NCBI GenBank assembly: GCA_029213065.1
Contig: JARGPH010000006.1
Span: forward strand, 62,001 to 126,000
Reading direction: 5' to 3'
From: Verrucomicrobiales bacterium
GTDB taxonomy: Bacteria; Verrucomicrobiota; Verrucomicrobiia; Verrucomicrobiales; DEV007
DNA length: 64,000 nt
A model generated the notes under the pieces. It was not told the origin of the DNA, made no database searches, and worked only from the letters and a program-made list of their open reading frames with translations. This document shows, piece after piece, positions 1 through 64,000 of the stretch (its first letter is position 1; every line of letters begins with the position of its first letter). Both the position numbers and the translations under genes were made by a program.

Positions 1-1
1 A

Positions 2-1267
2 TTGCCCGTATTCGAGCCGCAGCTCGACGAGGTCGTTGCTGAAGCGAGAGGGCGCAATCTCTTCTTCAGTACCGAGGTCGATACGGCAATTCGGGAAGCG
101 GATATCATTTTTATCTCGGTAAACACGCCCACGAAAACCTACGGGGCGGGAGCGGGGCAGGCCGCTGACCTCAAATGGGTTGAGCGATGCGCGCGTCAGA
201 TCGCGGAACTGGTCGAGAAAGACATCATCATTGTCGAGAAATCGACCGTCCCGATTCGAACCGCGGCGATGATCAAGAGCGTCCTTCGCGCCGTCGGCAA
301 AGGCGATCGGGTCAAGGTACTCTCGAATCCCGAGTTTCTCGCCGAAGGAACCGCGGTCGCCGATTTGAGCAATCCCGACCGCGTTCTCATCGGCGGAGAG
401 GATGAAACCGCGATCGAAACCCTCGTTTCCGTCTACGCTCACTGGGTGCCGCGCGAAAAGATTCTCACGACGAATCTCTGGTCATCCGAACTTTCCAAAC
501 TGACTGCCAACGCCTTTCTCGCTCAGCGGGTTTCGTCGATCAATTCGATCTCCGCGCTCTGTGAGGAAACCGGCGCCGATGTCAACGAAGTGGCCCGCGC
601 CGTCGGCACCGACAGCCGTATCGGTCCCAAATTTCTTAAGGCCTCGGTGGGTTTTGGGGGATCCTGTTTTCAGAAGGATATCCTGAACCTGACCTATCTC
701 TGCGACTACTTCGGTCTTCCCGAGGTCGCTAATTACTGGAAGAGCGTCATCGAGTTGAATGACTGGCAGAAAGGGCGTTTTGCCCAGAAGATCATCGCGA
801 CGCTTTTCAATACCATCGCTGAGAAGAAGATCGGGATCCTCGGATTTGCCTTCAAGAAGAACACCAACGACACCCGCGAATCGGCTGCGATTTCGGTCTG
901 TCGGGATCTCCTCATCGAGCGTGCTCACCTCGCGATCTACGATCCTCAGGTTTCCCTCGATCAAATCATTCGGGACCTGGAAGGCGTCGGGATTTCCGAT
1001 GCCGCGGAACGGGCCGCCAACGGCGAGATCACGAAAGTCGCGAGTCCCCTCGAGGCGGCCGAATCGGCGCACGCGCTCGCGGTTCTGACCGAGTGGGACG
1101 AGTTCACATCGCTTCCCTATCAGGAAATTTTCGACCACATGCTGAAGCCGGCCTGCCTCTTTGACGGTCGGAACATTCTCGACGCCAAAGCGGCGACGGA
1201 AGTCGGCTTCGAGATCTACTCGATCGGGCGTGGCAGAAGCCTCGACGGCGAGTGGCAGGTGCGGTGA
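2..1267 (+). CDS. ugd: UDP-glucose 6-dehydrogenase, 5' end missing
   Basis: Oxidises UDP-glucose to UDP-glucuronate with two NAD+ and supplies the polysaccharide locus. The window starts inside the gene, so the N-terminal GxGYVG nucleotide-binding loop is absent; 421 codons are visible. The catalytic cysteine lies in [10 protein letters not shown] (Cys codon at 665-667), with the dimerisation/central motif [15 protein letters not shown] before it and the C-terminal domain after it. The wording throughout ([34 protein letters not shown]) matches animal UGDH far more closely than the short Ugd of Escherichia coli. A strong stem-loop with a T run follows the stop. The family call is secure; the eukaryote-like character is my comparison from memory. 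Confidence 0.95.
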
Positions 1268-1625
1268 TTTCCTGTCCGCAGGAGCGCTCCTTTTTTTCCT
1301 GCTTTCGTTTCTCTATTGGCTGGGCCGCGGAGGAGGAGAGGGCGGATTGTCGTATTTTGTATCCTGAAACAGGTGTCTCGCGATCCGGTTCGAAGCCTTG
1401 CGGAAGCGAACGCTCAGCAATTCCTGAAATTTTCATTTTTGTTTGAACAAAAGGGGGAGTGCGCTACTTGTCCACTATCCCTATGGGATCGGCCCACAAA
1501 TTAAATGGAAAATCAGGAATTTTGGCCCTCCGGGGGTGAATCTCCAGGGGCGGTAGCTTGCTGTTTCCCCTTGTGGGCCAAATCGGAGCGGTGTTTCCGC
1601 TGCTTGTCTTTTTTAAAGCCTCGTG
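1268..1625 (+). promoter_or_regulatory. 358-bp leader with nested stem-loops before the aminotransferase
   Basis: No gene is visible. After the ugd terminator, TTTGGCCC at 1521-1528 pairs with GGGCCAAA at 1575-1582. Inside this, AGGGG (1546-1550) can pair with CCCCT (1567-1571). A second hairpin AGCGG/CCGCT (1587-1601) is followed by a T run at 1609-1614, just before the start codon at 1626. The order (long structured element, then terminator-like hairpin) resembles an attenuator or leader RNA, but I recognise no known riboswitch and see no JUMPStart-like sequence. Confidence 0.35.
1280..1297 (+). terminator. Intrinsic terminator after ugd
   Basis: Self-complementary AGGAGCGCTCCT (1280-1291) followed by six T's, 12 bases after the ugd stop. 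It separates ugd from the downstream aminotransferase gene. Confidence 0.6.
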
Positions 1626-2732
1626 ATGCAGTTTATTGATCTCAAAGCGCAGCAGGAGCGAATTCGCGAGGATATCGATCAGCGAATCGCGGCGGTTCTC
1701 GACCACGGTCAGTACATTCTCGGCCCCGAAGTCCGCGTCCTCGAATCGGTTCTTTCGGATTTCCTCGGGGGGCGTCATGTCTTAGGCGTTTCTTCGGGGA
1801 CAGATGCGCTTTTGATCGCCCTCATGGCGCTTGATATCGGTCCCGGCGACGAGGTGATTACGGTTCCCTACACCTGGATCTCCACGGCCGAGGTCATTGC
1901 CCTGCTCGGAGCCCGCGTCGTCTTCGTCGATATTGAGGAAGACACTTGGAATATGGATCCGGCTCTTCTCTCAGCGGCGATTACGGACCAGACCAAAGCG
2001 ATCATTCCCGTCGGCATCTACGGGCAGCCCGCCAATATGCGGGAGATTAACAAGATTGCTGATGCGGCGGGAATTCCGGTGATGGAAGATGCCGCGCAGT
2101 GTTTCGGGGCAAGCCATCACGGGGAGAATTCAGGGGCGCTTTCAAAAATCGGAACGACCTCATTTTTTCCCTCGAAGCCACTGGGTGGCTACGGGGACGG
2201 AGGTGCTGTTTTTACCGATGACGCCGACCTTGCGGAGAAAATGCGATGGATACATGTCCACGGGCAGTCCGAAAAGCACACCCATCCCATTGTCGGGCTG
2301 AACGGTCGACTCGATAGTATTCAGGCCGCCGTTGTCCTCTCAAAGTGGTCCATTTTCGCCGAGGAAATCGAATTGCGACAGAAGGTTGCCGATCGATACA
2401 GCGAAGGGTTGGGGGCGCTCTCCGGTCAGGTCACACTTCCGTGCCTGCGGTCTGAGAATACCTCGGTGTGGGCTCAATACACGATTCTCGTCGATGATCC
2501 CGAAGCCTTGCAGAAGCATCTCGGGGAGAACGGGGTGCCGTCGGTGTCCTATTATTGTAAGCCGCTCCACCTCCAGCCGGTCTTCGAAAACCTGGGATAT
2601 GAAAAAGGCGCCTTTCCCGTCACAGAGCAGACCGGTGCACGCTGTATCAGTCTCCCCATGAGTCCTTACCTTTCTGAAGAGGATCAAACGCTCGTGATTT
2701 CAGAAATTCAAAAATTCTTTAATCGCAGTTAA
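1626..2732 (+). CDS. DegT/DnrJ/EryC1 PLP aminotransferase, WbpE-like
   Basis: PLP-dependent sugar-nucleotide aminotransferase of 368 residues. It closely follows Pseudomonas WbpE, which makes UDP-2-acetamido-3-amino-2,3-dideoxy-D-glucuronate: MQFIDLKAQQERI at the start, HGQYILGPEV, and the PLP lysine in SFFPSKPLGGYGDGGA. The ATG at 1626 is preferred over the in-frame GTG at 1623 because MQFIDLK is the normal family N-terminus. No good Shine-Dalgarno sequence is visible. The partner enzymes WbpA/WbpB/WbpD/WbpI are not in the window, so the exact 3-keto substrate is inferred. The base composition is like ugd and unlike the genes that follow 2885. Confidence 0.85.
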   Translation: MQFIDLKAQQERIREDIDQRIAAVLDHGQYILGPEVRVLESVLSDFLGGRHVLGVSSGTDALLIALMALDIGPGDEVITVPYTWISTAEVIALLGARVVFVDIEEDTWNMDPALLSAAITDQTKAIIPVGIYGQPANMREINKIADAAGIPVMEDAAQCFGASHHGENSGALSKIGTTSFFPSKPLGGYGDGGAVFTDDADLAEKMRWIHVHGQSEKHTHPIVGLNGRLDSIQAAVVLSKWSIFAEEIELRQKVADRYSEGLGALSGQVTLPCLRSENTSVWAQYTILVDDPEALQKHLGENGVPSVSYYCKPLHLQPVFENLGYEKGAFPVTEQTGARCISLPMSPYLSEEDQTLVISEIQKFFNRS

Positions 2733-2741
2733 AGAAAAGCA

Positions 2742-2885
2742 ATGGCGAAGAGGATTTACATAGCGGGACACCGCGGGATGGTCGGTTCAGCTCTTTCGAG
2801 GGCCCTTCAAAGCGAAGGTGACGTTGAACTCAGTTCGGCCACGAGCGCGGAGCTTGATTTGAGGGACCAGAAAGCGACGTGTTAA
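2742..2885 (+). pseudogene. fcl: Truncated GDP-L-fucose synthase remnant (first 47 codons)
   Basis: An ATG at 2742 opens a 47-codon frame starting MAKRIYIAGHRGMVGSAL, the unmistakable N-terminus and Rossmann loop of GDP-L-fucose synthase (Fcl/WcaG), and continuing with AELDLRDQ at the expected position. It stops with TAA at 2883-2885, whereas full-length Fcl is a little over 300 residues. The rest of fcl is not found in the window. The break coincides with the change from GC-rich to AT-richer DNA and the start of the ABC transporter genes, so it looks like the scar of a recombination that replaced the downstream genes. Whether the stub is still translated is unknown. Confidence 0.85.
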
Positions 2886-2930
2886 TAGCTGAGTCAGCAT
2901 ATAGATGCCGTTAATATCAGAGAAAAAATT

Positions 2931-3722
2931 ATGTTTGAATGGAAACGAGCAAGCGCAGTGATTCAGAGGGCTGCTGCGACATCAGATGTCACTTGGATGA
3001 TTGCTAGTAATGGGATTAAATATCGCTATAAGCGTTCAGTTTTGGGGCCCTTCTGGATAACAATATCCCAGGCAATCTATATTCTCGCTCTAGCCGTTGT
3101 ATTTGGTGGACTATTTAAGATGAGGGATGTGGATTTCATTCCGTTCCTCACGATCGGGATTTTACTTTGGGCCGCAGCTACTGCTTGTATGCAGGAGTCA
3201 TCGACGACTATTTTACACCGTGGGGGGGAGTTGAAGGATGGCGCAAATAATTGCGTCTCCCTTGTTCTTGAGGTCGTTTTCAGAAACCTGATTGTTTTCC
3301 TTCATCACATCGTCGTCTTTGTTTGTGTCGCGATCTATTACAAGGTTCATCCTAATGTTCTGGGATTGCTGATGCTCATACCGGCTTCCGCGATTTTTAT
3401 TATTAACGTATTTTGGATTTCAGGAATTCTGTCATTGTTAATTCCCCGTTTCCGGGATTTGGAACCTCTCGTATTCAGTTTGATTCAAATCGGTTTTTTT
3501 GTGACGCCGATTATGTGGCATCCCTCATTGCTTAAGGAAAAGGAATATCTAATCCATTATAATCCCTGCTTTCATCTTCTTGCTATCATCAGGGATCCGT
3601 TGCTGGGAGAGGCTTACCCCTTCGTTAGTTTCGGAATTGTTTCGATAATGGCGATTCTTGGAATGGCGGCTTATTATTTCGTCCTCAGCCGCACTGTTAC
3701 AAGGTTGCCCTACTGGGTCTAA
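2931..3722 (+). CDS. wzm: ABC-2 type polysaccharide/polyol-phosphate export permease (Wzm-like)
   Basis: Integral inner-membrane subunit (263 residues) of an ABC exporter that moves an undecaprenyl-linked polysaccharide to the periplasm. It shows the family N-terminus with the RYKRSVLGPFWIT motif (amphipathic region before the first helix), about six hydrophobic segments, and the family ending LPYWV. The ATPase gene follows 18 bases after its stop. It sits directly downstream of the fcl scar. Its presence, with no Wzx/Wzy seen in the window, indicates ABC-dependent rather than Wzy-dependent export. Confidence 0.9.
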   Translation: MFEWKRASAVIQRAAATSDVTWMIASNGIKYRYKRSVLGPFWITISQAIYILALAVVFGGLFKMRDVDFIPFLTIGILLWAAATACMQESSTTILHRGGELKDGANNCVSLVLEVVFRNLIVFLHHIVVFVCVAIYYKVHPNVLGLLMLIPASAIFIINVFWISGILSLLIPRFRDLEPLVFSLIQIGFFVTPIMWHPSLLKEKEYLIHYNPCFHLLAIIRDPLLGEAYPFVSFGIVSIMAILGMAAYYFVLSRTVTRLPYWV

Positions 3723-3740
3723 ACAGTTCATCAAATTATT

Positions 3741-4472
3741 ATGGCTGAAATTCGCTTAGATAATGTAGGCGTTCGCATCCCGGTATTCGGAGCGAACTCC
3801 AAAATGCTGAAATCGGTACTGGTAGGGTTCTTCCGCAGCAGAGAACAGAGGGAATCGACCTCAACTGTTGTAGTGGACGCGTTGACAGACGTAAATCTGA
3901 CCTTTAGTGACGGTGACCGGGTTGGCCTAATTGGGGCCAACGGTGCGGGGAAATCGACGTTTCTCAGAGTTCTAGCTGACGTCTATTACCCGACGAGCGG
4001 AATTTTTGAGAAGGTGGGGGATACAAGGTGCTTATTCGGACTGAATTCAGGACTTGAGATGGAAGGCAGTGGCTGGGATAATATAAAATACCAGGCACGG
4101 CGAATCGGTGTTCCTAAATCGAGGCTGGATGAAGTAGCAGAAGAAGTGGCTGATTTCAGCGAGTTGGGCAAAGCATTGGATCTTCCCGTGAGAACTTATT
4201 CACAAGGAATGCAAGTGAGATTGTCCTTCGGAGTGATGACCAGTATTCCTGCTGATATTCTTCTTATCGATGAAGTTATTGGTGTCGGGGATGCTTCTTT
4301 TATGGAGAAGGCCCGACAGAGGATGTTGAAATTTACTGATCAAGCGAAGATCCTTGTTTTGGCGTCTCACTCACCTGACATCATTGCGAGTTTTTGTAAT
4401 CGCCAAATTGGTTTCGAGCACGGCCGAGTCGTAAGCGATGTTCGAACTGCTGATACCCCCTCCGAATTGTGA
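3741..4472 (+). CDS. wzt: ABC transporter ATP-binding protein, polysaccharide export (Wzt-like)
   Basis: Cytoplasmic ATPase of the Wzm/Wzt exporter, 243 residues. Walker A is GANGAGKS at residues 65-72, the signature is YSQGMQVRLSFG, and Walker B is ILLIDEVIGVGD. It ends just after the nucleotide-binding domain, so it lacks the C-terminal carbohydrate-binding domain that reads the chain cap in Wzt of E. coli O8/O9a. Export may therefore not need a specific terminal modification, or recognition may be done by another protein. The next gene starts with GTG overlapping its TGA (4469-4472), indicating translational coupling. Confidence 0.92.
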   Translation: MAEIRLDNVGVRIPVFGANSKMLKSVLVGFFRSREQRESTSTVVVDALTDVNLTFSDGDRVGLIGANGAGKSTFLRVLADVYYPTSGIFEKVGDTRCLFGLNSGLEMEGSGWDNIKYQARRIGVPKSRLDEVAEEVADFSELGKALDLPVRTYSQGMQVRLSFGVMTSIPADILLIDEVIGVGDASFMEKARQRMLKFTDQAKILVLASHSPDIIASFCNRQIGFEHGRVVSDVRTADTPSEL

Positions 4473-5863
4473 TAAGTGTTCCGCGAGATTCCCGGGTCTA
4501 TGAGGTTGCTTCCGCGTTCTCATCAACTGGCTTAGGTCGGTTGATGAGTGGGCTCTTTGGTAGCTTGATCGCGTATCCAATAGCGGAGCATCTTGAGAAG
4601 CGGAGCGTTTCACCCAAGGTGAGAGAGATAGGAAAATTCTATCGATTACCGTTTTCAGAACAGAGCGCAATCTCCAGGCAGCGTCTGAAAGACACGCTGG
4701 ATTTTGCCTCTTCTGAAGTTCCTTATTATCGCGAGTTGATAAGAAAGGTGGGATTTAAGACTGAATGGGTGCTTTCCAACCCTGAGGCGATGGGTGAATT
4801 GCCCCTCCTCACCAAGGATATTATGCGCGAAGAGGGCGAGCGTATGCTTTCGAGACCATTGGCAGAGGTTGCTCATCATGCTTGTAAATCAGGTGGCTCC
4901 ACTGGTCTTTCCTGTGTTGTCTATTACGATCAGGTCGCAGCTGATTATTCGTCTGCCGTAACTCGATATTGCAGGCAGTCTACGGGGCTTAAAGGACATC
5001 ATTTTGCGTTGCATTTCGCTTGTCGTTTTCCGGATGCGATTGAAGGAAACTGGCCTTCTCGCGAGGATTGCAAATGCATTGCAATGAATCGCTACAATAT
5101 CTTTTTTGATAAGCTGGATGAGGAGGGATTGAACGAAATTGCTGAACAGTTACGTTCCCGTTGCCCCTATCTGTGCCACGCTCATCCTTCAACCTTTTAT
5201 GCTCTCGCTGAACACATTCGTAGATCCGGGGGCGAGAAGTTCTTTGAAGTATTCGAGTCGAGTGGAGAGTGGCTCACTGAGAAGGCGAGAGAATCGATAT
5301 CCGAAAACTTGCAATGTAGAGTCATTGATCGCTATGGGCTCGCTGAATTGGGAGTAATGGCCTATGAACTGGAATCGGGGAAGGGGCTTCGCTTCTTAAA
5401 TTCAGAGGGATTTGCCGAAGGCGTCGAAGGAAATAATCTTGAAGGTGATGAAGGCGCCTCGGGGTTGGTTATCACCGGATTCAGAAACCGGCTGATGCCT
5501 CTGATTCGTTATCGAACCGGCGACTGGGCCCGTCCGATAGAGAGATCAGATGGTGTGTTCCTGACTGAGATGACAGGGCGGATTCATGATATTGTCATGA
5601 TCGATGGCACGAGCTTTCCGACTCATCATATTCAGGATGTTCTTGATCATCGAATTGGTGGTATCAAAGAGTTTCAGGTAGATCGGAGGTCGCAAATTCC
5701 TGTTCTGCGGATTGCGCTGGAAACCCCCGGAACTGGGGAAGAAGCAAGGGTTCGTGATGCGGTTCGCTCATTCTGGCCCAAGGATCTGGATACAGATTTT
5801 GTCAGCTACAGTGAGTTTAAAACTGTGGGTTGGAGGGGGAAATTCAGAAGGGTGATTGAATGA
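4469..5863 (+). CDS. CapK/PaaK-like adenylate-forming enzyme
   Basis: A 464-residue member of the phenylacetate-CoA ligase/CapK branch of AMP-forming enzymes. The ATP-binding loop SGGSTG is at residues 141-146; YGLAELGVMAYE and YRTGDWARP match the adenylate-binding and hinge-side motifs. CapK homologues are common in capsule and O-antigen loci, but their substrate is generally unknown; acyl or amino-acid activation for decoration of the polymer is the usual guess. The GTG start at 4469 overlaps the wzt stop, and its own stop overlaps the next gene's ATG (5860-5863), so wzt, this gene and the next are probably one coupled unit. Confidence 0.8.
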   Translation: MISVPRDSRVYEVASAFSSTGLGRLMSGLFGSLIAYPIAEHLEKRSVSPKVREIGKFYRLPFSEQSAISRQRLKDTLDFASSEVPYYRELIRKVGFKTEWVLSNPEAMGELPLLTKDIMREEGERMLSRPLAEVAHHACKSGGSTGLSCVVYYDQVAADYSSAVTRYCRQSTGLKGHHFALHFACRFPDAIEGNWPSREDCKCIAMNRYNIFFDKLDEEGLNEIAEQLRSRCPYLCHAHPSTFYALAEHIRRSGGEKFFEVFESSGEWLTEKARESISENLQCRVIDRYGLAELGVMAYELESGKGLRFLNSEGFAEGVEGNNLEGDEGASGLVITGFRNRLMPLIRYRTGDWARPIERSDGVFLTEMTGRIHDIVMIDGTSFPTHHIQDVLDHRIGGIKEFQVDRRSQIPVLRIALETPGTGEEARVRDAVRSFWPKDLDTDFVSYSEFKTVGWRGKFRRVIE

Positions 5864-7488
5864 TTAGAATTCTATATCCAGGTCCTGCTGCTTTTCAGGG
5901 CAGTGTAGTGGAATCTGCTTTCCGTCGAAGTTGCGGGCGGCGTGCGGTCTCGACAATTCCTGTTTTTGCCCTGGGTGAGATACCGGCTGATGCTCCTGCT
6001 ATTATTGTTTTCGTAGATCCTCCTGATGAGTGGAGCCCGATTATTTGCAGGCTTATCGAATCGGCACAGAAGAAAGTTATTCTCTTTGGTGCTATTCCAA
6101 ACGGTCTTGCGGATTTCTTATCGATTCAGGAGTCTTCTTCTGAATCGATAGCAGATGAATTTGATCATGGCGAGGTCGTTCCGGCTAAAGTGGGCGAACC
6201 TGAGGAATCGTCACTGAGGATTCGCTACAACTCGTCGTTCTTTAACCTTTTGGGAGAGTTGGTTGATCGGCCTCTCGTGCGATATGATTTCGAGGCTGAG
6301 TGGAATAACCTTGGCTTTGGAATGATTCATTCCCGTTTGGGAGCAATTTGGGGGGTGGCTCAACCGGGAGTGTTGGCCGGTAGGAATTCACTTGGAGATA
6401 TAATAGATACTGCTTTCGGCCGGAGCACTGTCAAAGGAACATACGTTGCACTGTGGGAGCAAAGTGGAGCGTCTTTTTTGTGGTGGAACCGGTCCGTGGG
6501 CCCGGTCGATTCAGGAGAGTGGAAAATCGTAGAGGATTTTATCTGTAATGCGCGCTGCGAGGAGCTTCCCTGTCAGCCTGTGATAAGGGATGTTCCGGGC
6601 GGTTACCAGAGCGCCGTTACGAGTCGTCTCGATTGCGATGAAGACGTTGAGTCTTCCCGCTATCTTTTTAACTCTTATCAGGAGTGGGAGATTCCATTTT
6701 CTCTGGCCGTTTGTACGAGGTTACTTGATGATGCGAAGCATCATCAAATTTTGAAGGATGTTTCCTCGAGGGGTGGAGCTGTTCTTTCTCATTCGCAGAC
6801 TCATTTTCCGGAATGGGGAGGTAATTATCGAGTCGCTGTCGGAGAGGCTAAATCATCCAAAAAGCGAATCGAAAGCATTCTTGGTGAATCTGTTGAATTT
6901 GTGGTGTCGCCGTTTCATCAAACACCACGCTACGCGGTCGAGGCGCTTCAGGATACCGGATACCAAGGAGTCGTAAGCGGAATACCTCGTAACGATCCTG
7001 AATTGTTTGTCTCCAGAGCGGGGACTCCTCCATTTGCATCTGAGGGATTCATCACCCATAGCCAGGCTACGATGCTGCACGGAGACTGTCTCGTGGACGG
7101 AAGGAAAGAAGACGGGAACCCGAATCCAGGTGAAACTTTTCAAAGAGCGTTTCAAATAGCTTTAAAGTCGGAATCTTTTTTCGGGTACTTGGATCACCCA
7201 TTCTCAGAGCGCTATGCTTATGGCTGGGATTCCGAGGAGCAGAGGGCTGCTGTCCATCGCGAGCTGATAAAGGTGATGAAAGAGTCTTCAGAAAAAGTTT
7301 GGTTTGCGAATCAAAACGAAGCTCTCGCTTTTCTGGCCTCGAAGGACCGTTTGAGCTACAAGGAGAACAGAGAATGCTTTAAGTTTGGCCATGGTGAAAG
7401 GCCCGGGCGCCTTCCCATTGAAGTGATTTACAGAAAGCAGCGACACCGTTTGCCGGTCAACTCAACGTCTCTTTTGATTTCGCTTTAA
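5860..7488 (+). CDS. Large protein with C-terminal NodB-fold (polysaccharide deacetylase-like) domain
   Basis: 542 residues. The C-terminal half carries a CE4-like signature: an acidic motif 1 (RLDCDED, residues 256-262) and a clean motif 2 HSQTH (His311 and His315). DD plus HxxxH form the metal site in NodB-fold deacetylases. The first ~240 residues are not recognised; they begin with a Rossmann-like beta-alpha pattern and contain no clear signal peptide, suggesting a cytoplasmic protein acting on a lipid-linked or nucleotide-linked sugar. It overlaps the CapK-like gene by four bases. Candidate substrates are N-acetylated sugars of the repeat unit, inferred from context only. Confidence 0.65.
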   Translation: MIRILYPGPAAFQGSVVESAFRRSCGRRAVSTIPVFALGEIPADAPAIIVFVDPPDEWSPIICRLIESAQKKVILFGAIPNGLADFLSIQESSSESIADEFDHGEVVPAKVGEPEESSLRIRYNSSFFNLLGELVDRPLVRYDFEAEWNNLGFGMIHSRLGAIWGVAQPGVLAGRNSLGDIIDTAFGRSTVKGTYVALWEQSGASFLWWNRSVGPVDSGEWKIVEDFICNARCEELPCQPVIRDVPGGYQSAVTSRLDCDEDVESSRYLFNSYQEWEIPFSLAVCTRLLDDAKHHQILKDVSSRGGAVLSHSQTHFPEWGGNYRVAVGEAKSSKKRIESILGESVEFVVSPFHQTPRYAVEALQDTGYQGVVSGIPRNDPELFVSRAGTPPFASEGFITHSQATMLHGDCLVDGRKEDGNPNPGETFQRAFQIALKSESFFGYLDHPFSERYAYGWDSEEQRAAVHRELIKVMKESSEKVWFANQNEALAFLASKDRLSYKENRECFKFGHGERPGRLPIEVIYRKQRHRLPVNSTSLLISL

Positions 7489-7620
7489 GCTTTTTGAAGC
7501 TGAAGTGAATTGAGGCAATTCAGTGGTAAATTCCTTTGTCTTCGCGAAGTCTCATCTTTTAAAGCACCGTTGTATTTTTAATTATTGTTCTCGTCCGGGA
7601 AAGGGGCGAACAATCTTACT
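7489..7620. other. 132-bp gap before wecB
   Basis: AT-rich, with no gene or clear hairpin. A weak purine-rich AAAGGGGCG lies upstream of the wecB ATG. Confidence 0.3.
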
Positions 7621-8724
7621 ATGAGAATTTGCCTAATTATCGGTACTCGTCCGGAGGCTATAAAAATGGCTCCGATTGCGCTAGTTGCGAAGGACTTGGG
7701 TTCAATCGATTGTCACATTTGCTTTACTGGGCAGCATGCGGAAATGGCACGGACGGCTCTTTCGGTGTTCGGTTTGCAAGCGAACAGTGATCTCAATGTA
7801 ATGATTCCGGGGCAGTCGCTTTCAACCCTCACCGCAAATTTAGTACAGAAGCTTGACGGGTTCTTTGCGGAAAATCAGTTTGATGTCGTCCTAGTTCAAG
7901 GAGATACGACCTCCGCTTTTGTAGCCGGCTTGGTTGGATTCTATCACCGTATCCCAGTCGGTCACATCGAGGCGGGATTGAGAACGGGCAATCTTCAAAG
8001 TCCGTTTCCTGAGGAAGCTAACCGATCTCTGATCGGCCGGTTGGCAAATTGGCATTTTGCCCCCACTTTAAATTCATCTGCAAACCTCCGGACTGAGGGC
8101 GTTCCCGAGGGAAGCATTTTTGTGACCGGAAATACTGTCGTAGACGCTGTTGAGTGGCTCGGAAATAGAGAGTCATTCAGATACTCAAAAGGAAAGAAAT
8201 TCGATTTTCTTGATCGTAATTCCCCGGTTGTTTTTGTGACTCAGCACCGCAGGGAGAATCATGGAGACCCGCTTCAGCATGTTTGCCAGGCACTGATTGA
8301 ACTGGCGGATAATTTTTCCAGTTCGCAGTTCGTCTTTCCGGTTCATCCCAATCCCGCTGTAAAGGAGGTTATCCATGAGAGCCTAGGGCAGCTGAAAAAC
8401 GTGTTTTTACTCGATCCAATTGATTTTGATGACTCGATATATCTCCAGAGTATTTCCAGTCTCATCATAACTGATTCTGGTGGCATTCAGGAAGAGGCAC
8501 CATCTTTCGGCGTGCCTGTACTGGTTACGAGGGAGCATACAGAGCGCATGGAAGGTGTTGAAAGCGGATGTGCGATGTTGGTTGGCACGGATCAGGGAAA
8601 AATTGTAGAGAATGCCACAAGCGTTCTCAGTGCCGGTGGAAAACGGGATGCGGACATATCGAATCCTTATGGAGATGGGGCAGCCGCAAAGAAGATACTC
8701 GAGATCCTGGAAACAGTGGTGTGA
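7621..8724 (+). CDS. wecB: UDP-N-acetylglucosamine 2-epimerase (non-hydrolysing)
   Basis: Interconverts UDP-GlcNAc and UDP-ManNAc in the cytoplasm. The 367-residue protein has the standard N-terminus MRICLIIGTRPEAIKMAPI, the conserved QGDTTSAF and HIEAGLRTG motifs, the EEANR motif, and the UDP-binding DSGGIQEEAPSFGVP near the C-terminus. The ATG at 7621 is chosen because an in-frame TTG at 7585 would add 12 residues before the conserved start. No UDP-ManNAc dehydrogenase is present in the window, so ManNAc itself or a derivative made elsewhere may be the product used. Confidence 0.95.
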   Translation: MRICLIIGTRPEAIKMAPIALVAKDLGSIDCHICFTGQHAEMARTALSVFGLQANSDLNVMIPGQSLSTLTANLVQKLDGFFAENQFDVVLVQGDTTSAFVAGLVGFYHRIPVGHIEAGLRTGNLQSPFPEEANRSLIGRLANWHFAPTLNSSANLRTEGVPEGSIFVTGNTVVDAVEWLGNRESFRYSKGKKFDFLDRNSPVVFVTQHRRENHGDPLQHVCQALIELADNFSSSQFVFPVHPNPAVKEVIHESLGQLKNVFLLDPIDFDDSIYLQSISSLIITDSGGIQEEAPSFGVPVLVTREHTERMEGVESGCAMLVGTDQGKIVENATSVLSAGGKRDADISNPYGDGAAAKKILEILETVV

Positions 8725-8821
8725 GCGAGTAAGAATTTCGGCCTAATTTCAGGGCTTGGAATTTATTGTGATCACACGCAGCCGTGAATTGTTTCACTCA
8801 GAGTCTACAATCTGGTATCGA

Positions 8822-9982
8822 ATGGACATAATCCTGTTTTCAACTGCCGACTGGGATGAGCCGTATTGGACCAACAAACAGCACGTTACCTTTGAGTTGG
8901 CGAAGTTGGGGCACCGGATCCTTTATGTAGAGAGTTTAGGGCTGAGAGCACCAAAATTAGGGGATAGAAAAGACTGGGGGCGGGTCCTCTCCCGTTTGAA
9001 AGGCTGGCTCAGTCCAATCAAAAAGAGAAATGAGAACATTTGGGTTTTTTCGCCGATTCAGTTTCCCTTCTTTCGCGGCTGGCCTCCTGTTGCAGCACTG
9101 AATCGACAGGGAGTATCACTGCTCGTAAAGCACTTTCTCAGGAAGAATGCGTTTCACGATTGCATCCTCTGGACTTATCATCCCTTCCTCGACGGAATAG
9201 AAGATTGTCTGCCCTGGAAACGATTCGTATACCATTCTGTGGATGATCTTGGCGCACTGCCTTTTATTAGCAGGGAAAAGTATGACCGATCAGAACGGGC
9301 CATGCTTGAAAAAGTAGATATTGTTTTTGTCACAGCGAGAGAGCTCGAGAGCCGTTTGAAACCCTCTCATGGTAATGTCCACTTCATGCCGAATGTGGTT
9401 GACTTTGAGCATTTTAGTAAAGCTTTTGACGAGGCTACGAAAATTCCCGAAGATTTGGCCTCTATTCCCGAACCTCGAATTGGATATATCGGAGTGCTAT
9501 CAGATTTTAAGGTGGATTTTAACCTCCTTATTGAAGTCTTCAGGACCGCGCCCGATCTCAATTTGGTTTTAATAGGGGACGAAAGAGAGGGGCAGGGATC
9601 TGATTTGCTCAAGGAGCTTGTAAAGTTGGAGAATGTGTTTCACCTCGGCTACCGGTCATATTCCGAGCTTCCAGGATACCTGAAAGGAATGGACGTAGGG
9701 CTGCTGCCAACGAAAATTAACGATTACACTAAATCGATGTTCCCAATGAAATACTTTGAGTATCTCGCTGCCGGTGTGCCGGTGGTGTCAACTCGTCTGG
9801 ATTTTACGGAAAGTGTTACGGAAGGAATTATAGTCGCGACCGAATTTGTTCCATTCAGGGATGCAATTCGGAAACAAGTCCACGATATTCCATCATTTGA
9901 AAATGCAAAGGGTCGGGTTGCAGGGAATACATGGAGGGCACGAACCCTTCGTATGATTGAACTGAGCGAGCAGTCTTCCTAA
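8822..9982 (+). CDS. Glycosyltransferase, GT4-like (GT-B fold)
   Basis: 386-residue GT-B glycosyltransferase. The start MDIILFSTADWDEPYWTNKQ and the sequence YHSVDDLGALP resemble the family of TuaH-like transferases. The C-terminal domain contains RIGYIGVLSDFKVD, HLGYRSYSELPGYL and the nucleotide-sugar binding KYFEYLAAGVPVVST. The ATG at 8822 is preferred; upstream in-frame TTG codons would add an unlikely N-terminus. It lies about 100 bases after wecB. Acceptor and donor cannot be read from sequence. Confidence 0.85.
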   Translation: MDIILFSTADWDEPYWTNKQHVTFELAKLGHRILYVESLGLRAPKLGDRKDWGRVLSRLKGWLSPIKKRNENIWVFSPIQFPFFRGWPPVAALNRQGVSLLVKHFLRKNAFHDCILWTYHPFLDGIEDCLPWKRFVYHSVDDLGALPFISREKYDRSERAMLEKVDIVFVTARELESRLKPSHGNVHFMPNVVDFEHFSKAFDEATKIPEDLASIPEPRIGYIGVLSDFKVDFNLLIEVFRTAPDLNLVLIGDEREGQGSDLLKELVKLENVFHLGYRSYSELPGYLKGMDVGLLPTKINDYTKSMFPMKYFEYLAAGVPVVSTRLDFTESVTEGIIVATEFVPFRDAIRKQVHDIPSFENAKGRVAGNTWRARTLRMIELSEQSS

Positions 9983-10097
9983 GGCTGTGACGTATAGAAG
10001 TCTTTAGGTTTCAGGTGAATCTTAAGTCTAATTTTGAAAAAGCAAAAGTGTGCAACCCTCGAATTGGATGATCGTTCCCGTTGATGGTTTTTAGAAA

Positions 10098-11006
10098 ATG
10101 AAAGTTTTAATTGTTGCCGATCAGAATGCCAGGTTTGAACCTCGGGGAGGTGAAGTATTGCTCGAATCGATAAAGGATAGACTGAGCCAGTTTGGACTAT
10201 TTGCGGTCGACTATGAGAGGTCCGAAAGTGGATTGAACTCAGTCATCGCAATTTTCGTATTTTCCTTGAGCGCTTTGGGGAAAGTTGACGCAGAAAAATT
10301 TCATAGGGCCGGAATTCCAGTGTATTGTTGGCCATTCTTCTGGAGTGGTGGGGAAGTAATGGGGTTGGATGAGAGAGTTGAGTACGTCTTTAATTCCAAA
10401 GCTGAAAACGACTGCTTTGTGGAATCGTTGAGGATCACTGATCCGTTGAAGTGTCGCGTAGTCGGACTGCCGGCCCTTGACCGGTATACCCCTCGAGAAA
10501 ATAAATTATTCTGTGATGTGATTGGTCGTACTGAATATCTCCTGACAGTGGGAACGATTGAAGAAAGAAATAATCAGACTGGTGTGATTGAGTTGGCACA
10601 AGGAACAAATGCTTACTGTGTCTTCGTTGGTCCGGTCGTCGACGTTGAGTACCACCAACGATGCCTTCAGGTAGCCGAAGAGGCAGGTGTCGAATGCCTG
10701 TTTATGGGCGGTTTGCCTTTCGGCGGGCGCCTGATTAATTCCGCCTATAATAATTGCTCCTATTATATTGAGGTATCATTCGATCCTCCTGGGCTTTCTT
10801 CAGTGGAAGCATTCAATTCCGGTGCAAAGTGTATTCTAAGTAATCCTATTTGGGTTGCCGAGGTTTTCGGCGACAGGAGAGGAGTGGTCGCCCTTTCAGA
10901 AGGTCATGATACCTTGGAGAACATTATGTCAACTATGGAAAATCCTGACGAGAGATACTCTGGAGTTGAATTTGATAACTTTATTCAATCCATCATTTCA
11001 AAGTAA
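10098..11006 (+). CDS. Divergent GT-B glycosyltransferase-like protein
   Basis: 302 residues, weakly conserved. The N-terminus MKVLIVADQNARFEPRGGE is like the GGE loop of another glycosyltransferase in this locus (17334-19007), and VGTIEERNNQTGVIEL sits where GT4 enzymes have their E-x-R-K-N motif. The typical C-terminal E-x7-E motif is reduced (FDPPGLSSVEAFNSGAKCIL). Its stop is immediately followed by the ATG of the cyclase gene (TAA then ATG at 11007), so the two are probably co-translated. Glycosyltransferase activity is inferred, and the enzyme could be altered. Confidence 0.6.
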   Translation: MKVLIVADQNARFEPRGGEVLLESIKDRLSQFGLFAVDYERSESGLNSVIAIFVFSLSALGKVDAEKFHRAGIPVYCWPFFWSGGEVMGLDERVEYVFNSKAENDCFVESLRITDPLKCRVVGLPALDRYTPRENKLFCDVIGRTEYLLTVGTIEERNNQTGVIELAQGTNAYCVFVGPVVDVEYHQRCLQVAEEAGVECLFMGGLPFGGRLINSAYNNCSYYIEVSFDPPGLSSVEAFNSGAKCILSNPIWVAEVFGDRRGVVALSEGHDTLENIMSTMENPDERYSGVEFDNFIQSIISK

Positions 11007-12086
11007 ATGTTTGTACCCTTATACGATTCGCTCAAAGAGTTGAAAAGTTCCGTAAAATTGGTCATCGGGCAGGATGATCAACTTTTCAGCGGACTTTATG
11101 AAAAGCTTGAGCCTTTTGAGAAAGTCGTTTTTCTGATCGATTCTAATGTATATCAACACTGGAAGACTCGAATTGACGAGGAATTCTGCAGATATGGTGA
11201 AAGGGGCATTCGATTTCTTGTCGGGAGTGGTGAAGCGTCAAAACGCTTTGGATTCTATCGGGATCTTATTGAAAATTTTCTAAGAGCAGGAGTGACTCAT
11301 GATAGCGCAGTGGTCGTGGTTGGTGGGGGCACGTTGGGCAATGTCGGAGGGTTTGTAGCATCGACCTTTCAGAGGGGAATCGCACTATTTCAAGTACCTA
11401 CGACTTTGATGGCCCAGGTTGATGCGATGATTGACTTCAAACATGCCATTAATCTCAATGACGCCAAAAATCAGGTTGGAACATACTTTGAGCCGAATTT
11501 GATCTTGGTGAATCCTGCTTTTCTCCGTTCCCTGCCGAGAAGAGAGATGAGTTCGGGGGCCGCAGAAATATTGAAACATGGAATGACGCATGATTTGCGC
11601 CTCTTGGACTTAGCGAGCGATGCAAAAGACAGTGGTGAATTTGAATCTTTGGTTGCGGCTACAATTAAATCGAAAGCCGATCTTCTGAGTCGGCGTGGTG
11701 AGGATTGGTATAGTGAGATGGCAATGCAGTATGGCCATGCTATCGGCCATGCTGTCGAGCATGAATCGGGGCATTCTCTCAATCATGGTGAAGCTATCTC
11801 AATCGGAATGGTGGCAACGAGTCATCTAACAAAACATCTTCTAGGGCATGATTTGATCAAAGAGCACAGGGGGATCTTTGAAGACTGGGGGCTTCCAACT
11901 TCATGCTTGATTCCATTACATCGAGTCTTATGCGCGATGGTTCATGATAAGCACTCCGTTGGGAATAGTATCCGAATTGGACTTCTGTCCAGGCTGGGGC
12001 AGCTAAGTCGTCATGAAGAGGAGGATTACGGTTTTCTGGTTTCAATCAAAGACGTACGTGCATCGCTTTTGAACTTCTTCAGTTGA
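11007..12086 (+). CDS. Sugar-phosphate cyclase (3-dehydroquinate synthase superfamily), DOI-synthase-like
   Basis: 359-residue member of the AroB superfamily, which cyclises phosphorylated sugars with NAD+ and a divalent metal. The NAD loop reads GGGTLGNVGG (106-115), and metal ligands appear at Glu187 (AAEILKHG), the histidines of YGHAIGHAVEH (244-252) and His260 (HGEA). AroB has G-D in the NAD loop and GGKTGVN in the substrate loop. This protein has G-N and FKHAIN (144-149), as 2-deoxy-scyllo-inosose synthases do (GN, KQAVN). It therefore probably makes a cyclitol ketone rather than dehydroquinate; substrate assignment is an inference. It lies among glycosyltransferases, with an SDR gene 1.1 kb downstream. 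Confidence 0.8.
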   Translation: MFVPLYDSLKELKSSVKLVIGQDDQLFSGLYEKLEPFEKVVFLIDSNVYQHWKTRIDEEFCRYGERGIRFLVGSGEASKRFGFYRDLIENFLRAGVTHDSAVVVVGGGTLGNVGGFVASTFQRGIALFQVPTTLMAQVDAMIDFKHAINLNDAKNQVGTYFEPNLILVNPAFLRSLPRREMSSGAAEILKHGMTHDLRLLDLASDAKDSGEFESLVAATIKSKADLLSRRGEDWYSEMAMQYGHAIGHAVEHESGHSLNHGEAISIGMVATSHLTKHLLGHDLIKEHRGIFEDWGLPTSCLIPLHRVLCAMVHDKHSVGNSIRIGLLSRLGQLSRHEEEDYGFLVSIKDVRASLLNFFS

Positions 12087-12120
12087 AGTTTGTTTAGGGG
12101 CCGTCAAATATAGTAATCTG

Positions 12121-13218
12121 ATGATTTTCTACGATATCACCGAACTATACCGGTTTAACAAGTGTTCCGGCATACAGAAGGTGACGAGCGAGTTTTTGAA
12201 GTTCGGTTTATCGAACTTGGGAGATCAGTTTGTTGTTTGCTTTCTGAAAGATGGCCAATTGTTCACTGTCACTGTGATTGTTTCTCCTGAAGGTGATATT
12301 GAGGGGTTTGAGGAAATCAAAGCGGCTCCTTTTCCAAGTGCAGGTGATCTCTATTTAATGGTTGATCTCTGTTATAATCACGGTGAAACAGAGTGGGGGG
12401 TAATTGATTCGTATAAGAATCATGGAGTTACGGTGGTTGCTGTTTTGTATGATTTGATTCCAGTTAGGCACCCTGAGTGGTTCCAAGGGGATGCGATCGG
12501 GTGGTTTGAAGAAGGTGACTATCTTGCGCGGTTCAATTTGTGGTTGAGTTATGTTCGCAGGTATTGTGATGCAATTGGTTGTATATCCGAATACGTTCAA
12601 GAGGACTTCCGCAGCCTTGCTGACTCTTTCCCTGACCCATGTCCCAATACATTTTCTTTTTTGCTTGGTTCCTCAACATACGGCCTCAAAAGGAAGAATG
12701 AGTTCGATAGTAACGATTTTATATCAGTGGGAACAGTAGAGCCGCGAAAAGGGTATTCTCTTCTTATAGATGCTTTTGAACGTCTGTGGCGGGACGGGGA
12801 TGATGTTCGGCTCGTAATTGTGGGCAAGAAAGGTTGGTTGGTCGATGCTCTCTGCGAACGAATCCAGATGCATAGAGAATACGGGAAACGATTGTTGTGG
12901 TTAGCGGATGCATCGGATGATGAATTGCTTGCTAGATATCGTCGGGCTAGCGGTTTCATCAGTCTGTCGGAAAATGAGGGTTTTGGCCTTCCTGTTATCG
13001 AGGCCGCCGCGTTAGGTCTTCCTGTTATTTTGAGAGATACCCCAATTTACCGTGAAGTCGGCGTGGGTTTTGCAGCGTACGTTCAGGATGTTGCGGCCGT
13101 TGTAGAAAGGGTTCGAGAAATACAGAGGGGGGATTTAAAAGGTTGCAATTCCTCTGAGAATATAAGGAGTTGGGAGTATTGCGCAGATCGGTTCTATTCG
13201 AAATTGTCTAAATTATGA
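12121..13218 (+). CDS. Glycosyltransferase family 4 (SGIQ-type)
   Basis: 365-residue GT4 enzyme. The N-terminal loop CSGIQKVTSEF corresponds to the GIQR(V) loop seen in two other enzymes of the locus (15640-17061 and 19256-20407). VLYDLIPVRHPEW and GTVEPRKGYSLL (E-x-R-K motif), then SLSENEGFGLPVIEAAALGLPVI as the donor-binding E-x7-E region, are clear. Its TGA overlaps the ATG of the SDR gene (13215-13218). The linkage formed is unknown. Confidence 0.88.
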   Translation: MIFYDITELYRFNKCSGIQKVTSEFLKFGLSNLGDQFVVCFLKDGQLFTVTVIVSPEGDIEGFEEIKAAPFPSAGDLYLMVDLCYNHGETEWGVIDSYKNHGVTVVAVLYDLIPVRHPEWFQGDAIGWFEEGDYLARFNLWLSYVRRYCDAIGCISEYVQEDFRSLADSFPDPCPNTFSFLLGSSTYGLKRKNEFDSNDFISVGTVEPRKGYSLLIDAFERLWRDGDDVRLVIVGKKGWLVDALCERIQMHREYGKRLLWLADASDDELLARYRRASGFISLSENEGFGLPVIEAAALGLPVILRDTPIYREVGVGFAAYVQDVAAVVERVREIQRGDLKGCNSSENIRSWEYCADRFYSKLSKL

Positions 13219-13961
13219 AGGTCGTTGTTGTAACGGGTACGAACCGGGGAATCGGAAAGTCGATTAAATCGGTGTTGAAGTTAGCTGGATACTTCGTTAT
13301 TTCGGTAAACCGTTCTAATGAGCTCTTAAGCCGTGCTGAATTGCTGGTCGAAACTGATTCGGAAATAGAGATTGGTTTTGATTTACGTAATTCAGAAGGG
13401 TATGAGGGATTGAAGATGCTCTTGTCTTCACATAGAATATACGGTGTGGTGAATAATGCTGGGGTTTGTATTCCCGCTGACCTTGAAGACATATCATTTT
13501 CTGATCTCGAGGAAACTCTCATAGTTAATTTGTTGTCACCATTTAGGCTATCAAAATTGGTACTTGATTTGATCGACGGCGAAGGTCGTATCATCAATAT
13601 TTCCTCCCAACTGGGGGTTGACGGGAGGGCTGGGTATTCGGCATACTCAGCGGCTAAATTTGGCCTCATTGGAGCAACGAAATGTTGGGCAAAAGAGCTG
13701 GGACAGAGAGGGATCACCGTAAATGCCATTTGTCCCGGGTGGGTTAGCACGGACATGTCCAAAATCGATTTGGCTGCCCAAGCACGAAGATTGAACAAAG
13801 ATCCGGAAGACTTTTTTGCCGAAATCTGTGAACCTTTGGAATTAAAGCGGTTCAATACTCCAGATGAGGTAGCGCATTTGGTTGAGTTTTTGATCTCTGA
13901 AAAAGGAGGAGGCATTACCGGTCGGGAATTCCTCATGCAAACAGTATGGAATCAATGTTAA
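13215..13961 (+). CDS. Short-chain dehydrogenase/reductase (FabG-like)
   Basis: 248-residue classical SDR: TGTNRGIG at 7-14, NNAG at 80-83, catalytic Ser at about 130, Tyr144 and Lys148 in YSAYSAAKFG, and the PG motif in CPGWVSTDM. It overlaps the preceding glycosyltransferase by four bases. FabG-like SDRs reduce ketones or oxidise alcohols. In this neighbourhood a role in reducing or oxidising a cyclitol intermediate from the cyclase at 11007 is plausible, but a nucleotide-sugar substrate is equally possible. Confidence 0.85.
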   Translation: MKVVVVTGTNRGIGKSIKSVLKLAGYFVISVNRSNELLSRAELLVETDSEIEIGFDLRNSEGYEGLKMLLSSHRIYGVVNNAGVCIPADLEDISFSDLEETLIVNLLSPFRLSKLVLDLIDGEGRIINISSQLGVDGRAGYSAYSAAKFGLIGATKCWAKELGQRGITVNAICPGWVSTDMSKIDLAAQARRLNKDPEDFFAEICEPLELKRFNTPDEVAHLVEFLISEKGGGITGREFLMQTVWNQC

Positions 13962-14036
13962 CGTACTGCGCTAATCGTGATAGAGGTATCTATTGGGATA
14001 AGTTAAGGGCACTGGTGTAGCGGGAATAACAAGGTT

Positions 14037-15470
14037 ATGCATATTCTAATTGATCTACAGGCCTGTCAGAGTGCAAGCCGACTGCGTGGTGTAGGGCGAT
14101 ATTCCATGTCTCTCAGTCTGGAGGTGGTTCGACAGGCGGTTTCTCGAGGTCACGAAATTTCAATTTTACTCAATGCTGCATTTCCTGATTCGATTTCACC
14201 AATATCCAGGGTATTTGATGATCTTGGCCATCAGGTTGGAGTTGTTCTTTTTCGGGTGCCTCGACCCTGTGCCGCGATGAATATGGCCAATGGCTGGAGG
14301 CAGCGCTCTGCGGAGGTGCTCAGAGAGCGGGCTATTGCACAGGTCAATCCTGACTTCGTTATTGTTTCGACGCTTTTGCCTGACGGGTGGGTAGATGATT
14401 CGGTTGTTTCTGTCGGCACGCTTGGGCTGAGCGTGCCGGTGGCAGTTGTTCATTATGATTTAATTCCGCTAAGCATGCAGGATCTTTATCTTGTGGATAA
14501 AGCATTTCGAGAGTTTTACTTTCGGAAGATTGAAGACCTTAAGCGGGCTGATTTATTGCTCGCTATTTCAGAATATACTAGAGCAGAGACCATTGATTTA
14601 CTGGGTGTTTCCGAAAGCTCGATCGTTAATATATCATCTGCAGTGGATGAAGGATTCGGAGATCAGAGTGAGAATATCGAAGATGATAGTGTAAAAATTA
14701 TTTCATCGTTTGGAGTAAAATCCGGATATCTGTTGTATGTCCCTGGTGGATTCGATCCAAGAAAGAATTTAGATCGCTTGATAGAAGCTTATGGTAATAT
14801 TCCGATGTCACTTCGAAACAGGCATCAGCTCGTTATAGGAAGCAAGTTGGAACCCAACACGACTAAGGCTTTACGAGATAGAGCAAATGAATGTGGGGTT
14901 GGTATCGAACAGATGGTGCTTACGGATTACATTACGGACGAGGAGTTGGTTCACCTTTATAAAGGGTGTCTTGCCTATGTTTTTCCCTCGCTGCATGAGG
15001 GGTTCGGATTGCCGGTTCTTGAAGCAATGGCTTGTGGTGCTGCAGTTATTGCCTCAGATATTTCGAGTTTGCCTGAGGTCGTGGGATGCGATGAGGCTAT
15101 GTTCGATCCATATTCTGTGTCTAGTATCGCTGATAAAATAGCTCAGGTGTTGAGCGATGATAATTTTAGAGAGAGGCTACGAGAGCATTCTTGCGTTCAG
15201 CTGTCGAAGTTTTCCTGGAAGCGTAGTGCTGAACTGGCCATTTCTGCGATTGAAGAGAAGCATGCGCAGCTAATCAGTGATGGAAAGACTGATAATACGG
15301 ATGATAGATTGCCCAATTGTGAAGCTCTGTTAGAGAGCATGGAATCTCTTGATCTGGAGTTTGGGCCTCAGGATTTAACACTGTTCCGTTCTTGTTTTGA
15401 AGATAATATTTCGTTCACGAACCCAGAGAGCAAGGGACAAGTTCTTTCCGAGAAGGAAGGCAAGGATTAA
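14037..15470 (+). CDS. Glycosyltransferase family 4 with C-terminal extension
   Basis: 477 residues. MHILIDLQACQSASRLRGVGRYSMSL is the N-terminal acceptor-side motif of mannosyl/rhamnosyltransferases of the WbdB/WbpY type (stated from memory; first 18 residues are the key part). LYVPGGFDPRKNLDRLI holds the E/D-x-R-K-N motif, and SLHEGFGLPVLEAMACGAAVI is the donor site. About 90 extra acidic residues follow the GT fold, ending near SEKEGKD; nothing recognisable is in them. Given gmd-rmd downstream, a GDP-D-rhamnose or GDP-mannose donor is plausible. Confidence 0.88.
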   Translation: MHILIDLQACQSASRLRGVGRYSMSLSLEVVRQAVSRGHEISILLNAAFPDSISPISRVFDDLGHQVGVVLFRVPRPCAAMNMANGWRQRSAEVLRERAIAQVNPDFVIVSTLLPDGWVDDSVVSVGTLGLSVPVAVVHYDLIPLSMQDLYLVDKAFREFYFRKIEDLKRADLLLAISEYTRAETIDLLGVSESSIVNISSAVDEGFGDQSENIEDDSVKIISSFGVKSGYLLYVPGGFDPRKNLDRLIEAYGNIPMSLRNRHQLVIGSKLEPNTTKALRDRANECGVGIEQMVLTDYITDEELVHLYKGCLAYVFPSLHEGFGLPVLEAMACGAAVIASDISSLPEVVGCDEAMFDPYSVSSIADKIAQVLSDDNFRERLREHSCVQLSKFSWKRSAELAISAIEEKHAQLISDGKTDNTDDRLPNCEALLESMESLDLEFGPQDLTLFRSCFEDNISFTNPESKGQVLSEKEGKD

Positions 15471-15639
15471 TTTTTGATGCGAACCATCTCCAGAGAAATG
15501 GCACGCTAAATTTGTTCAGTAGCTACGAAATTGAGTCGCTAATTTTGGGGTGCTTAAGTGAGCATCCTGCATACCGAGGCGAAAAAAATTAAGAGCGCCC
15601 AATATGTAGTCTAAGTAAAAAATTGAAAGGAATCTCTAT
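15471..15639. other. 169-bp gap between glycosyltransferase genes
   Basis: AT-rich spacer, with no gene, repeat or convincing hairpin seen. Confidence 0.3.
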
Positions 15640-17061
15640 ATGCAACTAAGAGAAGAAGAAATAAGGAGAGCAAAGTCGATTTTTGAATGTCCCGGGAACG
15701 CTGTTCCTGATGCGCTTTCTAAGGTAATGGAAGAGGGCGATACAGGTAAAAGAGTCTGTCTTCTTTTCATGATTATATGCGGGCGAATCGCTTTGCGTTC
15801 GGAGTGCTATTACCTCGAGAGTATTTTTGATCGAAGGTCGCTGTGCGAGTTGATCGAGATTTGTCGGACATTTCCAAGTGTCGATTCTGATGTTGTCGTT
15901 CCGAAGTCGAAAATTCTAATTGATGTCACGCACACCATGGGATATTCCCATCTCTCCGGTATTCAGAGGACCGTCTACGTGATTTCAGTGGCTCTTGAGC
16001 AGAAATGGGATGTCATTTTTGTTAAGAACGTGCATGAGAAAGGGCTTACCCCGTTGTCGGATGTCGAAGCGGAAGCGTTCCTCGGCAAGTATGCAGCTGA
16101 TTTTGATGGCGATGTTACTTCTGGTGAGTGCACTTTGGATCGAGATACACTAATTTGGCCGGAGTACTGCACGCTACTTTGTAGCGAGTTGCTTGACAAT
16201 GACAGGGTCTTTGTCTACTATGGTCTCTTGAAGAGCGCTGCACACAGTGTGGCTGTCTTTTATGATTTAATACCTATTACTCATCCCCAGTATTGTCACC
16301 CGGGGATTGTTGGGGCGCATGTTGAATATGCTGGTATTCTAAGTGGTTTTGACCGTGTGTTAGCGATAAGCGCCTCGGCTTGCGCTGAGTTGAGGGGTTT
16401 TCTGGCATCTTCGGGTAAGCGCCACGAGCATGTGGAGCCACTTTTACTTCCTGATTTTAATTGCTTTACCGGGGATTGTGAGCGGGGCGAGAAGGGGCGT
16501 CCACGGATTGCGTATATATCGACGATGGATCCCCGAAAGAACCACCTGCGCCTCTTTGCTGCCTGTGAGGAGTTGTGGACGAGTGGCATGGACTTTGAAT
16601 TGCATTTGATAGGCGGGGTTGGGTGGAGAAATGAAGTCCATCAGTCAGAATTGCATCGCTTAGTGGTGTCTGGCTACCCTGTTATACGTCCGCAGAAATT
16701 CGTCAGTGACCGTGAGATTATGGAACTCTATTTTTCGTGCGATGCGACCGTTTTTTGCTCGGAAGCAGAAGGGTATGGCCTGCCTATCATTGAGAGTCTT
16801 GGTCTGGGGGTTCCTGCTATTGTTTCAAATTGTGGTTCAATGAAAGAGCTAGCCGACCTTTGTGGTGGATGTCACTTGATCGACCCCTTTGATGTAGGAT
16901 CAATAAAAGAAGGCATCAAAACCGTTCTGACTGACGACGAATACAGAGGAGGGCTGAAATCATCAATCGATCTTTCAGGCCTCCCTTCTGTCGAACAGTA
17001 TGTTTTGGAGCTAATGGCAGATTCAAAGGAGTGCAATGTTTCCACTTTCGCTAAGTTATAG
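15640..17061 (+). CDS. Glycosyltransferase family 4 with N-terminal helical extension
   Basis: 473 residues. Roughly the first 90 form a predicted helical segment not present in its paralogues; then ILIDVTHTMGYSHLSGIQRT begins the GT-B fold with the same SGIQ loop as the proteins at 12121 and 19256. ISTMDPRKNHLRLFAA carries the donor-side basic motif, and CSEAEGYGLPIIESLGLGVPAI the E-x7-E region. It is separated by gaps of 169 and 272 bases from its neighbours, so it may be transcribed on its own. A stem-loop follows the stop. Confidence 0.85.
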   Translation: MQLREEEIRRAKSIFECPGNAVPDALSKVMEEGDTGKRVCLLFMIICGRIALRSECYYLESIFDRRSLCELIEICRTFPSVDSDVVVPKSKILIDVTHTMGYSHLSGIQRTVYVISVALEQKWDVIFVKNVHEKGLTPLSDVEAEAFLGKYAADFDGDVTSGECTLDRDTLIWPEYCTLLCSELLDNDRVFVYYGLLKSAAHSVAVFYDLIPITHPQYCHPGIVGAHVEYAGILSGFDRVLAISASACAELRGFLASSGKRHEHVEPLLLPDFNCFTGDCERGEKGRPRIAYISTMDPRKNHLRLFAACEELWTSGMDFELHLIGGVGWRNEVHQSELHRLVVSGYPVIRPQKFVSDREIMELYFSCDATVFCSEAEGYGLPIIESLGLGVPAIVSNCGSMKELADLCGGCHLIDPFDVGSIKEGIKTVLTDDEYRGGLKSSIDLSGLPSVEQYVLELMADSKECNVSTFAKL

Positions 17062-17088
17062 CGCCCATTATTGTGGAAGAGGGGCGCT
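17060..17088 (+). terminator. Stem-loop after glycosyltransferase
   Basis: AGCGCCC (17060-17066) pairs with GGGCGCT (17082-17088), loop 15 bases, directly at the stop codon. No T run follows, so the terminator role is uncertain. Confidence 0.35.
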
Positions 17089-17333
17089 AGAATCACAAAA
17101 GCGTTGTGAAATTGTTCTTACGGTCTCCTTTACGGCGGATATCTTTTCCAGAAAAGTTCTCCGTAATTTGTAAGTGCATTAAAAAGTAAGTAATAATCGT
17201 CTTTGAGATGTTCTAGGGTAGGCGGATTGCCGCTTCACGACTTCTGTTCCTTCCTGCAGTAAATAACTAGCCACTTTGTTGAATCAAGTGCTGCCATGCT
17301 TGAGTTAAAAAAAACTAATTATTCTAATTTTAG

Positions 17334-19007
17334 ATGTCTAAGAAAACACCCAATAATCTATTCGTGGTAAGATACGCTACACACCCGACCGCCTATTTCT
17401 CACCAGGAGGGGGCGAGGTACAGTTACGTCAATATCTCGAAAATCTTAAGGGGTATGACGTGGCGCTGTTCGACTATTGGGATCCACAAATCGAATCGAT
17501 CGACATCGTGCACTTATTCTCAGTCTTTGCTATGATGCTTCCCCTTGTTCATGAGTTGAAGCGTATGAATGTTAAGGTAGTGGTGTCTCCTAATTTATGG
17601 GTAAGTGAAGCAAATGCCAAAGACGTTGATTTACCGTCCGTAGCGAGGATTTTTGAGGCAGCTGATGCTATTGTCTGTAACTCCCAGCTTGAGGTTGGTA
17701 ACTTGTCTGCCTATACGGGGGTGGCGCGTGAAAAGTTTCATGTGGTCTATAATTGTTTCGATGACAGTTTTATTGAAGGCGGGCAATCAGTTGAGAATCG
17801 AGAGGTATTTGCGGGCAAGATTCCTGAAAGGTTTATCTTCGGGGCGTGTAATATCGAATCCCGGAAGAATTTACTCAGATCTCTTGAGGCAGTGATGGAG
17901 TATACCGACCTTCCTTTTGTTGTTGCTGGAGGCTGTAGAGATAAGAGGTTGCTTAAACAATTGAAAAACCTTGGGAAAGATCGTTTTGTTTATATAGGCC
18001 GAATTAATTCTGACCAGCTGAAGTGGTGTTACCAAAGGTGCAATGTATTTCTTTTGGCTTCAATTCTCGAGACTCCGGGTATCGCAGCGTTGGAGGCTGC
18101 TGCGTCAGGGGCCTCAGTTGTTATTACTGATAGAGGGTCTACAACCGAATACTTCGAGGGTGGGATTTTTGTTGATCCGTTCTCCATTGAGTCGATTGGA
18201 CGGGGGATTGAAATGGCATTGGAATCCTCGCCCTTAACGGATGTTACACGTTTTAACACCGGTAGCACGGCGGCTCAACTTTCTTCAGTTTACGGTAGTA
18301 TTCAGCTCGATTCAGATCCCAGGGTCTTTCAAGATGGAATAGAAGGGAGTTCGCTTTCTTACGCTGAAATAAATGCCAATGGAGTGTTCCAGTGGAGTCA
18401 GAGTCAGTTTGCAATAAGTTCTAGTTATCCTCGTTACAGATTGCGTATCGTCTCTGAAGTTGGCGGGACTCTTTCAGTGTCTCGAGACGGGAGGACAAGC
18501 GGGGTGTTCGTTCTCAAAGCTGGCTGCAACTGGGTGCGGATTAACGACGGAATGGGTGTGTCTCGTTTCAACGTGGTTTTGAATGAAAGCGAGGCCGATA
18601 ATTCGAATATGGATATGCGAGATCTGGGAGTGATGATATTTGAAGTAAATGTTGGTGTTTCGAGTGAGGAAATCTTTTCTCCTGCTCAATCTGGGCAGGG
18701 CTTTTATCCTGTTGAGATGGATGATTCTCAAACTTATCAGTGGGCTGAGTCGGAGTTCACTATTGATTCGCAAATAGAAAAATACTCTTTGAAAATATGG
18801 TCCCCTTTTGCTGGAATCCTTATTCTGAATTCTGGAGGTAAAGAGAGAGATCGATTTGACATCACCCCGGGTTACAACACTGTGAACGTAAAAAATGGTG
18901 GCGGTTCTTGTCTATTCGTTACACAGCTTGAGACCGCAGAGCTCAATCCGTTAAGGGACGATCCGCGAGACCTCTCCGTTAAAGTTTTTAAAGTGAATCC
19001 AGATTAA
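17334..19007 (+). CDS. Glycosyltransferase family 4 with duplicated C-terminal beta domain
   Basis: 557 residues. The GT-B part (about 1-320) has SPGGGEVQLRQYL, VVSPNLWVSE, ACNIESRKNLLRSLEA and ASILETPGIAALEAAASG. From about 340 to the end there are two copies of a ~100-residue all-beta domain, offset by 116 residues: QWSQSQFAI at 353 against QWAESEFTI at 469, and RDLGVMIFEV at 429 against RDLSVKVFKV at 545. Domains with the R-D-L-G-V ending occur behind glycosyltransferases and methyltransferases and may bind carbohydrate. The tandem copy is unusual and may hold the growing chain. The donor is unknown. Confidence 0.82.
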   Translation: MSKKTPNNLFVVRYATHPTAYFSPGGGEVQLRQYLENLKGYDVALFDYWDPQIESIDIVHLFSVFAMMLPLVHELKRMNVKVVVSPNLWVSEANAKDVDLPSVARIFEAADAIVCNSQLEVGNLSAYTGVAREKFHVVYNCFDDSFIEGGQSVENREVFAGKIPERFIFGACNIESRKNLLRSLEAVMEYTDLPFVVAGGCRDKRLLKQLKNLGKDRFVYIGRINSDQLKWCYQRCNVFLLASILETPGIAALEAAASGASVVITDRGSTTEYFEGGIFVDPFSIESIGRGIEMALESSPLTDVTRFNTGSTAAQLSSVYGSIQLDSDPRVFQDGIEGSSLSYAEINANGVFQWSQSQFAISSSYPRYRLRIVSEVGGTLSVSRDGRTSGVFVLKAGCNWVRINDGMGVSRFNVVLNESEADNSNMDMRDLGVMIFEVNVGVSSEEIFSPAQSGQGFYPVEMDDSQTYQWAESEFTIDSQIEKYSLKIWSPFAGILILNSGGKERDRFDITPGYNTVNVKNGGGSCLFVTQLETAELNPLRDDPRDLSVKVFKVNPD

Positions 19008-19255
19008 GCGGGATGGAGTTTTTACGACCATAATAGTGCGGTTCGCATAAGGTTGTGTTATGTGGAGTGGCTGCATACCGTTAATCTTAAATTAGATTAT
19101 ATTTGTTTAAGCTGGCGAGTATCCGATAGGTGTTTTGGCTGCAATTATGAAATCTGTGGTGATGCTGAAATAGGTGGTTTTGTATGGACCGAGGGGGCCA
19201 TTTTGGAAAAATTAAAAAGTATTCGAAGAGGTTAAATGAAAACTGGTTGTGTGCT

Positions 19256-20407
19256 ATGAGGCAATTAATGGTTGATGTATCCGAATTGGTGAATGTAGAT
19301 GCTCGAACTGGCATTCAAAGGGTCGTTCGCAGTATTTTGCAACATCTATTGAGTTCTGAATCGATAGGGTTTAAAGTTGTACCCGTTTATTTTGATCGAG
19401 AGACTGGGTTTATGTATGCCAATAGATTCCTTGATTCATTTACAGGGCGGGAATCTGTTGGGGGTGGAGATAAGGAGGTGGAATTTAGCAAGGGAGATGT
19501 CTTTCTAGGGCTTGATTTCGCTATTCACTTTTTTCCGGAGATGAATGCTTCTCTTGTCTCAATGAAGGAGCGGGGGGTGATTGTGAGTTTTGTTCTTTAT
19601 GATCTTACTCCGATTCTGAATCACGCGTGTCATACTCCTGAGTTGGTTGAAATGTACCGAGTATGGCTGAACTCTGTTTGTTCAGTTTCTGATGTTATCG
19701 CATGTATTTCCAAGTCCGTGGAGAATGATTTAAACTCGTGGCTTACAAGTGCAAAATGTGATGATAGTGATCTGAGGGTAACCAGTTTTCATTTGGGGGC
19801 AGATATTGAAAACAGTTCTCCCACTCGAGGGCTTCCTGAAGATTGCGACGAGTCGATCAAAGCGTTTTCTGGCAGTGCAATTTCCTGTTTGATGGTAGGT
19901 ACTATGGAGCCAAGGAAAGGTTACCGATTTGTTCTAGATGGGTTTGATCAGCTTTGGGCAGGTGGGGCCGACATTTCTCTGGTTATTGTCGGGCGTTCAG
20001 GGTGGGGCATGGAGTCGTTTCAGGAGCGGCTTTTGGTGCACCCGGAGTTTGGCAAAAGATTGCATTGGCTGAACGGAGTTTCGGACGAATATTTGAGCCT
20101 GATATATGGGGCCTCTGACGTATTAATAGCGGCATCCGAGGCTGAGGGGTTCGGGTTACCTTTAATTGAGGCAGCCGTTCATGGATTGCCTGTAATAGCA
20201 CGAGATATCCCCGTTTTCAGAGAGGTCGGCGGTGGGGCTGCGTTCTATTTCTCGGGGGAGGATCCGGCTGCGTTTTGCCAAGAGATTCATCAATGGATTG
20301 ATGAATTTAAGAATGGAAGTCACCCTAATTCAAGCGAGATGACTTGGTTGACCTGGGCGCAGAGTTCGCAGGCGCTGGTGGAGGCTATTGGATTACCGAA
20401 ATCGTAG
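19256..20407 (+). CDS. Glycosyltransferase family 4 (GIQR-type)
   Basis: 383 residues from the ATG at 19256: MRQLMVDVSELVNVDARTGI begins the fold and the GIQRVV loop follows. GTMEPRKGYRFVLDGF and ASEAEGFGLPLIEAAVHGLPVI are the E-x-R-K and E-x7-E donor motifs. An earlier in-frame TTG/ATG at 19184 would add a non-conserved 24-residue leader. A seven-codon frame (MKTGCVL, 19236-19259) preceded by GAAGAGG ends in TGA overlapping this ATG, so coupled initiation from a mini-cistron is possible. Paralogue of the genes at 12121 and 15640. Confidence 0.85.
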   Translation: MRQLMVDVSELVNVDARTGIQRVVRSILQHLLSSESIGFKVVPVYFDRETGFMYANRFLDSFTGRESVGGGDKEVEFSKGDVFLGLDFAIHFFPEMNASLVSMKERGVIVSFVLYDLTPILNHACHTPELVEMYRVWLNSVCSVSDVIACISKSVENDLNSWLTSAKCDDSDLRVTSFHLGADIENSSPTRGLPEDCDESIKAFSGSAISCLMVGTMEPRKGYRFVLDGFDQLWAGGADISLVIVGRSGWGMESFQERLLVHPEFGKRLHWLNGVSDEYLSLIYGASDVLIAASEAEGFGLPLIEAAVHGLPVIARDIPVFREVGGGAAFYFSGEDPAAFCQEIHQWIDEFKNGSHPNSSEMTWLTWAQSSQALVEAIGLPKS

Positions 20408-20805
20408 TTTGTCGTGGCTGTTCAAAGGTGGTCGGTTAGCTCCAATTTTTGAGTAGCGAGGCTAAGAATGCTGACGGTGAAGTAGTGCATGGACGAAGAT
20501 ATATCGAGTTAAAGTCTTAGCCTCGGAGCTGTGCGGTTTTAGAGGTGGGCTCGGATGAGATTTCCGGGTTGCTCGAAGTCGGTGTAAGATTGGATCAAGG
20601 GTATCGGTGCACCCGCGGTGTTTGATTGATGGAGATCGTTGCGTCAGTTCGATTGAGGGCTGTAGCGGCGGCAAGTGATTTGCCAAGGCAATCCGCTTGC
20701 GCTCTTGAAAAGCTTGTGCGAAACCTAGTCGACTGAATTAATGTTCACGCTGGTTTTTCAGTTGAACAGCGGTGTGCGCGTGCCGGTAACGCGAATCTAA
20801 TTATT
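20408..20805. other. 398-bp non-coding gap with an 11-bp inverted repeat
   Basis: No gene is recognised on either strand. CGAGGCTAAGA (20457-20467) and TCTTAGCCTCG (20515-20525) form a perfect 11-bp inverted repeat with a 47-base loop. A short frame beginning ATGGAGATCGTTGCG near 20628 yields about 35 residues without recognisable similarity. The gap separates the glycosyltransferase block from the fkbM-gmd-rmd block and could hold a promoter or small RNA. Confidence 0.35.
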
Positions 20806-21675
20806 ATGAGTAAGTCAGTTTTTGATTTTTATAATTCCTCAATCGATCTCGAAGCTCTGATCCGACGCTTTTCAGATCTCGCGATTGGCGCCGACCCTGA
20901 TTACTTTACCAATTTTCTGGGTGTTAAAGTTCCGGCAGCAGTTTACCCGCCCGTATTGGAAGGACGGGAAGGTCAAGTAGAGGCCCCCCCCTTACCTGCA
21001 AATTGGCATGCTTGTGTTGCTGAGTGGGGGGCAGTGATTCGCTCAGTTATGTTAAGTGGTGACGCGTTTCGGATGGTTGAGCTGGGGTGTGGCTGGGGTT
21101 GTTGGCTAAACAATGGGTTGAAACTTGCTGAGATCTCCGGAAAGAGTGGGGCCGCCATTGGAATTGAGGGCGATCTTGGTTACGTCGAAATGGCTCGTCA
21201 AATTCTCGATCTAAATGGTTTTGATAAAGGCGAGGCATCTGTTCTTCATGGCGTCGCAGGACCGACAGGCAAGAGAGCGTTTTTTCCAATCAGAGAGGGA
21301 GCTGAATATGGGTTGGAACCGATTTTTGTTGACGAGTCATCTGCCGAGGAGGAGCGGATAGGGGGCATGCTCGTTGAGGTTGATGTGTATGGCCTTGATA
21401 AATTGTTTGGCGAAGGCGAGAAAATCAACTTACTTCATATTGATATTCAAGGAGGTGAGGTAGAATTTTTGAGAGATAATCTGGAAAGTTTGAATGCTGT
21501 GGTCGAGTATTTGGTGATCGGAACGCACTCCAGGTTAATCGAAGGGGAGTTAATTGCGTTGCTCTCAACGAACGGCTGGAAACTTGAAATTGAGAGGCCT
21601 GCGGTTTTTGAGATTAGCGGCGATGAATTCACCACCAGTATCGATGGTTTACAAGGGTGGATTCGAAATAAGTGA
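20806..21675 (+). CDS. FkbM-family SAM-dependent methyltransferase
   Basis: 289 residues. The SAM-binding motif VELGCGWG is at 91-98, followed by an acidic second strand (GIEGD), and the FkbM-type LLHIDIQGGEVEFL lies in the second half. FkbM enzymes O-methylate sugars or polyketides, and in ABC-dependent polysaccharide loci a methyl group can cap chain growth. Here Wzt lacks a cap-reading domain, so a decoration role is as likely as chain termination. It is followed after 21 bases by gmd. Confidence 0.85.
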   Translation: MSKSVFDFYNSSIDLEALIRRFSDLAIGADPDYFTNFLGVKVPAAVYPPVLEGREGQVEAPPLPANWHACVAEWGAVIRSVMLSGDAFRMVELGCGWGCWLNNGLKLAEISGKSGAAIGIEGDLGYVEMARQILDLNGFDKGEASVLHGVAGPTGKRAFFPIREGAEYGLEPIFVDESSAEEERIGGMLVEVDVYGLDKLFGEGEKINLLHIDIQGGEVEFLRDNLESLNAVVEYLVIGTHSRLIEGELIALLSTNGWKLEIERPAVFEISGDEFTTSIDGLQGWIRNK

Positions 21676-21696
21676 TAATTACTATATAGAAAAGAT

Positions 21697-22731
21697 ATGA
21701 AAACAGCACTGGTAACAGGCATAACAGGTCAAGACGGCGCATACCTCGCTGAGTCGTTGCTCAGCAAGGGTTATAAAGTCGTAGGAGCTTTTAGGCGAGC
21801 AGTAACGGTGAATTTTTGGCGGATTAAGGAGCTGGGAATTGAGGACAATGAGAATCTGCATCTCGTCGATTATGATTTAACAGATCCGGCAAATATTGCC
21901 TGGCTCATCAAAAAATGGCAGCCCACTGAGATTTATAATTTAGCTGCGCAATCATTTGTGGGAGTGTCTTTCGATCAGCCCCGGACAACCGCAGAGATTA
22001 CCGGATTGGGAGCGCTGAACATTCTTGAAGCCATTCGTCTCGTTGATCCTTCAATTCGTTTTTATCAAGCATCTACCTCAGAGCTTTTTGGGTTAGTTCA
22101 GGAAGTGCCTCAGTCTGAGACGACGCCTTTTTATCCAAGGAGCCCTTATGGTGTCGCTAAACTCTATGCTCACTGGATGACGATTAACTATCGTGAGAGC
22201 TACAATATATTCGGTTCTTGCGGTATTTTGTTTAATCATGAGTCACCTCTCAGGGGGTTGGAATTTGTAACTCGAAAGATCACAAACTCAGTTGCCCGAA
22301 TTAAGGCCGGTTTGCAAACACACATCGAATTGGGTAATCTTGACGCCAAGCGGGATTGGGGATTTGCTAAGGATTACGTCGAGGGTATGTATTTGATGTT
22401 GCAGCAAGATGAACCTGATACGTTCGTATTGTCTACAGGGAGAACCGAATCCGTCCGCACATTTGTGGATATGGCATTTAAGGCGGCCGACATCTCAATT
22501 GAATGGGATGGCGCAGATGAGACGACCACTGCCCGTGATAGTAAAACCGGGGAATTGGTCTTGAAAATTAATCCTAGGTTTTACCGCCCTGCGGAAGTGG
22601 AGCTTTTGGTTGGCGATCCAACGAAGGCAAAAGAGAAGCTGGGGTGGGAGGCTGAGTGTTCTCTTGAGTCGCTAGTAACTCAGATGGTTGAGGCTGATAT
22701 CGATTATACTTCCAGAGGTATTAAATTTTAG
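21697..22731 (+). CDS. gmd: GDP-mannose 4,6-dehydratase
   Basis: Converts GDP-D-mannose to GDP-4-dehydro-6-deoxy-D-mannose. 344 residues, a normal length. The NADP loop [13 protein letters not shown] is at the N-terminus, followed by the characteristic R-R after the second strand (AFRRA), the catalytic S-T-S-E (STSELFG) with [10 protein letters not shown], and [10 protein letters not shown]. Eighteen bases separate it from the reductase gene rmd. The intermediate can go to D-rhamnose (Rmd) or L-fucose (Fcl). Only the reductase at 22750 is intact in this window, and fcl is a stub at 2742. Confidence 0.96.
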
Positions 22732-22749
22732 TTCTCGTTCTAAACCGTT

Positions 22750-23613
22750 ATGGCAGGGGTTTTAATATTTGGATCACGTGGATTTATTGGCAGGCGGTTG
22801 ATATCTGATTTGGAAGGTGTTGGTGAATTTTCTATGCATACTCCATTTGAGGGCGATGTTGATATTACAAACTATGAAGAGGTGGAGCGTTATGTGAAGT
22901 CGATACAGCCTGATTTTATACTGAATTTGGCTGCCGCTTCTATACCATCGGATACAGATTTTTCGAAATTTTATCTGGTTAACATATTGGGCGCACGTAA
23001 CATATTGCAGGCTGTTGATACAGTAATAAGGGATTGTAAGGTTTTGCTTTTTAGTTCGGCTCATGTCTATGGTTTGGCTTCAGGATTGTTATCTGAGGCG
23101 CAGCCGGTTTCTCCTGTGAGTGATTATGGAATCAGCAAGGCCGCCATGGAAATGTTGCCAGCTCTGTTTCCAGCTGTGGAAGTTTCAGTGGTAAGGCCTT
23201 TTAATTTAATTGGCAGGGGCCAGAATCCGTCACTGTTTCTCGCCAAGGTAATTCGGCACTGCATTGAGGAGCAACCAGTTCTTGAGGTAGGGGATCTCGC
23301 TCTGAAAAGAGATTTCCTCGATGTCAGGGATGCTTCTACTGCCATTTGCAAGTTGCTTACTTTGCCGCGGTGGGCTCAAGGTCCAGTGAATATTTGTTCG
23401 GGTGTTTCTCTGGGGCTTGGTTCATTGATTGAGGCAACTTGTGAGGTTACAGGGTGGACGCCGGAGATCAAATCAGTGGAGAGGTTTAAACGCTCGACGG
23501 ATGCGCCTGTTATTAGGGGCGATAACAGGCGTCTTCGCTCATTGATAGATTGGGAGCCTCGCTTCGATTTACGTGATACGTTGAATTGGGCGGTTGATTG
23601 CCCACCCGCGTGA
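22750..23613 (+). CDS. rmd: GDP-6-deoxy-D-mannose reductase (Rmd-like)
   Basis: 287-residue extended SDR. GSRGFIGRRL is the nucleotide loop, SSAHVYG and YGISKAAMEM hold the catalytic Ser and Tyr-x3-Lys, VVRPFNLIGRGQ and LKRDFLDVRD match Rmd closely, and VNICSG follows. The Rmd reading (GDP-D-rhamnose) is supported by the similarity of RDFLDVRD...NICSG to Pseudomonas Rmd and by gmd directly upstream. A talose-forming reductase cannot be excluded. D-rhamnose is the building block of A-band/common polysaccharide, consistent with the WbpZ-like transferase downstream. Confidence 0.8.
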   Translation: MAGVLIFGSRGFIGRRLISDLEGVGEFSMHTPFEGDVDITNYEEVERYVKSIQPDFILNLAAASIPSDTDFSKFYLVNILGARNILQAVDTVIRDCKVLLFSSAHVYGLASGLLSEAQPVSPVSDYGISKAAMEMLPALFPAVEVSVVRPFNLIGRGQNPSLFLAKVIRHCIEEQPVLEVGDLALKRDFLDVRDASTAICKLLTLPRWAQGPVNICSGVSLGLGSLIEATCEVTGWTPEIKSVERFKRSTDAPVIRGDNRRLRSLIDWEPRFDLRDTLNWAVDCPPA

Positions 23614-23868
23614 AGCTGTGATCGGGTTGACATTCATATCGACACGTTGGCTGTCGATATAATCTTGAAGATTGGAATTCCTATATTCGGGAGGTAGATG
23701 GTGGGATTGCGTCATCATGCCCCTTGGTGATTCCTGATTCCTCGCGCTAGTTGAGATCCAGTTGGGTGTGGTTTTTTTGCAGTCTCCTCGGGGGGCTGTT
23801 CGAAAATCATCGCAATGGTCGAGAATTAAATTTATTTCTACATTTTGGGATTCAGGAAAGCGATAGAT
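23614..23868. other. 255-bp gap
   Basis: No gene recognised on either strand. It contains GATATCGACA-like dyads near 23637-23660 that are too weak to name. Confidence 0.25.
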
Positions 23869-24981
23869 ATGCGAGTCCTCCACGTATTTAAAACCTTTTT
23901 TCCCGCGACGGTTGGGGGGGTTGAGGAGGTTATTCGACAGACGGTTCTTGGAACTCAGGTCAGTGCGATTGAGAGCGAGGTGCTGACTCTGGGTGAATCA
24001 AGTTGTAAGTTTGAGTTTGAGGGCATTCCTGTTCATCAGTTTCGTACTACTTTTCGCGTTGCGGGGATGCCCGTATCGCTTAGCGCCCTGGCCACGATTC
24101 GTAAGCTCGTTTCTGAATTTGATATCATTCATCACCACTTTCCGAACCCGTTTGGTGACTTGTTGGCTCTCGTCGCGGCATCTTCAGGGAAGCCTATTGT
24201 GTCCACGTATCATTCTGATGTAGTTAAGCAGGAGAAATTAAATGCTGTATACGAGCCTTTGCGCGAGCGTTTTCTGCGGCGTGTTAGTAAGATCGTGGCC
24301 ACTTCCCCGCAGTATCTGGCATCGAGTTCTGTGCTCGCTTCCCACGCGGAGAAAGTGTGTGTCATTCCTTTGGGATTGCCGATTGAGTCGGGTCTGTCTT
24401 CAGCGGGGGAGACCGAGATTGGATCGCTCCGCCTGGGGGGGGAGCGATTTAATCTGTTTGTGGGGGCACTCCGCTATTACAAGGGGCTTCATACGTTATT
24501 GGAAGCTGCTGCGATTTCGGAAAGTAGGATTCCAATCGTGATTGCAGGTATCGGAAAGTTGCGGGAGGAGCTTGAGGACAGAGTGGAGGAATTGGGGCTG
24601 AAACATGTTCACATTGTTGGCGCTGTTTCGGAAGGTGAGAAAGGTTGGCTTTTGCGGCATTGTGAGGCCTTTCTTTTTCCGTCACACCTTCGTTCGGAAG
24701 CTTTCGGCGTTTCGCTTCTCGAGGCTTCTGCCTGCAGTAAGCCCATGATTAGTTGTGAGATCGGGACAGGTACTTCTTTCGTGAATCTTCATGGGGTTAC
24801 CGGATTGGTCGTTGAGGCTGACGCTCCTCAGTCCTTTGCTGATGCCATCGATCACATGGCTTCGGATTCTGTTTTTCGAATGGAGTGCGGAAGAAACGCG
24901 AGAAGTCGCTTTGAGAGACATTTTACCTCGGATAAGGCTGCTGAGTCATACGTGCAGCTCTACCGTTCTCTTCTCAGGTGA
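23869..24981 (+). CDS. Glycosyltransferase family 4, WbpZ-like
   Basis: 370 residues from the ATG at 23869. MRVLHVFKTFFPATVGGVEE matches the start of WbpZ, the rhamnosyl/mannosyltransferase of Pseudomonas D-rhamnan synthesis. VSTYHSDVVKQEKL, VGALRYYKGLHTLLEA and SEAFGVSLLEASACSKPMI follow as the acceptor, E/R-K and donor motifs. The ATG at 23869 is preferred over an in-frame ATG eight codons upstream, since MRVLHV is the family start. It probably uses GDP-D-rhamnose or GDP-mannose, in line with gmd-rmd just upstream. Confidence 0.85.
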   Translation: MRVLHVFKTFFPATVGGVEEVIRQTVLGTQVSAIESEVLTLGESSCKFEFEGIPVHQFRTTFRVAGMPVSLSALATIRKLVSEFDIIHHHFPNPFGDLLALVAASSGKPIVSTYHSDVVKQEKLNAVYEPLRERFLRRVSKIVATSPQYLASSSVLASHAEKVCVIPLGLPIESGLSSAGETEIGSLRLGGERFNLFVGALRYYKGLHTLLEAAAISESRIPIVIAGIGKLREELEDRVEELGLKHVHIVGAVSEGEKGWLLRHCEAFLFPSHLRSEAFGVSLLEASACSKPMISCEIGTGTSFVNLHGVTGLVVEADAPQSFADAIDHMASDSVFRMECGRNARSRFERHFTSDKAAESYVQLYRSLLR

Positions 24982-25060
24982 TTTCTTGAGAGATGTGGAT
25001 TTTCACCGGTAACTGGATTCCCGGATATTCTTTAGTGTTGCGTTTTCTTCTATTTTTTTG

Positions 25061-26053
25061 ATGGAGTCTTCTTCTGATACTATCACTTCTCCGGGGAGAG
25101 TTGTTCTCGTTACGGGGTGCGGCGGCTTTCTGGGAAGGCATCTCGTTAACCGGCTCTTGTCTGCAAATGTCTCAGTCCGGGGAATCTCAAGGACCGACGA
25201 GTTCCGTTTTCCCTGTTTTCGCTGTGATGTAGGCTCAGACGAAGGGTGGAAAGAAGCGATGGATGGTGTGGAAGCCGTTTTTCATCTCGCGGGCCGTACT
25301 CCCGGACGTTCGAAGAATCCCGATGAGACCCTTGAAGGATTTAGAAAGATTAATGTGGAAGGAACGATGCGTATCGCGAGAATCGCGGCGGATTGCGGGG
25401 TGAGGAAATTGGTAATGATTAGCAGTGTTAAGGCAGTCGGTGAATTAGCCGGGACGGGCCAGTGCTACTCCACCAATCAAAGCGGTAAACCCGCCGATCC
25501 TTACGGAGTCTCCAAAGCGGAGGCCGAGGAGGCTCTTCTTTCTGAATGGGGAGGAGAAAGGGAAAGTGCTTTGGAGGTGGTTGTGGTTAGACCTCCTCTG
25601 ATATACGGAAACGGGGTTAAGGGGAACCTCAGGCAGATTAAGAAACTGGTCGACCTTGGGATTCCGGTTCCATTCGGTAGTTTAACTAATGAGAGAGACA
25701 TGATAGGCGTTGAAAATTTGTGTGGTTTTTTGTGTCATCTGTTGGCGGTGAAAGGGGGCGGCGGAAATCGATTTGTTGTCTCGGATGGGCAGGCAGTTTC
25801 GACCGCTAAGCTATTTGAAACGCTGGGCAAATTTTCAGGACGCAAGCGAACGGTATTTCCCTTTCCGCCGGCACTTGTTCGTGGCCTACTGAGTGCTATG
25901 GGAATGCGCGCTATATGGGACCGGTTGGGGGGGGATTCAAGAGTTGATATGTCAGTGACGCAACGCCTAACCGGTTGGACACCGGAGTTTAGTTTTGAGG
26001 ATGGCATTGAGAGGTGGGTGAGAGGGGATGCTGATGAAAATTGTTCTGGATAG
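25061..26053 (+). CDS. NAD-dependent epimerase/dehydratase, WbpV/WreQ-like 4-ketoreductase
   Basis: 330-residue extended SDR: VTGCGGFLGRHL nucleotide loop, VFHLAGR, ISSVKAVGE (catalytic Ser), DPYGVSKAEAEEAL (Tyr-x3-Lys) and VVVRPPLIYGNGVKGN. Sequence and order (this gene, a PglC-type transferase, a WbpM-type dehydratase) match the wbpV-wbpL-wbpM and Rhizobium wreQ-wreU-wreV arrangements, where the reductase makes UDP-QuiNAc (or UDP-FucNAc) from the 4-keto-6-deoxy intermediate. The 3' end overlaps the next gene by about 20 bases, so the two are translationally linked. Confidence 0.8.
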   Translation: MESSSDTITSPGRVVLVTGCGGFLGRHLVNRLLSANVSVRGISRTDEFRFPCFRCDVGSDEGWKEAMDGVEAVFHLAGRTPGRSKNPDETLEGFRKINVEGTMRIARIAADCGVRKLVMISSVKAVGELAGTGQCYSTNQSGKPADPYGVSKAEAEEALLSEWGGERESALEVVVVRPPLIYGNGVKGNLRQIKKLVDLGIPVPFGSLTNERDMIGVENLCGFLCHLLAVKGGGGNRFVVSDGQAVSTAKLFETLGKFSGRKRTVFPFPPALVRGLLSAMGMRAIWDRLGGDSRVDMSVTQRLTGWTPEFSFEDGIERWVRGDADENCSG

Positions 26054-26600
26054 GTTGATTTCAGGGTTCGCATTGGTCGTGTTATCGCCTCTGATACTGC
26101 TCCTGATCTTATTGATTCGAATTGAGAGTTCTGGAGGTGGTCTGTTCATTCAGGAGCGGGTTGGTCTACGGAGAAAGATTTTCCTCTGCTACAAATTGCG
26201 AACCATGGCGGCGGGAACAGTGCAGGCGGGGAGCCACGAAGTTTCGGCGTCGGCGGTTACGCGGGTCGGAAAAATATTGCGTGCTACGAAACTGGACGAA
26301 GTCCCACAGCTTTGGAACGTGGTGAAGGGGGATATGTCTCTCGTCGGACCCCGCCCGTGTTTGCCGATGCAGGTTGAACTGATAGAAGAGCGGAAGTCGC
26401 GGGGAGTTCTGGAGGTGCTACCCGGAATTACGGGGCTGGCTCAGGTGGAGGGAATTGACATGTCTGATCCTGTGCGCCTCGCGGAGAAAGATGCGGACTA
26501 TATTCGCGAGCACAGTTTCCGGCTGGATATGGAAATTCTTTTCCGGACTGTCCTCGGCAAAGGAAGTGGAGACCGCGTTCGTGAGACGCAGGATAATTGA
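26034..26600 (+). CDS. Initiating phosphoglycosyl transferase (PglC/WreU-like sugar transferase)
   Basis: 188-residue monotopic sugar-phosphate transferase that loads the first sugar phosphate onto undecaprenyl phosphate. One N-terminal hydrophobic (re-entrant) helix (ISGFALVVLSPLILLLILL) is followed by FIQERVG, CYKLRTM, LDEVPQLWNVVKGDMSLVGP and PGITGLAQV; the catalytic Asp-Glu pair is in KLDEVP. AGAGGGG at 26021-26027 sits correctly for the ATG at 26034 and too close for that at 26028, which decides the start. This is the minimal PglC size, without the N-terminal helices of WcaJ. The likely substrate is UDP-QuiNAc or UDP-GlcNAc. Confidence 0.9.
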   Translation: MKIVLDRLISGFALVVLSPLILLLILLIRIESSGGGLFIQERVGLRRKIFLCYKLRTMAAGTVQAGSHEVSASAVTRVGKILRATKLDEVPQLWNVVKGDMSLVGPRPCLPMQVELIEERKSRGVLEVLPGITGLAQVEGIDMSDPVRLAEKDADYIREHSFRLDMEILFRTVLGKGSGDRVRETQDN

Positions 26601-26762
26601 AATGGTTTGAGGTTGTAGACCGGGCGGGCACTCTTCCCTGCTGCGGTGTCTTCGCAAATGGGAGCGGGTTCAGGGAAAGTGGTTTAAGACAGGATTGACT
26701 GAGATAGGGAATAGAGGTATCGATCCATTTTCCGGCCCGCCCGGATCAAGGAGATCGCTTCT
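26601..26762. other. 162-bp gap before the WbpM-like gene
   Basis: No gene or strong hairpin; AAGGAG at about 26748 is a plausible ribosome-binding site for the next start at 26763. Confidence 0.3.
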
Positions 26763-28640
26763 ATGACTGTTCTAATCATACGATTAATGAAACGCGTTAT
26801 GTTCCGAAGGAGCATAGCGCTTTTTTTTCATCTTCTCGGAGCGTTTATCTGTTATTGGCTCGCCTACCAGCTGCGATTTGATTTTGGTGCCATTCCCGAG
26901 GCACAGAACGCTTTTGCGGCGACCTCAATGTGGGTTGTTGCGAGCTACCTGTCGGCGATAATTGCTTTCGGCCTCTATCAGGGCTTGTGGCGCTTTTTTA
27001 CGCTGCGTGACTGTCTCACCACGCTGCTGGCGCTGCTGGCAGGCACTTCAGTGGCGGCGTTGGCGGTATTTGCAGCTCGGGGCGGTACTTTCCAGGGGTT
27101 TCCCCGTTCGGTGCTGGTGATTACCTTTCTCCTGCTTTTGCTCTGGGAGATCGGTTGGCGCGGGTTGGTTCGTTTACTCCGGGAGCACCGGATCGGTCGT
27201 GTCTCGGGAGGCGGGGATATAGCAAAAGTGATTATCGTCGGGAATCCCGATGACGCTGACCCTCTGATTCGTGCGATGTTGCGTCGTCCCGAGGAGTTGG
27301 GCCGGCCTGTGGGGGTGTTTTCTGAAAAGAAATATCATGAAGGGCTCAGAATGCGTGGCGTTCCCATCCACGGGGGGCTTGATGGGATACCTGCGGAGGT
27401 GAGAGCTAAAGGGGCTAAGCGTTTGATCTTTCTGCCGCCTTTTACCGGGCCTCTCCGTATCAGGCGGGTTATGGAGGCGCTGGCGGCGGAAAAACTGAGC
27501 TGTGAATTCCGGGCGATGCCTTCGATTCATGATCTTGCCGCCGGAAATGTGGACAGCAACCTGATACGGAAAATATCGATTGAGGATCTGCTTCAGCGCC
27601 CTGCTTACGAATTGGACTTGAAGCGCCTTCAGGGAAGTCTCGAGGGACGTCGCATTCTCGTGACGGGAGCGGGAGGAAGCATTGGTTCCGAGATTTGCCG
27701 ACAGCTGATTCAGTTTCGACCTCAACTGCTTGTCTTGTTTGAGGTGAGTGAGTTTCATCTCTTCACCGTTGAGAAAGAGCTCGTGGCGGCAGCGCGTGCC
27801 GGCGGCGTCGAGCTTGTCGCCTGTGCGGGCGATGTGAGACGGGAGGGGCAGCTGACCCGGGCAATTCGGGACAATGGGGGGATCGATTTGTTCTATCATG
27901 CCGCTGCCTACAAGCATGTCGATCTAATGGAGCGGAATCCGGTTTCGTGTTTTCAAAATAACGTGATTGGGACCTTCACTGCCGCACAGGTTGCCGAGGC
28001 GGAAGGGGTGAAGGATTTTGTTCTCGTTTCCACTGATAAAGCGGTGCGCCCAACCAGCCTGATGGGAGCGAGCAAGCGTCTCGCTGAGCGATTACTCATT
28101 GAGCGCCCGCAGTCCGGCACTTCATTTAAAGCGGTGCGATTCGGCAATGTGCTTGGAAGTAATGGGAGTGTCGTTCCCATTTTTACCGATCAGATCGCCA
28201 GAGGCGGGCCGGTAACGGTAACGAGTCCCGATGTGACGCGTTTTTTCATGACGATTCCCGAAGCGGTCGAGCTGGTTCTCGCTGCCGGTGCGGTGGGGGA
28301 TGATCGGAGAATCTTCGTGCTCGAGATGGGCGAGGCGGTGAACATCGAATCGATGGCCCGCCGCATGATTGAACTCTCAGGTTACATACCTGATGTCGAC
28401 GTTCAAATTTCCTACACGGGATTGAAACCCGGTGAAAAGGAATATGAGGAGTTGTTAACCGACGACGAAGACGTGATGCGAACGGATCATGACCGCGTCT
28501 GGGTCGTTAAGAAAAATGACGATCAGGTTGTCACCACCCCTGTGGATATCGGTGAATTACTTGAGTTGATTGACCTGGGTGATGAAGCGGGGCTTCGTCA
28601 GTATGCTCACGAGAGAATCCCCGGAAGCCTCCTGTTTTAA
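26763..28640 (+). CDS. Membrane-anchored UDP-N-acetylglucosamine 4,6-dehydratase (WbpM/CapD/WreV-like)
   Basis: 625 residues: about four N-terminal membrane helices (residues 15-150), a CoA-binding-like Rossmann region (about 150-290) and a C-terminal SDR domain starting at VTGAGGSIGSE (300-309). The catalytic segment STDKAVRPTSLMGASK (about 422-437) has Met where classical SDRs have Tyr, which is typical of the long WbpM class. It forms UDP-4-keto-6-deoxy-GlcNAc at the membrane for the reductase at 25061. It is the last gene of the locus; a stem-loop follows and the next gene is convergent. Confidence 0.92.
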   Translation: MTVLIIRLMKRVMFRRSIALFFHLLGAFICYWLAYQLRFDFGAIPEAQNAFAATSMWVVASYLSAIIAFGLYQGLWRFFTLRDCLTTLLALLAGTSVAALAVFAARGGTFQGFPRSVLVITFLLLLLWEIGWRGLVRLLREHRIGRVSGGGDIAKVIIVGNPDDADPLIRAMLRRPEELGRPVGVFSEKKYHEGLRMRGVPIHGGLDGIPAEVRAKGAKRLIFLPPFTGPLRIRRVMEALAAEKLSCEFRAMPSIHDLAAGNVDSNLIRKISIEDLLQRPAYELDLKRLQGSLEGRRILVTGAGGSIGSEICRQLIQFRPQLLVLFEVSEFHLFTVEKELVAAARAGGVELVACAGDVRREGQLTRAIRDNGGIDLFYHAAAYKHVDLMERNPVSCFQNNVIGTFTAAQVAEAEGVKDFVLVSTDKAVRPTSLMGASKRLAERLLIERPQSGTSFKAVRFGNVLGSNGSVVPIFTDQIARGGPVTVTSPDVTRFFMTIPEAVELVLAAGAVGDDRRIFVLEMGEAVNIESMARRMIELSGYIPDVDVQISYTGLKPGEKEYEELLTDDEDVMRTDHDRVWVVKKNDDQVVTTPVDIGELLELIDLGDEAGLRQYAHERIPGSLLF

Positions 28641-28643
28641 CTG

Positions 28644-28668
28644 CCCGCTCGCTGTTTCAACGAGCGGG
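28644..28668. terminator. Stem-loop between convergent genes
   Basis: CCCGCTCG (28644-28651) and CGAGCGGG (28661-28668) with a nine-base loop, between the WbpM-like gene and the convergent M16 peptidase gene. There is no T run, but the position suits a bidirectional terminator. Confidence 0.5.
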
Positions 28669-28686
28669 AGACCGGCGCTTCCTGAG

Positions 28687-31548
28687 TTACTCCGCGCCTT
28701 CGCCTTCGCTTTGGGTGCTGGCCTTCGGCTTAATCGCCACAGAGACTTGCTTATCACTCTTGAGGAATTCTGTCGCCAGTGCGTTCACTTCTTCAACGGT
28801 GATGTTCTTGTAGTCGTCGACGAAGCTGCGTGACCAGTCGAGGCGCTCGGGGTATTCCTGGCTGGCCTCGAGGACGGAGCTGAGCCAGTAGCGGTTTGTT
28901 CTCCTCATTTCCTCGATCGAGGTTACCTGTGGCTTTTTCGCTCTCTCAAGCTCGTCTTCGGTGATGGCGTCTCCTTTCGCGAGGGTGTCGGCGATTTCGG
29001 TGATCACTTCGGTGACGGGGCCGGTTTGTGAGGGATCGATCGTGACGGAGGCAAAGAGATAGCCGTAGTCGGTCCAGGTATCGCTGGGGAAGTTGTGAGC
29101 GAAGGGGCTGTAGGCGTCACCGAGTTCTTCACGGATTTTGACGCGAAGTCTGTCATCGAGCACCGCTCCGAGCATTCCGATGCGGCGCGTTTTCTTGATG
29201 TCGTAAATCGAGATGGTGGGCCAGTGAGCCACCGCCATCGCTTTCGGAATCTCGGACTCGAAGAGGAATTCTTTGGTCGTGCCGGCGGGAAAGGCGACGG
29301 CGCGCTCCTCTTTGTAGGCGGGCTTGGTTTCGGCCCGGTCTTTGAGGTTGCCGAAGGTAGCGGCAAGTTTGGCGATCGCCTCCTCTTTATCGAAATCCCC
29401 CACGATGCTGATTTCAAGGTAGCCCTCGCTGAGGTCGGGCATGAGCCATGCTTTCGCCTGATCAATCGTGAGTGCCTCGACGACGGATCGGTCCGGAAAT
29501 CCAAAACGATCGTCCCCGGAATGGAGAAATTTGGCGACTTCATCCTGAGCGAATCCGCCGGGGGTTCTCTCAAGTTGCTGATAGAGGTAGTCGAGTCCGC
29601 GTTTGAATTCGGTGACCGCCTCTTCGCGGAATCCGGGGTTGGTGATGTAGGCCCGCATCAGTTCCAGCTGCATACTGAGGTCGTCGGGGGTGGTCTGCCC
29701 TGTGAGGGTGAAGGCGTCGTCGTCGACGCTGAAAGCCACGCCAACCGATTCCCCGGCAAGGAGCTGCTGGAGATCATCCTGACTGTGGGCTTCGAGTCCG
29801 CCCCCTGAGAAGATGCTGTCGAGGAAAAAGGAAAGTCCCGGGGTTGGTTCGGTGATGAGGCCGGCACCGATGCGGGCTTTCACGTAAATCGACTCGTCTT
29901 CGTAATCGGTTACTTTCAAGTTGGCCCGAACATTGTTCTCAAAATGAATCTGAGTCACTTCGAGGTCTTCCACTTCCTTGCGTTCCTTGATCTTGCCGGG
30001 CTCGGGGAGGTCGCTGTAGGCGAATTGATCGATTTCTTTGTCCTCCGGAGGAGAGACCTCCGCGTTGAGACTTTCCTTGTAGGCGGCTTCGATCGCGGCC
30101 TCCGCCTCTTCGACCTCGGCATTGCCTGAAAGGAAAACGAGGGTCTCGTTGGCATTTGACCAGAGATTCTTCAGCTCGGACTGACAGCTTTCCGGGGTGA
30201 TCGTCTCGAGCGTTTCTGTGATTCGCGGGAGATCATCGGCAGGGCTCGTGAAAATACGGCGCTGCCCAAGTCGACTCGCAAGCTGGTTCGCGAGGTCTCT
30301 CGACTGACGGGTCCCCATCTGTTTCGCGGCGTCTTCATACATTTGCATGATATTCGCAGTGACTTCTTTGAATTCCCCGGCGGTGAATCCGTATTCGAGT
30401 GCTTTGCGCAATTCCTGCTCGATGAGGGCGATGGATTTCTCCCAGTTCTCCGGTTTGCAGTCCGCATCAATCGAGCTGTAGAGAGAAAAACCGAGGTCGA
30501 AAAAGTCACCGGCGTGCATGCTTCCCGAGCTGATCGGGGAATCCTCCTGTTTGGCGATTCGATCTAGACGACGGTTGATGATCTGGCTTGCGATCATGAG
30601 CTGGAGGTCCTGCAAACGGCGGGCGGAATTGTCCGGAGGATCGATCCGCGGAGTGAGGGCTTCAATGGAAACGGAGGTCTCACCGGCTTCCTCTTCGTAG
30701 TGGTAATTCGTCGCGAAGCCACGTGAAGCGAGTTCTCCCATCTCAGGGGTGGGGCGCCGTTCGCGTTTCGGCATGTCTCCAAAATACTTCTTGATGAGGG
30801 CTTCAATGCTCTCTGTCTCGACATCTCCGACAACGATGACCGCCATCCGGTTGGCGGTGTACCAGTTCTCGTAGAATTCGACGAAACGCTCGCGTGGGGC
30901 ATTGCTGATCACTTCCTCCGTACCGATGGGCATGCGGCTGCTCACGCGAATCTTCGGGAAAGCGAACTTCATCTGGTCGACGAAGGTTCTCCAGCTGACG
31001 GAGTCGCGGGTCCGTTTCTCACTTAGAATGACGCCACGCTCGTCGTCGATTTCGTCGGGAAGGAGGAGCATTCCGTCGGCGTAGTCGCGCATCAGCTTCA
31101 TGCCTTCGTCGACCATCTCCGCCTCTGAATTGGGCAGTTCGAGTTTGTAGACGGTTTCGTTGAAGGAAGTGTGAGCATTGGTGTGATTGCCGAATCCCAT
31201 TCCGAGGCGCTGGAAGTATTCAACCATCTCGCCGGCGGGGAAATTGGTCGTTCCGTTGAAAGCCATGTGTTCGAGAAAGTGGGCGAGGCCCTGCTGGTTG
31301 TCGGCTTCCATGAGAGAGCCGGCGTCGACGAAGAGGCGCATGCTGACCCGGTTCGGTGGCTCTTCGTTAGGGAGAATCGCATAGCGAAGCCCGTTCTCGA
31401 GAAGTCCCCAGGTTACGGCCTTGTCATGGGGGATATCGGAGGTTTCGTGCGGCAGCGGGATCGCATCGGTTCCCGGCATTTCCTTCGAAACGGCAGGCTG
31501 GACGAAACAGGCAGATAAGAGGGCTAAAAAGGTGAGTCGAATCATCAT
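28687..31548 (-). CDS. M16 family zinc metallopeptidase (PqqL/insulinase type), secreted
   Basis: 953 residues with an N-terminal signal peptide (about 1-21, ending QPAVSKE). The inverted zinc motif HFLEH is at residues 90-94, with the downstream glutamate expected around ELPNSEAEMVDEGM. Two M16 halves are evident: the N-terminal half is active-type, and the C-terminal half starts around residue 520 without HxxEH, as usual for the family. It probably degrades peptides in the periplasm. Two Met codons in tandem (31548 and 31545) make the exact start uncertain by one residue. The next gene upstream on the same strand is hisA, 76 bases away. Confidence 0.92.
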   Translation of the reverse strand: MMIRLTFLALLSACFVQPAVSKEMPGTDAIPLPHETSDIPHDKAVTWGLLENGLRYAILPNEEPPNRVSMRLFVDAGSLMEADNQQGLAHFLEHMAFNGTTNFPAGEMVEYFQRLGMGFGNHTNAHTSFNETVYKLELPNSEAEMVDEGMKLMRDYADGMLLLPDEIDDERGVILSEKRTRDSVSWRTFVDQMKFAFPKIRVSSRMPIGTEEVISNAPRERFVEFYENWYTANRMAVIVVGDVETESIEALIKKYFGDMPKRERRPTPEMGELASRGFATNYHYEEEAGETSVSIEALTPRIDPPDNSARRLQDLQLMIASQIINRRLDRIAKQEDSPISSGSMHAGDFFDLGFSLYSSIDADCKPENWEKSIALIEQELRKALEYGFTAGEFKEVTANIMQMYEDAAKQMGTRQSRDLANQLASRLGQRRIFTSPADDLPRITETLETITPESCQSELKNLWSNANETLVFLSGNAEVEEAEAAIEAAYKESLNAEVSPPEDKEIDQFAYSDLPEPGKIKERKEVEDLEVTQIHFENNVRANLKVTDYEDESIYVKARIGAGLITEPTPGLSFFLDSIFSGGGLEAHSQDDLQQLLAGESVGVAFSVDDDAFTLTGQTTPDDLSMQLELMRAYITNPGFREEAVTEFKRGLDYLYQQLERTPGGFAQDEVAKFLHSGDDRFGFPDRSVVEALTIDQAKAWLMPDLSEGYLEISIVGDFDKEEAIAKLAATFGNLKDRAETKPAYKEERAVAFPAGTTKEFLFESEIPKAMAVAHWPTISIYDIKKTRRIGMLGAVLDDRLRVKIREELGDAYSPFAHNFPSDTWTDYGYLFASVTIDPSQTGPVTEVITEIADTLAKGDAITEDELERAKKPQVTSIEEMRRTNRYWLSSVLEASQEYPERLDWSRSFVDDYKNITVEEVNALATEFLKSDKQVSVAIKPKASTQSEGEGAE

Positions 31549-31624
31549 GTAAGAAGCGGCGGGATTGGTGGGTTTTGTCTACGGAGTCGGAAGATATTAC
31601 GAAGTGAGAGAGATACCAGTCCGA

Positions 31625-32389
31625 TTAGCGGCGGTTAAATGCCACGCAATCGGCGAAGGTGGCACCGGAGCCGCCGAAAATGTCGAGCGCGCTTCCGATC
31701 GTCAGGTCGATCGTGTCGTTGCTGAGGGCTGCGACCTGCTCCAAATCGGCGAGGCTCGCCGCGCCGCCGGCGTAGGTAATCGGGCATTTTCCCCAGGCGC
31801 CGAGGTAGGCGACCAGTTCAGTGTCAATGCCTTCGCATTTGCCTTCAACATCGGCGGCGTGGATCAGGAATTCGTCGCAGTGTGCGCAGAGGTGGTCGAG
31901 CACCTCGTGGGTGACTTCGAGATCGGTCAGGGTCTGCCAGCGATTCATCGCCACAGTCCACCCGTTCCCGGAACGGCGGCAGCTGAGATCGATGACGAGT
32001 TTTTCTCTTCCGGCTGCGGCGACGAGATCGGCGAGCGTTTTTTCCTGAAAGTGGCCATCGGAGCTGAAAAGAGTCGAGGTCGCGATGACATGGGAGGCGC
32101 CCTTATCGAGCCACTCTGCGGCGTTGGTGGCGTTGATGCCGCCTCCGATCTGAAGTCCTCCCGGATAGCTTGCGAGGGCGGATTCAGCCGCCTCGTCGTT
32201 TCCGGGGCCGAGCTTGATGACATGACCGCCGCCAAGCTTGTTTTCCGCATAGAGCTCCGCGAACCAGGCGGATGGCTTGTCGCTCACAAAATTGGTTTTC
32301 AATCCCGATGACTCCGAATCGAGGGTGCCTCCCACGATTTGTTTGACGCGGCCTTCGTGGAGGTCAATGCAGGGGCGGAACTGAGTCAT
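31625..32389 (-). CDS. hisA: Phosphoribosylformimino-AICAR ribotide isomerase, eukaryotic HIS6 type
   Basis: Fourth step of histidine biosynthesis; a 254-residue TIM barrel. The sequence follows yeast HIS6 rather than bacterial HisA: CIDLHEGRVKQIVGGTL, KTNFVSDKPS, HVIKLGPGND, LQIGGGIN, VIDLSCR, NRWQTLTDLE, FLIHAADVEG and YAGGAASLADLE (compare yeast CIDLHNGEVKQIVGGTL and NKWQTLTDLE). Catalytic Asp residues fall in CIDLH and HAADVEG. It is not next to other his genes here. The function is well supported; the origin (shared bacterial lineage or transfer) is not decidable from one window. Confidence 0.92.
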   Translation of the reverse strand: MTQFRPCIDLHEGRVKQIVGGTLDSESSGLKTNFVSDKPSAWFAELYAENKLGGGHVIKLGPGNDEAAESALASYPGGLQIGGGINATNAAEWLDKGASHVIATSTLFSSDGHFQEKTLADLVAAAGREKLVIDLSCRRSGNGWTVAMNRWQTLTDLEVTHEVLDHLCAHCDEFLIHAADVEGKCEGIDTELVAYLGAWGKCPITYAGGAASLADLEQVAALSNDTIDLTIGSALDIFGGSGATFADCVAFNRR

Positions 32390-32426
32390 CTTGATGTCGT
32401 GTGCGGAAATCGGAGCGGGGCGGTAG

Positions 32427-32451
32427 TTTAACCTAACTCTACGAGGTTAAA
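32427..32451. repeat. 8-bp inverted repeat upstream of hisA
   Basis: TTTAACCT (32427-32434) and AGGTTAAA (32444-32451), nine-base spacer, 38 bases before the hisA start codon. Could be an operator or the 3' end hairpin of the upstream GT2 transcript. Confidence 0.4.
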
Positions 32452-32493
32452 ACGACTGAATTGTGTTCTTTGTCCGGGTCGAGGGGTGGGGCG

Positions 32494-32647
32494 CGGGCTT
32501 TGCGGTTGGAACGAGTTTCGTTCCGCTACGGGTAGAGGAAGGGGAATTCCTTCCATGGGGATGAGTTGAGGGGAGCGGTACGGGCTGTGTGGTTGGAACG
32601 AGTTTCGTTCCGCTACGGGTAGAGGAAGGAGAATTCCTTCCATGAGG
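32494..32647. repeat. Two direct copies of a 67-bp two-hairpin element
   Basis: 32494-32560 and 32581-32647 are near-identical direct copies (offset 87). Each holds the dyad GGAACGAGTTTCGTTCC (32508-32524 and 32595-32611) and a GAATTC-centred dyad (32537-32554 and 32624-32641). Related GAATTC-centred dyads occur at 46937-46960 and 62757-62774. Not part of a gene; looks like a REP-type repeat family. Confidence 0.75.
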
Positions 32648-32689
32648 ACGGTTGTCTTGCTGATGAGGGGGGCGATTCTCACCGTCTCC

Positions 32690-33718
32690 TCAGGCGACGC
32701 AGAAAAAGTCGTGTCCCTCGCGGAATCCGACGGGAAGGAGGTCGCTTCGGATTTTCTCCCGTGCCCCGGCCTGTCCGATCGCACTGAGCGCGACTGCTTT
32801 TTTTTTGAAGGCGGGGTAGGTTTCAGTGCCCAGAACGGGGATTCCGTGGATGTGGTTCCCGATTTGTCGCTGATTGACCTCGATGAAGGCATGGATCTTT
32901 ATCTCATTCGTCCGCATCAAGTGGGCGAATTCTTTTCCGACCGGTCCCGCTCCGCAGATGAATACGCCGAGATCTTTTACTTTTTCGATTTGGCTCAGGT
33001 AGTGGGCTTTCGCGCTCTGGAAGCGTGAGAGTTCGTATCGGGCGAGGGTCCGGGTGCTGCGCTGGTCGGAATCATACCAATCGAGTAAGACCTCGTCGAC
33101 TTTGCCGATGGAATACCCTTTTTGGAGGAGGCGCAGCCAGAAGTCGTAGTCTTCGGCCCAGGCGGGGTCCCGGTACCCACCGGTTTCGATGAGAACCTCG
33201 CGCCGAATCATCGCCGTCGGGTTGGGGATGGGGCTGTCGACGAAGCGTTCGCGGAGGATTGCTTCGGGAGTTTTCACCGAATTGATCCACTCGTTGTATC
33301 GACGGTAGCCTTCGTCGGCCGGGGTGGGGGAGCCGTCGGGGGAGCGTTTGACGATCCGGACCAGTGAGCCGCAGGCGGCGATAGCAGGATTGTGCCCGAG
33401 AAAGGCGAGTTGCTTTTCAAGTCGATCGGGGTAGGCGACGTCATCGCCGTCCATCCGCGCCACGAACTCGCCGGTTCCCTGTTTCCAGGCGAGATTGGCG
33501 GCTTCGACGAAGGTTCCTTTTCCTTCGAAGTGGCGGATTCGGGAATCCTCCTTTGCCGCTCTTCTGATAAGCGCTGCGGTGTCGTCACTTGAGCCGTGGT
33601 CGACAATGACGATTTCCAGATCGTCGATCGACTGCTTTTGAATGCTCTCAAGCGCTGCCCGGAAAGTTGTCCCTGCATTTCTCACGGGGAGAGCGATCGA
33701 GACGAGGGGGCGTTTCAT
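32690..33718 (-). CDS. Glycosyltransferase family 2 fused to a C-terminal nucleotide-binding (PglD-N-like) domain
   Basis: 342 residues. The GT-A domain (1 to about 235) has the N-terminal VSIALPVRNAG, a metal-binding D-x-D in ARMDGDD, and AEDYDFWLRLLQKG. From about 245 a second domain begins, LGVFICGAGPVGKEFAHLM, with the glycine-rich loop and HIHGIPVLG typical of the Rossmann-like N-terminal domain of PglD-type sugar acetyltransferases. No acyltransferase hexapeptide repeats follow. It lies apart from the main polysaccharide locus. Donor and acceptor are unknown; the second domain may sense a nucleotide sugar. Confidence 0.85.
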   Translation of the reverse strand: MKRPLVSIALPVRNAGTTFRAALESIQKQSIDDLEIVIVDHGSSDDTAALIRRAAKEDSRIRHFEGKGTFVEAANLAWKQGTGEFVARMDGDDVAYPDRLEKQLAFLGHNPAIAACGSLVRIVKRSPDGSPTPADEGYRRYNEWINSVKTPEAILRERFVDSPIPNPTAMIRREVLIETGGYRDPAWAEDYDFWLRLLQKGYSIGKVDEVLLDWYDSDQRSTRTLARYELSRFQSAKAHYLSQIEKVKDLGVFICGAGPVGKEFAHLMRTNEIKIHAFIEVNQRQIGNHIHGIPVLGTETYPAFKKKAVALSAIGQAGAREKIRSDLLPVGFREGHDFFCVA

Positions 33719-33726
33719 GGGGAAAC

Positions 33727-33753
33727 AAAAAAGGCCCCGGTGAAACCGGAGCC
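33727..33753 (-). terminator. Intrinsic terminator of the prs-rplY unit
   Basis: On the minus strand a GGCTCCGGT/ACCGGGGCC hairpin (33733-33753) is followed by six T's (33727-33732), 34 bases after the L25 stop. Confidence 0.8.
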
Positions 33754-33786
33754 TTCTTTAAATTGAATTGCGAGGGAAGCTCGAGC

Positions 33787-34455
33787 TTAGCTCTCGCTGC
33801 TTCCTTCTGCAGAGGCTTCACCCTCGGCTGCTTCGCCTTCGGCTGCACCTTCGCCTTCAGCGGCACCTTCGCCACCCTGAGAAGCTGCGGCACGTGTCTG
33901 AGCAAGAACGGCTACGAGAACGTCGCCACCCATTTTGGTGGAAACACCATCGAGGAGGTTCAAGTCACTGACCTTGAGAGTGTCACCAATTTCAAGTCCT
34001 TCGACATCGTTGATGATCGCCTCCGGAAGGTCACCGGGACGACAGAAAATTTCGATCTCGTGAATGGTCTGCTCAAGAAGTCCGCCGGATTTCACGCCGA
34101 TCGGCTCACCGTGAAGTTCGATTGGAACTGTTGCGTTGATGGACTCATTCTCGTTAACGGCACGGAAATCGACGTGGATCAACGAACCGCTGAGAGGGTC
34201 ACGCTGGATGTCCTGAACGATCGCGAGCTTTGTTTTTTCCACGGCACCTTCGATTTCGAGGTTCACGAGGAAGTTGTGACTTGCCTGCTTACGGGCAAGA
34301 TCGAAGAACGATTTCGAGTTGAGCTGAATCATATACTCCCGCTGGCTTGATCCGTAGATCACACCTGGGACGATTCCTTCGCGACGAAGACGCTTTGACG
34401 CTGAAGTTCCTTGAACTTCACGCTTTTCGGCTTGGAGCGTTACTTGTTTAGACAT
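33787..34455 (-). CDS. rplY: 50S ribosomal protein L25, long Ctc (general stress protein) form
   Basis: 5S-rRNA-binding ribosomal protein. 222 residues with the L25 domain (RLRREGIVPGVIYG, DIQRDPLSGSLIHVDF) and the C-terminal TL5/Ctc beta domain (ELHGEPIGVKSGGLLEQ, CRPGDLPEAI). The tail after about residue 190 is a low-complexity repeat of Glu, Gly, Ala and Ser, a common variable extension. It follows prs by 75 bases on the same strand, a widespread bacterial pairing, and ends at a clear terminator. Confidence 0.97.
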   Translation of the reverse strand: MSKQVTLQAEKREVQGTSASKRLRREGIVPGVIYGSSQREYMIQLNSKSFFDLARKQASHNFLVNLEIEGAVEKTKLAIVQDIQRDPLSGSLIHVDFRAVNENESINATVPIELHGEPIGVKSGGLLEQTIHEIEIFCRPGDLPEAIINDVEGLEIGDTLKVSDLNLLDGVSTKMGGDVLVAVLAQTRAAASQGGEGAAEGEGAAEGEAAEGEASAEGSSES

Positions 34456-34530
34456 TTTTCCGGTCTGTTTGAGATTAATTCAGGCCGAATAATGGCCTTC
34501 TCATGTGAGGGCGCGAAATTTAGTCGATCC

Positions 34531-35469
34531 CTACGAGATGTCAAAGAGAGATGTTACTGACTCTTTAAGATGTATTCTGCGAATCGCTTCGCCGAGCAGT
34601 TCCGCGACGCTGAGAGTTTTGACTTTTTCTCCCGTGGCGTAGGGTGTGCTGTTCGTTGAAATGAGTTCATCGATTGCTGATTCGGCGATACGCTGTCTGC
34701 CTTGATCGTTCAAAACGGCGTGGGAAACACCGGCGTAGATACGCTTCGCGCCGCGTTCTTTCAGCAGTTTCGCGGCGGAGGTGAGAGTTCCTGCGGTTTC
34801 GGAAATATCGTCGACAAGAAATACGTCGCGGCCTTCCACTTCACCAATCAGGCTGATCGCTTCCACTTCGGTGGCGCTGACCCGGTTCTTCGCCACGATC
34901 GCGAGAGGGGTGCCGAGTGTCTTCGAATAGGCGTGTGCCATTTTCATGCCGCCGACATCGGGGGATACAACCACGAGATTGTCTGAGACACCCTGATCCC
35001 GGAGATACTTAATGAGAACGGGCATTGCGTAGAGGTGATCGACGGGAATGTCGAAAAAGCCCTGAATCTGGCCGGCGTGGAGATCCATCGTGAGGACTCT
35101 CGTGACTCCCGCTGCGGTGAGGAGGTTGGCGACCAGTTTTGCGGTGATAGGAACGCGTGGCTGGTCCTTTCTGTCCTGTCTCGCATAGCCGAAAAAGGGA
35201 ATCACGGCATTGATGGTCTCGGCGCTGGCCCGCTTCGCCGCGTCAACCATAATGAGCAGCTCCATCAGGTTCTGGTTGGTGGGAGGACAGGTTGGCTGGA
35301 CGATGAAAATGTCCCGCCCGCGGATATTCTCGTTTATTTTAACGAATGTCTCGCCATCCGGAAACTGTTTCACGGTGGCATCGGACCGCCGCACCCCAAG
35401 GTATGCGGCGATTTCATCTGCCAGCGCCGGGTGTGCTGAACCACTTAGAATACGGAAATCGAGGACCAT
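34531..35469 (-). CDS. prs: Ribose-phosphate pyrophosphokinase
   Basis: Makes PRPP from ribose 5-phosphate and ATP for nucleotide, histidine and tryptophan synthesis. 312 residues. The ATP/Mg2+ motif DLHAGQIQGFFDIPVDHLYA, the flexible loop region AKNRVSATEVE, and the PRPP-binding motif VDDISETAGTLTSA (normally VDDMIDTAGT) are present. It lies upstream of rplY on the same strand. Confidence 0.97.
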   Translation of the reverse strand: MVLDFRILSGSAHPALADEIAAYLGVRRSDATVKQFPDGETFVKINENIRGRDIFIVQPTCPPTNQNLMELLIMVDAAKRASAETINAVIPFFGYARQDRKDQPRVPITAKLVANLLTAAGVTRVLTMDLHAGQIQGFFDIPVDHLYAMPVLIKYLRDQGVSDNLVVVSPDVGGMKMAHAYSKTLGTPLAIVAKNRVSATEVEAISLIGEVEGRDVFLVDDISETAGTLTSAAKLLKERGAKRIYAGVSHAVLNDQGRQRIAESAIDELISTNSTPYATGEKVKTLSVAELLGEAIRRIHLKESVTSLFDIS

Positions 35470-35574
35470 GGATTCATCCTCGCGAAATCATCGGAAAACG
35501 CCAGTGAAATATACATCTCTTTCGCCGGTTTCTGCCGGTTGGGGATGGTCAAAGGCCCATAAGGACATTGAAGC

Positions 35575-37071
35575 TTATGAGCTAAGGGCGACTTCGGAAG
35601 CCTCCGGTTCGCGTATTTCAGCCAGAAACTGACGCAGGGTATCGAGCTCGAATGGCTTCGTGATGACATCGGTCATGCCCGAGGCAAGGCATTTTTCCTG
35701 ATCCTCTTCAAAGGCCATGCCAGTCATTGCCAAAATGGGGACAGAGGCATTCTCGTGATTTAGTGCGCGAATCTGCCGGGCCGCTTCATGGCCATCCATG
35801 ACCGGCATATTGATATCCATGCAGATGAGATCAAACAACACCGGCCCATCGGCAATGTCGACGGCCTCTTTGCCGTTTTTCGCCGTGGTCACGATGCAAC
35901 CCAGCTTCTGGAAGGTGAGCGAAGCCACCTTGATATTGACGGGGTTGTCCTCTGCGATGAGGACTCGAAATGACCGTCGATCGGCGCTGTCAACGAGGGG
36001 CTCGATCATGCGCTTCACGGTGACGAGGTCACGGGTTTCCTCGATTTCCTCCTCCGGCGTGGTGTAATCGATCGTGAAAAGAAAAGTTGTTCCGCCGCTT
36101 TGATTTCTCTCAAACCAGACCCGGCCGCCCATTAACTCGATTAGATTTTGTGAAATCGCGAGACCGAGGCCAGTGCCCTGATAATGGGTCTCAGGGTTCG
36201 ACTCAAGTTGCCGAAACGGGGTGAAAAGATCTTTGCCTTCGTGCTCGGCGATTCCGATTCCGGTGTCTTCCACTGCGAAAAGCAACTGGGTCCGGTTGGA
36301 TTTGGTGATGCCCTGCACTTTGACTTCGACTTCACCTTTCGGGGTGAACTTCACGGCGTTGCTCACGAGGTTGGCGAGGATCTGTTTGAGTCGGAGATCG
36401 TCAGCTTCGAAAAAGTCGGGGAGGTCGTGATCAATCGTCGCGCTGAGCATGACTTCCTTTTCGTCAGCTGTCGGCTTGTAGACAGACAGGACGTCCCGGA
36501 GAACTTTTTCGAGTTCGAATTTCCGGGGGCGCAGTTTGAGTTCGTTCGAGTTGAGCTTGGCGTAGTCGAGAACGTCATTGAGAATGGCGAGCAATGACTC
36601 GCTCGAGCTGTGGATCGTATCGAGATAATCTCTTTGGACACTGTCCAGGTCAGTATCGAGGAGCAGGTTGAGAACTCCGAAGATTCCGTTCATCGGAGTG
36701 CGAACTTCGTGACTCATGTTCGCGAGGAAGCGTTCTTTCTCTTCCGCAATTTTCTTAACTTCAGCGTTCAGCTTTTCCAGTTCCTCCTGTTTTTCAGCCA
36801 TCGAGGAGGCCATCGTGCGGACGAAGGCAATCACCGGATACTCTCCGTTTCTGACCGCGGGAATTCTCTTGGTGTGAGATGGATATTTGATCACAAATTC
36901 TGAAACAACTTTTTCAAGCTGCTTGAGAATTTCCTGCGATTCCTGCGCCCGGGGCAGAGGGATGGGTTTTGGCTTCATCTGCGCGGGCAGATGATGAGCG
37001 GTCGGTGCGGCGGAAACGGTCGTTTCTCCTTCCAGAAGAGGGGAGTCTTCCCTAAGGTGCTGAAAATCCAT
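35575..37071 (-). CDS. Cytosolic hybrid histidine kinase with C-terminal receiver
   Basis: 498 residues. There is no transmembrane or recognisable sensor domain: residues 1-85 are proline-rich then helical, and 90-115 look like a coiled coil. The HisKA box FLANMSHEVRTPMNG has the phospho-acceptor His121; the HATPase_c domain follows (N box NLVSNAVKFTPKG, G1 VEDTGIGI, G2 GTGLGLAISQ). The receiver starts at about 370 (VLIAEDNPVN) with the acceptor Asp at about 419 (ICMDINMPVMDG) and Lys in ITKPF. No partner regulator gene is adjacent. A 27-bp dyad abuts the start codon. Confidence 0.93.
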   Translation of the reverse strand: MDFQHLREDSPLLEGETTVSAAPTAHHLPAQMKPKPIPLPRAQESQEILKQLEKVVSEFVIKYPSHTKRIPAVRNGEYPVIAFVRTMASSMAEKQEELEKLNAEVKKIAEEKERFLANMSHEVRTPMNGIFGVLNLLLDTDLDSVQRDYLDTIHSSSESLLAILNDVLDYAKLNSNELKLRPRKFELEKVLRDVLSVYKPTADEKEVMLSATIDHDLPDFFEADDLRLKQILANLVSNAVKFTPKGEVEVKVQGITKSNRTQLLFAVEDTGIGIAEHEGKDLFTPFRQLESNPETHYQGTGLGLAISQNLIELMGGRVWFERNQSGGTTFLFTIDYTTPEEEIEETRDLVTVKRMIEPLVDSADRRSFRVLIAEDNPVNIKVASLTFQKLGCIVTTAKNGKEAVDIADGPVLFDLICMDINMPVMDGHEAARQIRALNHENASVPILAMTGMAFEEDQEKCLASGMTDVITKPFELDTLRQFLAEIREPEASEVALSS

Positions 37072-37098
37072 TTATGGTAATTTACATAATTACCATAA
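37072..37098. promoter_or_regulatory. 27-bp dyad immediately upstream of the histidine kinase gene
   Basis: TTATGGTAAT (37072-37081) and ATTACCATAA (37089-37098), spacer seven bases, directly next to the kinase start codon (37069-37071). Position and symmetry fit an operator or a hairpin occluding the ribosome-binding site. Confidence 0.5.
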
Positions 37099-37185
37099 CT
37101 AATCAAGGTGCAAATTTAATGAATCAGGAAGAGCGGAAAGCCTCTGTAATCAGGCTAATTGTCTCGTAATCAGTGTGTCTGGACA

Positions 37186-38190
37186 CTATTTCGCGGTGAT
37201 TACTTCAGCGATGTTGATGAGATTTTCGAGAACGTCTTTTGCGAGAGGGTCGATAGGGAGCACTTTTCCGCCAATTGCTTCTGCGAGAGCTTCTGCGCTC
37301 GATGTATCAAACTGGGGCTGAACAAAGATAACCGAGACCCCATCCTTCTTCGCCTGTTCGATCAGACTTACGAGTGCCTTGGGCTCCGGGCTGCGCCCAT
37401 TGATTTCCACCGGTTTCTGGACTAGGCCGTAAGCATTGGCAAAGTAGCCGAACGCTCCATGATAGACGTAAAAGGTTTGGCCACGAAAGGGGCCGAGGGC
37501 AGTTACGAGTTCCTTGTCAGTTGAGGTGATATCGAAAATGAGTTGGAGAGTTCTCTCATCGATTTTCTCCTTTGCCTCGTCTGAATCAGCTAATTCTCTG
37601 AGCGCGGATGAAACGATGCCGGCCTGCTCGATCAGGTGCGCCGGGGAGAGCCAGACATGAGGATCAAGGCCGCTGTGGTCGTGCCCGCTGTGATCGTCGT
37701 GACTGTGATCGTCGTCATGGCTGTGGTCGTCTCCATGGTCGTGGGCATGTTCGTCGTGGTCGTGACTGTGATCATCGTGATCGTGACTGTGGTCGTCGTG
37801 AGAAGGGTGCTCGCAGGAGCCGTCTACCGTTTCAAGGCCTTCGAGGAGGTTGACCACGCGGGGGGCGTATTTGCTCTCTTCGAGTTTTTCCAGAAGTGCT
37901 CTCTCAAACGGCAGCTCGGCGGTGAAATAAAGTTGGGAGGCAGAGAGCTTGACGACATCCTTCGGCGTCGGGGTAAAGGTGTGAGGATCGGAGCCTTCCG
38001 CGGCCAGGGTTTGAACGTCAAAAATATCCCCTCCAATCGACTCCGCGAGAAAGGCATAGGGCGCCACGGGGACAAAAACGGTCGGCTTCCCCGTGACGGG
38101 GGCCGGAACGCTCGCTGTTTTTTCGCAGGAGGCGGTGAATACGGCGATGAGAAGCGTCAGGAAGGCGGGGATGAAATGGATTTGGCGCAT
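37186..38190 (-). CDS. znuA: Zinc ABC transporter substrate-binding lipoprotein
   Basis: 334 residues from the ATG at 38190, chosen because MRQIHFIPAFLTLLIAVFTASCEK gives a lipoprotein signal with Cys22. Cluster A-1 metal-binding protein: the DPHTFTPTP and LDPHVWLSPAHL histidine motifs, then VYHGAFGYFANAYGL and a C-terminal D/Q-rich site. A His/Asp-rich loop of about 50 residues precedes DPHVW, the feature of zinc (ZnuA/AdcA-type) rather than manganese binders. The membrane and ATPase partners are not in the window. A TGCAA-N5-TTGCA dyad lies 11 bases upstream of the start codon. Confidence 0.93.
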   Translation of the reverse strand: MRQIHFIPAFLTLLIAVFTASCEKTASVPAPVTGKPTVFVPVAPYAFLAESIGGDIFDVQTLAAEGSDPHTFTPTPKDVVKLSASQLYFTAELPFERALLEKLEESKYAPRVVNLLEGLETVDGSCEHPSHDDHSHDHDDHSHDHDEHAHDHGDDHSHDDDHSHDDHSGHDHSGLDPHVWLSPAHLIEQAGIVSSALRELADSDEAKEKIDERTLQLIFDITSTDKELVTALGPFRGQTFYVYHGAFGYFANAYGLVQKPVEINGRSPEPKALVSLIEQAKKDGVSVIFVQPQFDTSSAEALAEAIGGKVLPIDPLAKDVLENLINIAEVITAK

Positions 38191-38200
38191 GAATTCGAAA

Positions 38201-38215
38201 TGCAAATTAATTGCA
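38201..38215. promoter_or_regulatory. Candidate zinc-regulator operator upstream of znuA
   Basis: TGCAA-ATTAA-TTGCA palindrome 11-25 bases upstream of the znuA start. A similar TGCAA-CCT-TTGCA dyad precedes the Fur-family gene (48027-48039). The spacing differs (5 against 3), so shared regulation is only suggested. Confidence 0.35.
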
Positions 38216-38381
38216 AAAATCGTCTTAACCTCCTGGAAAGTCAAGAGCTACGGAGGTAGCGGGGCTCCGCAAAAAATGTGCTGCCCTATCGGGACCAGAA
38301 GCTTCAGGATAAAGTACATTCAGCCCCGTTTGCGTCTCTGCTGCCGGATTGACATCTTTGTCTCAGGAGCGTTCTTCCCTG

Positions 38382-39743
38382 ATGCGTGGAAGTTTCCTTA
38401 TCCTTACCCTGATTGCGTTCGCTTCACCTCTGTTCGGAGCCGAGAAGAAGCCGAATATCGTGCTTTTGCTCTCAGATGATCAGTCCTGGACCGACTACGG
38501 TTTCATGGGGCACGAGCACATCGAGACACCTCATCTCGACAAGCTCTCGAAAAGGAGTGCTGTTTTTCGTCGCGGTTACGTTCCCACCGCGCTTTGCCGT
38601 CCATCGCTTATGACCCTCGCAACGGGACTTTACACGCATCAGCACATGGTCAGCGGGAACGATCCCTCACCGGTTTTGACCGGGGGGAAAAAAGCGGGAC
38701 CTGAATACGACGCGCTGCGGGGTAAGATGATTTCCTACGTCGACCGCCAGCCGACGATTGCTCACTTGCTTGGCGACAATGGCTACCTCAGTCATCAGTC
38801 GGGAAAATGGTGGGAAGGCAGCTATCAGCGTGGCGGCTTCACCGAGGGAATGACACGTGGATTTCCGGAGCCCGGCGGCCGTCACGGCGATGATGGGCTC
38901 AAGATCGGACGCGAGGGAATGAAGCCCGTCTTCGATTTTATTGATCACTCCGTGGAAGAGGATAAGCCGTTTTACATCTGGTATGCGCCGTTTCTTCCTC
39001 ACACCCCTCACAATCCCCCAAAAGAGCTTTTCGAAAAATACCAGAAGATGGTCGATTCCCCCTTCGTGGCGAGATACTACGCGATGTGCGAATGGTTTGA
39101 TCAGACCTGCGGGCAGCTCATCGATTATGTGGATGAAAAGGGCGAGACGGAAAACACGCTCTTTGTTTACCTTTCCGATAACGGATGGATTCAGAGTGAG
39201 GACAAAGGCAAATACGCTCCGAGATCCAAACAGTCGCCGAACGAGGGCGGAACGCGTCAGCCGATTATGTACAGCTGGCCCGGAGTGATCGAGCCGGGCG
39301 ATCGTGGCGATCAACTGGCCTCGAGCATCGATATCGTTCCGACAATGTTGAGCGCTGCGGGAGCGGACGTTCCTGACTACATGCCCGGAATCGATCTGAT
39401 GGCTTCGTTGAAAAGCGGCGAGCCAACGCCGCGTGAGAAAGTGCTGGGGGAAGGGTTTGCTCACGATGTTGCCAATGTTGAAAAGCCGGAGGATTCGCTT
39501 CTGTATCGCTGGATCGTCAAAGATCAGTGGAAGCTCCTCCTCACCTACGACGGCGCGGTAAATCGATATGCTTCCACGCACCCGAGAACCGAAAAGCGCC
39601 CGCAGCTTTATGATCTCAAGGCTGATCCGAGTGAAGAAAAGAATCTCGCCTCAGAGAATCCCGAAGTCGTCAAAGAGCTCGCGAAAGAGATCCGCGACTG
39701 GTGGCCTGTGAAAGAGCGTAAGGTGCTCGAAACCTGGGAATAG
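38382..39743 (+). CDS. Secreted sulfatase-family protein with atypical formylglycine motif
   Basis: 453 residues from the ATG at 38382, which gives a signal peptide ending ASPLFGAEK. Alkaline-phosphatase/sulfatase fold: metal Asp pair in LLLSDDQS, PFLPHTPHNPP, VYLSDNGW, and the C-terminal sulfatase subdomain. The cysteine expected to become formylglycine is Cys72 in LCRPSLMTLATG. The canonical C-x-(P/A)-S-R has Leu76 in place of Arg. The residue pattern C-R-P-S-L may be a recognised subgroup or may not be matured by standard FGE. Substrate is probably a sulfated polysaccharide; phosphodiesterase or phosphonate hydrolase activity is an alternative. Confidence 0.85.
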   Translation: MRGSFLILTLIAFASPLFGAEKKPNIVLLLSDDQSWTDYGFMGHEHIETPHLDKLSKRSAVFRRGYVPTALCRPSLMTLATGLYTHQHMVSGNDPSPVLTGGKKAGPEYDALRGKMISYVDRQPTIAHLLGDNGYLSHQSGKWWEGSYQRGGFTEGMTRGFPEPGGRHGDDGLKIGREGMKPVFDFIDHSVEEDKPFYIWYAPFLPHTPHNPPKELFEKYQKMVDSPFVARYYAMCEWFDQTCGQLIDYVDEKGETENTLFVYLSDNGWIQSEDKGKYAPRSKQSPNEGGTRQPIMYSWPGVIEPGDRGDQLASSIDIVPTMLSAAGADVPDYMPGIDLMASLKSGEPTPREKVLGEGFAHDVANVEKPEDSLLYRWIVKDQWKLLLTYDGAVNRYASTHPRTEKRPQLYDLKADPSEEKNLASENPEVVKELAKEIRDWWPVKERKVLETWE

Positions 39744-40081
39744 GCGATGGTTTAACAGGGTTGAGTCGACGACCTGACCCTGTTTGGTTTCCGGTTCCAG
39801 GGCAAGGGCTTGCGGATACTCTGCGAAAGCTCTTTTTCTACCGTCCGGAGATCGACGACATTCTGTCCTGCGGGAGCCCTTCGCAACGGCTCTGCTAAAG
39901 ATTAGGAGTAAGAGCAGGAAAAAGAAAAAGAGGAGAACCGGGGTGAGCCGGAAAAGCGAAGGCGATACAACAGTGCGTTCGAAGCTCAGGCAGAGGAGCT
40001 CCCGGGAGCAGAGCGGGAAGTGCCGGAAATAGCTTCGCTTTATAATTGGCTGCGGCTTCGCAGTTTTAAAACCACCTCGAT
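39744..40081. other. 338-bp gap after the sulfatase
   Basis: Holds the 31-bp repeat and, at 40050-40067, a small hairpin CTGCG-GCTT-CGCAG followed by TTTT on the plus strand. A frame of 82 codons at 39784-40032 gives an Arg/Lys/Ser-rich product without family character and is not called. Confidence 0.4.
39754..39784. repeat. 31-bp dyad repeat, copy 1
   Basis: Arms AACAGGGT and ACCCTGTT, 11 bases after the sulfatase stop. The same 31 bases occur in reverse orientation at 50071-50101 with a single mismatch. It could serve as a terminator for the sulfatase gene. Confidence 0.7.
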
Positions 40082-40735
40082 CTACTCGTCACCCTGTCCC
40101 AGCTCACCGACGACGCGGGCGCCGGATTCGTTGATGAGGAAGACTTCGAGACTGACAGGGAGCTTGGCCTGCTGAAACGCATCGACGAGCGATCTTCCGA
40201 ATTCCTGAAGCTTGCCGCCGGTCGCGGGGAAAAGGTAAATCATCTGGCGGTCAACAACGACGGCCTGGATCCGGTCACCGAGAGATTCGCCGAACTTCTC
40301 GGTGAGCTTCGGGGAAATGAGGACGCTGCTCAGAAAGGGATCTTCGCTGTGGAGAATCACATATTCGATGATCCCGCGGCTGTCCCGGGCGAACTCGGGT
40401 TCGATCGTTTCCAGAATATCGTCAGCGACCTTCTGGGCGGCGGGGAGGAACTTCGACCAATCGAGTCCGCGTTCCGTCCATGTTTTCTCCGTGAAATAAC
40501 GCACCCCGTAATCCCATTCATAGGAGGCGATGAGGAGCGTTTTCTGCGATCCTGCCGGTGTTCGTGTGACTTCGGCGCCTTCGAAATTTCCTCCGATGAT
40601 GATTCCCATGCGCCTCGCCGGTTCGTCTTTGTCGCCTGCCTCCTGTGCGGAGGCGGCTGAAAGGCCTGCAAACAGGGCGAATGCAAGGGTCAAGGTGCAA
40701 AACGCGGTTGATTGATATTGAAATCCAGTTGCCAT
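40082..40735 (-). CDS. Hypothetical secreted protein
   Basis: 217 residues from the ATG at 40735, preferred because it gives a normal signal peptide (hydrophobic stretch FCTLTLAFALFAGLSAASA). An ATG at 40768 would add 11 residues and leave only two bases to ruvA. The mature part is a mixed alpha/beta protein with RRMGIIIGGNFEG and DRQMIYLFPATGGKLQEFG; I do not recognise a family. It is divergent from ruvA. Confidence 0.7.
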   Translation of the reverse strand: MATGFQYQSTAFCTLTLAFALFAGLSAASAQEAGDKDEPARRMGIIIGGNFEGAEVTRTPAGSQKTLLIASYEWDYGVRYFTEKTWTERGLDWSKFLPAAQKVADDILETIEPEFARDSRGIIEYVILHSEDPFLSSVLISPKLTEKFGESLGDRIQAVVVDRQMIYLFPATGGKLQEFGRSLVDAFQQAKLPVSLEVFLINESGARVVGELGQGDE

Positions 40736-40770
40736 CTCTTCGTGAAGGGGTTGTATGAGACTTAACACCG

Positions 40771-41370
40771 ATGATTACATTTCTACAAGGAACCCTCGAA
40801 GAAAGCTGGCCCGGGCGACTCGTCATCAATGCGGGAGGCGTTGGCTATGAAGTCGTGATTCCATTTCTCGGCGAAGATGTTTTCGGACAGATTGGCGACC
40901 AAACGAAAGTCCTGACTCATCACCACATCCGCGAGCAGGAGCAAACGCTCTACGGTTTTGCGAATGATGATGCCCGCGATCTGTTCCGGCTCCTCATGAA
41001 TCGGGTTTCCGGAATCGGGCCTAAAGTGGCGATGTCGATTCTCAGCGGAATGGCGGCCGACGATTTCAAGCAGGCCGTCGTAGCGGGCGATATTGCCACG
41101 ATTTCAAAAATCAAAGGGCTCGGCAAAAAGACGGCCGAAAGGATCGTTCTTGAGCTCGGAGACAAGGTCGGGGTCAAAGAGGCATGGCAGGCTCAATCCT
41201 CGACCACTCCGATGGAGCCGGCGCAAATCGCGAAGAATGACGCGCTTCTCGCTCTCATTTCCCTTGGCTACAAACAGACCGATGCCCAGAAGGCGATCGA
41301 CAAGCTTCCGGCGGAATTGGTGAAATCGGATGAAATGTTAAGAGCGGCTTTGCGTCTCCTTCAGGGATGA
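40771..41370 (+). CDS. ruvA: Holliday junction branch migration subunit RuvA
   Basis: 199 residues. N-terminal OB fold (MITFLQGTLEESWPGRLVIN), tandem helix-hairpin-helix motifs (RVSGIGPKVAMSILS and KIKGLGKKTAERIVLEL), and the C-terminal RuvB-contacting domain (LISLGYKQTDAQKAIDK). It binds four-way junctions and loads the RuvB motor. Its TGA overlaps the ATG of the next gene (41367-41370). ruvB and ruvC are not in the window. Confidence 0.97.
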   Translation: MITFLQGTLEESWPGRLVINAGGVGYEVVIPFLGEDVFGQIGDQTKVLTHHHIREQEQTLYGFANDDARDLFRLLMNRVSGIGPKVAMSILSGMAADDFKQAVVAGDIATISKIKGLGKKTAERIVLELGDKVGVKEAWQAQSSTTPMEPAQIAKNDALLALISLGYKQTDAQKAIDKLPAELVKSDEMLRAALRLLQG

Positions 41371-42686
41371 TCGAGAAAACCATCGCAGATCCCGTTTCGC
41401 GGGCGAGGCAGATTCAGGCGGCTTTACCTGAGGGCGGGCTATTCGCTGAGAAGGCCTGGCGAATTTCTCCGGAGCCTTTTCCGTTGGATAAAGGGTTCGT
41501 GAAGCAATTGGAGAAGCTGGGGCCTGTCTTTTTGAAATTTCAAAAGGCCTGTGACACCATTTACCGGCGGAGCCGTAATGGATCGCTGCCGGGCTGGATT
41601 GCTGATTATCTGGATCGGGGCAAACCGTCCTCTTTGATCGAAATGGGCATGGCGGGAAGTCTCGCCGAGGCGACGCCGCGGGTGATCCGTCCCGATCTCA
41701 TTTTGACTGAGGCTGGATTCACCGCGACCGAACTCGATTCGGTTCCCGGGGGGATCGGTCTCACCGCCTGGTTGGAGCAAATTTATTCCCAAACGAATCC
41801 GGAGGCGAATTTCGTAGGAGGAGAGCGTGGCATGTTCGAAGGGTTTGCCTCGCTCTTCAAAGAGCCGCGTGCCGATATTCTCGTGTCGAAGGAATCGGCT
41901 GATTACCGGCCGGAAATGGAATGGATCAGTCACGAGCTCGAGGGCGACTGGCAGGTTCACGACGCCGAAACCTACGAAGTTTCGGATCGGGATGTGTATC
42001 GATTTTTCGAACTTTTCGATCTACCGAATATCCCGTCGGCTGCGAGTATTGGCGACGCTGTCGCAAAAGGGGAGATTGAGCTGATCAGTCCCTTCAAGCC
42101 GTGGCTCGAGGAAAAATTGTGGTCCGCTTTGTTCTGGTCGCACCCATTGAAAGACGTGTGGCGTCGTGAATTGCGGGAGGGGAACTGGAAGCGGTTGCAG
42201 TCGATTTTTCCTCAAAGTTGGGTTGTCGATCCAGCCGACGTTCCGCATCACGCCGTGATTCCGGGGTTGGGGATTCAGCATTTTTCCGAGCTGAAAGGAT
42301 TCTCCCAGTCAGAACGGGAGCTTGTCCTGAAACTGAGCGGCTTCAACGAGCGTGCCTGGGGAAGTCGCAGCGTCACGATCGGCCAGGATTCCTCTCAGGA
42401 GGAGTGGGGAAAGGCGGTCGATGAAGCTGTTTCCTCCTTCGATGACGCTCCTTTCGTGCTGCAGCGATTTCATGGCGGAAAACTGGTCGAACATCCCTGG
42501 TTGAATCCCGAGACCGGGCAAATCGAAATCATGGAAGGTCGCGTCAGGCTTTGCCCCTACTATTTTGTCGAAGCCGCCGGTAAGAATGTTCGCCTCGGCG
42601 GTGTTCTCGCGACGATCTGTCCCGCAGACAAAAAGGTTCTCCATGGCATGAGCGATGCCATCCTCGTTCCCTGTCAGATCGTCTGA
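41367..42686 (+). CDS. Uncharacterised protein, possible circularly permuted ATP-grasp
   Basis: 439 residues of unknown function, translationally coupled to ruvA by an ATGA overlap. RPDLILTEAGFTATELDSVP followed by GG resembles the E-x-D-x-x-P-G-G segment of circularly permuted ATP-grasp/glutathionylspermidine-synthase-like proteins. FVLQRFHGGKLVEHPW and the C-terminal RVRLCPYYFV...RLGGVLAT pattern fits the nucleotide-side strands of that fold. No signal peptide or membrane segment. If the fold is right, it would ligate an amine to a carboxylate, but no substrate can be named. Confidence 0.55.
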   Translation: MIEKTIADPVSRARQIQAALPEGGLFAEKAWRISPEPFPLDKGFVKQLEKLGPVFLKFQKACDTIYRRSRNGSLPGWIADYLDRGKPSSLIEMGMAGSLAEATPRVIRPDLILTEAGFTATELDSVPGGIGLTAWLEQIYSQTNPEANFVGGERGMFEGFASLFKEPRADILVSKESADYRPEMEWISHELEGDWQVHDAETYEVSDRDVYRFFELFDLPNIPSAASIGDAVAKGEIELISPFKPWLEEKLWSALFWSHPLKDVWRRELREGNWKRLQSIFPQSWVVDPADVPHHAVIPGLGIQHFSELKGFSQSERELVLKLSGFNERAWGSRSVTIGQDSSQEEWGKAVDEAVSSFDDAPFVLQRFHGGKLVEHPWLNPETGQIEIMEGRVRLCPYYFVEAAGKNVRLGGVLATICPADKKVLHGMSDAILVPCQIV

Positions 42687-42792
42687 CCGCAGCCTTGCAG
42701 CCTTGCAGAGAGTTCCGCTGCTTTTCGGTTCGCGGTCGTGAGACTCCGCGTTCACTTCCCGGGTCGGGGAGTGGAGTGTTTTTAATAAAACA

Positions 42793-42818
42793 GCGGAGTT
42801 ATTTTAAAATAACTCCGC
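42793..42818. terminator. Perfect 26-bp palindrome in the gap after the ATP-grasp-like gene
   Basis: GCGGAGTTATTTT followed by its exact reverse complement. As RNA it gives a long hairpin, followed after 11 bases by GGGGTTTTT, so it is probably a terminator. As DNA it could bind a dimeric protein. Confidence 0.5.
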
Positions 42819-42886
42819 CATTTCAGGGGTTTTTCGCAAAATTGAGAAATAAACAGGCCTTTATTTAAAACGTTTCTAAACAAAAT

Positions 42887-42914
42887 TTGCGTTTATGCGT
42901 ATCAATGTTAAGAT
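42887..42914 (+). promoter_or_regulatory. Candidate sigma-70-type promoter of the 986-residue protein gene
   Basis: TTGCGT (42887-42892), 16-base spacer, TAAGAT (42909-42914), about 140 bases before the GTG start. The 365-bp gap 42687-43051 otherwise contains only the palindrome and AT-rich sequence. Confidence 0.3.
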
Positions 42915-43051
42915 TTTCGCGGTCCGGTATATTTACTGGATCAACCACCACTCAATTCTGTCTAATCTCTCAACTCGGCAAAACGTTCCTTACTGAAAGG
43001 ATCTTGTAATCGGACTCACTTGATTTTTGAACCAAACAGAGGCCCAAAGAC

Positions 43052-46012
43052 GTGAAAAAACTAAAATTTACCTGCTCGAACTGCCAGGCAAAGCTACGTG
43101 TCCCGACCCATCTGGCCGGTGTCTCAGCTCCGTGCCCAAAATGTGGTGAGACGATTACGGCTCCATCGGATGTGACCCTGGCTGAAGAAGATGAGCCGAC
43201 CTCGGCCAGCCATGAGTCGGCGATTCAGAAAGATCCTGTGCCGGTCGGCGCGAGATCAGCGGGGCAGAGTGCCCCTGCCGTCGTAGGGGTTCCTGTTGGT
43301 GCCGGTGTCACGAACAAGGCCACATCACCTCAGCAGCAAGAAAGAGTTCGGGTTGTTTCATCGGCCCCTCCGGTTACAAAGCCAGCGGAAGAAGAGGTCG
43401 AAGACGTCGTGAAGCGTCCGACCTATGGTCAGCAAATTCCCGTGCCGATTCCTCCGCCCCCGACACCTGAAGAGTTGGCCGCAGCGGCTCTCGACGAGGA
43501 GCGTGCCGCCGCCGAAGAACCGCCCGAAGTGCACGCAGAGGAACGGCCTGTTTCCCTGGACGATATTGCGCTTCCGGATCACATTGTGCAGGCTCCGGTT
43601 CCTCCTGAGCCTGCTGCTGAAGCGGCTTCGTCTCCCGTGCCCGCCCCTACAGCGGCCGGGACTTTAGAGGAAACTCAACCGATTCAGGTGAATGCTCAGC
43701 CGCGGAATCTCCCTGAATCGAGAGTGGAATCAGGCGCTGAAAGTGGCGATCTGCCTCGTCTTGATGTTACCCTGGGGGAGCAGCAAGCTTCCGCTAACGC
43801 TGCTGAAATGCTGTCGCCTGACGGTATTTCGCAGCGCGAACCTACCAAAGTGCAATTGCCTGCTCCCGGTGCCGAATCCCGTCAGTATACTCCGGATGAT
43901 TTTATCATTCCGGGTAAGCTTGAGGAACCGGAGGAACCTGCAGAACAGGTCCAGCGGCAGGAGGAGGTTCAGCCGGAACCACAGACACAGCCACAGCCGG
44001 AACCGGAGCCACAGCCGGATTTTGATCCGCAGCCTGACTTTGAGATTCCTGAAGCCACTGGCGATCCGGTCTATGCGGATGATTCCGATTTAGTTGATTT
44101 TTCATCAGGTCAGTTTGATGCCACTTCGGATCTCCCATCAGGCACTGCTCCTCAGGCTGATGAGGCACCCGGCGAGCCGGTTGAAGCTTCGGAACCTGCT
44201 TCGGTAAGTGAGTTGCTGGGATTGGATGGATTTGATCCGCAACCGCAGCCTTCAGCAGCGTCCGCCGCGAGATCTGCTGCTCCTCCTCAAGTTCCGGAGC
44301 CGCCGATTAGCGCGCCTGATGAATTAGAGGTCGAATCCCATTCGCCTGAGATTGCTCTGCCTGACGGACTTCCTGCCGCGGGAACACGGGCACCGGAAGC
44401 TGTTCAGCAGCCGGTAGGTGATGCCTCAACGCCGGCTCTGCCAGGCGCGACGGACCCACAAGGTGGTCCCAGACAGTTTTCAGCTCCGGTCGAGGACGAT
44501 TCAACAGAGCCGCTCTCGCGGAATCCGATCGCCGCATCCGCCGGAAGTCACCGCACGGAGCCTGTCCCTGCCGGTGCTCCAGCGACTCTTCCCGCGACCG
44601 CTCCCGCCCCGGCAGCGGTTCAGCCTCAGAAACGTTCCGAGGCGGATGTTCTTGATGACATGTTCGGCGGAAGCGAGTCGAGTGGTAACTTCGGCCTCAA
44701 CATCAAATTACTCATCATCGCCGGTGCTGCGGTACTCGCGACGGTTGCTGTATTTCTCTTCGGAAATGCGATGGGAGGCTGGTCTATTTCCGATCCGGCA
44801 ACAACTGATTCGGCGATCAAGCCCATCACGCCGGAAAGAAGTGTCGAGCCGGAACAACCAGAAGTGGTGCTCACGCCTGAGCCGGCCGGCGAAGAACCAT
44901 CCATTCAGGATGCGCCGGCGATAGTGGATCCGGTGGCAGAGAGCCCTGCCACGGAAGCCTCACGGGTGGGCAGTACCATCGCGATGCCCGGGGATACGAG
45001 CACGCCTGTTACGCTGATGGATTCATCCGGCAATGTTCGGCCTCCCGGGGGGGAGTCCTCAACGGCCTCTCCGGAGCCTACAGGAGCGGTCATCAGTGAC
45101 GCTCCCGCCAAGGTCGATACGGCCGCTCTCTCTTTCGATGAGAGGGTGCAAAGCATCGTAAACGGCAATGCCGGAAGCAGCGACCCCGGTATGTCCGTGA
45201 TCGGGGGCGCGACGCCCGCGGCACCTGCGACGTCACCGGATTCCGGAAGTGTGGCCGATTCGGCTGATACGTCTCCTGCTGCGGCAGGTGCGGCAGGCAG
45301 TGCCAAAAGTTACAACCCCGAGCCGTTTTACCCGGCTCCGGTCGGAGACGAGGGGAGCCCGCTCGGGAAAACACACGAGCTCATCGATGCGTTTCTCCGC
45401 GCTCCGGACTGGGAGACGAAACTGCGGTATACCTATCAGGGAGACAGTCTGAAGCCCGCCGTGGAAAGTTACTATCAGAAGTGGGCCGAGCGTCCCGTGG
45501 ATCGATTCTCACTCCAGCTTTTCCAAATGGAGAGTGATCCGGAAATGGGCGGCCCTTACTGGGTTTACCTGATCTCCACGAGCGATCAGGATCAGGGCTT
45601 TCCGCTCATTGTCAGGGTTGAGGATGGAAACTTGAAAGTGGATTGGGAAATTTACTCCGAGTTCTACGACAAGCACTTTGTCCGGTTCCGTTCCGGTGAG
45701 ATTCCGGGGCCGGCAACCTTCCGACTCGTGATTGAACGCATGTCTGATTACTACGGTGCTGATCGTGACGGATTTAAAGATCTCGATGACTACTACGTGT
45801 ATCAAATCAATCCGCCATACGGTGATCTGAATGAGTTTTCCGAATACGCTTTCGTCAAAAAGGACAGTGAAGTCGCGAAGAGCCTCGATGCTGTTGTCGG
45901 ATTGGGTGAAGAGCCGCTCGCCGTCATTATCACTCTCGACAAGAGTTCTTTTGCTCATGGAATTAAGCATTTCGTGATCACGGACTACGTGACCGAGGGC
46001 TGGTTCCGCTAA
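43052..46012 (+). CDS. Zinc-ribbon, Pro/Glu-rich, single-pass membrane protein
   Basis: 986 residues, GTG start preceded by AGAGG nine bases upstream. Order: an MJ0042-type zinc ribbon at 1-35 (Cys8, Cys11, Cys28, Cys31), about 500 residues of Pro/Glu/Ala/Gln-rich probably disordered sequence, one membrane helix at about 552-576, a second low-complexity linker, and a folded C-terminal domain from about 768 (SPLGKTHELIDAFLRAPDWE onward). The ribbon would be cytoplasmic and the C-terminal domain outside. Similar layouts are common in Planctomycetes and Verrucomicrobia without known function. A signalling or envelope-anchoring role is speculative. Confidence 0.85.
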   Translation: MKKLKFTCSNCQAKLRVPTHLAGVSAPCPKCGETITAPSDVTLAEEDEPTSASHESAIQKDPVPVGARSAGQSAPAVVGVPVGAGVTNKATSPQQQERVRVVSSAPPVTKPAEEEVEDVVKRPTYGQQIPVPIPPPPTPEELAAAALDEERAAAEEPPEVHAEERPVSLDDIALPDHIVQAPVPPEPAAEAASSPVPAPTAAGTLEETQPIQVNAQPRNLPESRVESGAESGDLPRLDVTLGEQQASANAAEMLSPDGISQREPTKVQLPAPGAESRQYTPDDFIIPGKLEEPEEPAEQVQRQEEVQPEPQTQPQPEPEPQPDFDPQPDFEIPEATGDPVYADDSDLVDFSSGQFDATSDLPSGTAPQADEAPGEPVEASEPASVSELLGLDGFDPQPQPSAASAARSAAPPQVPEPPISAPDELEVESHSPEIALPDGLPAAGTRAPEAVQQPVGDASTPALPGATDPQGGPRQFSAPVEDDSTEPLSRNPIAASAGSHRTEPVPAGAPATLPATAPAPAAVQPQKRSEADVLDDMFGGSESSGNFGLNIKLLIIAGAAVLATVAVFLFGNAMGGWSISDPATTDSAIKPITPERSVEPEQPEVVLTPEPAGEEPSIQDAPAIVDPVAESPATEASRVGSTIAMPGDTSTPVTLMDSSGNVRPPGGESSTASPEPTGAVISDAPAKVDTAALSFDERVQSIVNGNAGSSDPGMSVIGGATPAAPATSPDSGSVADSADTSPAAAGAAGSAKSYNPEPFYPAPVGDEGSPLGKTHELIDAFLRAPDWETKLRYTYQGDSLKPAVESYYQKWAERPVDRFSLQLFQMESDPEMGGPYWVYLISTSDQDQGFPLIVRVEDGNLKVDWEIYSEFYDKHFVRFRSGEIPGPATFRLVIERMSDYYGADRDGFKDLDDYYVYQINPPYGDLNEFSEYAFVKKDSEVAKSLDAVVGLGEEPLAVIITLDKSSFAHGIKHFVITDYVTEGWFR

Positions 46013-46029
46013 GCGGAGTCGCCTGCGTC

Positions 46030-46923
46030 ATGGAGAAAGAAATCGACCGGTTCATTCGCTACCTTGCGGTTGAGAAGGGGCTTTCTGACAATTACCAGCT
46101 ATCGGTTCGCCGTTCCCTCGAAGGGTTCGGTGACTGGTTTCATAAGAAGACCGGCAGCGAGGATGTGGGAGCGGTCACGATCGATCATCTCACTGCCTTC
46201 CTCGCAGACCGCAAATTGGAAGACCGGCTCGCTGCATCGAGCCTGCGGATACAACTGATCGCGCTGAAGATTTTTTTCCGTCATCTCGCGGGCAGGGGAA
46301 AAGTGAAAGAGGACGTCGCTGACGCGATCGACTCACCCCGTCTGGAGAAATACCTTCCGGACACGCTGAACGAACCGATGGTGCGTCAACTTCTGGAGTC
46401 CGTCGATGACAACCGGCCCCTGGCACGACGGGACCGGGCCATTCTCGAGCTGCTCTATTCGAGCGGACTGCGGGTTTCAGAGCTGACAGGAGCCCGCTTG
46501 GAAAACCTTTACCTCGAGGATAAGGTTATTCGTGTGACGGGAAAGGGGAATAAAACCAGGCTCGTGCCCGTCGGTGCGGCCGCGTGTGAGACGATTCAAA
46601 ATTACCTTGATGGCGAGCGGCCTGAGCTCGTGAGCCGACATTCAGGCAGTGAGATTTTCCTTTCCAAGTGGGGGAAGAAACTCACGACGACCCGTATTTG
46701 GCAGATCGTGAAGGAGCGCGCAAAAATGGCGGGGATCGAGAGCAATGTCTACCCGCACCTCCTCCGGCATTCTTTTGCGACCCATCTCCTCGGGAACGGG
46801 GCGGACCTGCGCGTGATCCAGGAACTTCTCGGTCATGCTGATATCGCAACGACCCAGATCTATACGCACGTCGATCAGAAGCACCTCCGGAACGTGCATC
46901 GGAAATTTCACCCGCGTGGGTAA
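46030..46923 (+). CDS. xerD: Tyrosine site-specific recombinase XerC/XerD
   Basis: 297 residues, the normal size for the dimer-resolution recombinases acting at dif. N-terminal SAM-like domain, then all catalytic residues: Arg148 (SSGLRVSEL), Lys172 (GKGNKTR), His243 and Arg246 (HLLRHSFATHLL), His269 (LLGHADIATTQ) and nucleophile Tyr278 (IYTHV). XerD is favoured by overall similarity, but XerC cannot be excluded. It starts 17 bases after the preceding gene. No attachment site or mobile element is seen nearby, so it is probably the housekeeping enzyme. Confidence 0.93.
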   Translation: MEKEIDRFIRYLAVEKGLSDNYQLSVRRSLEGFGDWFHKKTGSEDVGAVTIDHLTAFLADRKLEDRLAASSLRIQLIALKIFFRHLAGRGKVKEDVADAIDSPRLEKYLPDTLNEPMVRQLLESVDDNRPLARRDRAILELLYSSGLRVSELTGARLENLYLEDKVIRVTGKGNKTRLVPVGAAACETIQNYLDGERPELVSRHSGSEIFLSKWGKKLTTTRIWQIVKERAKMAGIESNVYPHLLRHSFATHLLGNGADLRVIQELLGHADIATTQIYTHVDQKHLRNVHRKFHPRG

Positions 46924-46936
46924 ATTTTAGAATTCT

Positions 46937-46970
46937 GGCGGGAGGGAATTCGTCCCTGCCGCGAAAGCGG
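46937..46970. repeat. GAATTC-centred dyad plus GAAA-tetraloop hairpin
   Basis: GGCGGGAGGGAATTC at 46937-46951 opens an imperfect dyad ending GTCCCTGCC at 46960. It overlaps CCGC-GAAA-GCGG (46959-46970). It lies between convergent genes, so it may terminate both. Confidence 0.5.
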
Positions 46971-46999
46971 GAATCAGTGAAAGAGACGGAATACGAAAA

Positions 47000-47398
47000 T
47001 TATTCGTCGTCTGCGCTCTTCCACCAGTCGGCAGTGCGCTCCCATGGATCGAGAGATTCGCTGTTGTTTTCGTCGCGTCTTTTCTCATCGACGAAGAGCG
47101 CGTTGGCCTCTTCCTGAGCGATTTCTTCAAGAAGGATATCGATCTGGTCCGGTTCCTCTTCCGATTTTCTCTGACGCCACACGAGGACGGAAAAGAAGCA
47201 GCCGATTCCGAGTAACATTCCGGCAACGAGGCCGACAAGAAGCAGTGCCGCTGCGCTGTTTGCTTCGACCCAGCTACTCTCACCGGCACCGTACGTTCCG
47301 AGAACGGATTTATTCATCTGAATCAATCCATCGATCGCCATAAGGGCGAGAATAAAGGCACCAACGATAAAGGCGAGTCGATTCAGGGAGAATTTCAT
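47000..47398 (-). CDS. Small two-helix membrane protein of unknown function
   Basis: 132 residues. Hydrophobic segments at about 8-26 and 47-70 are followed by a charged cytoplasmic-type tail (WRQRKSEEEPDQID...) rich in Asp, Glu and Lys with a Trp pair near the end. No family is recognised. It is convergent with the recombinase gene. Confidence 0.65.
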   Translation of the reverse strand: MKFSLNRLAFIVGAFILALMAIDGLIQMNKSVLGTYGAGESSWVEANSAAALLLVGLVAGMLLGIGCFFSVLVWRQRKSEEEPDQIDILLEEIAQEEANALFVDEKRRDENNSESLDPWERTADWWKSADDE

Positions 47399-47571
47399 AG
47401 CGGGAAGGGCAGCTTCTCGCAGGTGCGAGAGTCAGCTTCGCGAACTATATCAAGTTTGGAAAAGGGAACAACGCCAAAAACTAATTTTTAAAAGATTGTC
47501 GCAATTTTGAGAGAAAATTTGCTCAAATTTGGCGAAATTGACACGATTTCACCGTTGTTTCCTCAATCCGT

Positions 47572-48000
47572 TCACTGACACGCAGCGCACCGGCCATAGA
47601 ACTCAAGTTCGTGGTCGATGTCGGCGAAACCTGACTCCGTCGAAATTTGTTTTTCGAGATGCGCGACAGGGCAGGCGATATCGAGAACTTCGACGGTGCC
47701 GCAGTCACGACAGACGAGATAGTCGTGGTGATGCTGCTGCCGGAGACAATAATGCGCCGCCCGGCTGTGAAAGCCGATCCTCCGGACAATGCGGCGTTCC
47801 TCGAGTCGTTGTATAAGGCGATAAATCGTCGCGGGATCTGCGTTGACCTTGAAGGCCGGACTCTTCGGAATGTCCTGCAGGGTGACGGGCTGAGGTGCCT
47901 CCACGAGGACTCGCAGGCAGGCCTCCAGCGCCGCGGTTCGACGCATTCCCGCGTCCGCGCATTGTCTTAAGAGACTTTCAGTTGTGTTGTCCTTCGCCAT
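47572..48000 (-). CDS. Fur-family transcriptional regulator (possibly Zur)
   Basis: 142 residues. Winged helix with NADPATIYRLIQRLEERRIV (the Fur recognition region), metal-binding HHDYLVCRDCG and a second Cys pair CAAC at the C-terminus, giving the structural zinc site. Members sense iron, zinc, manganese or peroxide. Zinc is suggested only because a TGCAA...TTGCA dyad in front of this gene resembles one in front of znuA. The 48027-48039 dyad lies 27-39 bases upstream, where an autoregulatory site would be. Confidence 0.9.
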   Translation of the reverse strand: MAKDNTTESLLRQCADAGMRRTAALEACLRVLVEAPQPVTLQDIPKSPAFKVNADPATIYRLIQRLEERRIVRRIGFHSRAAHYCLRQQHHHDYLVCRDCGTVEVLDIACPVAHLEKQISTESGFADIDHELEFYGRCAACQ

Positions 48001-48026
48001 TTCGTTGAATCAGTATAGACACAGGC

Positions 48027-48039
48027 TGCAACCTTTGCA
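48027..48039. promoter_or_regulatory. TGCAA-N3-TTGCA dyad between the Fur-family gene and sulfatase
   Basis: In the 64-bp divergent region. Could control both the Fur-family gene and the sulfatase at 48065. Compare 38201-38215. Confidence 0.3.
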
Positions 48040-48064
48040 ATCCTACCAGAACCCCCATTGATAT

Positions 48065-49513
48065 ATGAGATCATCCCTGCTCGCCGGCGTTCTGCTTTTC
48101 GTTGTCACTTCCTGCTTTTCAAAAGATCAAAAGTGGAATCTGATTTTCCTGCTTTCTGACGACCAGACGACCTACTCGATGGGGTGCTATGGCAACGAGG
48201 ATGTGAAAACACCGCAGATGGATCAGCTCGCTGCCGACGGGATGATTTTCGACAATCACTACGACACCACTGCCATCTGCATGGCGAGCCGTGCCAATAT
48301 TTTGACAGGGCTTTTTGAATACCGGACCGGAACGAATTTCGAGCACGGGCACATGTTGAAAAAGAAATGGGCGAAGAGCTATCCCGTCCTTCTGCGCGAG
48401 GCCGGCTATCAGACCGCGTTTGCCGGAAAATTCGGGCTCGAAGTCACCGACAAACCGGATGCGAGAAAAGGCTATCTCCCTGAATCGGATTTTGACCGCT
48501 GGGGCGGAGGTCCCGGGCAGACCAACTACGAAACGGCCAGAAATAAATCCATGGCCAAGTATGCGAAAGAGTATCCTCATTCGACCCTTTCCTACGGAGC
48601 CTTCGGTCGTGACTTTATCATCGATGCGGCGAAAGAGGACGCTCCCTTTTGTCTCTCGATCAGTTTTAAGGCGCCCCACATGCCCGCGACGCCCGATCCC
48701 CGTTTTGATGATGTCTATGCCGGGAAAACGTTCAAGAAACCGGAAAACTACGGACGCGAGCATGGCGGGCATTTCTCAGAGCAGAGTCGACAGGGCCGCC
48801 AGTACGAGCGTTTTGAATCCTGGGGGTACAAGGACAATTACGACAAGGTCATGGCGACCTACCACCAGCAGATCTACGCGATAGACGTGGCCCTCGGAAT
48901 GATTCGTGAGGCCGTCGCAGCTGCCGGTGTCGCCGAAAACACCGCCATCATCTACACCTCCGACAACGGCTTTCTTTGCGGCTCGCACGGTTATGGCTCG
49001 AAGGTGTTGCCCTACGAGGAGGCCTCGCGCGTTCCGTTAATTATCTATCTGCCCGGCCATGAGAATTCAGGGAAGGGGATTCGCTGCGATGCTTTGACAG
49101 GGAACGTGGACTTTCATCCGACTCTGCTCGAGCTCGCGGGACTCGAGCCGCTCAAGGGCGTCGACGGGAAAAGTCTCGTTTCCCTTTACGATGATCCTGC
49201 GGGAACGATTCACACGCAGTTGCCGCTCATCAACGTCTGGGGGCCAAGGGAAACACACAGCCTCGGTGTTGTCACGAAGGACTGGAAATACGTGCGTTGG
49301 CCTTACAACGAAGGCGGCTATGAAGCGACCGAAGAGCTCTTCTTCACGAGCGAAGATCCGGGCGAGCTGGAGAACCAACTTAACAACCCCTCACACAGTT
49401 CTGTCCTTGAAGAGATGAGAAAGCGATACGACGGCGAAGTCGAAAGCTGGGAACAGAAAGCGGTGCCCTATCATAACTACCAACCGTTCGGAAGTTTGTT
49501 CCGGAGGGAATGA
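48065..49513 (+). CDS. Secreted/lipoprotein sulfatase with canonical formylglycine motif
   Basis: 482 residues. The N-terminus [17 protein letters not shown] gives a signal peptide with a possible lipobox Cys17. [19 protein letters not shown] is the metal site, and the modification motif is [12 protein letters not shown] (Cys72, C-x-A-S-R as expected). [10 protein letters not shown] and [13 protein letters not shown] follow. Most similar in style to S1-family choline/glycan sulfatases of marine Verrucomicrobia and Planctomycetes. It needs a formylglycine-generating enzyme, not found in this window. Divergent from the Fur-family gene. Confidence 0.93.
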
Positions 49514-50118
49514 GAGAATGCAGTTGGATTCGGACTGCTTTTCCATTCCGGCCCAATCTCAAAGTGGAGCCGCGAGCCGAAATGTGAAATCGAAGCGCGG
49601 CAGGAATGAATGCCAAAGGTATTCCGTATTCCAGCCCGGGGTTCTCGCAACCCCGGGGAAATGATCGTTTCGATGGCAACCCCGAAGCGGGTTGTGTCCG
49701 GTGCATGATGAGCGTCGGGCGAGTCGAGTGACAGAACTCCTTCAGAGTTCCGATGTCTGTTGCCTCATAATCCCCGGGTTCAAGAACCCGGGGCTGTGTG
49801 ACTCAATCCCGTTGGGATTGAAGGCATGCATATCGAGGATTTCACCCCGCTCCCGTTTTTGCTTTTGGCGGGCGGGTTGTGAACTTGCAGAGCGGTCGGC
49901 AGAAGCCGTCAACGCAGCCTTCCACCTCCCGGATAGTTTAAGGACTCCACGGCAATGCGCTAAGTCATCACCTGGAGAACCCAAAACCCAAGATCCAGAA
50001 CCCAAGATCCAGAACCCAAGATCCAGAACCCAAGATCCAAGATCTCAAAATCCAACAGGGTCAAAAATCCAACAGGGTCAGGTCATCGACTCAACCCTGT
50101 TCGATTCACACTCGAATC
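49514..50118. repeat. 605-bp repeat-rich gap: hairpin array and 14-bp minisatellite
   Basis: No gene is supported. Hairpins in order: CCCGGGGTT/AACCCCGGG (49635-49657), CAACCC/GGGTTG (49677-49694), GAACTC/GAGTTC (49734-49750), CCCCGGGTTC/GAACCCGGGG (49772-49793), TCAATCCC/GGGATTGA (49803-49821). From 49987 the 14-mer CCCAAGATCCAGAA is repeated about four times to 50040, followed by two copies of TCCAACAGGGTC and a 31-bp dyad at 50071-50101 shared with 39754-39784. Dense REP-like DNA between a sulfatase and cysJ. Confidence 0.75.
50071..50101. repeat. 31-bp dyad repeat, copy 2
   Basis: Reverse complement of 39754-39784 with one mismatch. Arms AACAGGGT and ACCCTGTT. It lies 18 bases beyond the cysJ 3' end. 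Confidence 0.7.
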
Positions 50119-51882
50119 TTAATAGACGTCACGCTGGTAGCGCTTCTCTTTCTTAAGTGCGGCCACGTAGTCCTTGGCGTCTTCGGGAGATTTCTTTCCG
50201 TGCTCAACGGCAATATCGATCAGTGCCTGATGGACGTCTTTGGCCATTTTGGTGGCGTCGCCGCAAACGTAGAAGTGTGCGCCCTCTTCGAGCCATTTCC
50301 AGACATCAGCGCCCCGTTCGAGGAGTCGATCCTGAACGTAGATTTTCTCTTTCTGGTCACGTGAGAAGGCAGTGGTCAATTCGGTGAGGGTTCCGTCTTC
50401 GAGGTGGTCGAGCCACTCGAGCTGATACAGAAAGTCATAGGAGAAATGCTGGTCTCCGAAGAAGAGCCAGTTCTTTCCTTTGGCCTCTGTTGCAGCGCGT
50501 TCTTCAACGAAGGCGCGGAACGGGGCGATCCCGGTTCCGGGCCCTACCATGATGACAGGTGTCTCGCTGTTCTCAGGGAGACGGAAGTTTTTGTTGGTGT
50601 GAAAGAAGACTTTTACGTTGTCTCCGATATTCACATCGTCTGCGATGTAGCAGGAACAGACACCGATGCGCTCCCTGCCGTGGGTTTCGTATCGTACCGC
50701 GGCGATAGTGAGGTCAACCTGGTCTTCGTGCGCTTTGATGCTCGATGCGATCGAGTAAAGTCTCGGATTGAGGGTGCGCAAAATTCCGGTAAAGGATTCG
50801 GCGTCCCACTTTTTGTAGGGATACTCTTCTAACAGATCAACCAGTTGGCGTCCGTAGATCCATGATTTGAGAGTGGTGCGTCCCTCTTCGTCGAGCAGTG
50901 TCTGAAGGTCTTTGTTACCGACGATGCCGTTGTATTTCAGGGCAATCGCAGGGCTGAGAGTGGTCACGTCGAAGTCTGACTTGAGAGCTTCCGCGAGCGT
51001 TTTTTCACCCAGCTTCGCGTTGGCGGTAAGGCCGGTCGCGGCGAGGACTGCTTCGATGTCGGCGTCGCGGTTTTCGGGGTAGATTCCGAGTGCGTCACCG
51101 GGCTCGTAGGACAGTCCGCTTCCTTCGAGGGAAAGTTCGAGGTGGAGCGTTTCCTTGGCTGAGCCGGTTCCGTTGAGGACGATTTTGTCGAGCACTTCAG
51201 CGGAGTAGGGATTCTTTTTGTCGAACACAGCAGCACCGGGAATGACGCCTGTGACGGCCGCGGTCTCCGCGATGGATTCCTGTGTCGGGAAGGCGGCGAG
51301 AGCGCCCTTGAGCCAGGCTTCGAAGGTCGCTTCGTAGTCCACGTCGCAATCGGCGCGATCGTAAATGCGTTCGGCGCCGAGAACGGAGAGGCGCGTATCG
51401 ATGTCTTTGCCGATTTTACAAAAGTGCTCGTAGCTGGTGTCGCCGAGAGCGCAAACGGAGAACTTCACATTGGGGAGCTGCGGCATCGCATCGCTCATGA
51501 ACCCTTCGTAGTAGCCGGTCGCGGAATCTGGTGGATCGCCTTCTCCCCAGGTGCTGACGACGACGAGAAGGTTGTCAGCTTTGGCGAGGTCGGCCGGTTT
51601 CGCGTCGGCCATGTTGATCGCTTTGGCTTTGAAGGCTTTGGCTTTCTTGACAACCGTCGCGGCGAGATTCTCCGCGTTCCCTGACTCCGTTCCGTAGAGG
51701 ACGACCAGAGATTGTTTTCCGGTTGCGGCTGGAATGGACAAAGCAGGGGCTCCTGCGCCTGAGCTGAGTCCGTAAAAGTAGCCGGAGAGCCAGAGTGCTT
51801 CGTCGCGACCAACGCCGAGCGCCAGTTGCTGTGCCATCGCGAGGCGTTCAGGAGGAATGGGAGATGAAGAGGTTTCGCTCAT
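50119..51882 (-). CDS. cysJ: Sulfite reductase [NADPH] flavoprotein alpha subunit
   Basis: 587 residues passing electrons from NADPH through FAD and FMN to CysI. The flavodoxin domain (LYGTESGNAENLA at about 65), FAD-binding FNR-like domain (LYSIASSIKAHEDQVDLTI) and NADPH domain (MVGPGTGIAPFRAF, FGDQHFSYDFLYQLEW) are in the usual order, with the C-terminal RYQRDVY typical of CysJ. The start is 22 bases after the cysI stop. It acts in assimilatory sulfate reduction in the cytoplasm. Confidence 0.96.
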   Translation of the reverse strand: MSETSSSPIPPERLAMAQQLALGVGRDEALWLSGYFYGLSSGAGAPALSIPAATGKQSLVVLYGTESGNAENLAATVVKKAKAFKAKAINMADAKPADLAKADNLLVVVSTWGEGDPPDSATGYYEGFMSDAMPQLPNVKFSVCALGDTSYEHFCKIGKDIDTRLSVLGAERIYDRADCDVDYEATFEAWLKGALAAFPTQESIAETAAVTGVIPGAAVFDKKNPYSAEVLDKIVLNGTGSAKETLHLELSLEGSGLSYEPGDALGIYPENRDADIEAVLAATGLTANAKLGEKTLAEALKSDFDVTTLSPAIALKYNGIVGNKDLQTLLDEEGRTTLKSWIYGRQLVDLLEEYPYKKWDAESFTGILRTLNPRLYSIASSIKAHEDQVDLTIAAVRYETHGRERIGVCSCYIADDVNIGDNVKVFFHTNKNFRLPENSETPVIMVGPGTGIAPFRAFVEERAATEAKGKNWLFFGDQHFSYDFLYQLEWLDHLEDGTLTELTTAFSRDQKEKIYVQDRLLERGADVWKWLEEGAHFYVCGDATKMAKDVHQALIDIAVEHGKKSPEDAKDYVAALKKEKRYQRDVY

Positions 51883-51904
51883 AAATTTCCAGTGGTGCGC
51901 AGTG

Positions 51905-53653
51905 TTAAACGGTGAGCTCTGGTGCTACAAAGTCTTTGTTGAAGTCGCGTCCGTGCATGGTCGCTTTGACATAGCCGTTGCGAATCACGAAGTCGCCGAA
52001 GCGTTCTCCGTCCTTCCGGTTTTTGGCGTAATCTTTGATGATAGGGCGGAGGATTTCAACGATCTCGGAGTCCTTGACGTTGGGCGCGTAGTGCGTGCTG
52101 AGTCGGTCGCCGCAAAAACCGCCACCGAGGTAAAGATTGTATTTTCCGGGGCCTCTTCCTACCAAACCGATCTCGGCGATGTAGGGACGGGCACATCCGT
52201 TCGGGCAACCGGTCATGCGAATCGTGATTGCATCGTGGCGCAGTCCAGCATCTTCAATCACTTCGTCGAGCTGGGTGATCAGGGATGGGAGATAGCGCTG
52301 TGATTCAGCAAGGGCGAGACCGCAGGTCGGCAGTGCCACGCAGGCCATCGAGTTCAGTCTCAGGGCGCTGCGCTCGTGGGCGTCGACCATCTTGTATTTT
52401 TCAAGAAGGTCGGTGATGGTTTTCTTATCCTTCGGCGCGATGCTCGAAATAATCAGGTTCTGGTTCGCGGTGACGCGCATGTCGCCTTTGTGCACTTTCG
52501 CGATCTCGCGGATGCCGGTGCGCAGCTGATATTCCTCGGTGTCGTAGACGCGACCGTTTTCGACGAAGAGGGTGAAGTGCCAGTTCCCGCTCTGGTCTTC
52601 GATCCAGCCGTAGCGATCGCCGTTGCTGTCGAATTTGAAGTCGCGGGGTTTTTCGAGTTTCTTCCCGAGGAGTTTCTCCACTTCGTCGCGGAAGCCGTCG
52701 AGCCCCATCGTTTCGATCGTATATTTGAGGCGTGCGTTGGCGCGGACTTCGCGGTTGCCGTTGTCGCGTTGAACCCGGAGAACGGATTCGGCGACGGCGA
52801 GGCAGTCTTCCGGGGTGCAGAAACCGAGGACGTCGGCGAGGCGCGGGAAGGTCTCTTCGTTGCCGTGAGTCATTCCCATGCCGCCACCAACGGTGACATT
52901 GTAGCCGACGATTTTCTCGTTCTTATCGAGAATGGCAATGAACCCGAGATCGTGCGCAAAGATGTCGACATCATTGCTCGGTGGAACCGCGATGACGATT
53001 TTGAACTTCCTTGGAAGGTAGTGCTTTCCGTAAATGGGCTCGTCGTCGTCGGCTTTCTCGCCAACGAGGTGCGGCCCGCGGGTGATTTTGATCTTTTCGC
53101 CAGTCGGATCGTCCAACCAGATTTCGTGGTAGGAAAGGGTGCGGGGACTGAGGTGATCGGAAAGGTTGCGGGAGAGTTCGATCACTTCAGGGTGAACCTT
53201 CGACTGGTGCGGGTTCGGGTTGCACATCACGTTGCGGTTCACATCACCGCAAGCTGCAAGCGTATCGAGGAGCGCGTAGTTGATTTCCGCGATCGTCTTC
53301 TTGAGGTTGTTTTTAATGACCCCGTGAAACTGGAAGGTCTGACGTGTTGTCAGTTTAAGGGCACCATTGGCGTGCTCTCCGGCGATGCGATCCATCTCAA
53401 GCCACTGCTTTGTGGTCGCGACGCCCCCGGCCATGCGAACCCGGATCATGAATGAAAAGGCGGGCTCCAACTTCTTCTTACGACGCTCCTGGCGGATGTC
53501 TCTATCGTCCTGTTGGTAGGTGCCGTGGAATTTGGTGAGCTGCTGGTCGTCCTTCGAAAGAGAGCCCGTCGCGGAATTCGCGAGGCCGTCGAGAATCGTT
53601 CCGCGGAGATAGTTGCTGGCATCTTTGATGCCTTCATTTGCTGATTTAGCCAT
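51905..53653 (-). CDS. cysI: Sulfite reductase hemoprotein beta subunit
   Basis: 582 residues reducing sulfite to sulfide at a coupled siroheme-[4Fe-4S] centre. FMIRVRMAGG and the ferredoxin-half repeats are present. The four cluster cysteines are in CVALPTCGLALAES and TGCPNGCARPYIAEIGL. Lys and Arg substrate residues lie in the VRANARLKYTIE region. Expressed with cysJ; a divergent Rrf2-type regulator starts 93 bases away, which suggests control by sulfur supply. Confidence 0.96.
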   Translation of the reverse strand: MAKSANEGIKDASNYLRGTILDGLANSATGSLSKDDQQLTKFHGTYQQDDRDIRQERRKKKLEPAFSFMIRVRMAGGVATTKQWLEMDRIAGEHANGALKLTTRQTFQFHGVIKNNLKKTIAEINYALLDTLAACGDVNRNVMCNPNPHQSKVHPEVIELSRNLSDHLSPRTLSYHEIWLDDPTGEKIKITRGPHLVGEKADDDEPIYGKHYLPRKFKIVIAVPPSNDVDIFAHDLGFIAILDKNEKIVGYNVTVGGGMGMTHGNEETFPRLADVLGFCTPEDCLAVAESVLRVQRDNGNREVRANARLKYTIETMGLDGFRDEVEKLLGKKLEKPRDFKFDSNGDRYGWIEDQSGNWHFTLFVENGRVYDTEEYQLRTGIREIAKVHKGDMRVTANQNLIISSIAPKDKKTITDLLEKYKMVDAHERSALRLNSMACVALPTCGLALAESQRYLPSLITQLDEVIEDAGLRHDAITIRMTGCPNGCARPYIAEIGLVGRGPGKYNLYLGGGFCGDRLSTHYAPNVKDSEIVEILRPIIKDYAKNRKDGERFGDFVIRNGYVKATMHGRDFNKDFVAPELTV

Positions 53654-53696
53654 GAGTCACGTAGGGTGTGAGGAGGAAACTCTAATGATTTTAAAG

Positions 53697-53725
53697 TTGC
53701 GTCGCTTACTAAGGTATTGTATTTC
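53697..53725 (+). promoter_or_regulatory. Candidate promoter in the cysI/rrf2 divergent region
   Basis: TTGCGT (53697-53702), 17-base spacer, TATTTC (53720-53725), ahead of the rrf2 start at 53747. The spacer contains TACTAAGGTATT, a possible regulator site. Confidence 0.3.
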
Positions 53726-53746
53726 CTGTTTCGCAAGCCCTTTTTA

Positions 53747-54166
53747 ATGCGCCTACCCTTAAAGACTGAATATGCGTGTCAGGTGCTGGCACAACTCGCG
53801 CGAACCTACGCGGAGGACCGCGTTCGGCAAGTTGAAGAACTGGCCAAACTGGAGGAATTGTCCCCGAACTATCTCGTTCAGATACTTACGAAGCTTCGCC
53901 AGGCCGGTTTGGTCATCAGTCGGAGGGGGAAAAACGGAGGCTATCTCCTCGCGAGGCATCCCGATGAGATCAGTCTCGCTGAAATTGCGATCGCGATGGA
54001 AGGCGGCGATTTGATCGAGGCGAGCCCGGGAAATGGCGGCGCTTCCGCCAAAGCGGTGCACGATGCGTGGGTGCGGGCCAACGATGCCCTTCACGCCAGC
54101 TGCGAAGGGATTTCCCTGTCCGAACTGATTCCTGAAGACAGCGACGCGGGAGATTGGGTTATTTGA
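53747..54166 (+). CDS. Rrf2-family transcriptional regulator (CymR-like)
   Basis: 139 residues from the ATG at 53747; MRLPLKTEYACQVL is the family start, with longer in-frame starts upstream rejected. Winged helix LSPNYLVQILTKLRQAGLVISRRGKNGGYLLAR, the Rrf2 signature. The three-cysteine Fe-S motif of IscR/NsrR is absent (only a lone Cys in HASCEG), which resembles CymR, the cysteine-metabolism repressor that acts with CysK. Divergent from cysIJ, so control of sulfite reductase is the obvious inference. Confidence 0.88.
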   Translation: MRLPLKTEYACQVLAQLARTYAEDRVRQVEELAKLEELSPNYLVQILTKLRQAGLVISRRGKNGGYLLARHPDEISLAEIAIAMEGGDLIEASPGNGGASAKAVHDAWVRANDALHASCEGISLSELIPEDSDAGDWVI

Positions 54167-54176
54167 AATAGCAGCG

Positions 54177-54197
54177 TTGGATATTTAAAATATCCAA
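54177..54197. promoter_or_regulatory. 21-bp near-perfect palindrome between rrf2 and the nucleotidyltransferase gene
   Basis: TTGGATATTT, one central A, AAATATCCAA. Ten bases after the rrf2 stop and 42 before the next start. AT-rich arms and no T run suggest an operator (for example autoregulation by the winged-helix partner) more than a terminator. Confidence 0.5.
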
Positions 54198-54239
54198 TTT
54201 GGTTGTTTTAAGTGTCTCATTAGTGTGGTATTTTGCCGC

Positions 54240-54818
54240 ATGATGGAACGTGAAAGACTGAGATCCCTGCTCCAGTTGTTGGGGGACTTTATGGATGCCG
54301 AGGGAACGCCAGATCTTCGATTGGTGGTTTCAGGTGGGGCTGCGTTGATCGCCAATGGGATTGTTGATCGATCGACGCATGATTTGGACGTGTTTGCACA
54401 GCGCGAGATGGAAGGCGATCTTAAGGCCGGGAATCCTCTCCCTGATTGGTTCCTCAGTTTGGTAAAGCGGGTCGCAAAGCAGGAGGCGTTGCCCGAAAAT
54501 TGGATTAACTCCGCGACATCGCTGGTGATGGATCTCTTGTCGATTTTGCCATCCCGGTGTTTACAAAACCTCGAAGAACGTGCCTTCGGGAACAGGCTCA
54601 GAGTGAGCTTCTTGAAAAGAGAGGCTCAGATTTTCTTGAAAGTTTATGCCTATTTCGGGCGCGTTGAGGAAAGAGACAGAGTCGATTTGAAGGCGCTTTC
54701 GCCGAGTTCAGAAGAACTTGAAATGGCCCTTCGCTGGGTGTTGGAGCATGATTTGGTCGGGGAGATTCAAATACGAGCCGCTCGCCGGGAACTGGAGGAA
54801 TTTATCGATGAAAACTGA
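54240..54818 (+). CDS. Nucleotidyltransferase-fold protein (DUF6036/AbiEii-like)
   Basis: 192 residues from the ATG at 54240 (ATG ATG pair; GTG at 54225 less likely). The polymerase-beta type NTase signature is clear: VVSGGAALIANG (Gly32-Gly33) followed by the metal Asp pair in STHDLDVF (Asp48, Asp50). Members include toxins and antitoxins of AbiE/MNT-type modules that nucleotidylate tRNA or partner proteins. Its stop overlaps the start of the following winged-helix gene (54808-54818), so the two form a coupled pair. The exact reaction is unknown. Confidence 0.75.
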   Translation: MMERERLRSLLQLLGDFMDAEGTPDLRLVVSGGAALIANGIVDRSTHDLDVFAQREMEGDLKAGNPLPDWFLSLVKRVAKQEALPENWINSATSLVMDLLSILPSRCLQNLEERAFGNRLRVSFLKREAQIFLKVYAYFGRVEERDRVDLKALSPSSEELEMALRWVLEHDLVGEIQIRAARRELEEFIDEN

Positions 54819-55809
54819 GCAGTTTAGCCATTTTTCAAAACGCTACCGTGAAGCGATTACGTCTCGCTTGTGGGATCAATGGGTGGCTATTGGTGCTGGT
54901 GGGTATTCGTCTAAGGGGCAAGCGGTGACGTGGTGCGTCGATCCTGAAGCGTTGATACTCGCGTCGTCCCGGCTTTTTCAGTATGAGCCTCGATTGAGAG
55001 ATTCCGCCCTCGAATGGATTCTCACCTTCTCTGATTTTCTAAGTATTGCCCGAATCAAGCGGATGCAAGCTGACTACGGATTTGGAGATGCTGAAGCGAT
55101 GGCTGGACTTGCCTCAAGTATTCTCGCGACTAATCCCAGCTTGAGATCCTGGCAGAGCATTGAAAAATGGAAGGACTCTTCCGTGGTTGCTGAAGCGGTG
55201 CCCTTTCATAGGCGTGGTATTGCTCCCATTTCCATATTCCGGGGCACCGGGCAACTGGTCTTGAAATTCAGGGCTTTGTTTGGAGTGACCTCAAGAGTTG
55301 AGATCTTGATTTGGATGTATCAGAGAGGCGATTGCGGACTGAGTGAAATTGCTTCCGAGACCGCATGGTTTCGGAAAACAGTGCAGAAAACGGTTACAGA
55401 TATGGCACTCTCCGGATTGGTTCAGGAGGCCGAATCCTCTGACCGACGTAAGGAATACTTTATGCCGACAAGCCCCTGGGTTGAGTTGTTTCCGAAGGGC
55501 TTTTCAATCCAGCGACGGGTGAGTCAGCAATTTCTCTACTCCGGTGTCTTTCAATTGCTGTCGACGTTGGATCGCGGAGCTTTTCAGCCACTTTCAGAGG
55601 AGGTGGGAAGACTTTTGCTCAGCGAGGCGTTGGCAGAGAGTTACCGGAATCACCAGCGGGCGAGGCGGTCGGAATTGCGGGTGTCAAATCCGGAGGAGAG
55701 CCTTGTGGAAGCGTTGGAATTGCTTGTCTCGGATGCCGAGTGCGGGGAAGTGTGGCCAGCGAGGTCCTTTGAAGTGAATCCTTCGCAGGTGAAGTTTGTG
55801 ACGACATGA
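54808..55809 (+). CDS. Winged-helix protein paired with the nucleotidyltransferase
   Basis: 333 residues from the ATG at 54808. GGAGG at 54794-54798, nine bases upstream, decides the start; a longer in-frame opening at 54718 would read through the NTase gene. Residues 1-150 are helical and unfamiliar. A winged helix at about 155-220 (RVEILIWMYQRGDCGLSEIA then KTVQKTVTDMALSGLVQ) is followed by a helical tail. It may be the regulator/antitoxin of the pair, comparable in role to AbiEi but with a different layout and the opposite gene order. Confidence 0.65.
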   Translation: MKTEQFSHFSKRYREAITSRLWDQWVAIGAGGYSSKGQAVTWCVDPEALILASSRLFQYEPRLRDSALEWILTFSDFLSIARIKRMQADYGFGDAEAMAGLASSILATNPSLRSWQSIEKWKDSSVVAEAVPFHRRGIAPISIFRGTGQLVLKFRALFGVTSRVEILIWMYQRGDCGLSEIASETAWFRKTVQKTVTDMALSGLVQEAESSDRRKEYFMPTSPWVELFPKGFSIQRRVSQQFLYSGVFQLLSTLDRGAFQPLSEEVGRLLLSEALAESYRNHQRARRSELRVSNPEESLVEALELLVSDAECGEVWPARSFEVNPSQVKFVTT

Positions 55810-55890
55810 AATTGTCGGCGCTGGATAACCGCAATCGAGTGACTTCCTTTCCGGTATTGCCTCTCTCGCATCTGGTGGCACCGTAGCAAC

Positions 55891-56580
55891 ATGCAGATTT
55901 TCATTTTGATCTTCATGATTGCTCTCGCGATCACGATGTGGGGGCAGAGCCGCTTTCGGAAGATCTATGGTCAGGAATTGGAATTTACGATCGCGTCCCG
56001 GATCACAGGAGCCGAACTCGTCGAGAAAATGCTCGCCCGTGTCGGGATCGACAATGTATCGGTCGTGAAAGGGCGCGGGATTCTTGATGACTTCTACTCG
56101 CCTGAGAGGCGGCAAATTTCCCTTTCTCCTCAGCATTTTGGCGCCTCATCATTCGCCGCTCTCGGGATGGCTGCGCAGCAGGCCGGAAAGGCGATCCAGC
56201 ACGTCGAGGGGCACAAGCCGCTCTTCTGGCGGACCACGGTGATTCGCTGGACGGTCTACCTGAGCCTGCCGCTCATCGTCATCGGGCTGGTGACACTGGC
56301 GCTGGGAATGACGAAGACCCTTTTCCCCATGGTTCTTCTGATCTGGTCACTGATTGCTTTCTGGAATGTCGCGACCATTCCCACCGAGCTCGATGCCGGC
56401 GAACGGGCCAAGCGGGTCCTCGAAGACTTGAGAGTTTTCAAAAACCTCGATGAGCGCGTCGGTGTGGAACGGGTTATGGGTGCCGCGAGCACTGCTTATC
56501 TCGATGGGTTCTCAGTCCTAACGGGATGGGCCTCGCGGATGTTTTTTCCGTGGTATCGCAAGCAATCAAGCTCGGAGTAA
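55891..56580 (+). CDS. YugP-family (Zn_peptidase_2) membrane protein with degenerate active site
   Basis: 229 residues, the family's usual size: one N-terminal helix and two C-terminal helices (about 122-165). In normal members the metal motif is AAHEVGHAIQH. Here residues 94-104 read AAQQAGKAIQH, so both zinc histidines and the catalytic glutamate are replaced (His96 to Gln, Glu97 to Gln, His100 to Lys), while the flanks and the distal TIPTELDAGERAKRVL segment are kept. It is therefore probably catalytically dead but still folded, perhaps a regulatory pseudo-peptidase. Confidence 0.8.
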   Translation: MQIFILIFMIALAITMWGQSRFRKIYGQELEFTIASRITGAELVEKMLARVGIDNVSVVKGRGILDDFYSPERRQISLSPQHFGASSFAALGMAAQQAGKAIQHVEGHKPLFWRTTVIRWTVYLSLPLIVIGLVTLALGMTKTLFPMVLLIWSLIAFWNVATIPTELDAGERAKRVLEDLRVFKNLDERVGVERVMGAASTAYLDGFSVLTGWASRMFFPWYRKQSSSE

Positions 56581-56758
56581 GTGGCAGAGTGTCGGTGAAT
56601 GTTTTGCAAGATGCCGGTTTCGGGGATGCAAATTGAACGGGTCTGCGGGTTCGTACGAAGAGTCTTACGGTGAGGGTATTTTTATAACTTGCTCAGGTAG
56701 AGTGGGTTGGTGTTGGTTTTCGGTGGGTGGCATGTGGGCTGCGTAATAGAGAGTCGCT
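56581..56758. other. 178-bp gap
   Basis: No gene, tRNA or hairpin recognised. Confidence 0.3.
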
Positions 56759-57265
56759 ATGATAACAAATCTATACGACCTCTATATTCACGAAATTAAA
56801 GACCTGCACAGCGCCGAGACTCAGATCCTGGCGGCTCTGCCAAAGCTCGCCGCACGGGCGACGTGCGAAGATCTCAAGAAAGCTTTCGAGAGTCACATTG
56901 ATGAAACCCGGGAGCAGTTGAACCGGTTGAACACCATTCTCGGAAACCGCAATGAGCGGGCGGGGAATGACGTTTGCGAAGCAACTCGCGGTCTCATCAA
57001 GGAGGGCGAATCGCTCATTGCCGACATGGCCGGGGACGTCGTCGATGCTGGACTGATCGCGGCTGCTCAGAGAATTGAGCACTACGAAATTGCCGGTTAT
57101 GGAACTGCGAAAGAATATGCGTCCGTTCTCGATTTCGACGACGATGTTAAACTGCTCGACGAAACTCTCGAAGAGGAAGCCGGTGCGAACGATAAGCTGA
57201 ACAAGCTCGCGATGGGCGGGTTCTTCAGCAAAGGGGCCAATAAAGATGCCCTCGTTAACGCATAA
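56759..57265 (+). CDS. DUF892 (YciE/YciF-like) ferritin-fold protein
   Basis: 168 residues, a four-helix bundle of the ferritin-like superfamily. It begins with LYDLYIHEIKDLHSAETQIL; acidic residues for a di-metal site occur in HEIKDLHSAE, SHIDET, QRIEHYEIAGY and LDETLEEE. Family members are stress-induced in enterobacteria and their biochemical role is unclear. It is a single gene followed by a bidirectional terminator. Confidence 0.92.
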   Translation: MITNLYDLYIHEIKDLHSAETQILAALPKLAARATCEDLKKAFESHIDETREQLNRLNTILGNRNERAGNDVCEATRGLIKEGESLIADMAGDVVDAGLIAAAQRIEHYEIAGYGTAKEYASVLDFDDDVKLLDETLEEEAGANDKLNKLAMGGFFSKGANKDALVNA

Positions 57266-57301
57266 TTTCAGACCCTCACACTCGTCAATTAATTGACGGA
57301 A

Positions 57302-57329
57302 AAGGCCTTCCTTCGGGAAGGCCTTTTTT
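57302..57329. terminator. Bidirectional intrinsic terminator
   Basis: AAGGCCTTCC, loop TTCG, GGAAGGCCTT, then TTTT on the plus strand (and A-tract giving T's on the minus strand), between the convergent DUF892 and DUF1080 genes. Confidence 0.9.
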
Positions 57330-58048
57330 CAGTCCAGGGACGTGAGCTTGATGTCTTTGAACCAGACGTATTGACCGTGGTTCTGGAGGCCGATGAAACC
57401 TCTCTTCGGCTTGTCTTTGATCGCGACTTTGAATTTATTGGTCGTGCCGTCGGGGTTTTTGCCAACTTCGGGCCAGTCGTTGACGTCGACATTGAAGGTC
57501 TCGACTCCGTTGATGTGGCAGACGATGTTCGGGCCGACTGCCTTGAGGGTGAGGGTATCCCACTCGCCGACGGGATTTGCCGGATCGGCGGTCGGGGCGA
57601 TGCCGTCATAGAAGGAGCCGTTCCGCTTTCGTGGCTCTTTGACGCCGTGGGTTTTCTGAAATCCGACGTTGTCCATGAGCTGGACTTCGAACCCCTGATG
57701 GACGGAATCCTCTTTGGTGGAGCGGTAGAAAATACCACTGTTGGCCCCTTCAGAGAGTTTGTAGGAGAGGGACAGTTCGAAGTCGCTGTATTCGCCTTTG
57801 GCCCAGATATCACCGAGGCTCTTGAGCTTTTTCTCCCCGTTTTTGGTCGTCACTTCCTTCATGTTGCAGGTGAGCGCGCCGTCGGAATCGATCTTCCAGC
57901 TGCCTTCGGGGAAATCCCAGGCATCGAGATTGCTGCCGTCGAAAAGAATCTTTGTATCGGCTGAGGTTGATGTCTCCGTGACTTGTTCTTCGACACAGCC
58001 TGAGAGGAGCAGCGCAGCGGCGAGGGCGGAAAGGGTGAGCTTCATCAT
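57329..58048 (-). CDS. DUF1080 (3-keto-disaccharide hydrolase) lipoprotein
   Basis: 239 residues with a lipoprotein signal (LLLSGC, Cys18). Concanavalin-like beta sandwich: ILFDGSNLDAWDF, FELSLSYKLSEGANSGIFYR, GFEVQLMDN, PVGEWDTLTLKAVGP, and RGFIGLQNHGQYVWFKDIKL. All these are hallmark segments of the family that is abundant in Planctomycetes and Verrucomicrobia, some of which cleave 3-keto-glycosides. Anchored at the periplasmic face of a membrane. Confidence 0.94.
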   Translation of the reverse strand: MMKLTLSALAAALLLSGCVEEQVTETSTSADTKILFDGSNLDAWDFPEGSWKIDSDGALTCNMKEVTTKNGEKKLKSLGDIWAKGEYSDFELSLSYKLSEGANSGIFYRSTKEDSVHQGFEVQLMDNVGFQKTHGVKEPRKRNGSFYDGIAPTADPANPVGEWDTLTLKAVGPNIVCHINGVETFNVDVNDWPEVGKNPDGTTNKFKVAIKDKPKRGFIGLQNHGQYVWFKDIKLTSLD

Positions 58049-58123
58049 CGTGAAGCGATACCGCTGCGGGCCCGCAGTGTCAATGGAGCGGCGGGATTGC
58101 GGAGTGATGCTAATTAAGAAGTT

Positions 58124-58193
58124 CTCACGCAGAGCCGCAGAGTTGCGGAGGCTTTTGGAAGAGAAACTCTGCAGCTCTGCGCCTCTGCGTGAG
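58124..58193. repeat. ACGCAGAG-type inverted repeat
   Basis: CTCACGCAGAG (58124-58134) and CTCTGCGTGAG (58183-58193) with further internal GCAGAG/CTCTGC pairing, followed by seven T's (58194-58200). The same motif type recurs in many bacterial genomes as a non-coding repeat. Confidence 0.7.
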
Positions 58194-58212
58194 TTTTTTT
58201 GAGTCTGACCGG

Positions 58213-59004
58213 TTATCGCGCAAAGTCGATCTTCGGGATCGCGCTGAGAAGTGTCTTCGCGGTTTCCGATTTCGGATTTTGGAAAAGCTCATCGGCTTCG
58301 CCTACTTCGACAATTTTTCCTTCATCCATTACTGCGATCCGGTCGGCAATGTAGCGAACCACGGAAAGGTCGTGGGAGATGAAAATCATCGTGAGCCCGA
58401 GTTCGGCTCTGAGTTGTTTCAGCAAATTCAGGATCTGCGACTGAATTGAAACGTCGAGTGCAGAGACGGGTTCGTCGGCGAGAATCAGCTTGGGTTCCGG
58501 TCCAATCGCGCGGGCAATCGCGATGCGCTGGCGCTGGCCTCCGGAAAACTCGTGCGGGTACTTGCGGATGTAGCGTGGATCGAGTCCGACGCGTTCCATC
58601 AGTTCGGCGACGGCCTGCTCGATGCTGTCGTGGTTGGGATGTCTCGTCCGGATCGCTTCGGCGAGGGTGCTGAAAATCGTCATGCGGGGGTTCAGCGACG
58701 CGTAGGGATCCTGAAAGATCATTTGAAAATCGCGTCGCCTCTTCCTGATCTCGCGCAGGGACAGTTCCGCGAGTCGCTCGTCCTCGAGAACCACGGAACC
58801 CGAGGTCGGCCGAAGAAGCTGCATGATCAACCGGGAGAGGGTGGATTTTCCGCAGCCGCTTTCGCCGACAAGTCCGAGAATTTCGCCCTTCTCAATCGAG
58901 AGGGTGACGCCATCGACCGCTTTCACCGTCGTGGATCGATTGCCGAGAAATCCTTCATGTTTTGTGAAGTATCGGGTCAGTTCGCTGAGTTCGAGGTAGG
59001 ACAC
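58213..59004 (-). CDS. Oligopeptide/dipeptide ABC transporter ATPase (OppF/DppF-like)
   Basis: 263 residues. Walker A GESGCGKST, Q-loop FQDPYASLNPR, signature EFSGGQRQRIAIARA, Walker B LILADEPVSALD, H-loop FISHDLSVV. It ends soon after the nucleotide-binding domain, so the C-terminal oligo_HPY extension of many OppF proteins is missing. Pairs with the OppD-like ATPase upstream in the same operon; permease and binding protein are not in the window. Confidence 0.92.
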   Translation of the reverse strand: MSYLELSELTRYFTKHEGFLGNRSTTVKAVDGVTLSIEKGEILGLVGESGCGKSTLSRLIMQLLRPTSGSVVLEDERLAELSLREIRKRRRDFQMIFQDPYASLNPRMTIFSTLAEAIRTRHPNHDSIEQAVAELMERVGLDPRYIRKYPHEFSGGQRQRIAIARAIGPEPKLILADEPVSALDVSIQSQILNLLKQLRAELGLTMIFISHDLSVVRYIADRIAVMDEGKIVEVGEADELFQNPKSETAKTLLSAIPKIDFAR

Positions 59005-59036
59005 TTTGACAGTTCGGATTTAAGATTCAGGAAGTC

Positions 59037-60038
59037 TCAGTTCGCCTTTTCCACTTCGATGGAGGCGGCGAGACAGCCGGGGCAATCCTGGACCCAGTGG
59101 TCCGGTGAAACCTCGATGAGTTGGGGGCGGAATTCAGTATGCTCCGGATCGTCGGGGGAATTTTCGCAACGGGGAGCAAAGGCGCAACCTGCAAGACTCT
59201 GTGCGAGGTTCGGGGGAAGACCGGGAATGGTGTAGAGCAAATCGCCTTTGGTCTGCATCGCGGGAATAGAGCGTTGCAAGGCGCGGGTGTAGGCATGACG
59301 CGGGGCCGTGAAAAGTGTTTTCACGGGGGCGCGTTCCACGAAGCGACCGGCATACATCACGTTGACGTAGTCGCAGACTTCGGAGACGACCGCGAGGTCG
59401 TGGGTGATGAAAATGACGGCGGTTCCGAGTTCGTTTTGGCGCGCTTTGATGAGATCGAGAACCTGTCGCTGGATTGTGACATCGAGAGCGGTGGTCGGTT
59501 CGTCGGCGATGAGAATTTTCGGGCGCGTGATCAGCGCCATCGCAATCATGACGCGCTGTCGCATACCTCCGGAAAATTCGTGAGGGTAGCTGTGGACGCG
59601 TTGCTCCGGATCGGGGATTCCGACGGCGTCGAGCTCGGCGATGGCCCGTTTCAGCGCTTCTTTTTTGGAAAGGCCTTCATGCAGCAGGAGCGGTTCGATA
59701 AGTTGGGTCGAAATTTTGAGAAACGGATTCAACGAAGTCATCGGATCCTGAAAAATGAGACCGATGCGTTTTCCGCGAACGCCGCGCAATTTTTTCTCGT
59801 TGAGCTGAAGCAAGTCGAGATCCCCGAACCGGGCTTCGCCTCCTTCGATGTGACCGGGAGGCTTCGGGATCAGGCCGAGAAGCGAGTAACAGGTCACGGA
59901 TTTTCCAGACCCGGATTCGCCGACGATGCCAACGGTTTGGCCCGCTTCGACGTCAAAAGAGACGCCGTCGACCGCCTTGACGACACCGTCGCGGGTGTGA
60001 AAACTGGTTCGCAGGTCTCTGACTTCGAGCAGTGCCAT
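59037..60038 (-). CDS. Oligopeptide/dipeptide ABC transporter ATPase (OppD/DppD-like)
   Basis: 333 residues. Walker A GESGSGKSV, Q-loop IFQDPMTSLNPF, signature EFSGGMRQRVMIAMA, Walker B ILIADEPTTALD, H-loop ITHDLAVV. The C-terminal extension has the peptide-transporter pattern GCAFAPRC...DCPGC, which carries a four-cysteine set proposed to bind Fe-S in some homologues. It is preceded by the IF-1-like gene with a six-base gap and followed by the OppF-like gene after 32 bases. Confidence 0.93.
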   Translation of the reverse strand: MALLEVRDLRTSFHTRDGVVKAVDGVSFDVEAGQTVGIVGESGSGKSVTCYSLLGLIPKPPGHIEGGEARFGDLDLLQLNEKKLRGVRGKRIGLIFQDPMTSLNPFLKISTQLIEPLLLHEGLSKKEALKRAIAELDAVGIPDPEQRVHSYPHEFSGGMRQRVMIAMALITRPKILIADEPTTALDVTIQRQVLDLIKARQNELGTAVIFITHDLAVVSEVCDYVNVMYAGRFVERAPVKTLFTAPRHAYTRALQRSIPAMQTKGDLLYTIPGLPPNLAQSLAGCAFAPRCENSPDDPEHTEFRPQLIEVSPDHWVQDCPGCLAASIEVEKAN

Positions 60039-60044
60039 GATTGA

Positions 60045-60281
60045 TTAGACCGGGGTGAGCACTTTCCAGTCGAGGATTTTGCACTTGCTCATGTCGTAGG
60101 CGGAGTAGAGCACCGTCACTTCGCAATCGAGCGGGGCCGCTCCTTCAGGAAGCGGAGGCCCTTTTTTCTCCAGAATCCCGTAGGCAGTGTAGCCGTTCGG
60201 CATCGTCACTTCAAAGAGGCGGCCTTCAGTGTGAACCTTGGTGATTCGGCCAGTTGCCTGGATGGGGGGGCGTTCGGACAT
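60045..60281 (-). CDS. IF-1-like OB-fold (S1-like) protein
   Basis: 78 residues resembling translation initiation factor IF-1: GRITKVHTEGRLFEVTMPNG matches the IF-1 strands around LPNTMFRVELENG, and VTVLYSAYDMSKCKIL matches VTVELTPYDLSKGRIV. The middle loop differs (GPPLPEGAAPLD) and the end is extended. It sits only six bases before an OppD-like gene, unlike infA, which normally lies with ribosomal genes. It is probably a paralogue with a special role rather than the essential IF-1, but that needs checking. Confidence 0.65.
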   Translation of the reverse strand: MSERPPIQATGRITKVHTEGRLFEVTMPNGYTAYGILEKKGPPLPEGAAPLDCEVTVLYSAYDMSKCKILDWKVLTPV

Positions 60282-60352
60282 GAGATACTGTGGATAGGGC
60301 AGTCTCTCAGAAATTGGTGACTTCGCAAGCCTTTGCCACCCCCCCCGATCAA

Positions 60353-60784
60353 CTAACGCATCACTTCAACCGTCACCGTCTGACGTCCCCACTCCAGCGC
60401 TTGCTTGTGGGTTCTGAAAAAGAGGTCGAGCTTATTGCCTTTGATCGCCCCGCCTCTGTCTTCGACGATGCCGGTTCCGTATCCGGGCACTTTCAGTTTT
60501 GTGCCAAAGGGGAAAATGGTCGTGTCGGCGGCGATGGTTCGTCCGGGTTTTGCCTTTGATCCCGAGGCGGTGATGCCGAGTTTCTTACGCTCTCCCTCCA
60601 TGGGGCCATAGGCGTAGACGGGTTGCATGAGCAAATTTCGTTTCCAGCCACAACACTCCTGACACTTGCAGTATCCGGTCGCTTCAACAGTGACATACTC
60701 TTTCCCGCCGGAGCCGCGACTCACGCAGCCTGATAGCGAAGTAATCGCGAAAAGAAGAATGATTGATTTTACAATAATTTTCAC
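60353..60784 (-). CDS. 3D-domain lipoprotein (MltA/RlpA-type double-psi barrel)
   Basis: 143 residues with a lipoprotein signal (TSLSGC, Cys20). The 3D domain, named after three aspartates, is visible in ITASGSKAKPGRTIAADT, PFGTKLKVPGYGTGIVEDRG and IKGNKLDLFF. A Cys-rich CKCQECCGW segment follows the signal. Such proteins act on peptidoglycan or are structural. The preceding small gap (60282-60352) has no features. Confidence 0.85.
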   Translation of the reverse strand: MKIIVKSIILLFAITSLSGCVSRGSGGKEYVTVEATGYCKCQECCGWKRNLLMQPVYAYGPMEGERKKLGITASGSKAKPGRTIAADTTIFPFGTKLKVPGYGTGIVEDRGGAIKGNKLDLFFRTHKQALEWGRQTVTVEVMR

Positions 60785-60835
60785 AAATTAAAGTAATCTT
60801 AGAAATCAGGGTATCAATAGGATTTTTTCGCGGGA

Positions 60836-61396
60836 TCACTTCGCGACGATGGAGCGAATCAGCTCGTAGATCTGTCGCTCGCGGGCCTCACGGATCGGCA
60901 TTGTCGTGCTCGCCTGCATGAGGTAGTAGCGGTTCTCCACGTTGAAGGCGAGGAGATAGAACTTCATTTCAAAAGTCGATTTGTCCTCTCTTTCGTGGGT
61001 GCCTTCGACGGTGGCGAAGATCGCATTGTGTTCCCCGTCGATGCCTTTTACCTTTCCCTTTTGATACTTCGAGTAGTTTTCGAGCCGGTAGACCTGCTCA
61101 AAGTTCGCGAGAGTACTGTCGATCAGGTCGACCATGAACGATTGATTGGTCGCTTCGAACCGGGTGAAGAAAACGGAGGTTCGATTGTCCTGCGTCGCGA
61201 AACCGGCGAGAACCTTGTCCTTGTTCAATTCGCTCTTCTCCCAGCCAAGAGGGAGGGCGATGGAGATCGCTTCGTCAGCGAAGATGACCCGTTCTTCGGC
61301 CCGTAAACCGGTGCCAAAAATGAGGATTCCCAGCGCGGCAGCCGAAAAAATTCGCGCTGCGCGGGGAAAAAAGCGTTGATCATTCGTCATCTTCAC
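60836..61396 (-). CDS. Secreted protein of unknown function (PsbP/DcrB-like fold suspected)
   Basis: 186 residues with a signal peptide ([17 protein letters not shown]). The mature part begins [20 protein letters not shown], a pattern typical of PsbP/DcrB-like beta-sheet proteins, and [19 protein letters not shown] supports it. Function unknown. Divergent from dapL with 39 bases between the chosen starts. Confidence 0.65.
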
Positions 61397-61435
61397 CCTC
61401 CATATACCAAAAAGAATCCCTTATACCAAGACGAC

Positions 61436-62668
61436 ATGGCACGCATTAACGACAATTTTCTGAAACTCAAAGCCGGTTACCTCTTTCCTGAGATCGGCCG
61501 CCGCGTATCCGCTTTCACTGACGCGAACCCTGAGGCCGCTGCGAAGCTGATTCGCTGCGGCATCGGCGATGTAACCGAGCCTCTTCCCGAAGCGTGCCGC
61601 AAGGCGATGCACGACGCGGTGGATGAGCAGGGGAGCTCCGAAACCTTTCGCGGATACGGACCGGAGCAGGGCTACGGCTTTTTGCGCGAAGCAATCGTTG
61701 AGAATCAGTATGCAGATCTCGGCATCACAGCTGACGAAGTTTTCATCTCCGACGGGTCCAAGTGCGATAGCGGCAACATCCTCGACATTTTCGGCCCCGG
61801 AAACAAGATCGCAATCACTGATCCGGTTTATCCCGTTTACGTCGATACCAATGTCATGATCGGCAACACCGGTGAAGCTGACGAAAATGGAGCTTACGAC
61901 GGCCTTGTTTATCTTCCCTGCAACGCCGCGAACGATTTCGTTCCTGCGATTCCGGAGGAGAAAGTCGATCTCATCTATCTTTGCTACCCGAACAACCCGA
62001 CCGGTGCGACGGCAACCCGTGAGCAGCTCGAAGCCTGGGTGGCGTATGCCAAGGAGAACAAATCGATTATTTTCTACGATGCGGCCTACGAGGCATTCAT
62101 TCAGGAAGATGACGTTCCTCACTCCATTTTTGAAATCGAAGGGGCTCATGAATGCGCCATCGAATTCCGTTCTTTCTCCAAAAACGGCGGATTCACCGGA
62201 ACACGTTGCGCTTACACCGTGATTCCAAAAGCGCTCAAGGGCTACACCGAAGACGGTTCCGAGCAGGCGATTCACCCACTCTGGTCACGTCGTCACAGCA
62301 CGAAGTTCAACGGCGCGAGTTACCCCGTTCAGCGCGGAGCCGCAGCGGTCTTTTCCGAAGAGGGAAAAGCGCAGGTCGCCACTCTCATCGAAGGTTACAT
62401 GAGCAATGCGAAACTGCTCCGCGAAGCTTGCGAAGCGATCGGGCTCTCCGTGTTCGGTGGCATCAATGCTCCTTACGTTTGGGTCGGATGCCCTGAAGGC
62501 GTCACTTCCTGGGGGATGTTTGACCGCATGCTCGAAGAGGCTCAGGTCGTGATCACACCCGGTTCCGGTTTCGGTTCCGCCGGTGAAGGTTACTTCCGCA
62601 TCTCCGCTTTCAACAGCCGCGAGAATGTCGAAGAGGTCTGCCGCCGGATTGCGGAAAACCTCGGGTAA
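61436..62668 (+). CDS. dapL: LL-diaminopimelate aminotransferase
   Basis: 410 residues, the standard length, from the ATG at 61436: [20 protein letters not shown] is the family start, and 20 residues upstream from 61376 are not conserved. Single-step conversion of tetrahydrodipicolinate to LL-DAP for lysine and peptidoglycan. PLP lysine Lys249 in [23 protein letters not shown] and [10 protein letters not shown] follow class I aminotransferase pattern. This plant/Chlamydia/Verrucomicrobia-type enzyme supports the phylum call. Confidence 0.97.
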
Positions 62669-62700
62669 GGTCACTTCCCCTGCGTGCGGTGAGAAGGTTT

Positions 62701-62775
62701 CGGAGCGGCTCTGCGGTTCCGAAACGATTCTCGCTCCGCCGAAAGTCGTAAGTAGCGGAATGAGAATTCATTCCG
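62701..62775. repeat. REP-like double hairpin after dapL
   Basis: CGGAGCG (62701-62707) pairs with CGCTCCG (62732-62738); CGGAATGA (62756-62763) pairs with TCATTCCG (62768-62775). The second matches the GAATTC-centred dyad at 32624-32641 except for one compensated base pair. Between convergent genes. Confidence 0.65.
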
Positions 62776-62807
62776 TATAGACTCCCGCATCGAAGTCCTC
62801 CCTGCTC

Positions 62808-63143
62808 TCAGGATTGTTTCGACTTCGGAATTTTCGGAAGGGTGATTTTTTCGGTGCCTCTCAAATTTTTACCGGTCCACGCGAGCACGTAGCTGGCGAT
62901 TTCGGCGGGGCTGAGATCGACATCGGCCATAGTATCGTCCTGGAACCAATCGTCGGGCCAGAGGATCAAATCAGCGACGCGGGCTCCGGGCATTGTCAGC
63001 TCGATTGTCTGTTCGTAGTAGCTTCCCGTCTCCTCATCGGTTTCGGGATCGCTGATCACGTCGATCATCTCCACGAGCTCATCGTATTTAAGATCGTTGA
63101 TCGCTCGGGGTTCTGACTTGGGGTCGAATTCAGGACGAATCAT
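62808..63143 (-). CDS. Uncharacterised small protein
   Basis: 111 residues from the ATG at 63143 (an earlier in-frame start at 63176 gives a Cys/Arg leader that is less likely). Acidic, with LKYDELVEMIDVISDPETDEETGSYY, a Trp-rich ILWPDDWFQDD centre and a basic Lys-rich end. No family recognised. It lies between dapL and the nuo operon, transcribed towards dapL. Confidence 0.6.
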   Translation of the reverse strand: MIRPEFDPKSEPRAINDLKYDELVEMIDVISDPETDEETGSYYEQTIELTMPGARVADLILWPDDWFQDDTMADVDLSPAEIASYVLAWTGKNLRGTEKITLPKIPKSKQS

Positions 63144-63222
63144 TTTCTGACATAGACTAGCTCTCGGGGCCGGCAAGCAAAATAGTGGTCTGAAAATTGC
63201 GACAGAGGAGGTGCAGGGGAGC

Positions 63223-63240
63223 TTGTGAAAAATTTCACAA
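63223..63240. promoter_or_regulatory. CRP-type palindrome upstream of nuo
   Basis: TTGTGAAAAATTTCACAA fits TGTGA-N6-TCACA with both half-sites perfect. Centre at 63231.5, about 49 bases before the inferred transcription start and next to the candidate -35. Binding by a CRP/FNR-family protein is inferred. Confidence 0.5.
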
Positions 63241-63245
63241 ACGGG

Positions 63246-63273
63246 TTGATACCGTCTTTCGCGGACGTAACAT
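63246..63273 (+). promoter_or_regulatory. Candidate promoter of the nuo operon
   Basis: TTGATA (63246-63251), 16-base spacer, TAACAT (63268-63273), 24 bases before the nuoB ATG. Confidence 0.45.
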
Positions 63274-63297
63274 CTCTAGAAACCTGCTATTTTGCCG

Positions 63298-63846
63298 ATG
63301 TCCGAAGCCGAAACGCAATACGCCGCCTACGATTCTAAAATCGAAGGGAACATTATTTTCACAAAGACTGATGCCGCGATCAATTGGATGCGGAAAAACT
63401 CTTTGTGGCCCATGCCGATGGGGCTTGCCTGCTGTGCGATTGAGCTGATGGGAACGGGCGCCTCCCGTTTTGATATTTCCCGCTTCGGGGCCGAGGTGAT
63501 GCGCTTTTCTCCCCGTCAGGCCGATGTCATGATTGTCGCAGGGACGGTGACTTACAAAATGGCGCTCGCGGTGAAGCGTGTCTGGGACCAGATGCCCGAG
63601 CCCAAGTGGTGTATCGCGATGGGTGCCTGTGCTTCTTCCGGCGGCATGTATCGCAGCTACGCGGTGCTTCAGGGAATTGATAATTTGATTCCCGTCGACG
63701 TCTACGTTTCCGGTTGCCCTCCGCGTCCTGAAGCTCTCCTCGAAGGCTTGATGAAGTTGCAGGACAAAATTGAGAAGTCCGAATCTTCCGTCGCTCATTT
63801 CCGCAAGGAAGAGCCAGATGCCGCTGAAGTGACCGCGCATCCTTAA
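63298..63846 (+). CDS. nuoB: NADH-quinone oxidoreductase subunit B
   Basis: 182 residues from the ATG at 63298. Carries the ligands of cluster N2, the last Fe-S centre before quinone: Cys45-Cys46 (GLACCAIEL), Cys111 (GACASSGG) and Cys140 ([13 protein letters not shown]). Complex I peripheral arm, membrane-proximal. It is the first nuo gene in view; nuoA is not immediately upstream, as the region to the left carries an unrelated minus-strand gene. So the operon either starts with nuoB or nuoA lies elsewhere. Confidence 0.97.
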
Positions 63847-63868
63847 TTTTTCAACTGACTGCTATTTT

Positions 63869-64000
63869 ATGAGCGCTGCTTCTATTTCCTCCCTTCAGGA
63901 TAAGTTCGGAGATTCGATTCTCTCGACTGTTGAATTTCGTGGAGAGCACACTGCCATCGTTGAAAAAGCGAAGGCGAAAGAGATCTTTCAATTCTGCCGT
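63869..64000 (+). CDS. nuoC: NADH-quinone oxidoreductase subunit C, 5' end only
   Basis: 44 codons are visible (MSAASISSLQDKFGDSILST ... then AKAKEIFQFCR), cut by the window end. The pattern of an N-terminal helix followed by E-F-R-G-E and a strand/helix matches NuoC, and the position 22 bases after nuoB fits the usual gene order. Subunit of the complex I peripheral arm. Confidence 0.8.
   Translation, partial: MSAASISSLQDKFGDSILSTVEFRGEHTAIVEKAKAKEIFQFCR

Follow-up and report, generated by a model that had tools for sequence, protein, structure and literature searches.

The open reading frame at 11007-12086 of the window (the whole 64,000-nucleotide stretch of Verrucomicrobiales DNA that was analysed) encodes a sugar phosphate cyclase (SPC) that is not the housekeeping 3-dehydroquinate synthase (DHQS, AroB) of this genome. 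By the tests available from sequence, it also does not appear to be a standard 2-deoxy-scyllo-inosose synthase (DOIS). The favoured reading, with about an even chance of being right, is that the protein is a divergent, functional SPC that converts a neutral sugar phosphate to a keto-cyclitol, probably reduced by a co-encoded SDR, for use in a surface glycan. The more specific proposal that it represents an undescribed SPC subfamily making a carbocyclic residue (an SDR-reduced keto-cyclitol) that enters a surface polysaccharide as building block or cap is a tentative one.

The cyclase gene is located in an ABC-transporter-dependent surface-polysaccharide cluster, as the gene content (a Wzm/Wzt exporter, WecB, glycosyltransferases and Gmd) is that of a locus for an ABC-exported surface polysaccharide. 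The features of the cluster within the window are as follows.

1623-2732, + strand: DegT aminotransferase, nearest to WbpE (UDP-3-keto-GlcNAcA type) and not to DOI aminotransferases
2931-4472, + strand: Wzm/Wzt-type polysaccharide ABC exporter (family matches under equivalog cut-offs)
4469-7488, + strand: CapK/PaaK-like adenylate-forming protein and a weak polysaccharide-deacetylase-like protein
7585-9982, + strand: wecB (UDP-GlcNAc 2-epimerase, above cut-off) and a GT4
10098-11006, + strand: weak GT4-like protein (PF00534, 22.8 bits, under the 26.4 cut-off), abutting the cyclase
11007-12086, + strand: SPC of 359 aa (PF01761 and PF24621), with core residues D139, K145, K154, N155, E187, K190, K223, H244, H248, H260 and K315 and unusual residues N112, D143, F144, H146, E237, Q241 and H316
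11322-11471, + strand: NAD loop GGGTLGN to substrate loop DFKHAINLNDAKN of the cyclase, the pattern used for scans
12121-13218, + strand: GT4 glycosyltransferase (family scans)
13215-13961, + strand: classical FabG-like SDR oxidoreductase (TGxxxGIG, NNAG, Ser and YSAAK, read from the translation)
14037-15470, + strand: GT4 glycosyltransferase after the SDR (family scans)
15640-20407, + strand: three more glycosyltransferase-like ORFs (15640, 17334 and 19184), read from sequence alone
within 20806-28640, + strand: FkbM-type methyltransferase, Gmd, two NDP-sugar SDRs and a GT4
within 20806-28640, + strand: initiating phosphoglycosyltransferase and CapD/WbpM-like dehydratase

At its upstream end the cluster starts shortly before the window with a UDP-glucuronate-decarboxylase-like gene (L186:13913); it runs to position 28640, and it also has a UDP-sugar dehydrogenase and about eight glycosyltransferases in all, with some names assigned from sequence only. 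The GC content is 44-48% across most of the cluster versus ~55% in the flanks; the low GC, together with absence from relatives (see below), fits a variable, recently acquired surface-glycan module. The preliminary description of this DNA had the cyclase stacked tightly between glycosyltransferases with an overlapping SDR, and the coordinates bear this out. The cyclase ATG directly abuts the stop codon of the ORF at 10098-11006 (TAA/ATG, zero gap), the GT4 gene at 12121-13218 begins 34 bp downstream of the cyclase, the SDR overlaps the 3' end of this GT4 gene by 4 bases, and the GT4 at 14037 begins 75 bp past the end of the SDR. An assignment of the latter GT4 as MshA was not used as the score was weak (58.8 bits versus a cut-off of 462). 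The WbpE-like aminotransferase (1623-2732) and WecB (7585-8724) suggest that the same polysaccharide contains an N-acylated diamino-uronic acid (ManNAc3NAcA-like). Amination of the cyclitol by the DegT protein was considered and rejected since that protein is WbpE-like.

The cyclase belongs to the SPC superfamily by domains, residues and fold. Both DHQS-family domains, N-terminal and C-terminal (Pfam DHQ_synthase and DHQS_C), score above cut-off, and the motifs GGGTLGN and VDAMIDFKHAINLNDAKN are present. The AroB-superfamily metal ligands, the Asn of the NAD loop and the FKHAIN stretch that had been described earlier are all found in the intact 359-aa ORF. In the alignment, the Zn ligands E187, H244 and H260 are intact, as are K145, K154, N155, K190 and K223, and the catalytic D/K/K/N/K/H set of the superfamily is complete. 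The window has a single match to the degenerate pattern GGGxxGN...K[HQ]..N (mean of 0 in 100 shuffles). The AlphaFold model (pLDDT 90.8) has the SPC fold, with VIA Z scores of 34-41 versus DHQS, DOIS, ValA and DDGS chains. As the predicted fold is about equally close to all four, the overall fold does not decide the substrate.

The genome encodes three family members, namely a normal AroB (C21), an ebo-type cyclase (C3) and the 11007 cyclase. The separate AroB (G000:C21, 368 aa) has all of the AroB motifs and groups with AroB of the same family; the 11007 cyclase is therefore neither the sole copy nor the housekeeping enzyme. The outcome that would have refuted the preliminary description (clustering with AroB, or a genome lacking another AroB) did not arise, and the earlier view that it is a non-housekeeping SPC holds. 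The best TIGRFAM for the cyclase is aroB, but the TIGR01357 cut-off was not reached (242.7 bits, cut-off 305); the same is true of TIGR04425, the AroB-related putative phospholyase (168.3 bits, cut-off 400). The substrate pocket can be compared with the 11 DAHP-pocket residues given for the S. aureus and M. tuberculosis enzymes, SaDHQS and MtDHQS (PMC6262012). In the alignment, 9 of the 11 are kept in the cyclase and two are changed, Arg235 to E237 and Asn239 to Q241. Replacement of the pocket Asn of MtDHQS by Ala resulted in the loss of almost all activity (PMC6262012). The pocket Lys corresponds to K315, which is retained, and H316 therefore does not figure among the pocket changes. The Arg replaced by E237 is presumably the residue that binds the DAHP carboxylate. 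AroB and the cyclase thus share the fold, the NAD and Zn motifs and most of the pocket, K315 included, whereas AroB has Arg where the cyclase has Glu, Asn where it has Gln, D where it has N in the NAD loop (the D to N change is found in none of the 41 AroB rows) and GGKT where it has DFKH.

The cyclase had also been described as looking like DOIS, and this stands for the NAD-loop Asn and not for the substrate loop. The Asn is common to the cyclase and BtrC (PDB 2d2x/2gru; the BtrC query matches 2d2x but for one residue), and the DHQS-pocket Arg and Asn are both replaced in DOIS and DOIS-like proteins as well. In the substrate loop DOIS-like proteins have KQ where the cyclase has KH, which confines the likeness to the NAD-loop Asn. 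The degenerate pattern GGGxxGN...K[HQ] was found at at least 118 loci in 84,980 species genomes. The DOIS-like comparison set was picked by the NAD-loop GN pattern, which permitted H or Q at position 146, and among the matches listed the residue after the active-site Lys is Q in 113 of 113 rows, a Glu precedes YGH in 110 of 113 and the Asn of DNK is present in 109 of 113; the cyclase has H146, Q241 and K315 at these positions. Additionally, position 143 is D in the cyclase versus S or G in DOIS, and its identity is ~23-28% to those rows aligned from the core DOIS-like clade. The gene context differs as well. A DegT aminotransferase is nearby in many DOIS-like loci among the matches listed, whereas a 2-DOS/DOI-type aminotransferase is absent from the polysaccharide locus, where the sole DegT protein is WbpE-like. 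Among the matches listed (pattern-selected, loci of ~8 kb), none of the DOIS-like cyclases had two or more GT4 homologues nearby, and the idea that DOIS-like genes elsewhere reside in polysaccharide loci was unsupported. An identification as DOIS is therefore not upheld.

Two maximum-likelihood trees were determined; both are unrooted and neither includes characterised EEVS or DDGS rows. The AroB and DOIS-like rows are split in both trees (support of 98 and 100/100), and the AroB rows are set apart from the 11007 cyclase with 100/100 support; the cyclase falls outside the AroB proteins in both trees. The core DOIS-like clade (23 rows, 100/98) also leaves it out, and it forms a lone long branch (1.5-1.6) between AroB and the DOIS-like enzymes. 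With unrooted trees and so long a branch, the safe statement is that the protein is neither AroB nor core DOIS, its exact place being unsure. The uncharacterised proteins that lie nearest to it in the trees come from a Parcubacteria genome, an unclassified bacterium and a DeMM thaumarchaeote, with ~36% identity at best. These proteins (L158, L086 and L148 types) are the nearest in sequence (33-36% for L158 and L086), and L158 and L086 also lack the DOIS Glu, but they keep a GGKQ loop, and no glycosyltransferase neighbours were seen in the stretches read. EEVS and DDGS (ValA, 4p53; Ava_3858, 5tpr) have the same cyclase fold (VIA Z 36.8-37.4) and are the lowest of the 16 PDB sequence matches. 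Foldseek and VIA ranked DHQS chains slightly above DOIS for the model. EboD is far off in the tree and, unlike the cyclase, has D in the NAD loop; the third family member of this genome (G000:C3:142860-143198; L003 910-2232) is EboD-like.

Several other cyclases were observed in the course of these comparisons. In two Chloroflexi genomes, DOIS-like cyclases (L076 4098-5189 and L094 2750-3835) are encoded with SAM methyltransferases immediately on one side and a UbiA-like prenyltransferase on the other, and this conserved gene order is possibly that of a lipid-linked cyclitol pathway. The DeMM thaumarchaeote cyclase (L148 / L182 4097-6199) shares one frame with a preceding sugar-binding domain of the LacI/periplasmic type and adjoins an aroE-like gene. 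In Tepidisphaeraceae (L184), a DOIS-like cyclase is found by sugar ABC-transporter and rhamnose-isomerase-like genes, which suggests a catabolic or sugar-linked role. In Brasilonema (L066 / L183 6972-9234), a DOIS-like cyclase precedes a sugar phosphate isomerase/epimerase-like protein and an MFS transporter, and similar cyclases are present in several cyanobacteria. A DOIS-pattern cyclase is also encoded on an IMG/VR contig listed as viral (L187 8848-10410); its genes are high in GC and look actinobacterial, making a viral origin doubtful.

The cyclase is rare. No match at E<=1e-50 was found in 142 relatives, the genome itself aside, and a sample of 387 phylum-wide genomes yielded no comparable cyclase, the best matches inspected being AroB. 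The NAD-loop Asn together with the conserved Lys/Asn pattern was found in this genome alone in both samples (387 and 142 genomes). Scans for exact 8-mer peptides, confirmed by tblastn, detected no close relatives in 84,980 species genomes or IMG/VR. No close relative of the SDR (E<=1e-50) was found in 72 genomes, and there is no orthologue cluster from which a conserved cyclase-SDR-glycosyltransferase linkage could be read. Planctomycete matches slightly above the AroB level (L177 and L178) turned out to be AroB, and the plasmid matches examined proved to be either AroB or an aDHQS-like gene belonging to a polyketide cluster. A literature search limited to open-licence papers turned up no report of a cyclase within a polysaccharide locus.

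A DHQS-like substrate keeps some plausibility, given the nine DAHP-pocket residues in common, and the protein could be a second, divergent DHQS supplying dehydroquinate, a quinate-type acid or extra shikimate flux. The retention of K315, which is missing from most DOIS-like enzymes, favors this reading, as do the aroB TIGRFAM match and the structural ranking of DHQS chains. It is decidedly unlikely given the charge reversal from Arg to Glu, the loss of the Asn needed by MtDHQS, the NAD-loop Asn and the normal AroB elsewhere; other aro genes are also absent near the cyclase (window and 15 kb upstream). A bona fide DOIS that acts on Glc6P but has drifted in sequence would account for the NAD-loop Asn, the replacement of the same two pocket positions and the side of the tree on which the protein falls. 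The substitutions at all of the marker positions (H for Q146, Q for E241, K for N315 and D for S/G143), the low identity and a locus without a DOI aminotransferase make it unlikely.

The two remaining alternatives concern what is made. A free or secreted cyclitol, aminocyclitol or signalling compound could be produced by a cyclase that merely sits in the polysaccharide locus, and this is consistent with the finding that no kinase or nucleotidyltransferase for cyclitol activation was seen in the cluster or the 15 kb upstream, and with the DegT genes near many DOIS-like genes among the matches listed, as in small-molecule clusters. We consider it quite unlikely, as the genes abut and overlap between glycosyltransferases and the cyclase is without a transporter or aminotransferase of its own. 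The combination of D143, F144, H146, E237, Q241 and H316 was found in none of the other rows compared in the alignment, and it may be asked if the protein no longer cyclises and uses SPC chemistry for another step, either eliminating phosphate from a sugar phosphate or NDP-sugar or changing its redox state; with the Zn ligands and catalytic Lys, Asp and His residues all kept, this is very improbable.

The reading as a divergent SPC rests on observed features, namely the intact catalytic residues, the predicted fold, the altered pocket, the separate AroB and the gene context. SPC enzymes carry out oxidation, phosphate elimination, re-reduction and ring closure in one active site. As in related enzymes, NAD+ and a divalent metal would be bound, and the cyclase would oxidise one hydroxyl group of a sugar phosphate, expel the phosphate, re-reduce the intermediate and form the carbocycle through aldol attack. 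The change of the pocket Arg to Glu would disfavor an acidic substrate such as DAHP and points to a neutral ketose or aldose phosphate as the probable substrate, for example of the glucose 6-phosphate or sedoheptulose 7-phosphate class, with a keto-cyclitol as the product. FabG-like SDRs are very common; the co-encoded one is a candidate keto-cyclitol reductase that probably reduces the ketone. A glycosyltransferase of the locus may then join the cyclitol to the exported glycan, in which the cyclitol could act as an acceptor or cap, or it could be activated by enzymes encoded elsewhere. The substrate, product, SDR step, activation and incorporation are all inferred. Counting against the reading as a whole are the failure to see a kinase or nucleotidyltransferase in the locus or 15 kb upstream, the want of an orthologue cluster, the commonness of FabG-like SDRs and the finding that, among the matches listed, DOIS-like cyclases did not lie with polysaccharide genes.

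To our knowledge, carbocyclic residues are rare in bacterial glycans. Bradyrhizose is an inositol-fused sugar of the Bradyrhizobium O-antigen (PMC4743980); in 2016 its synthesis genes were called unknown and a candidate 11-gene cluster was assigned (PMC4743980). Most of the proteins in an SPC tree have been described as not biochemically characterised (PMC5133447). The 11007 cyclase is best regarded as a variant of the known superfamily in an unusual context, with a putative function and a DOIS label that its sequence does not support, and it adds a new branch for substrate assignment across the SPC superfamily. A polysaccharide-locus cyclase with a pocket unlike that of DHQS or DOIS offers a directly testable route to a carbocyclic glycan residue. 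Since the cyclase is not the housekeeping enzyme and is also unlike those of standard antibiotic pathways, it may serve to incorporate a carbocyclic "sugar" into the cell coat.
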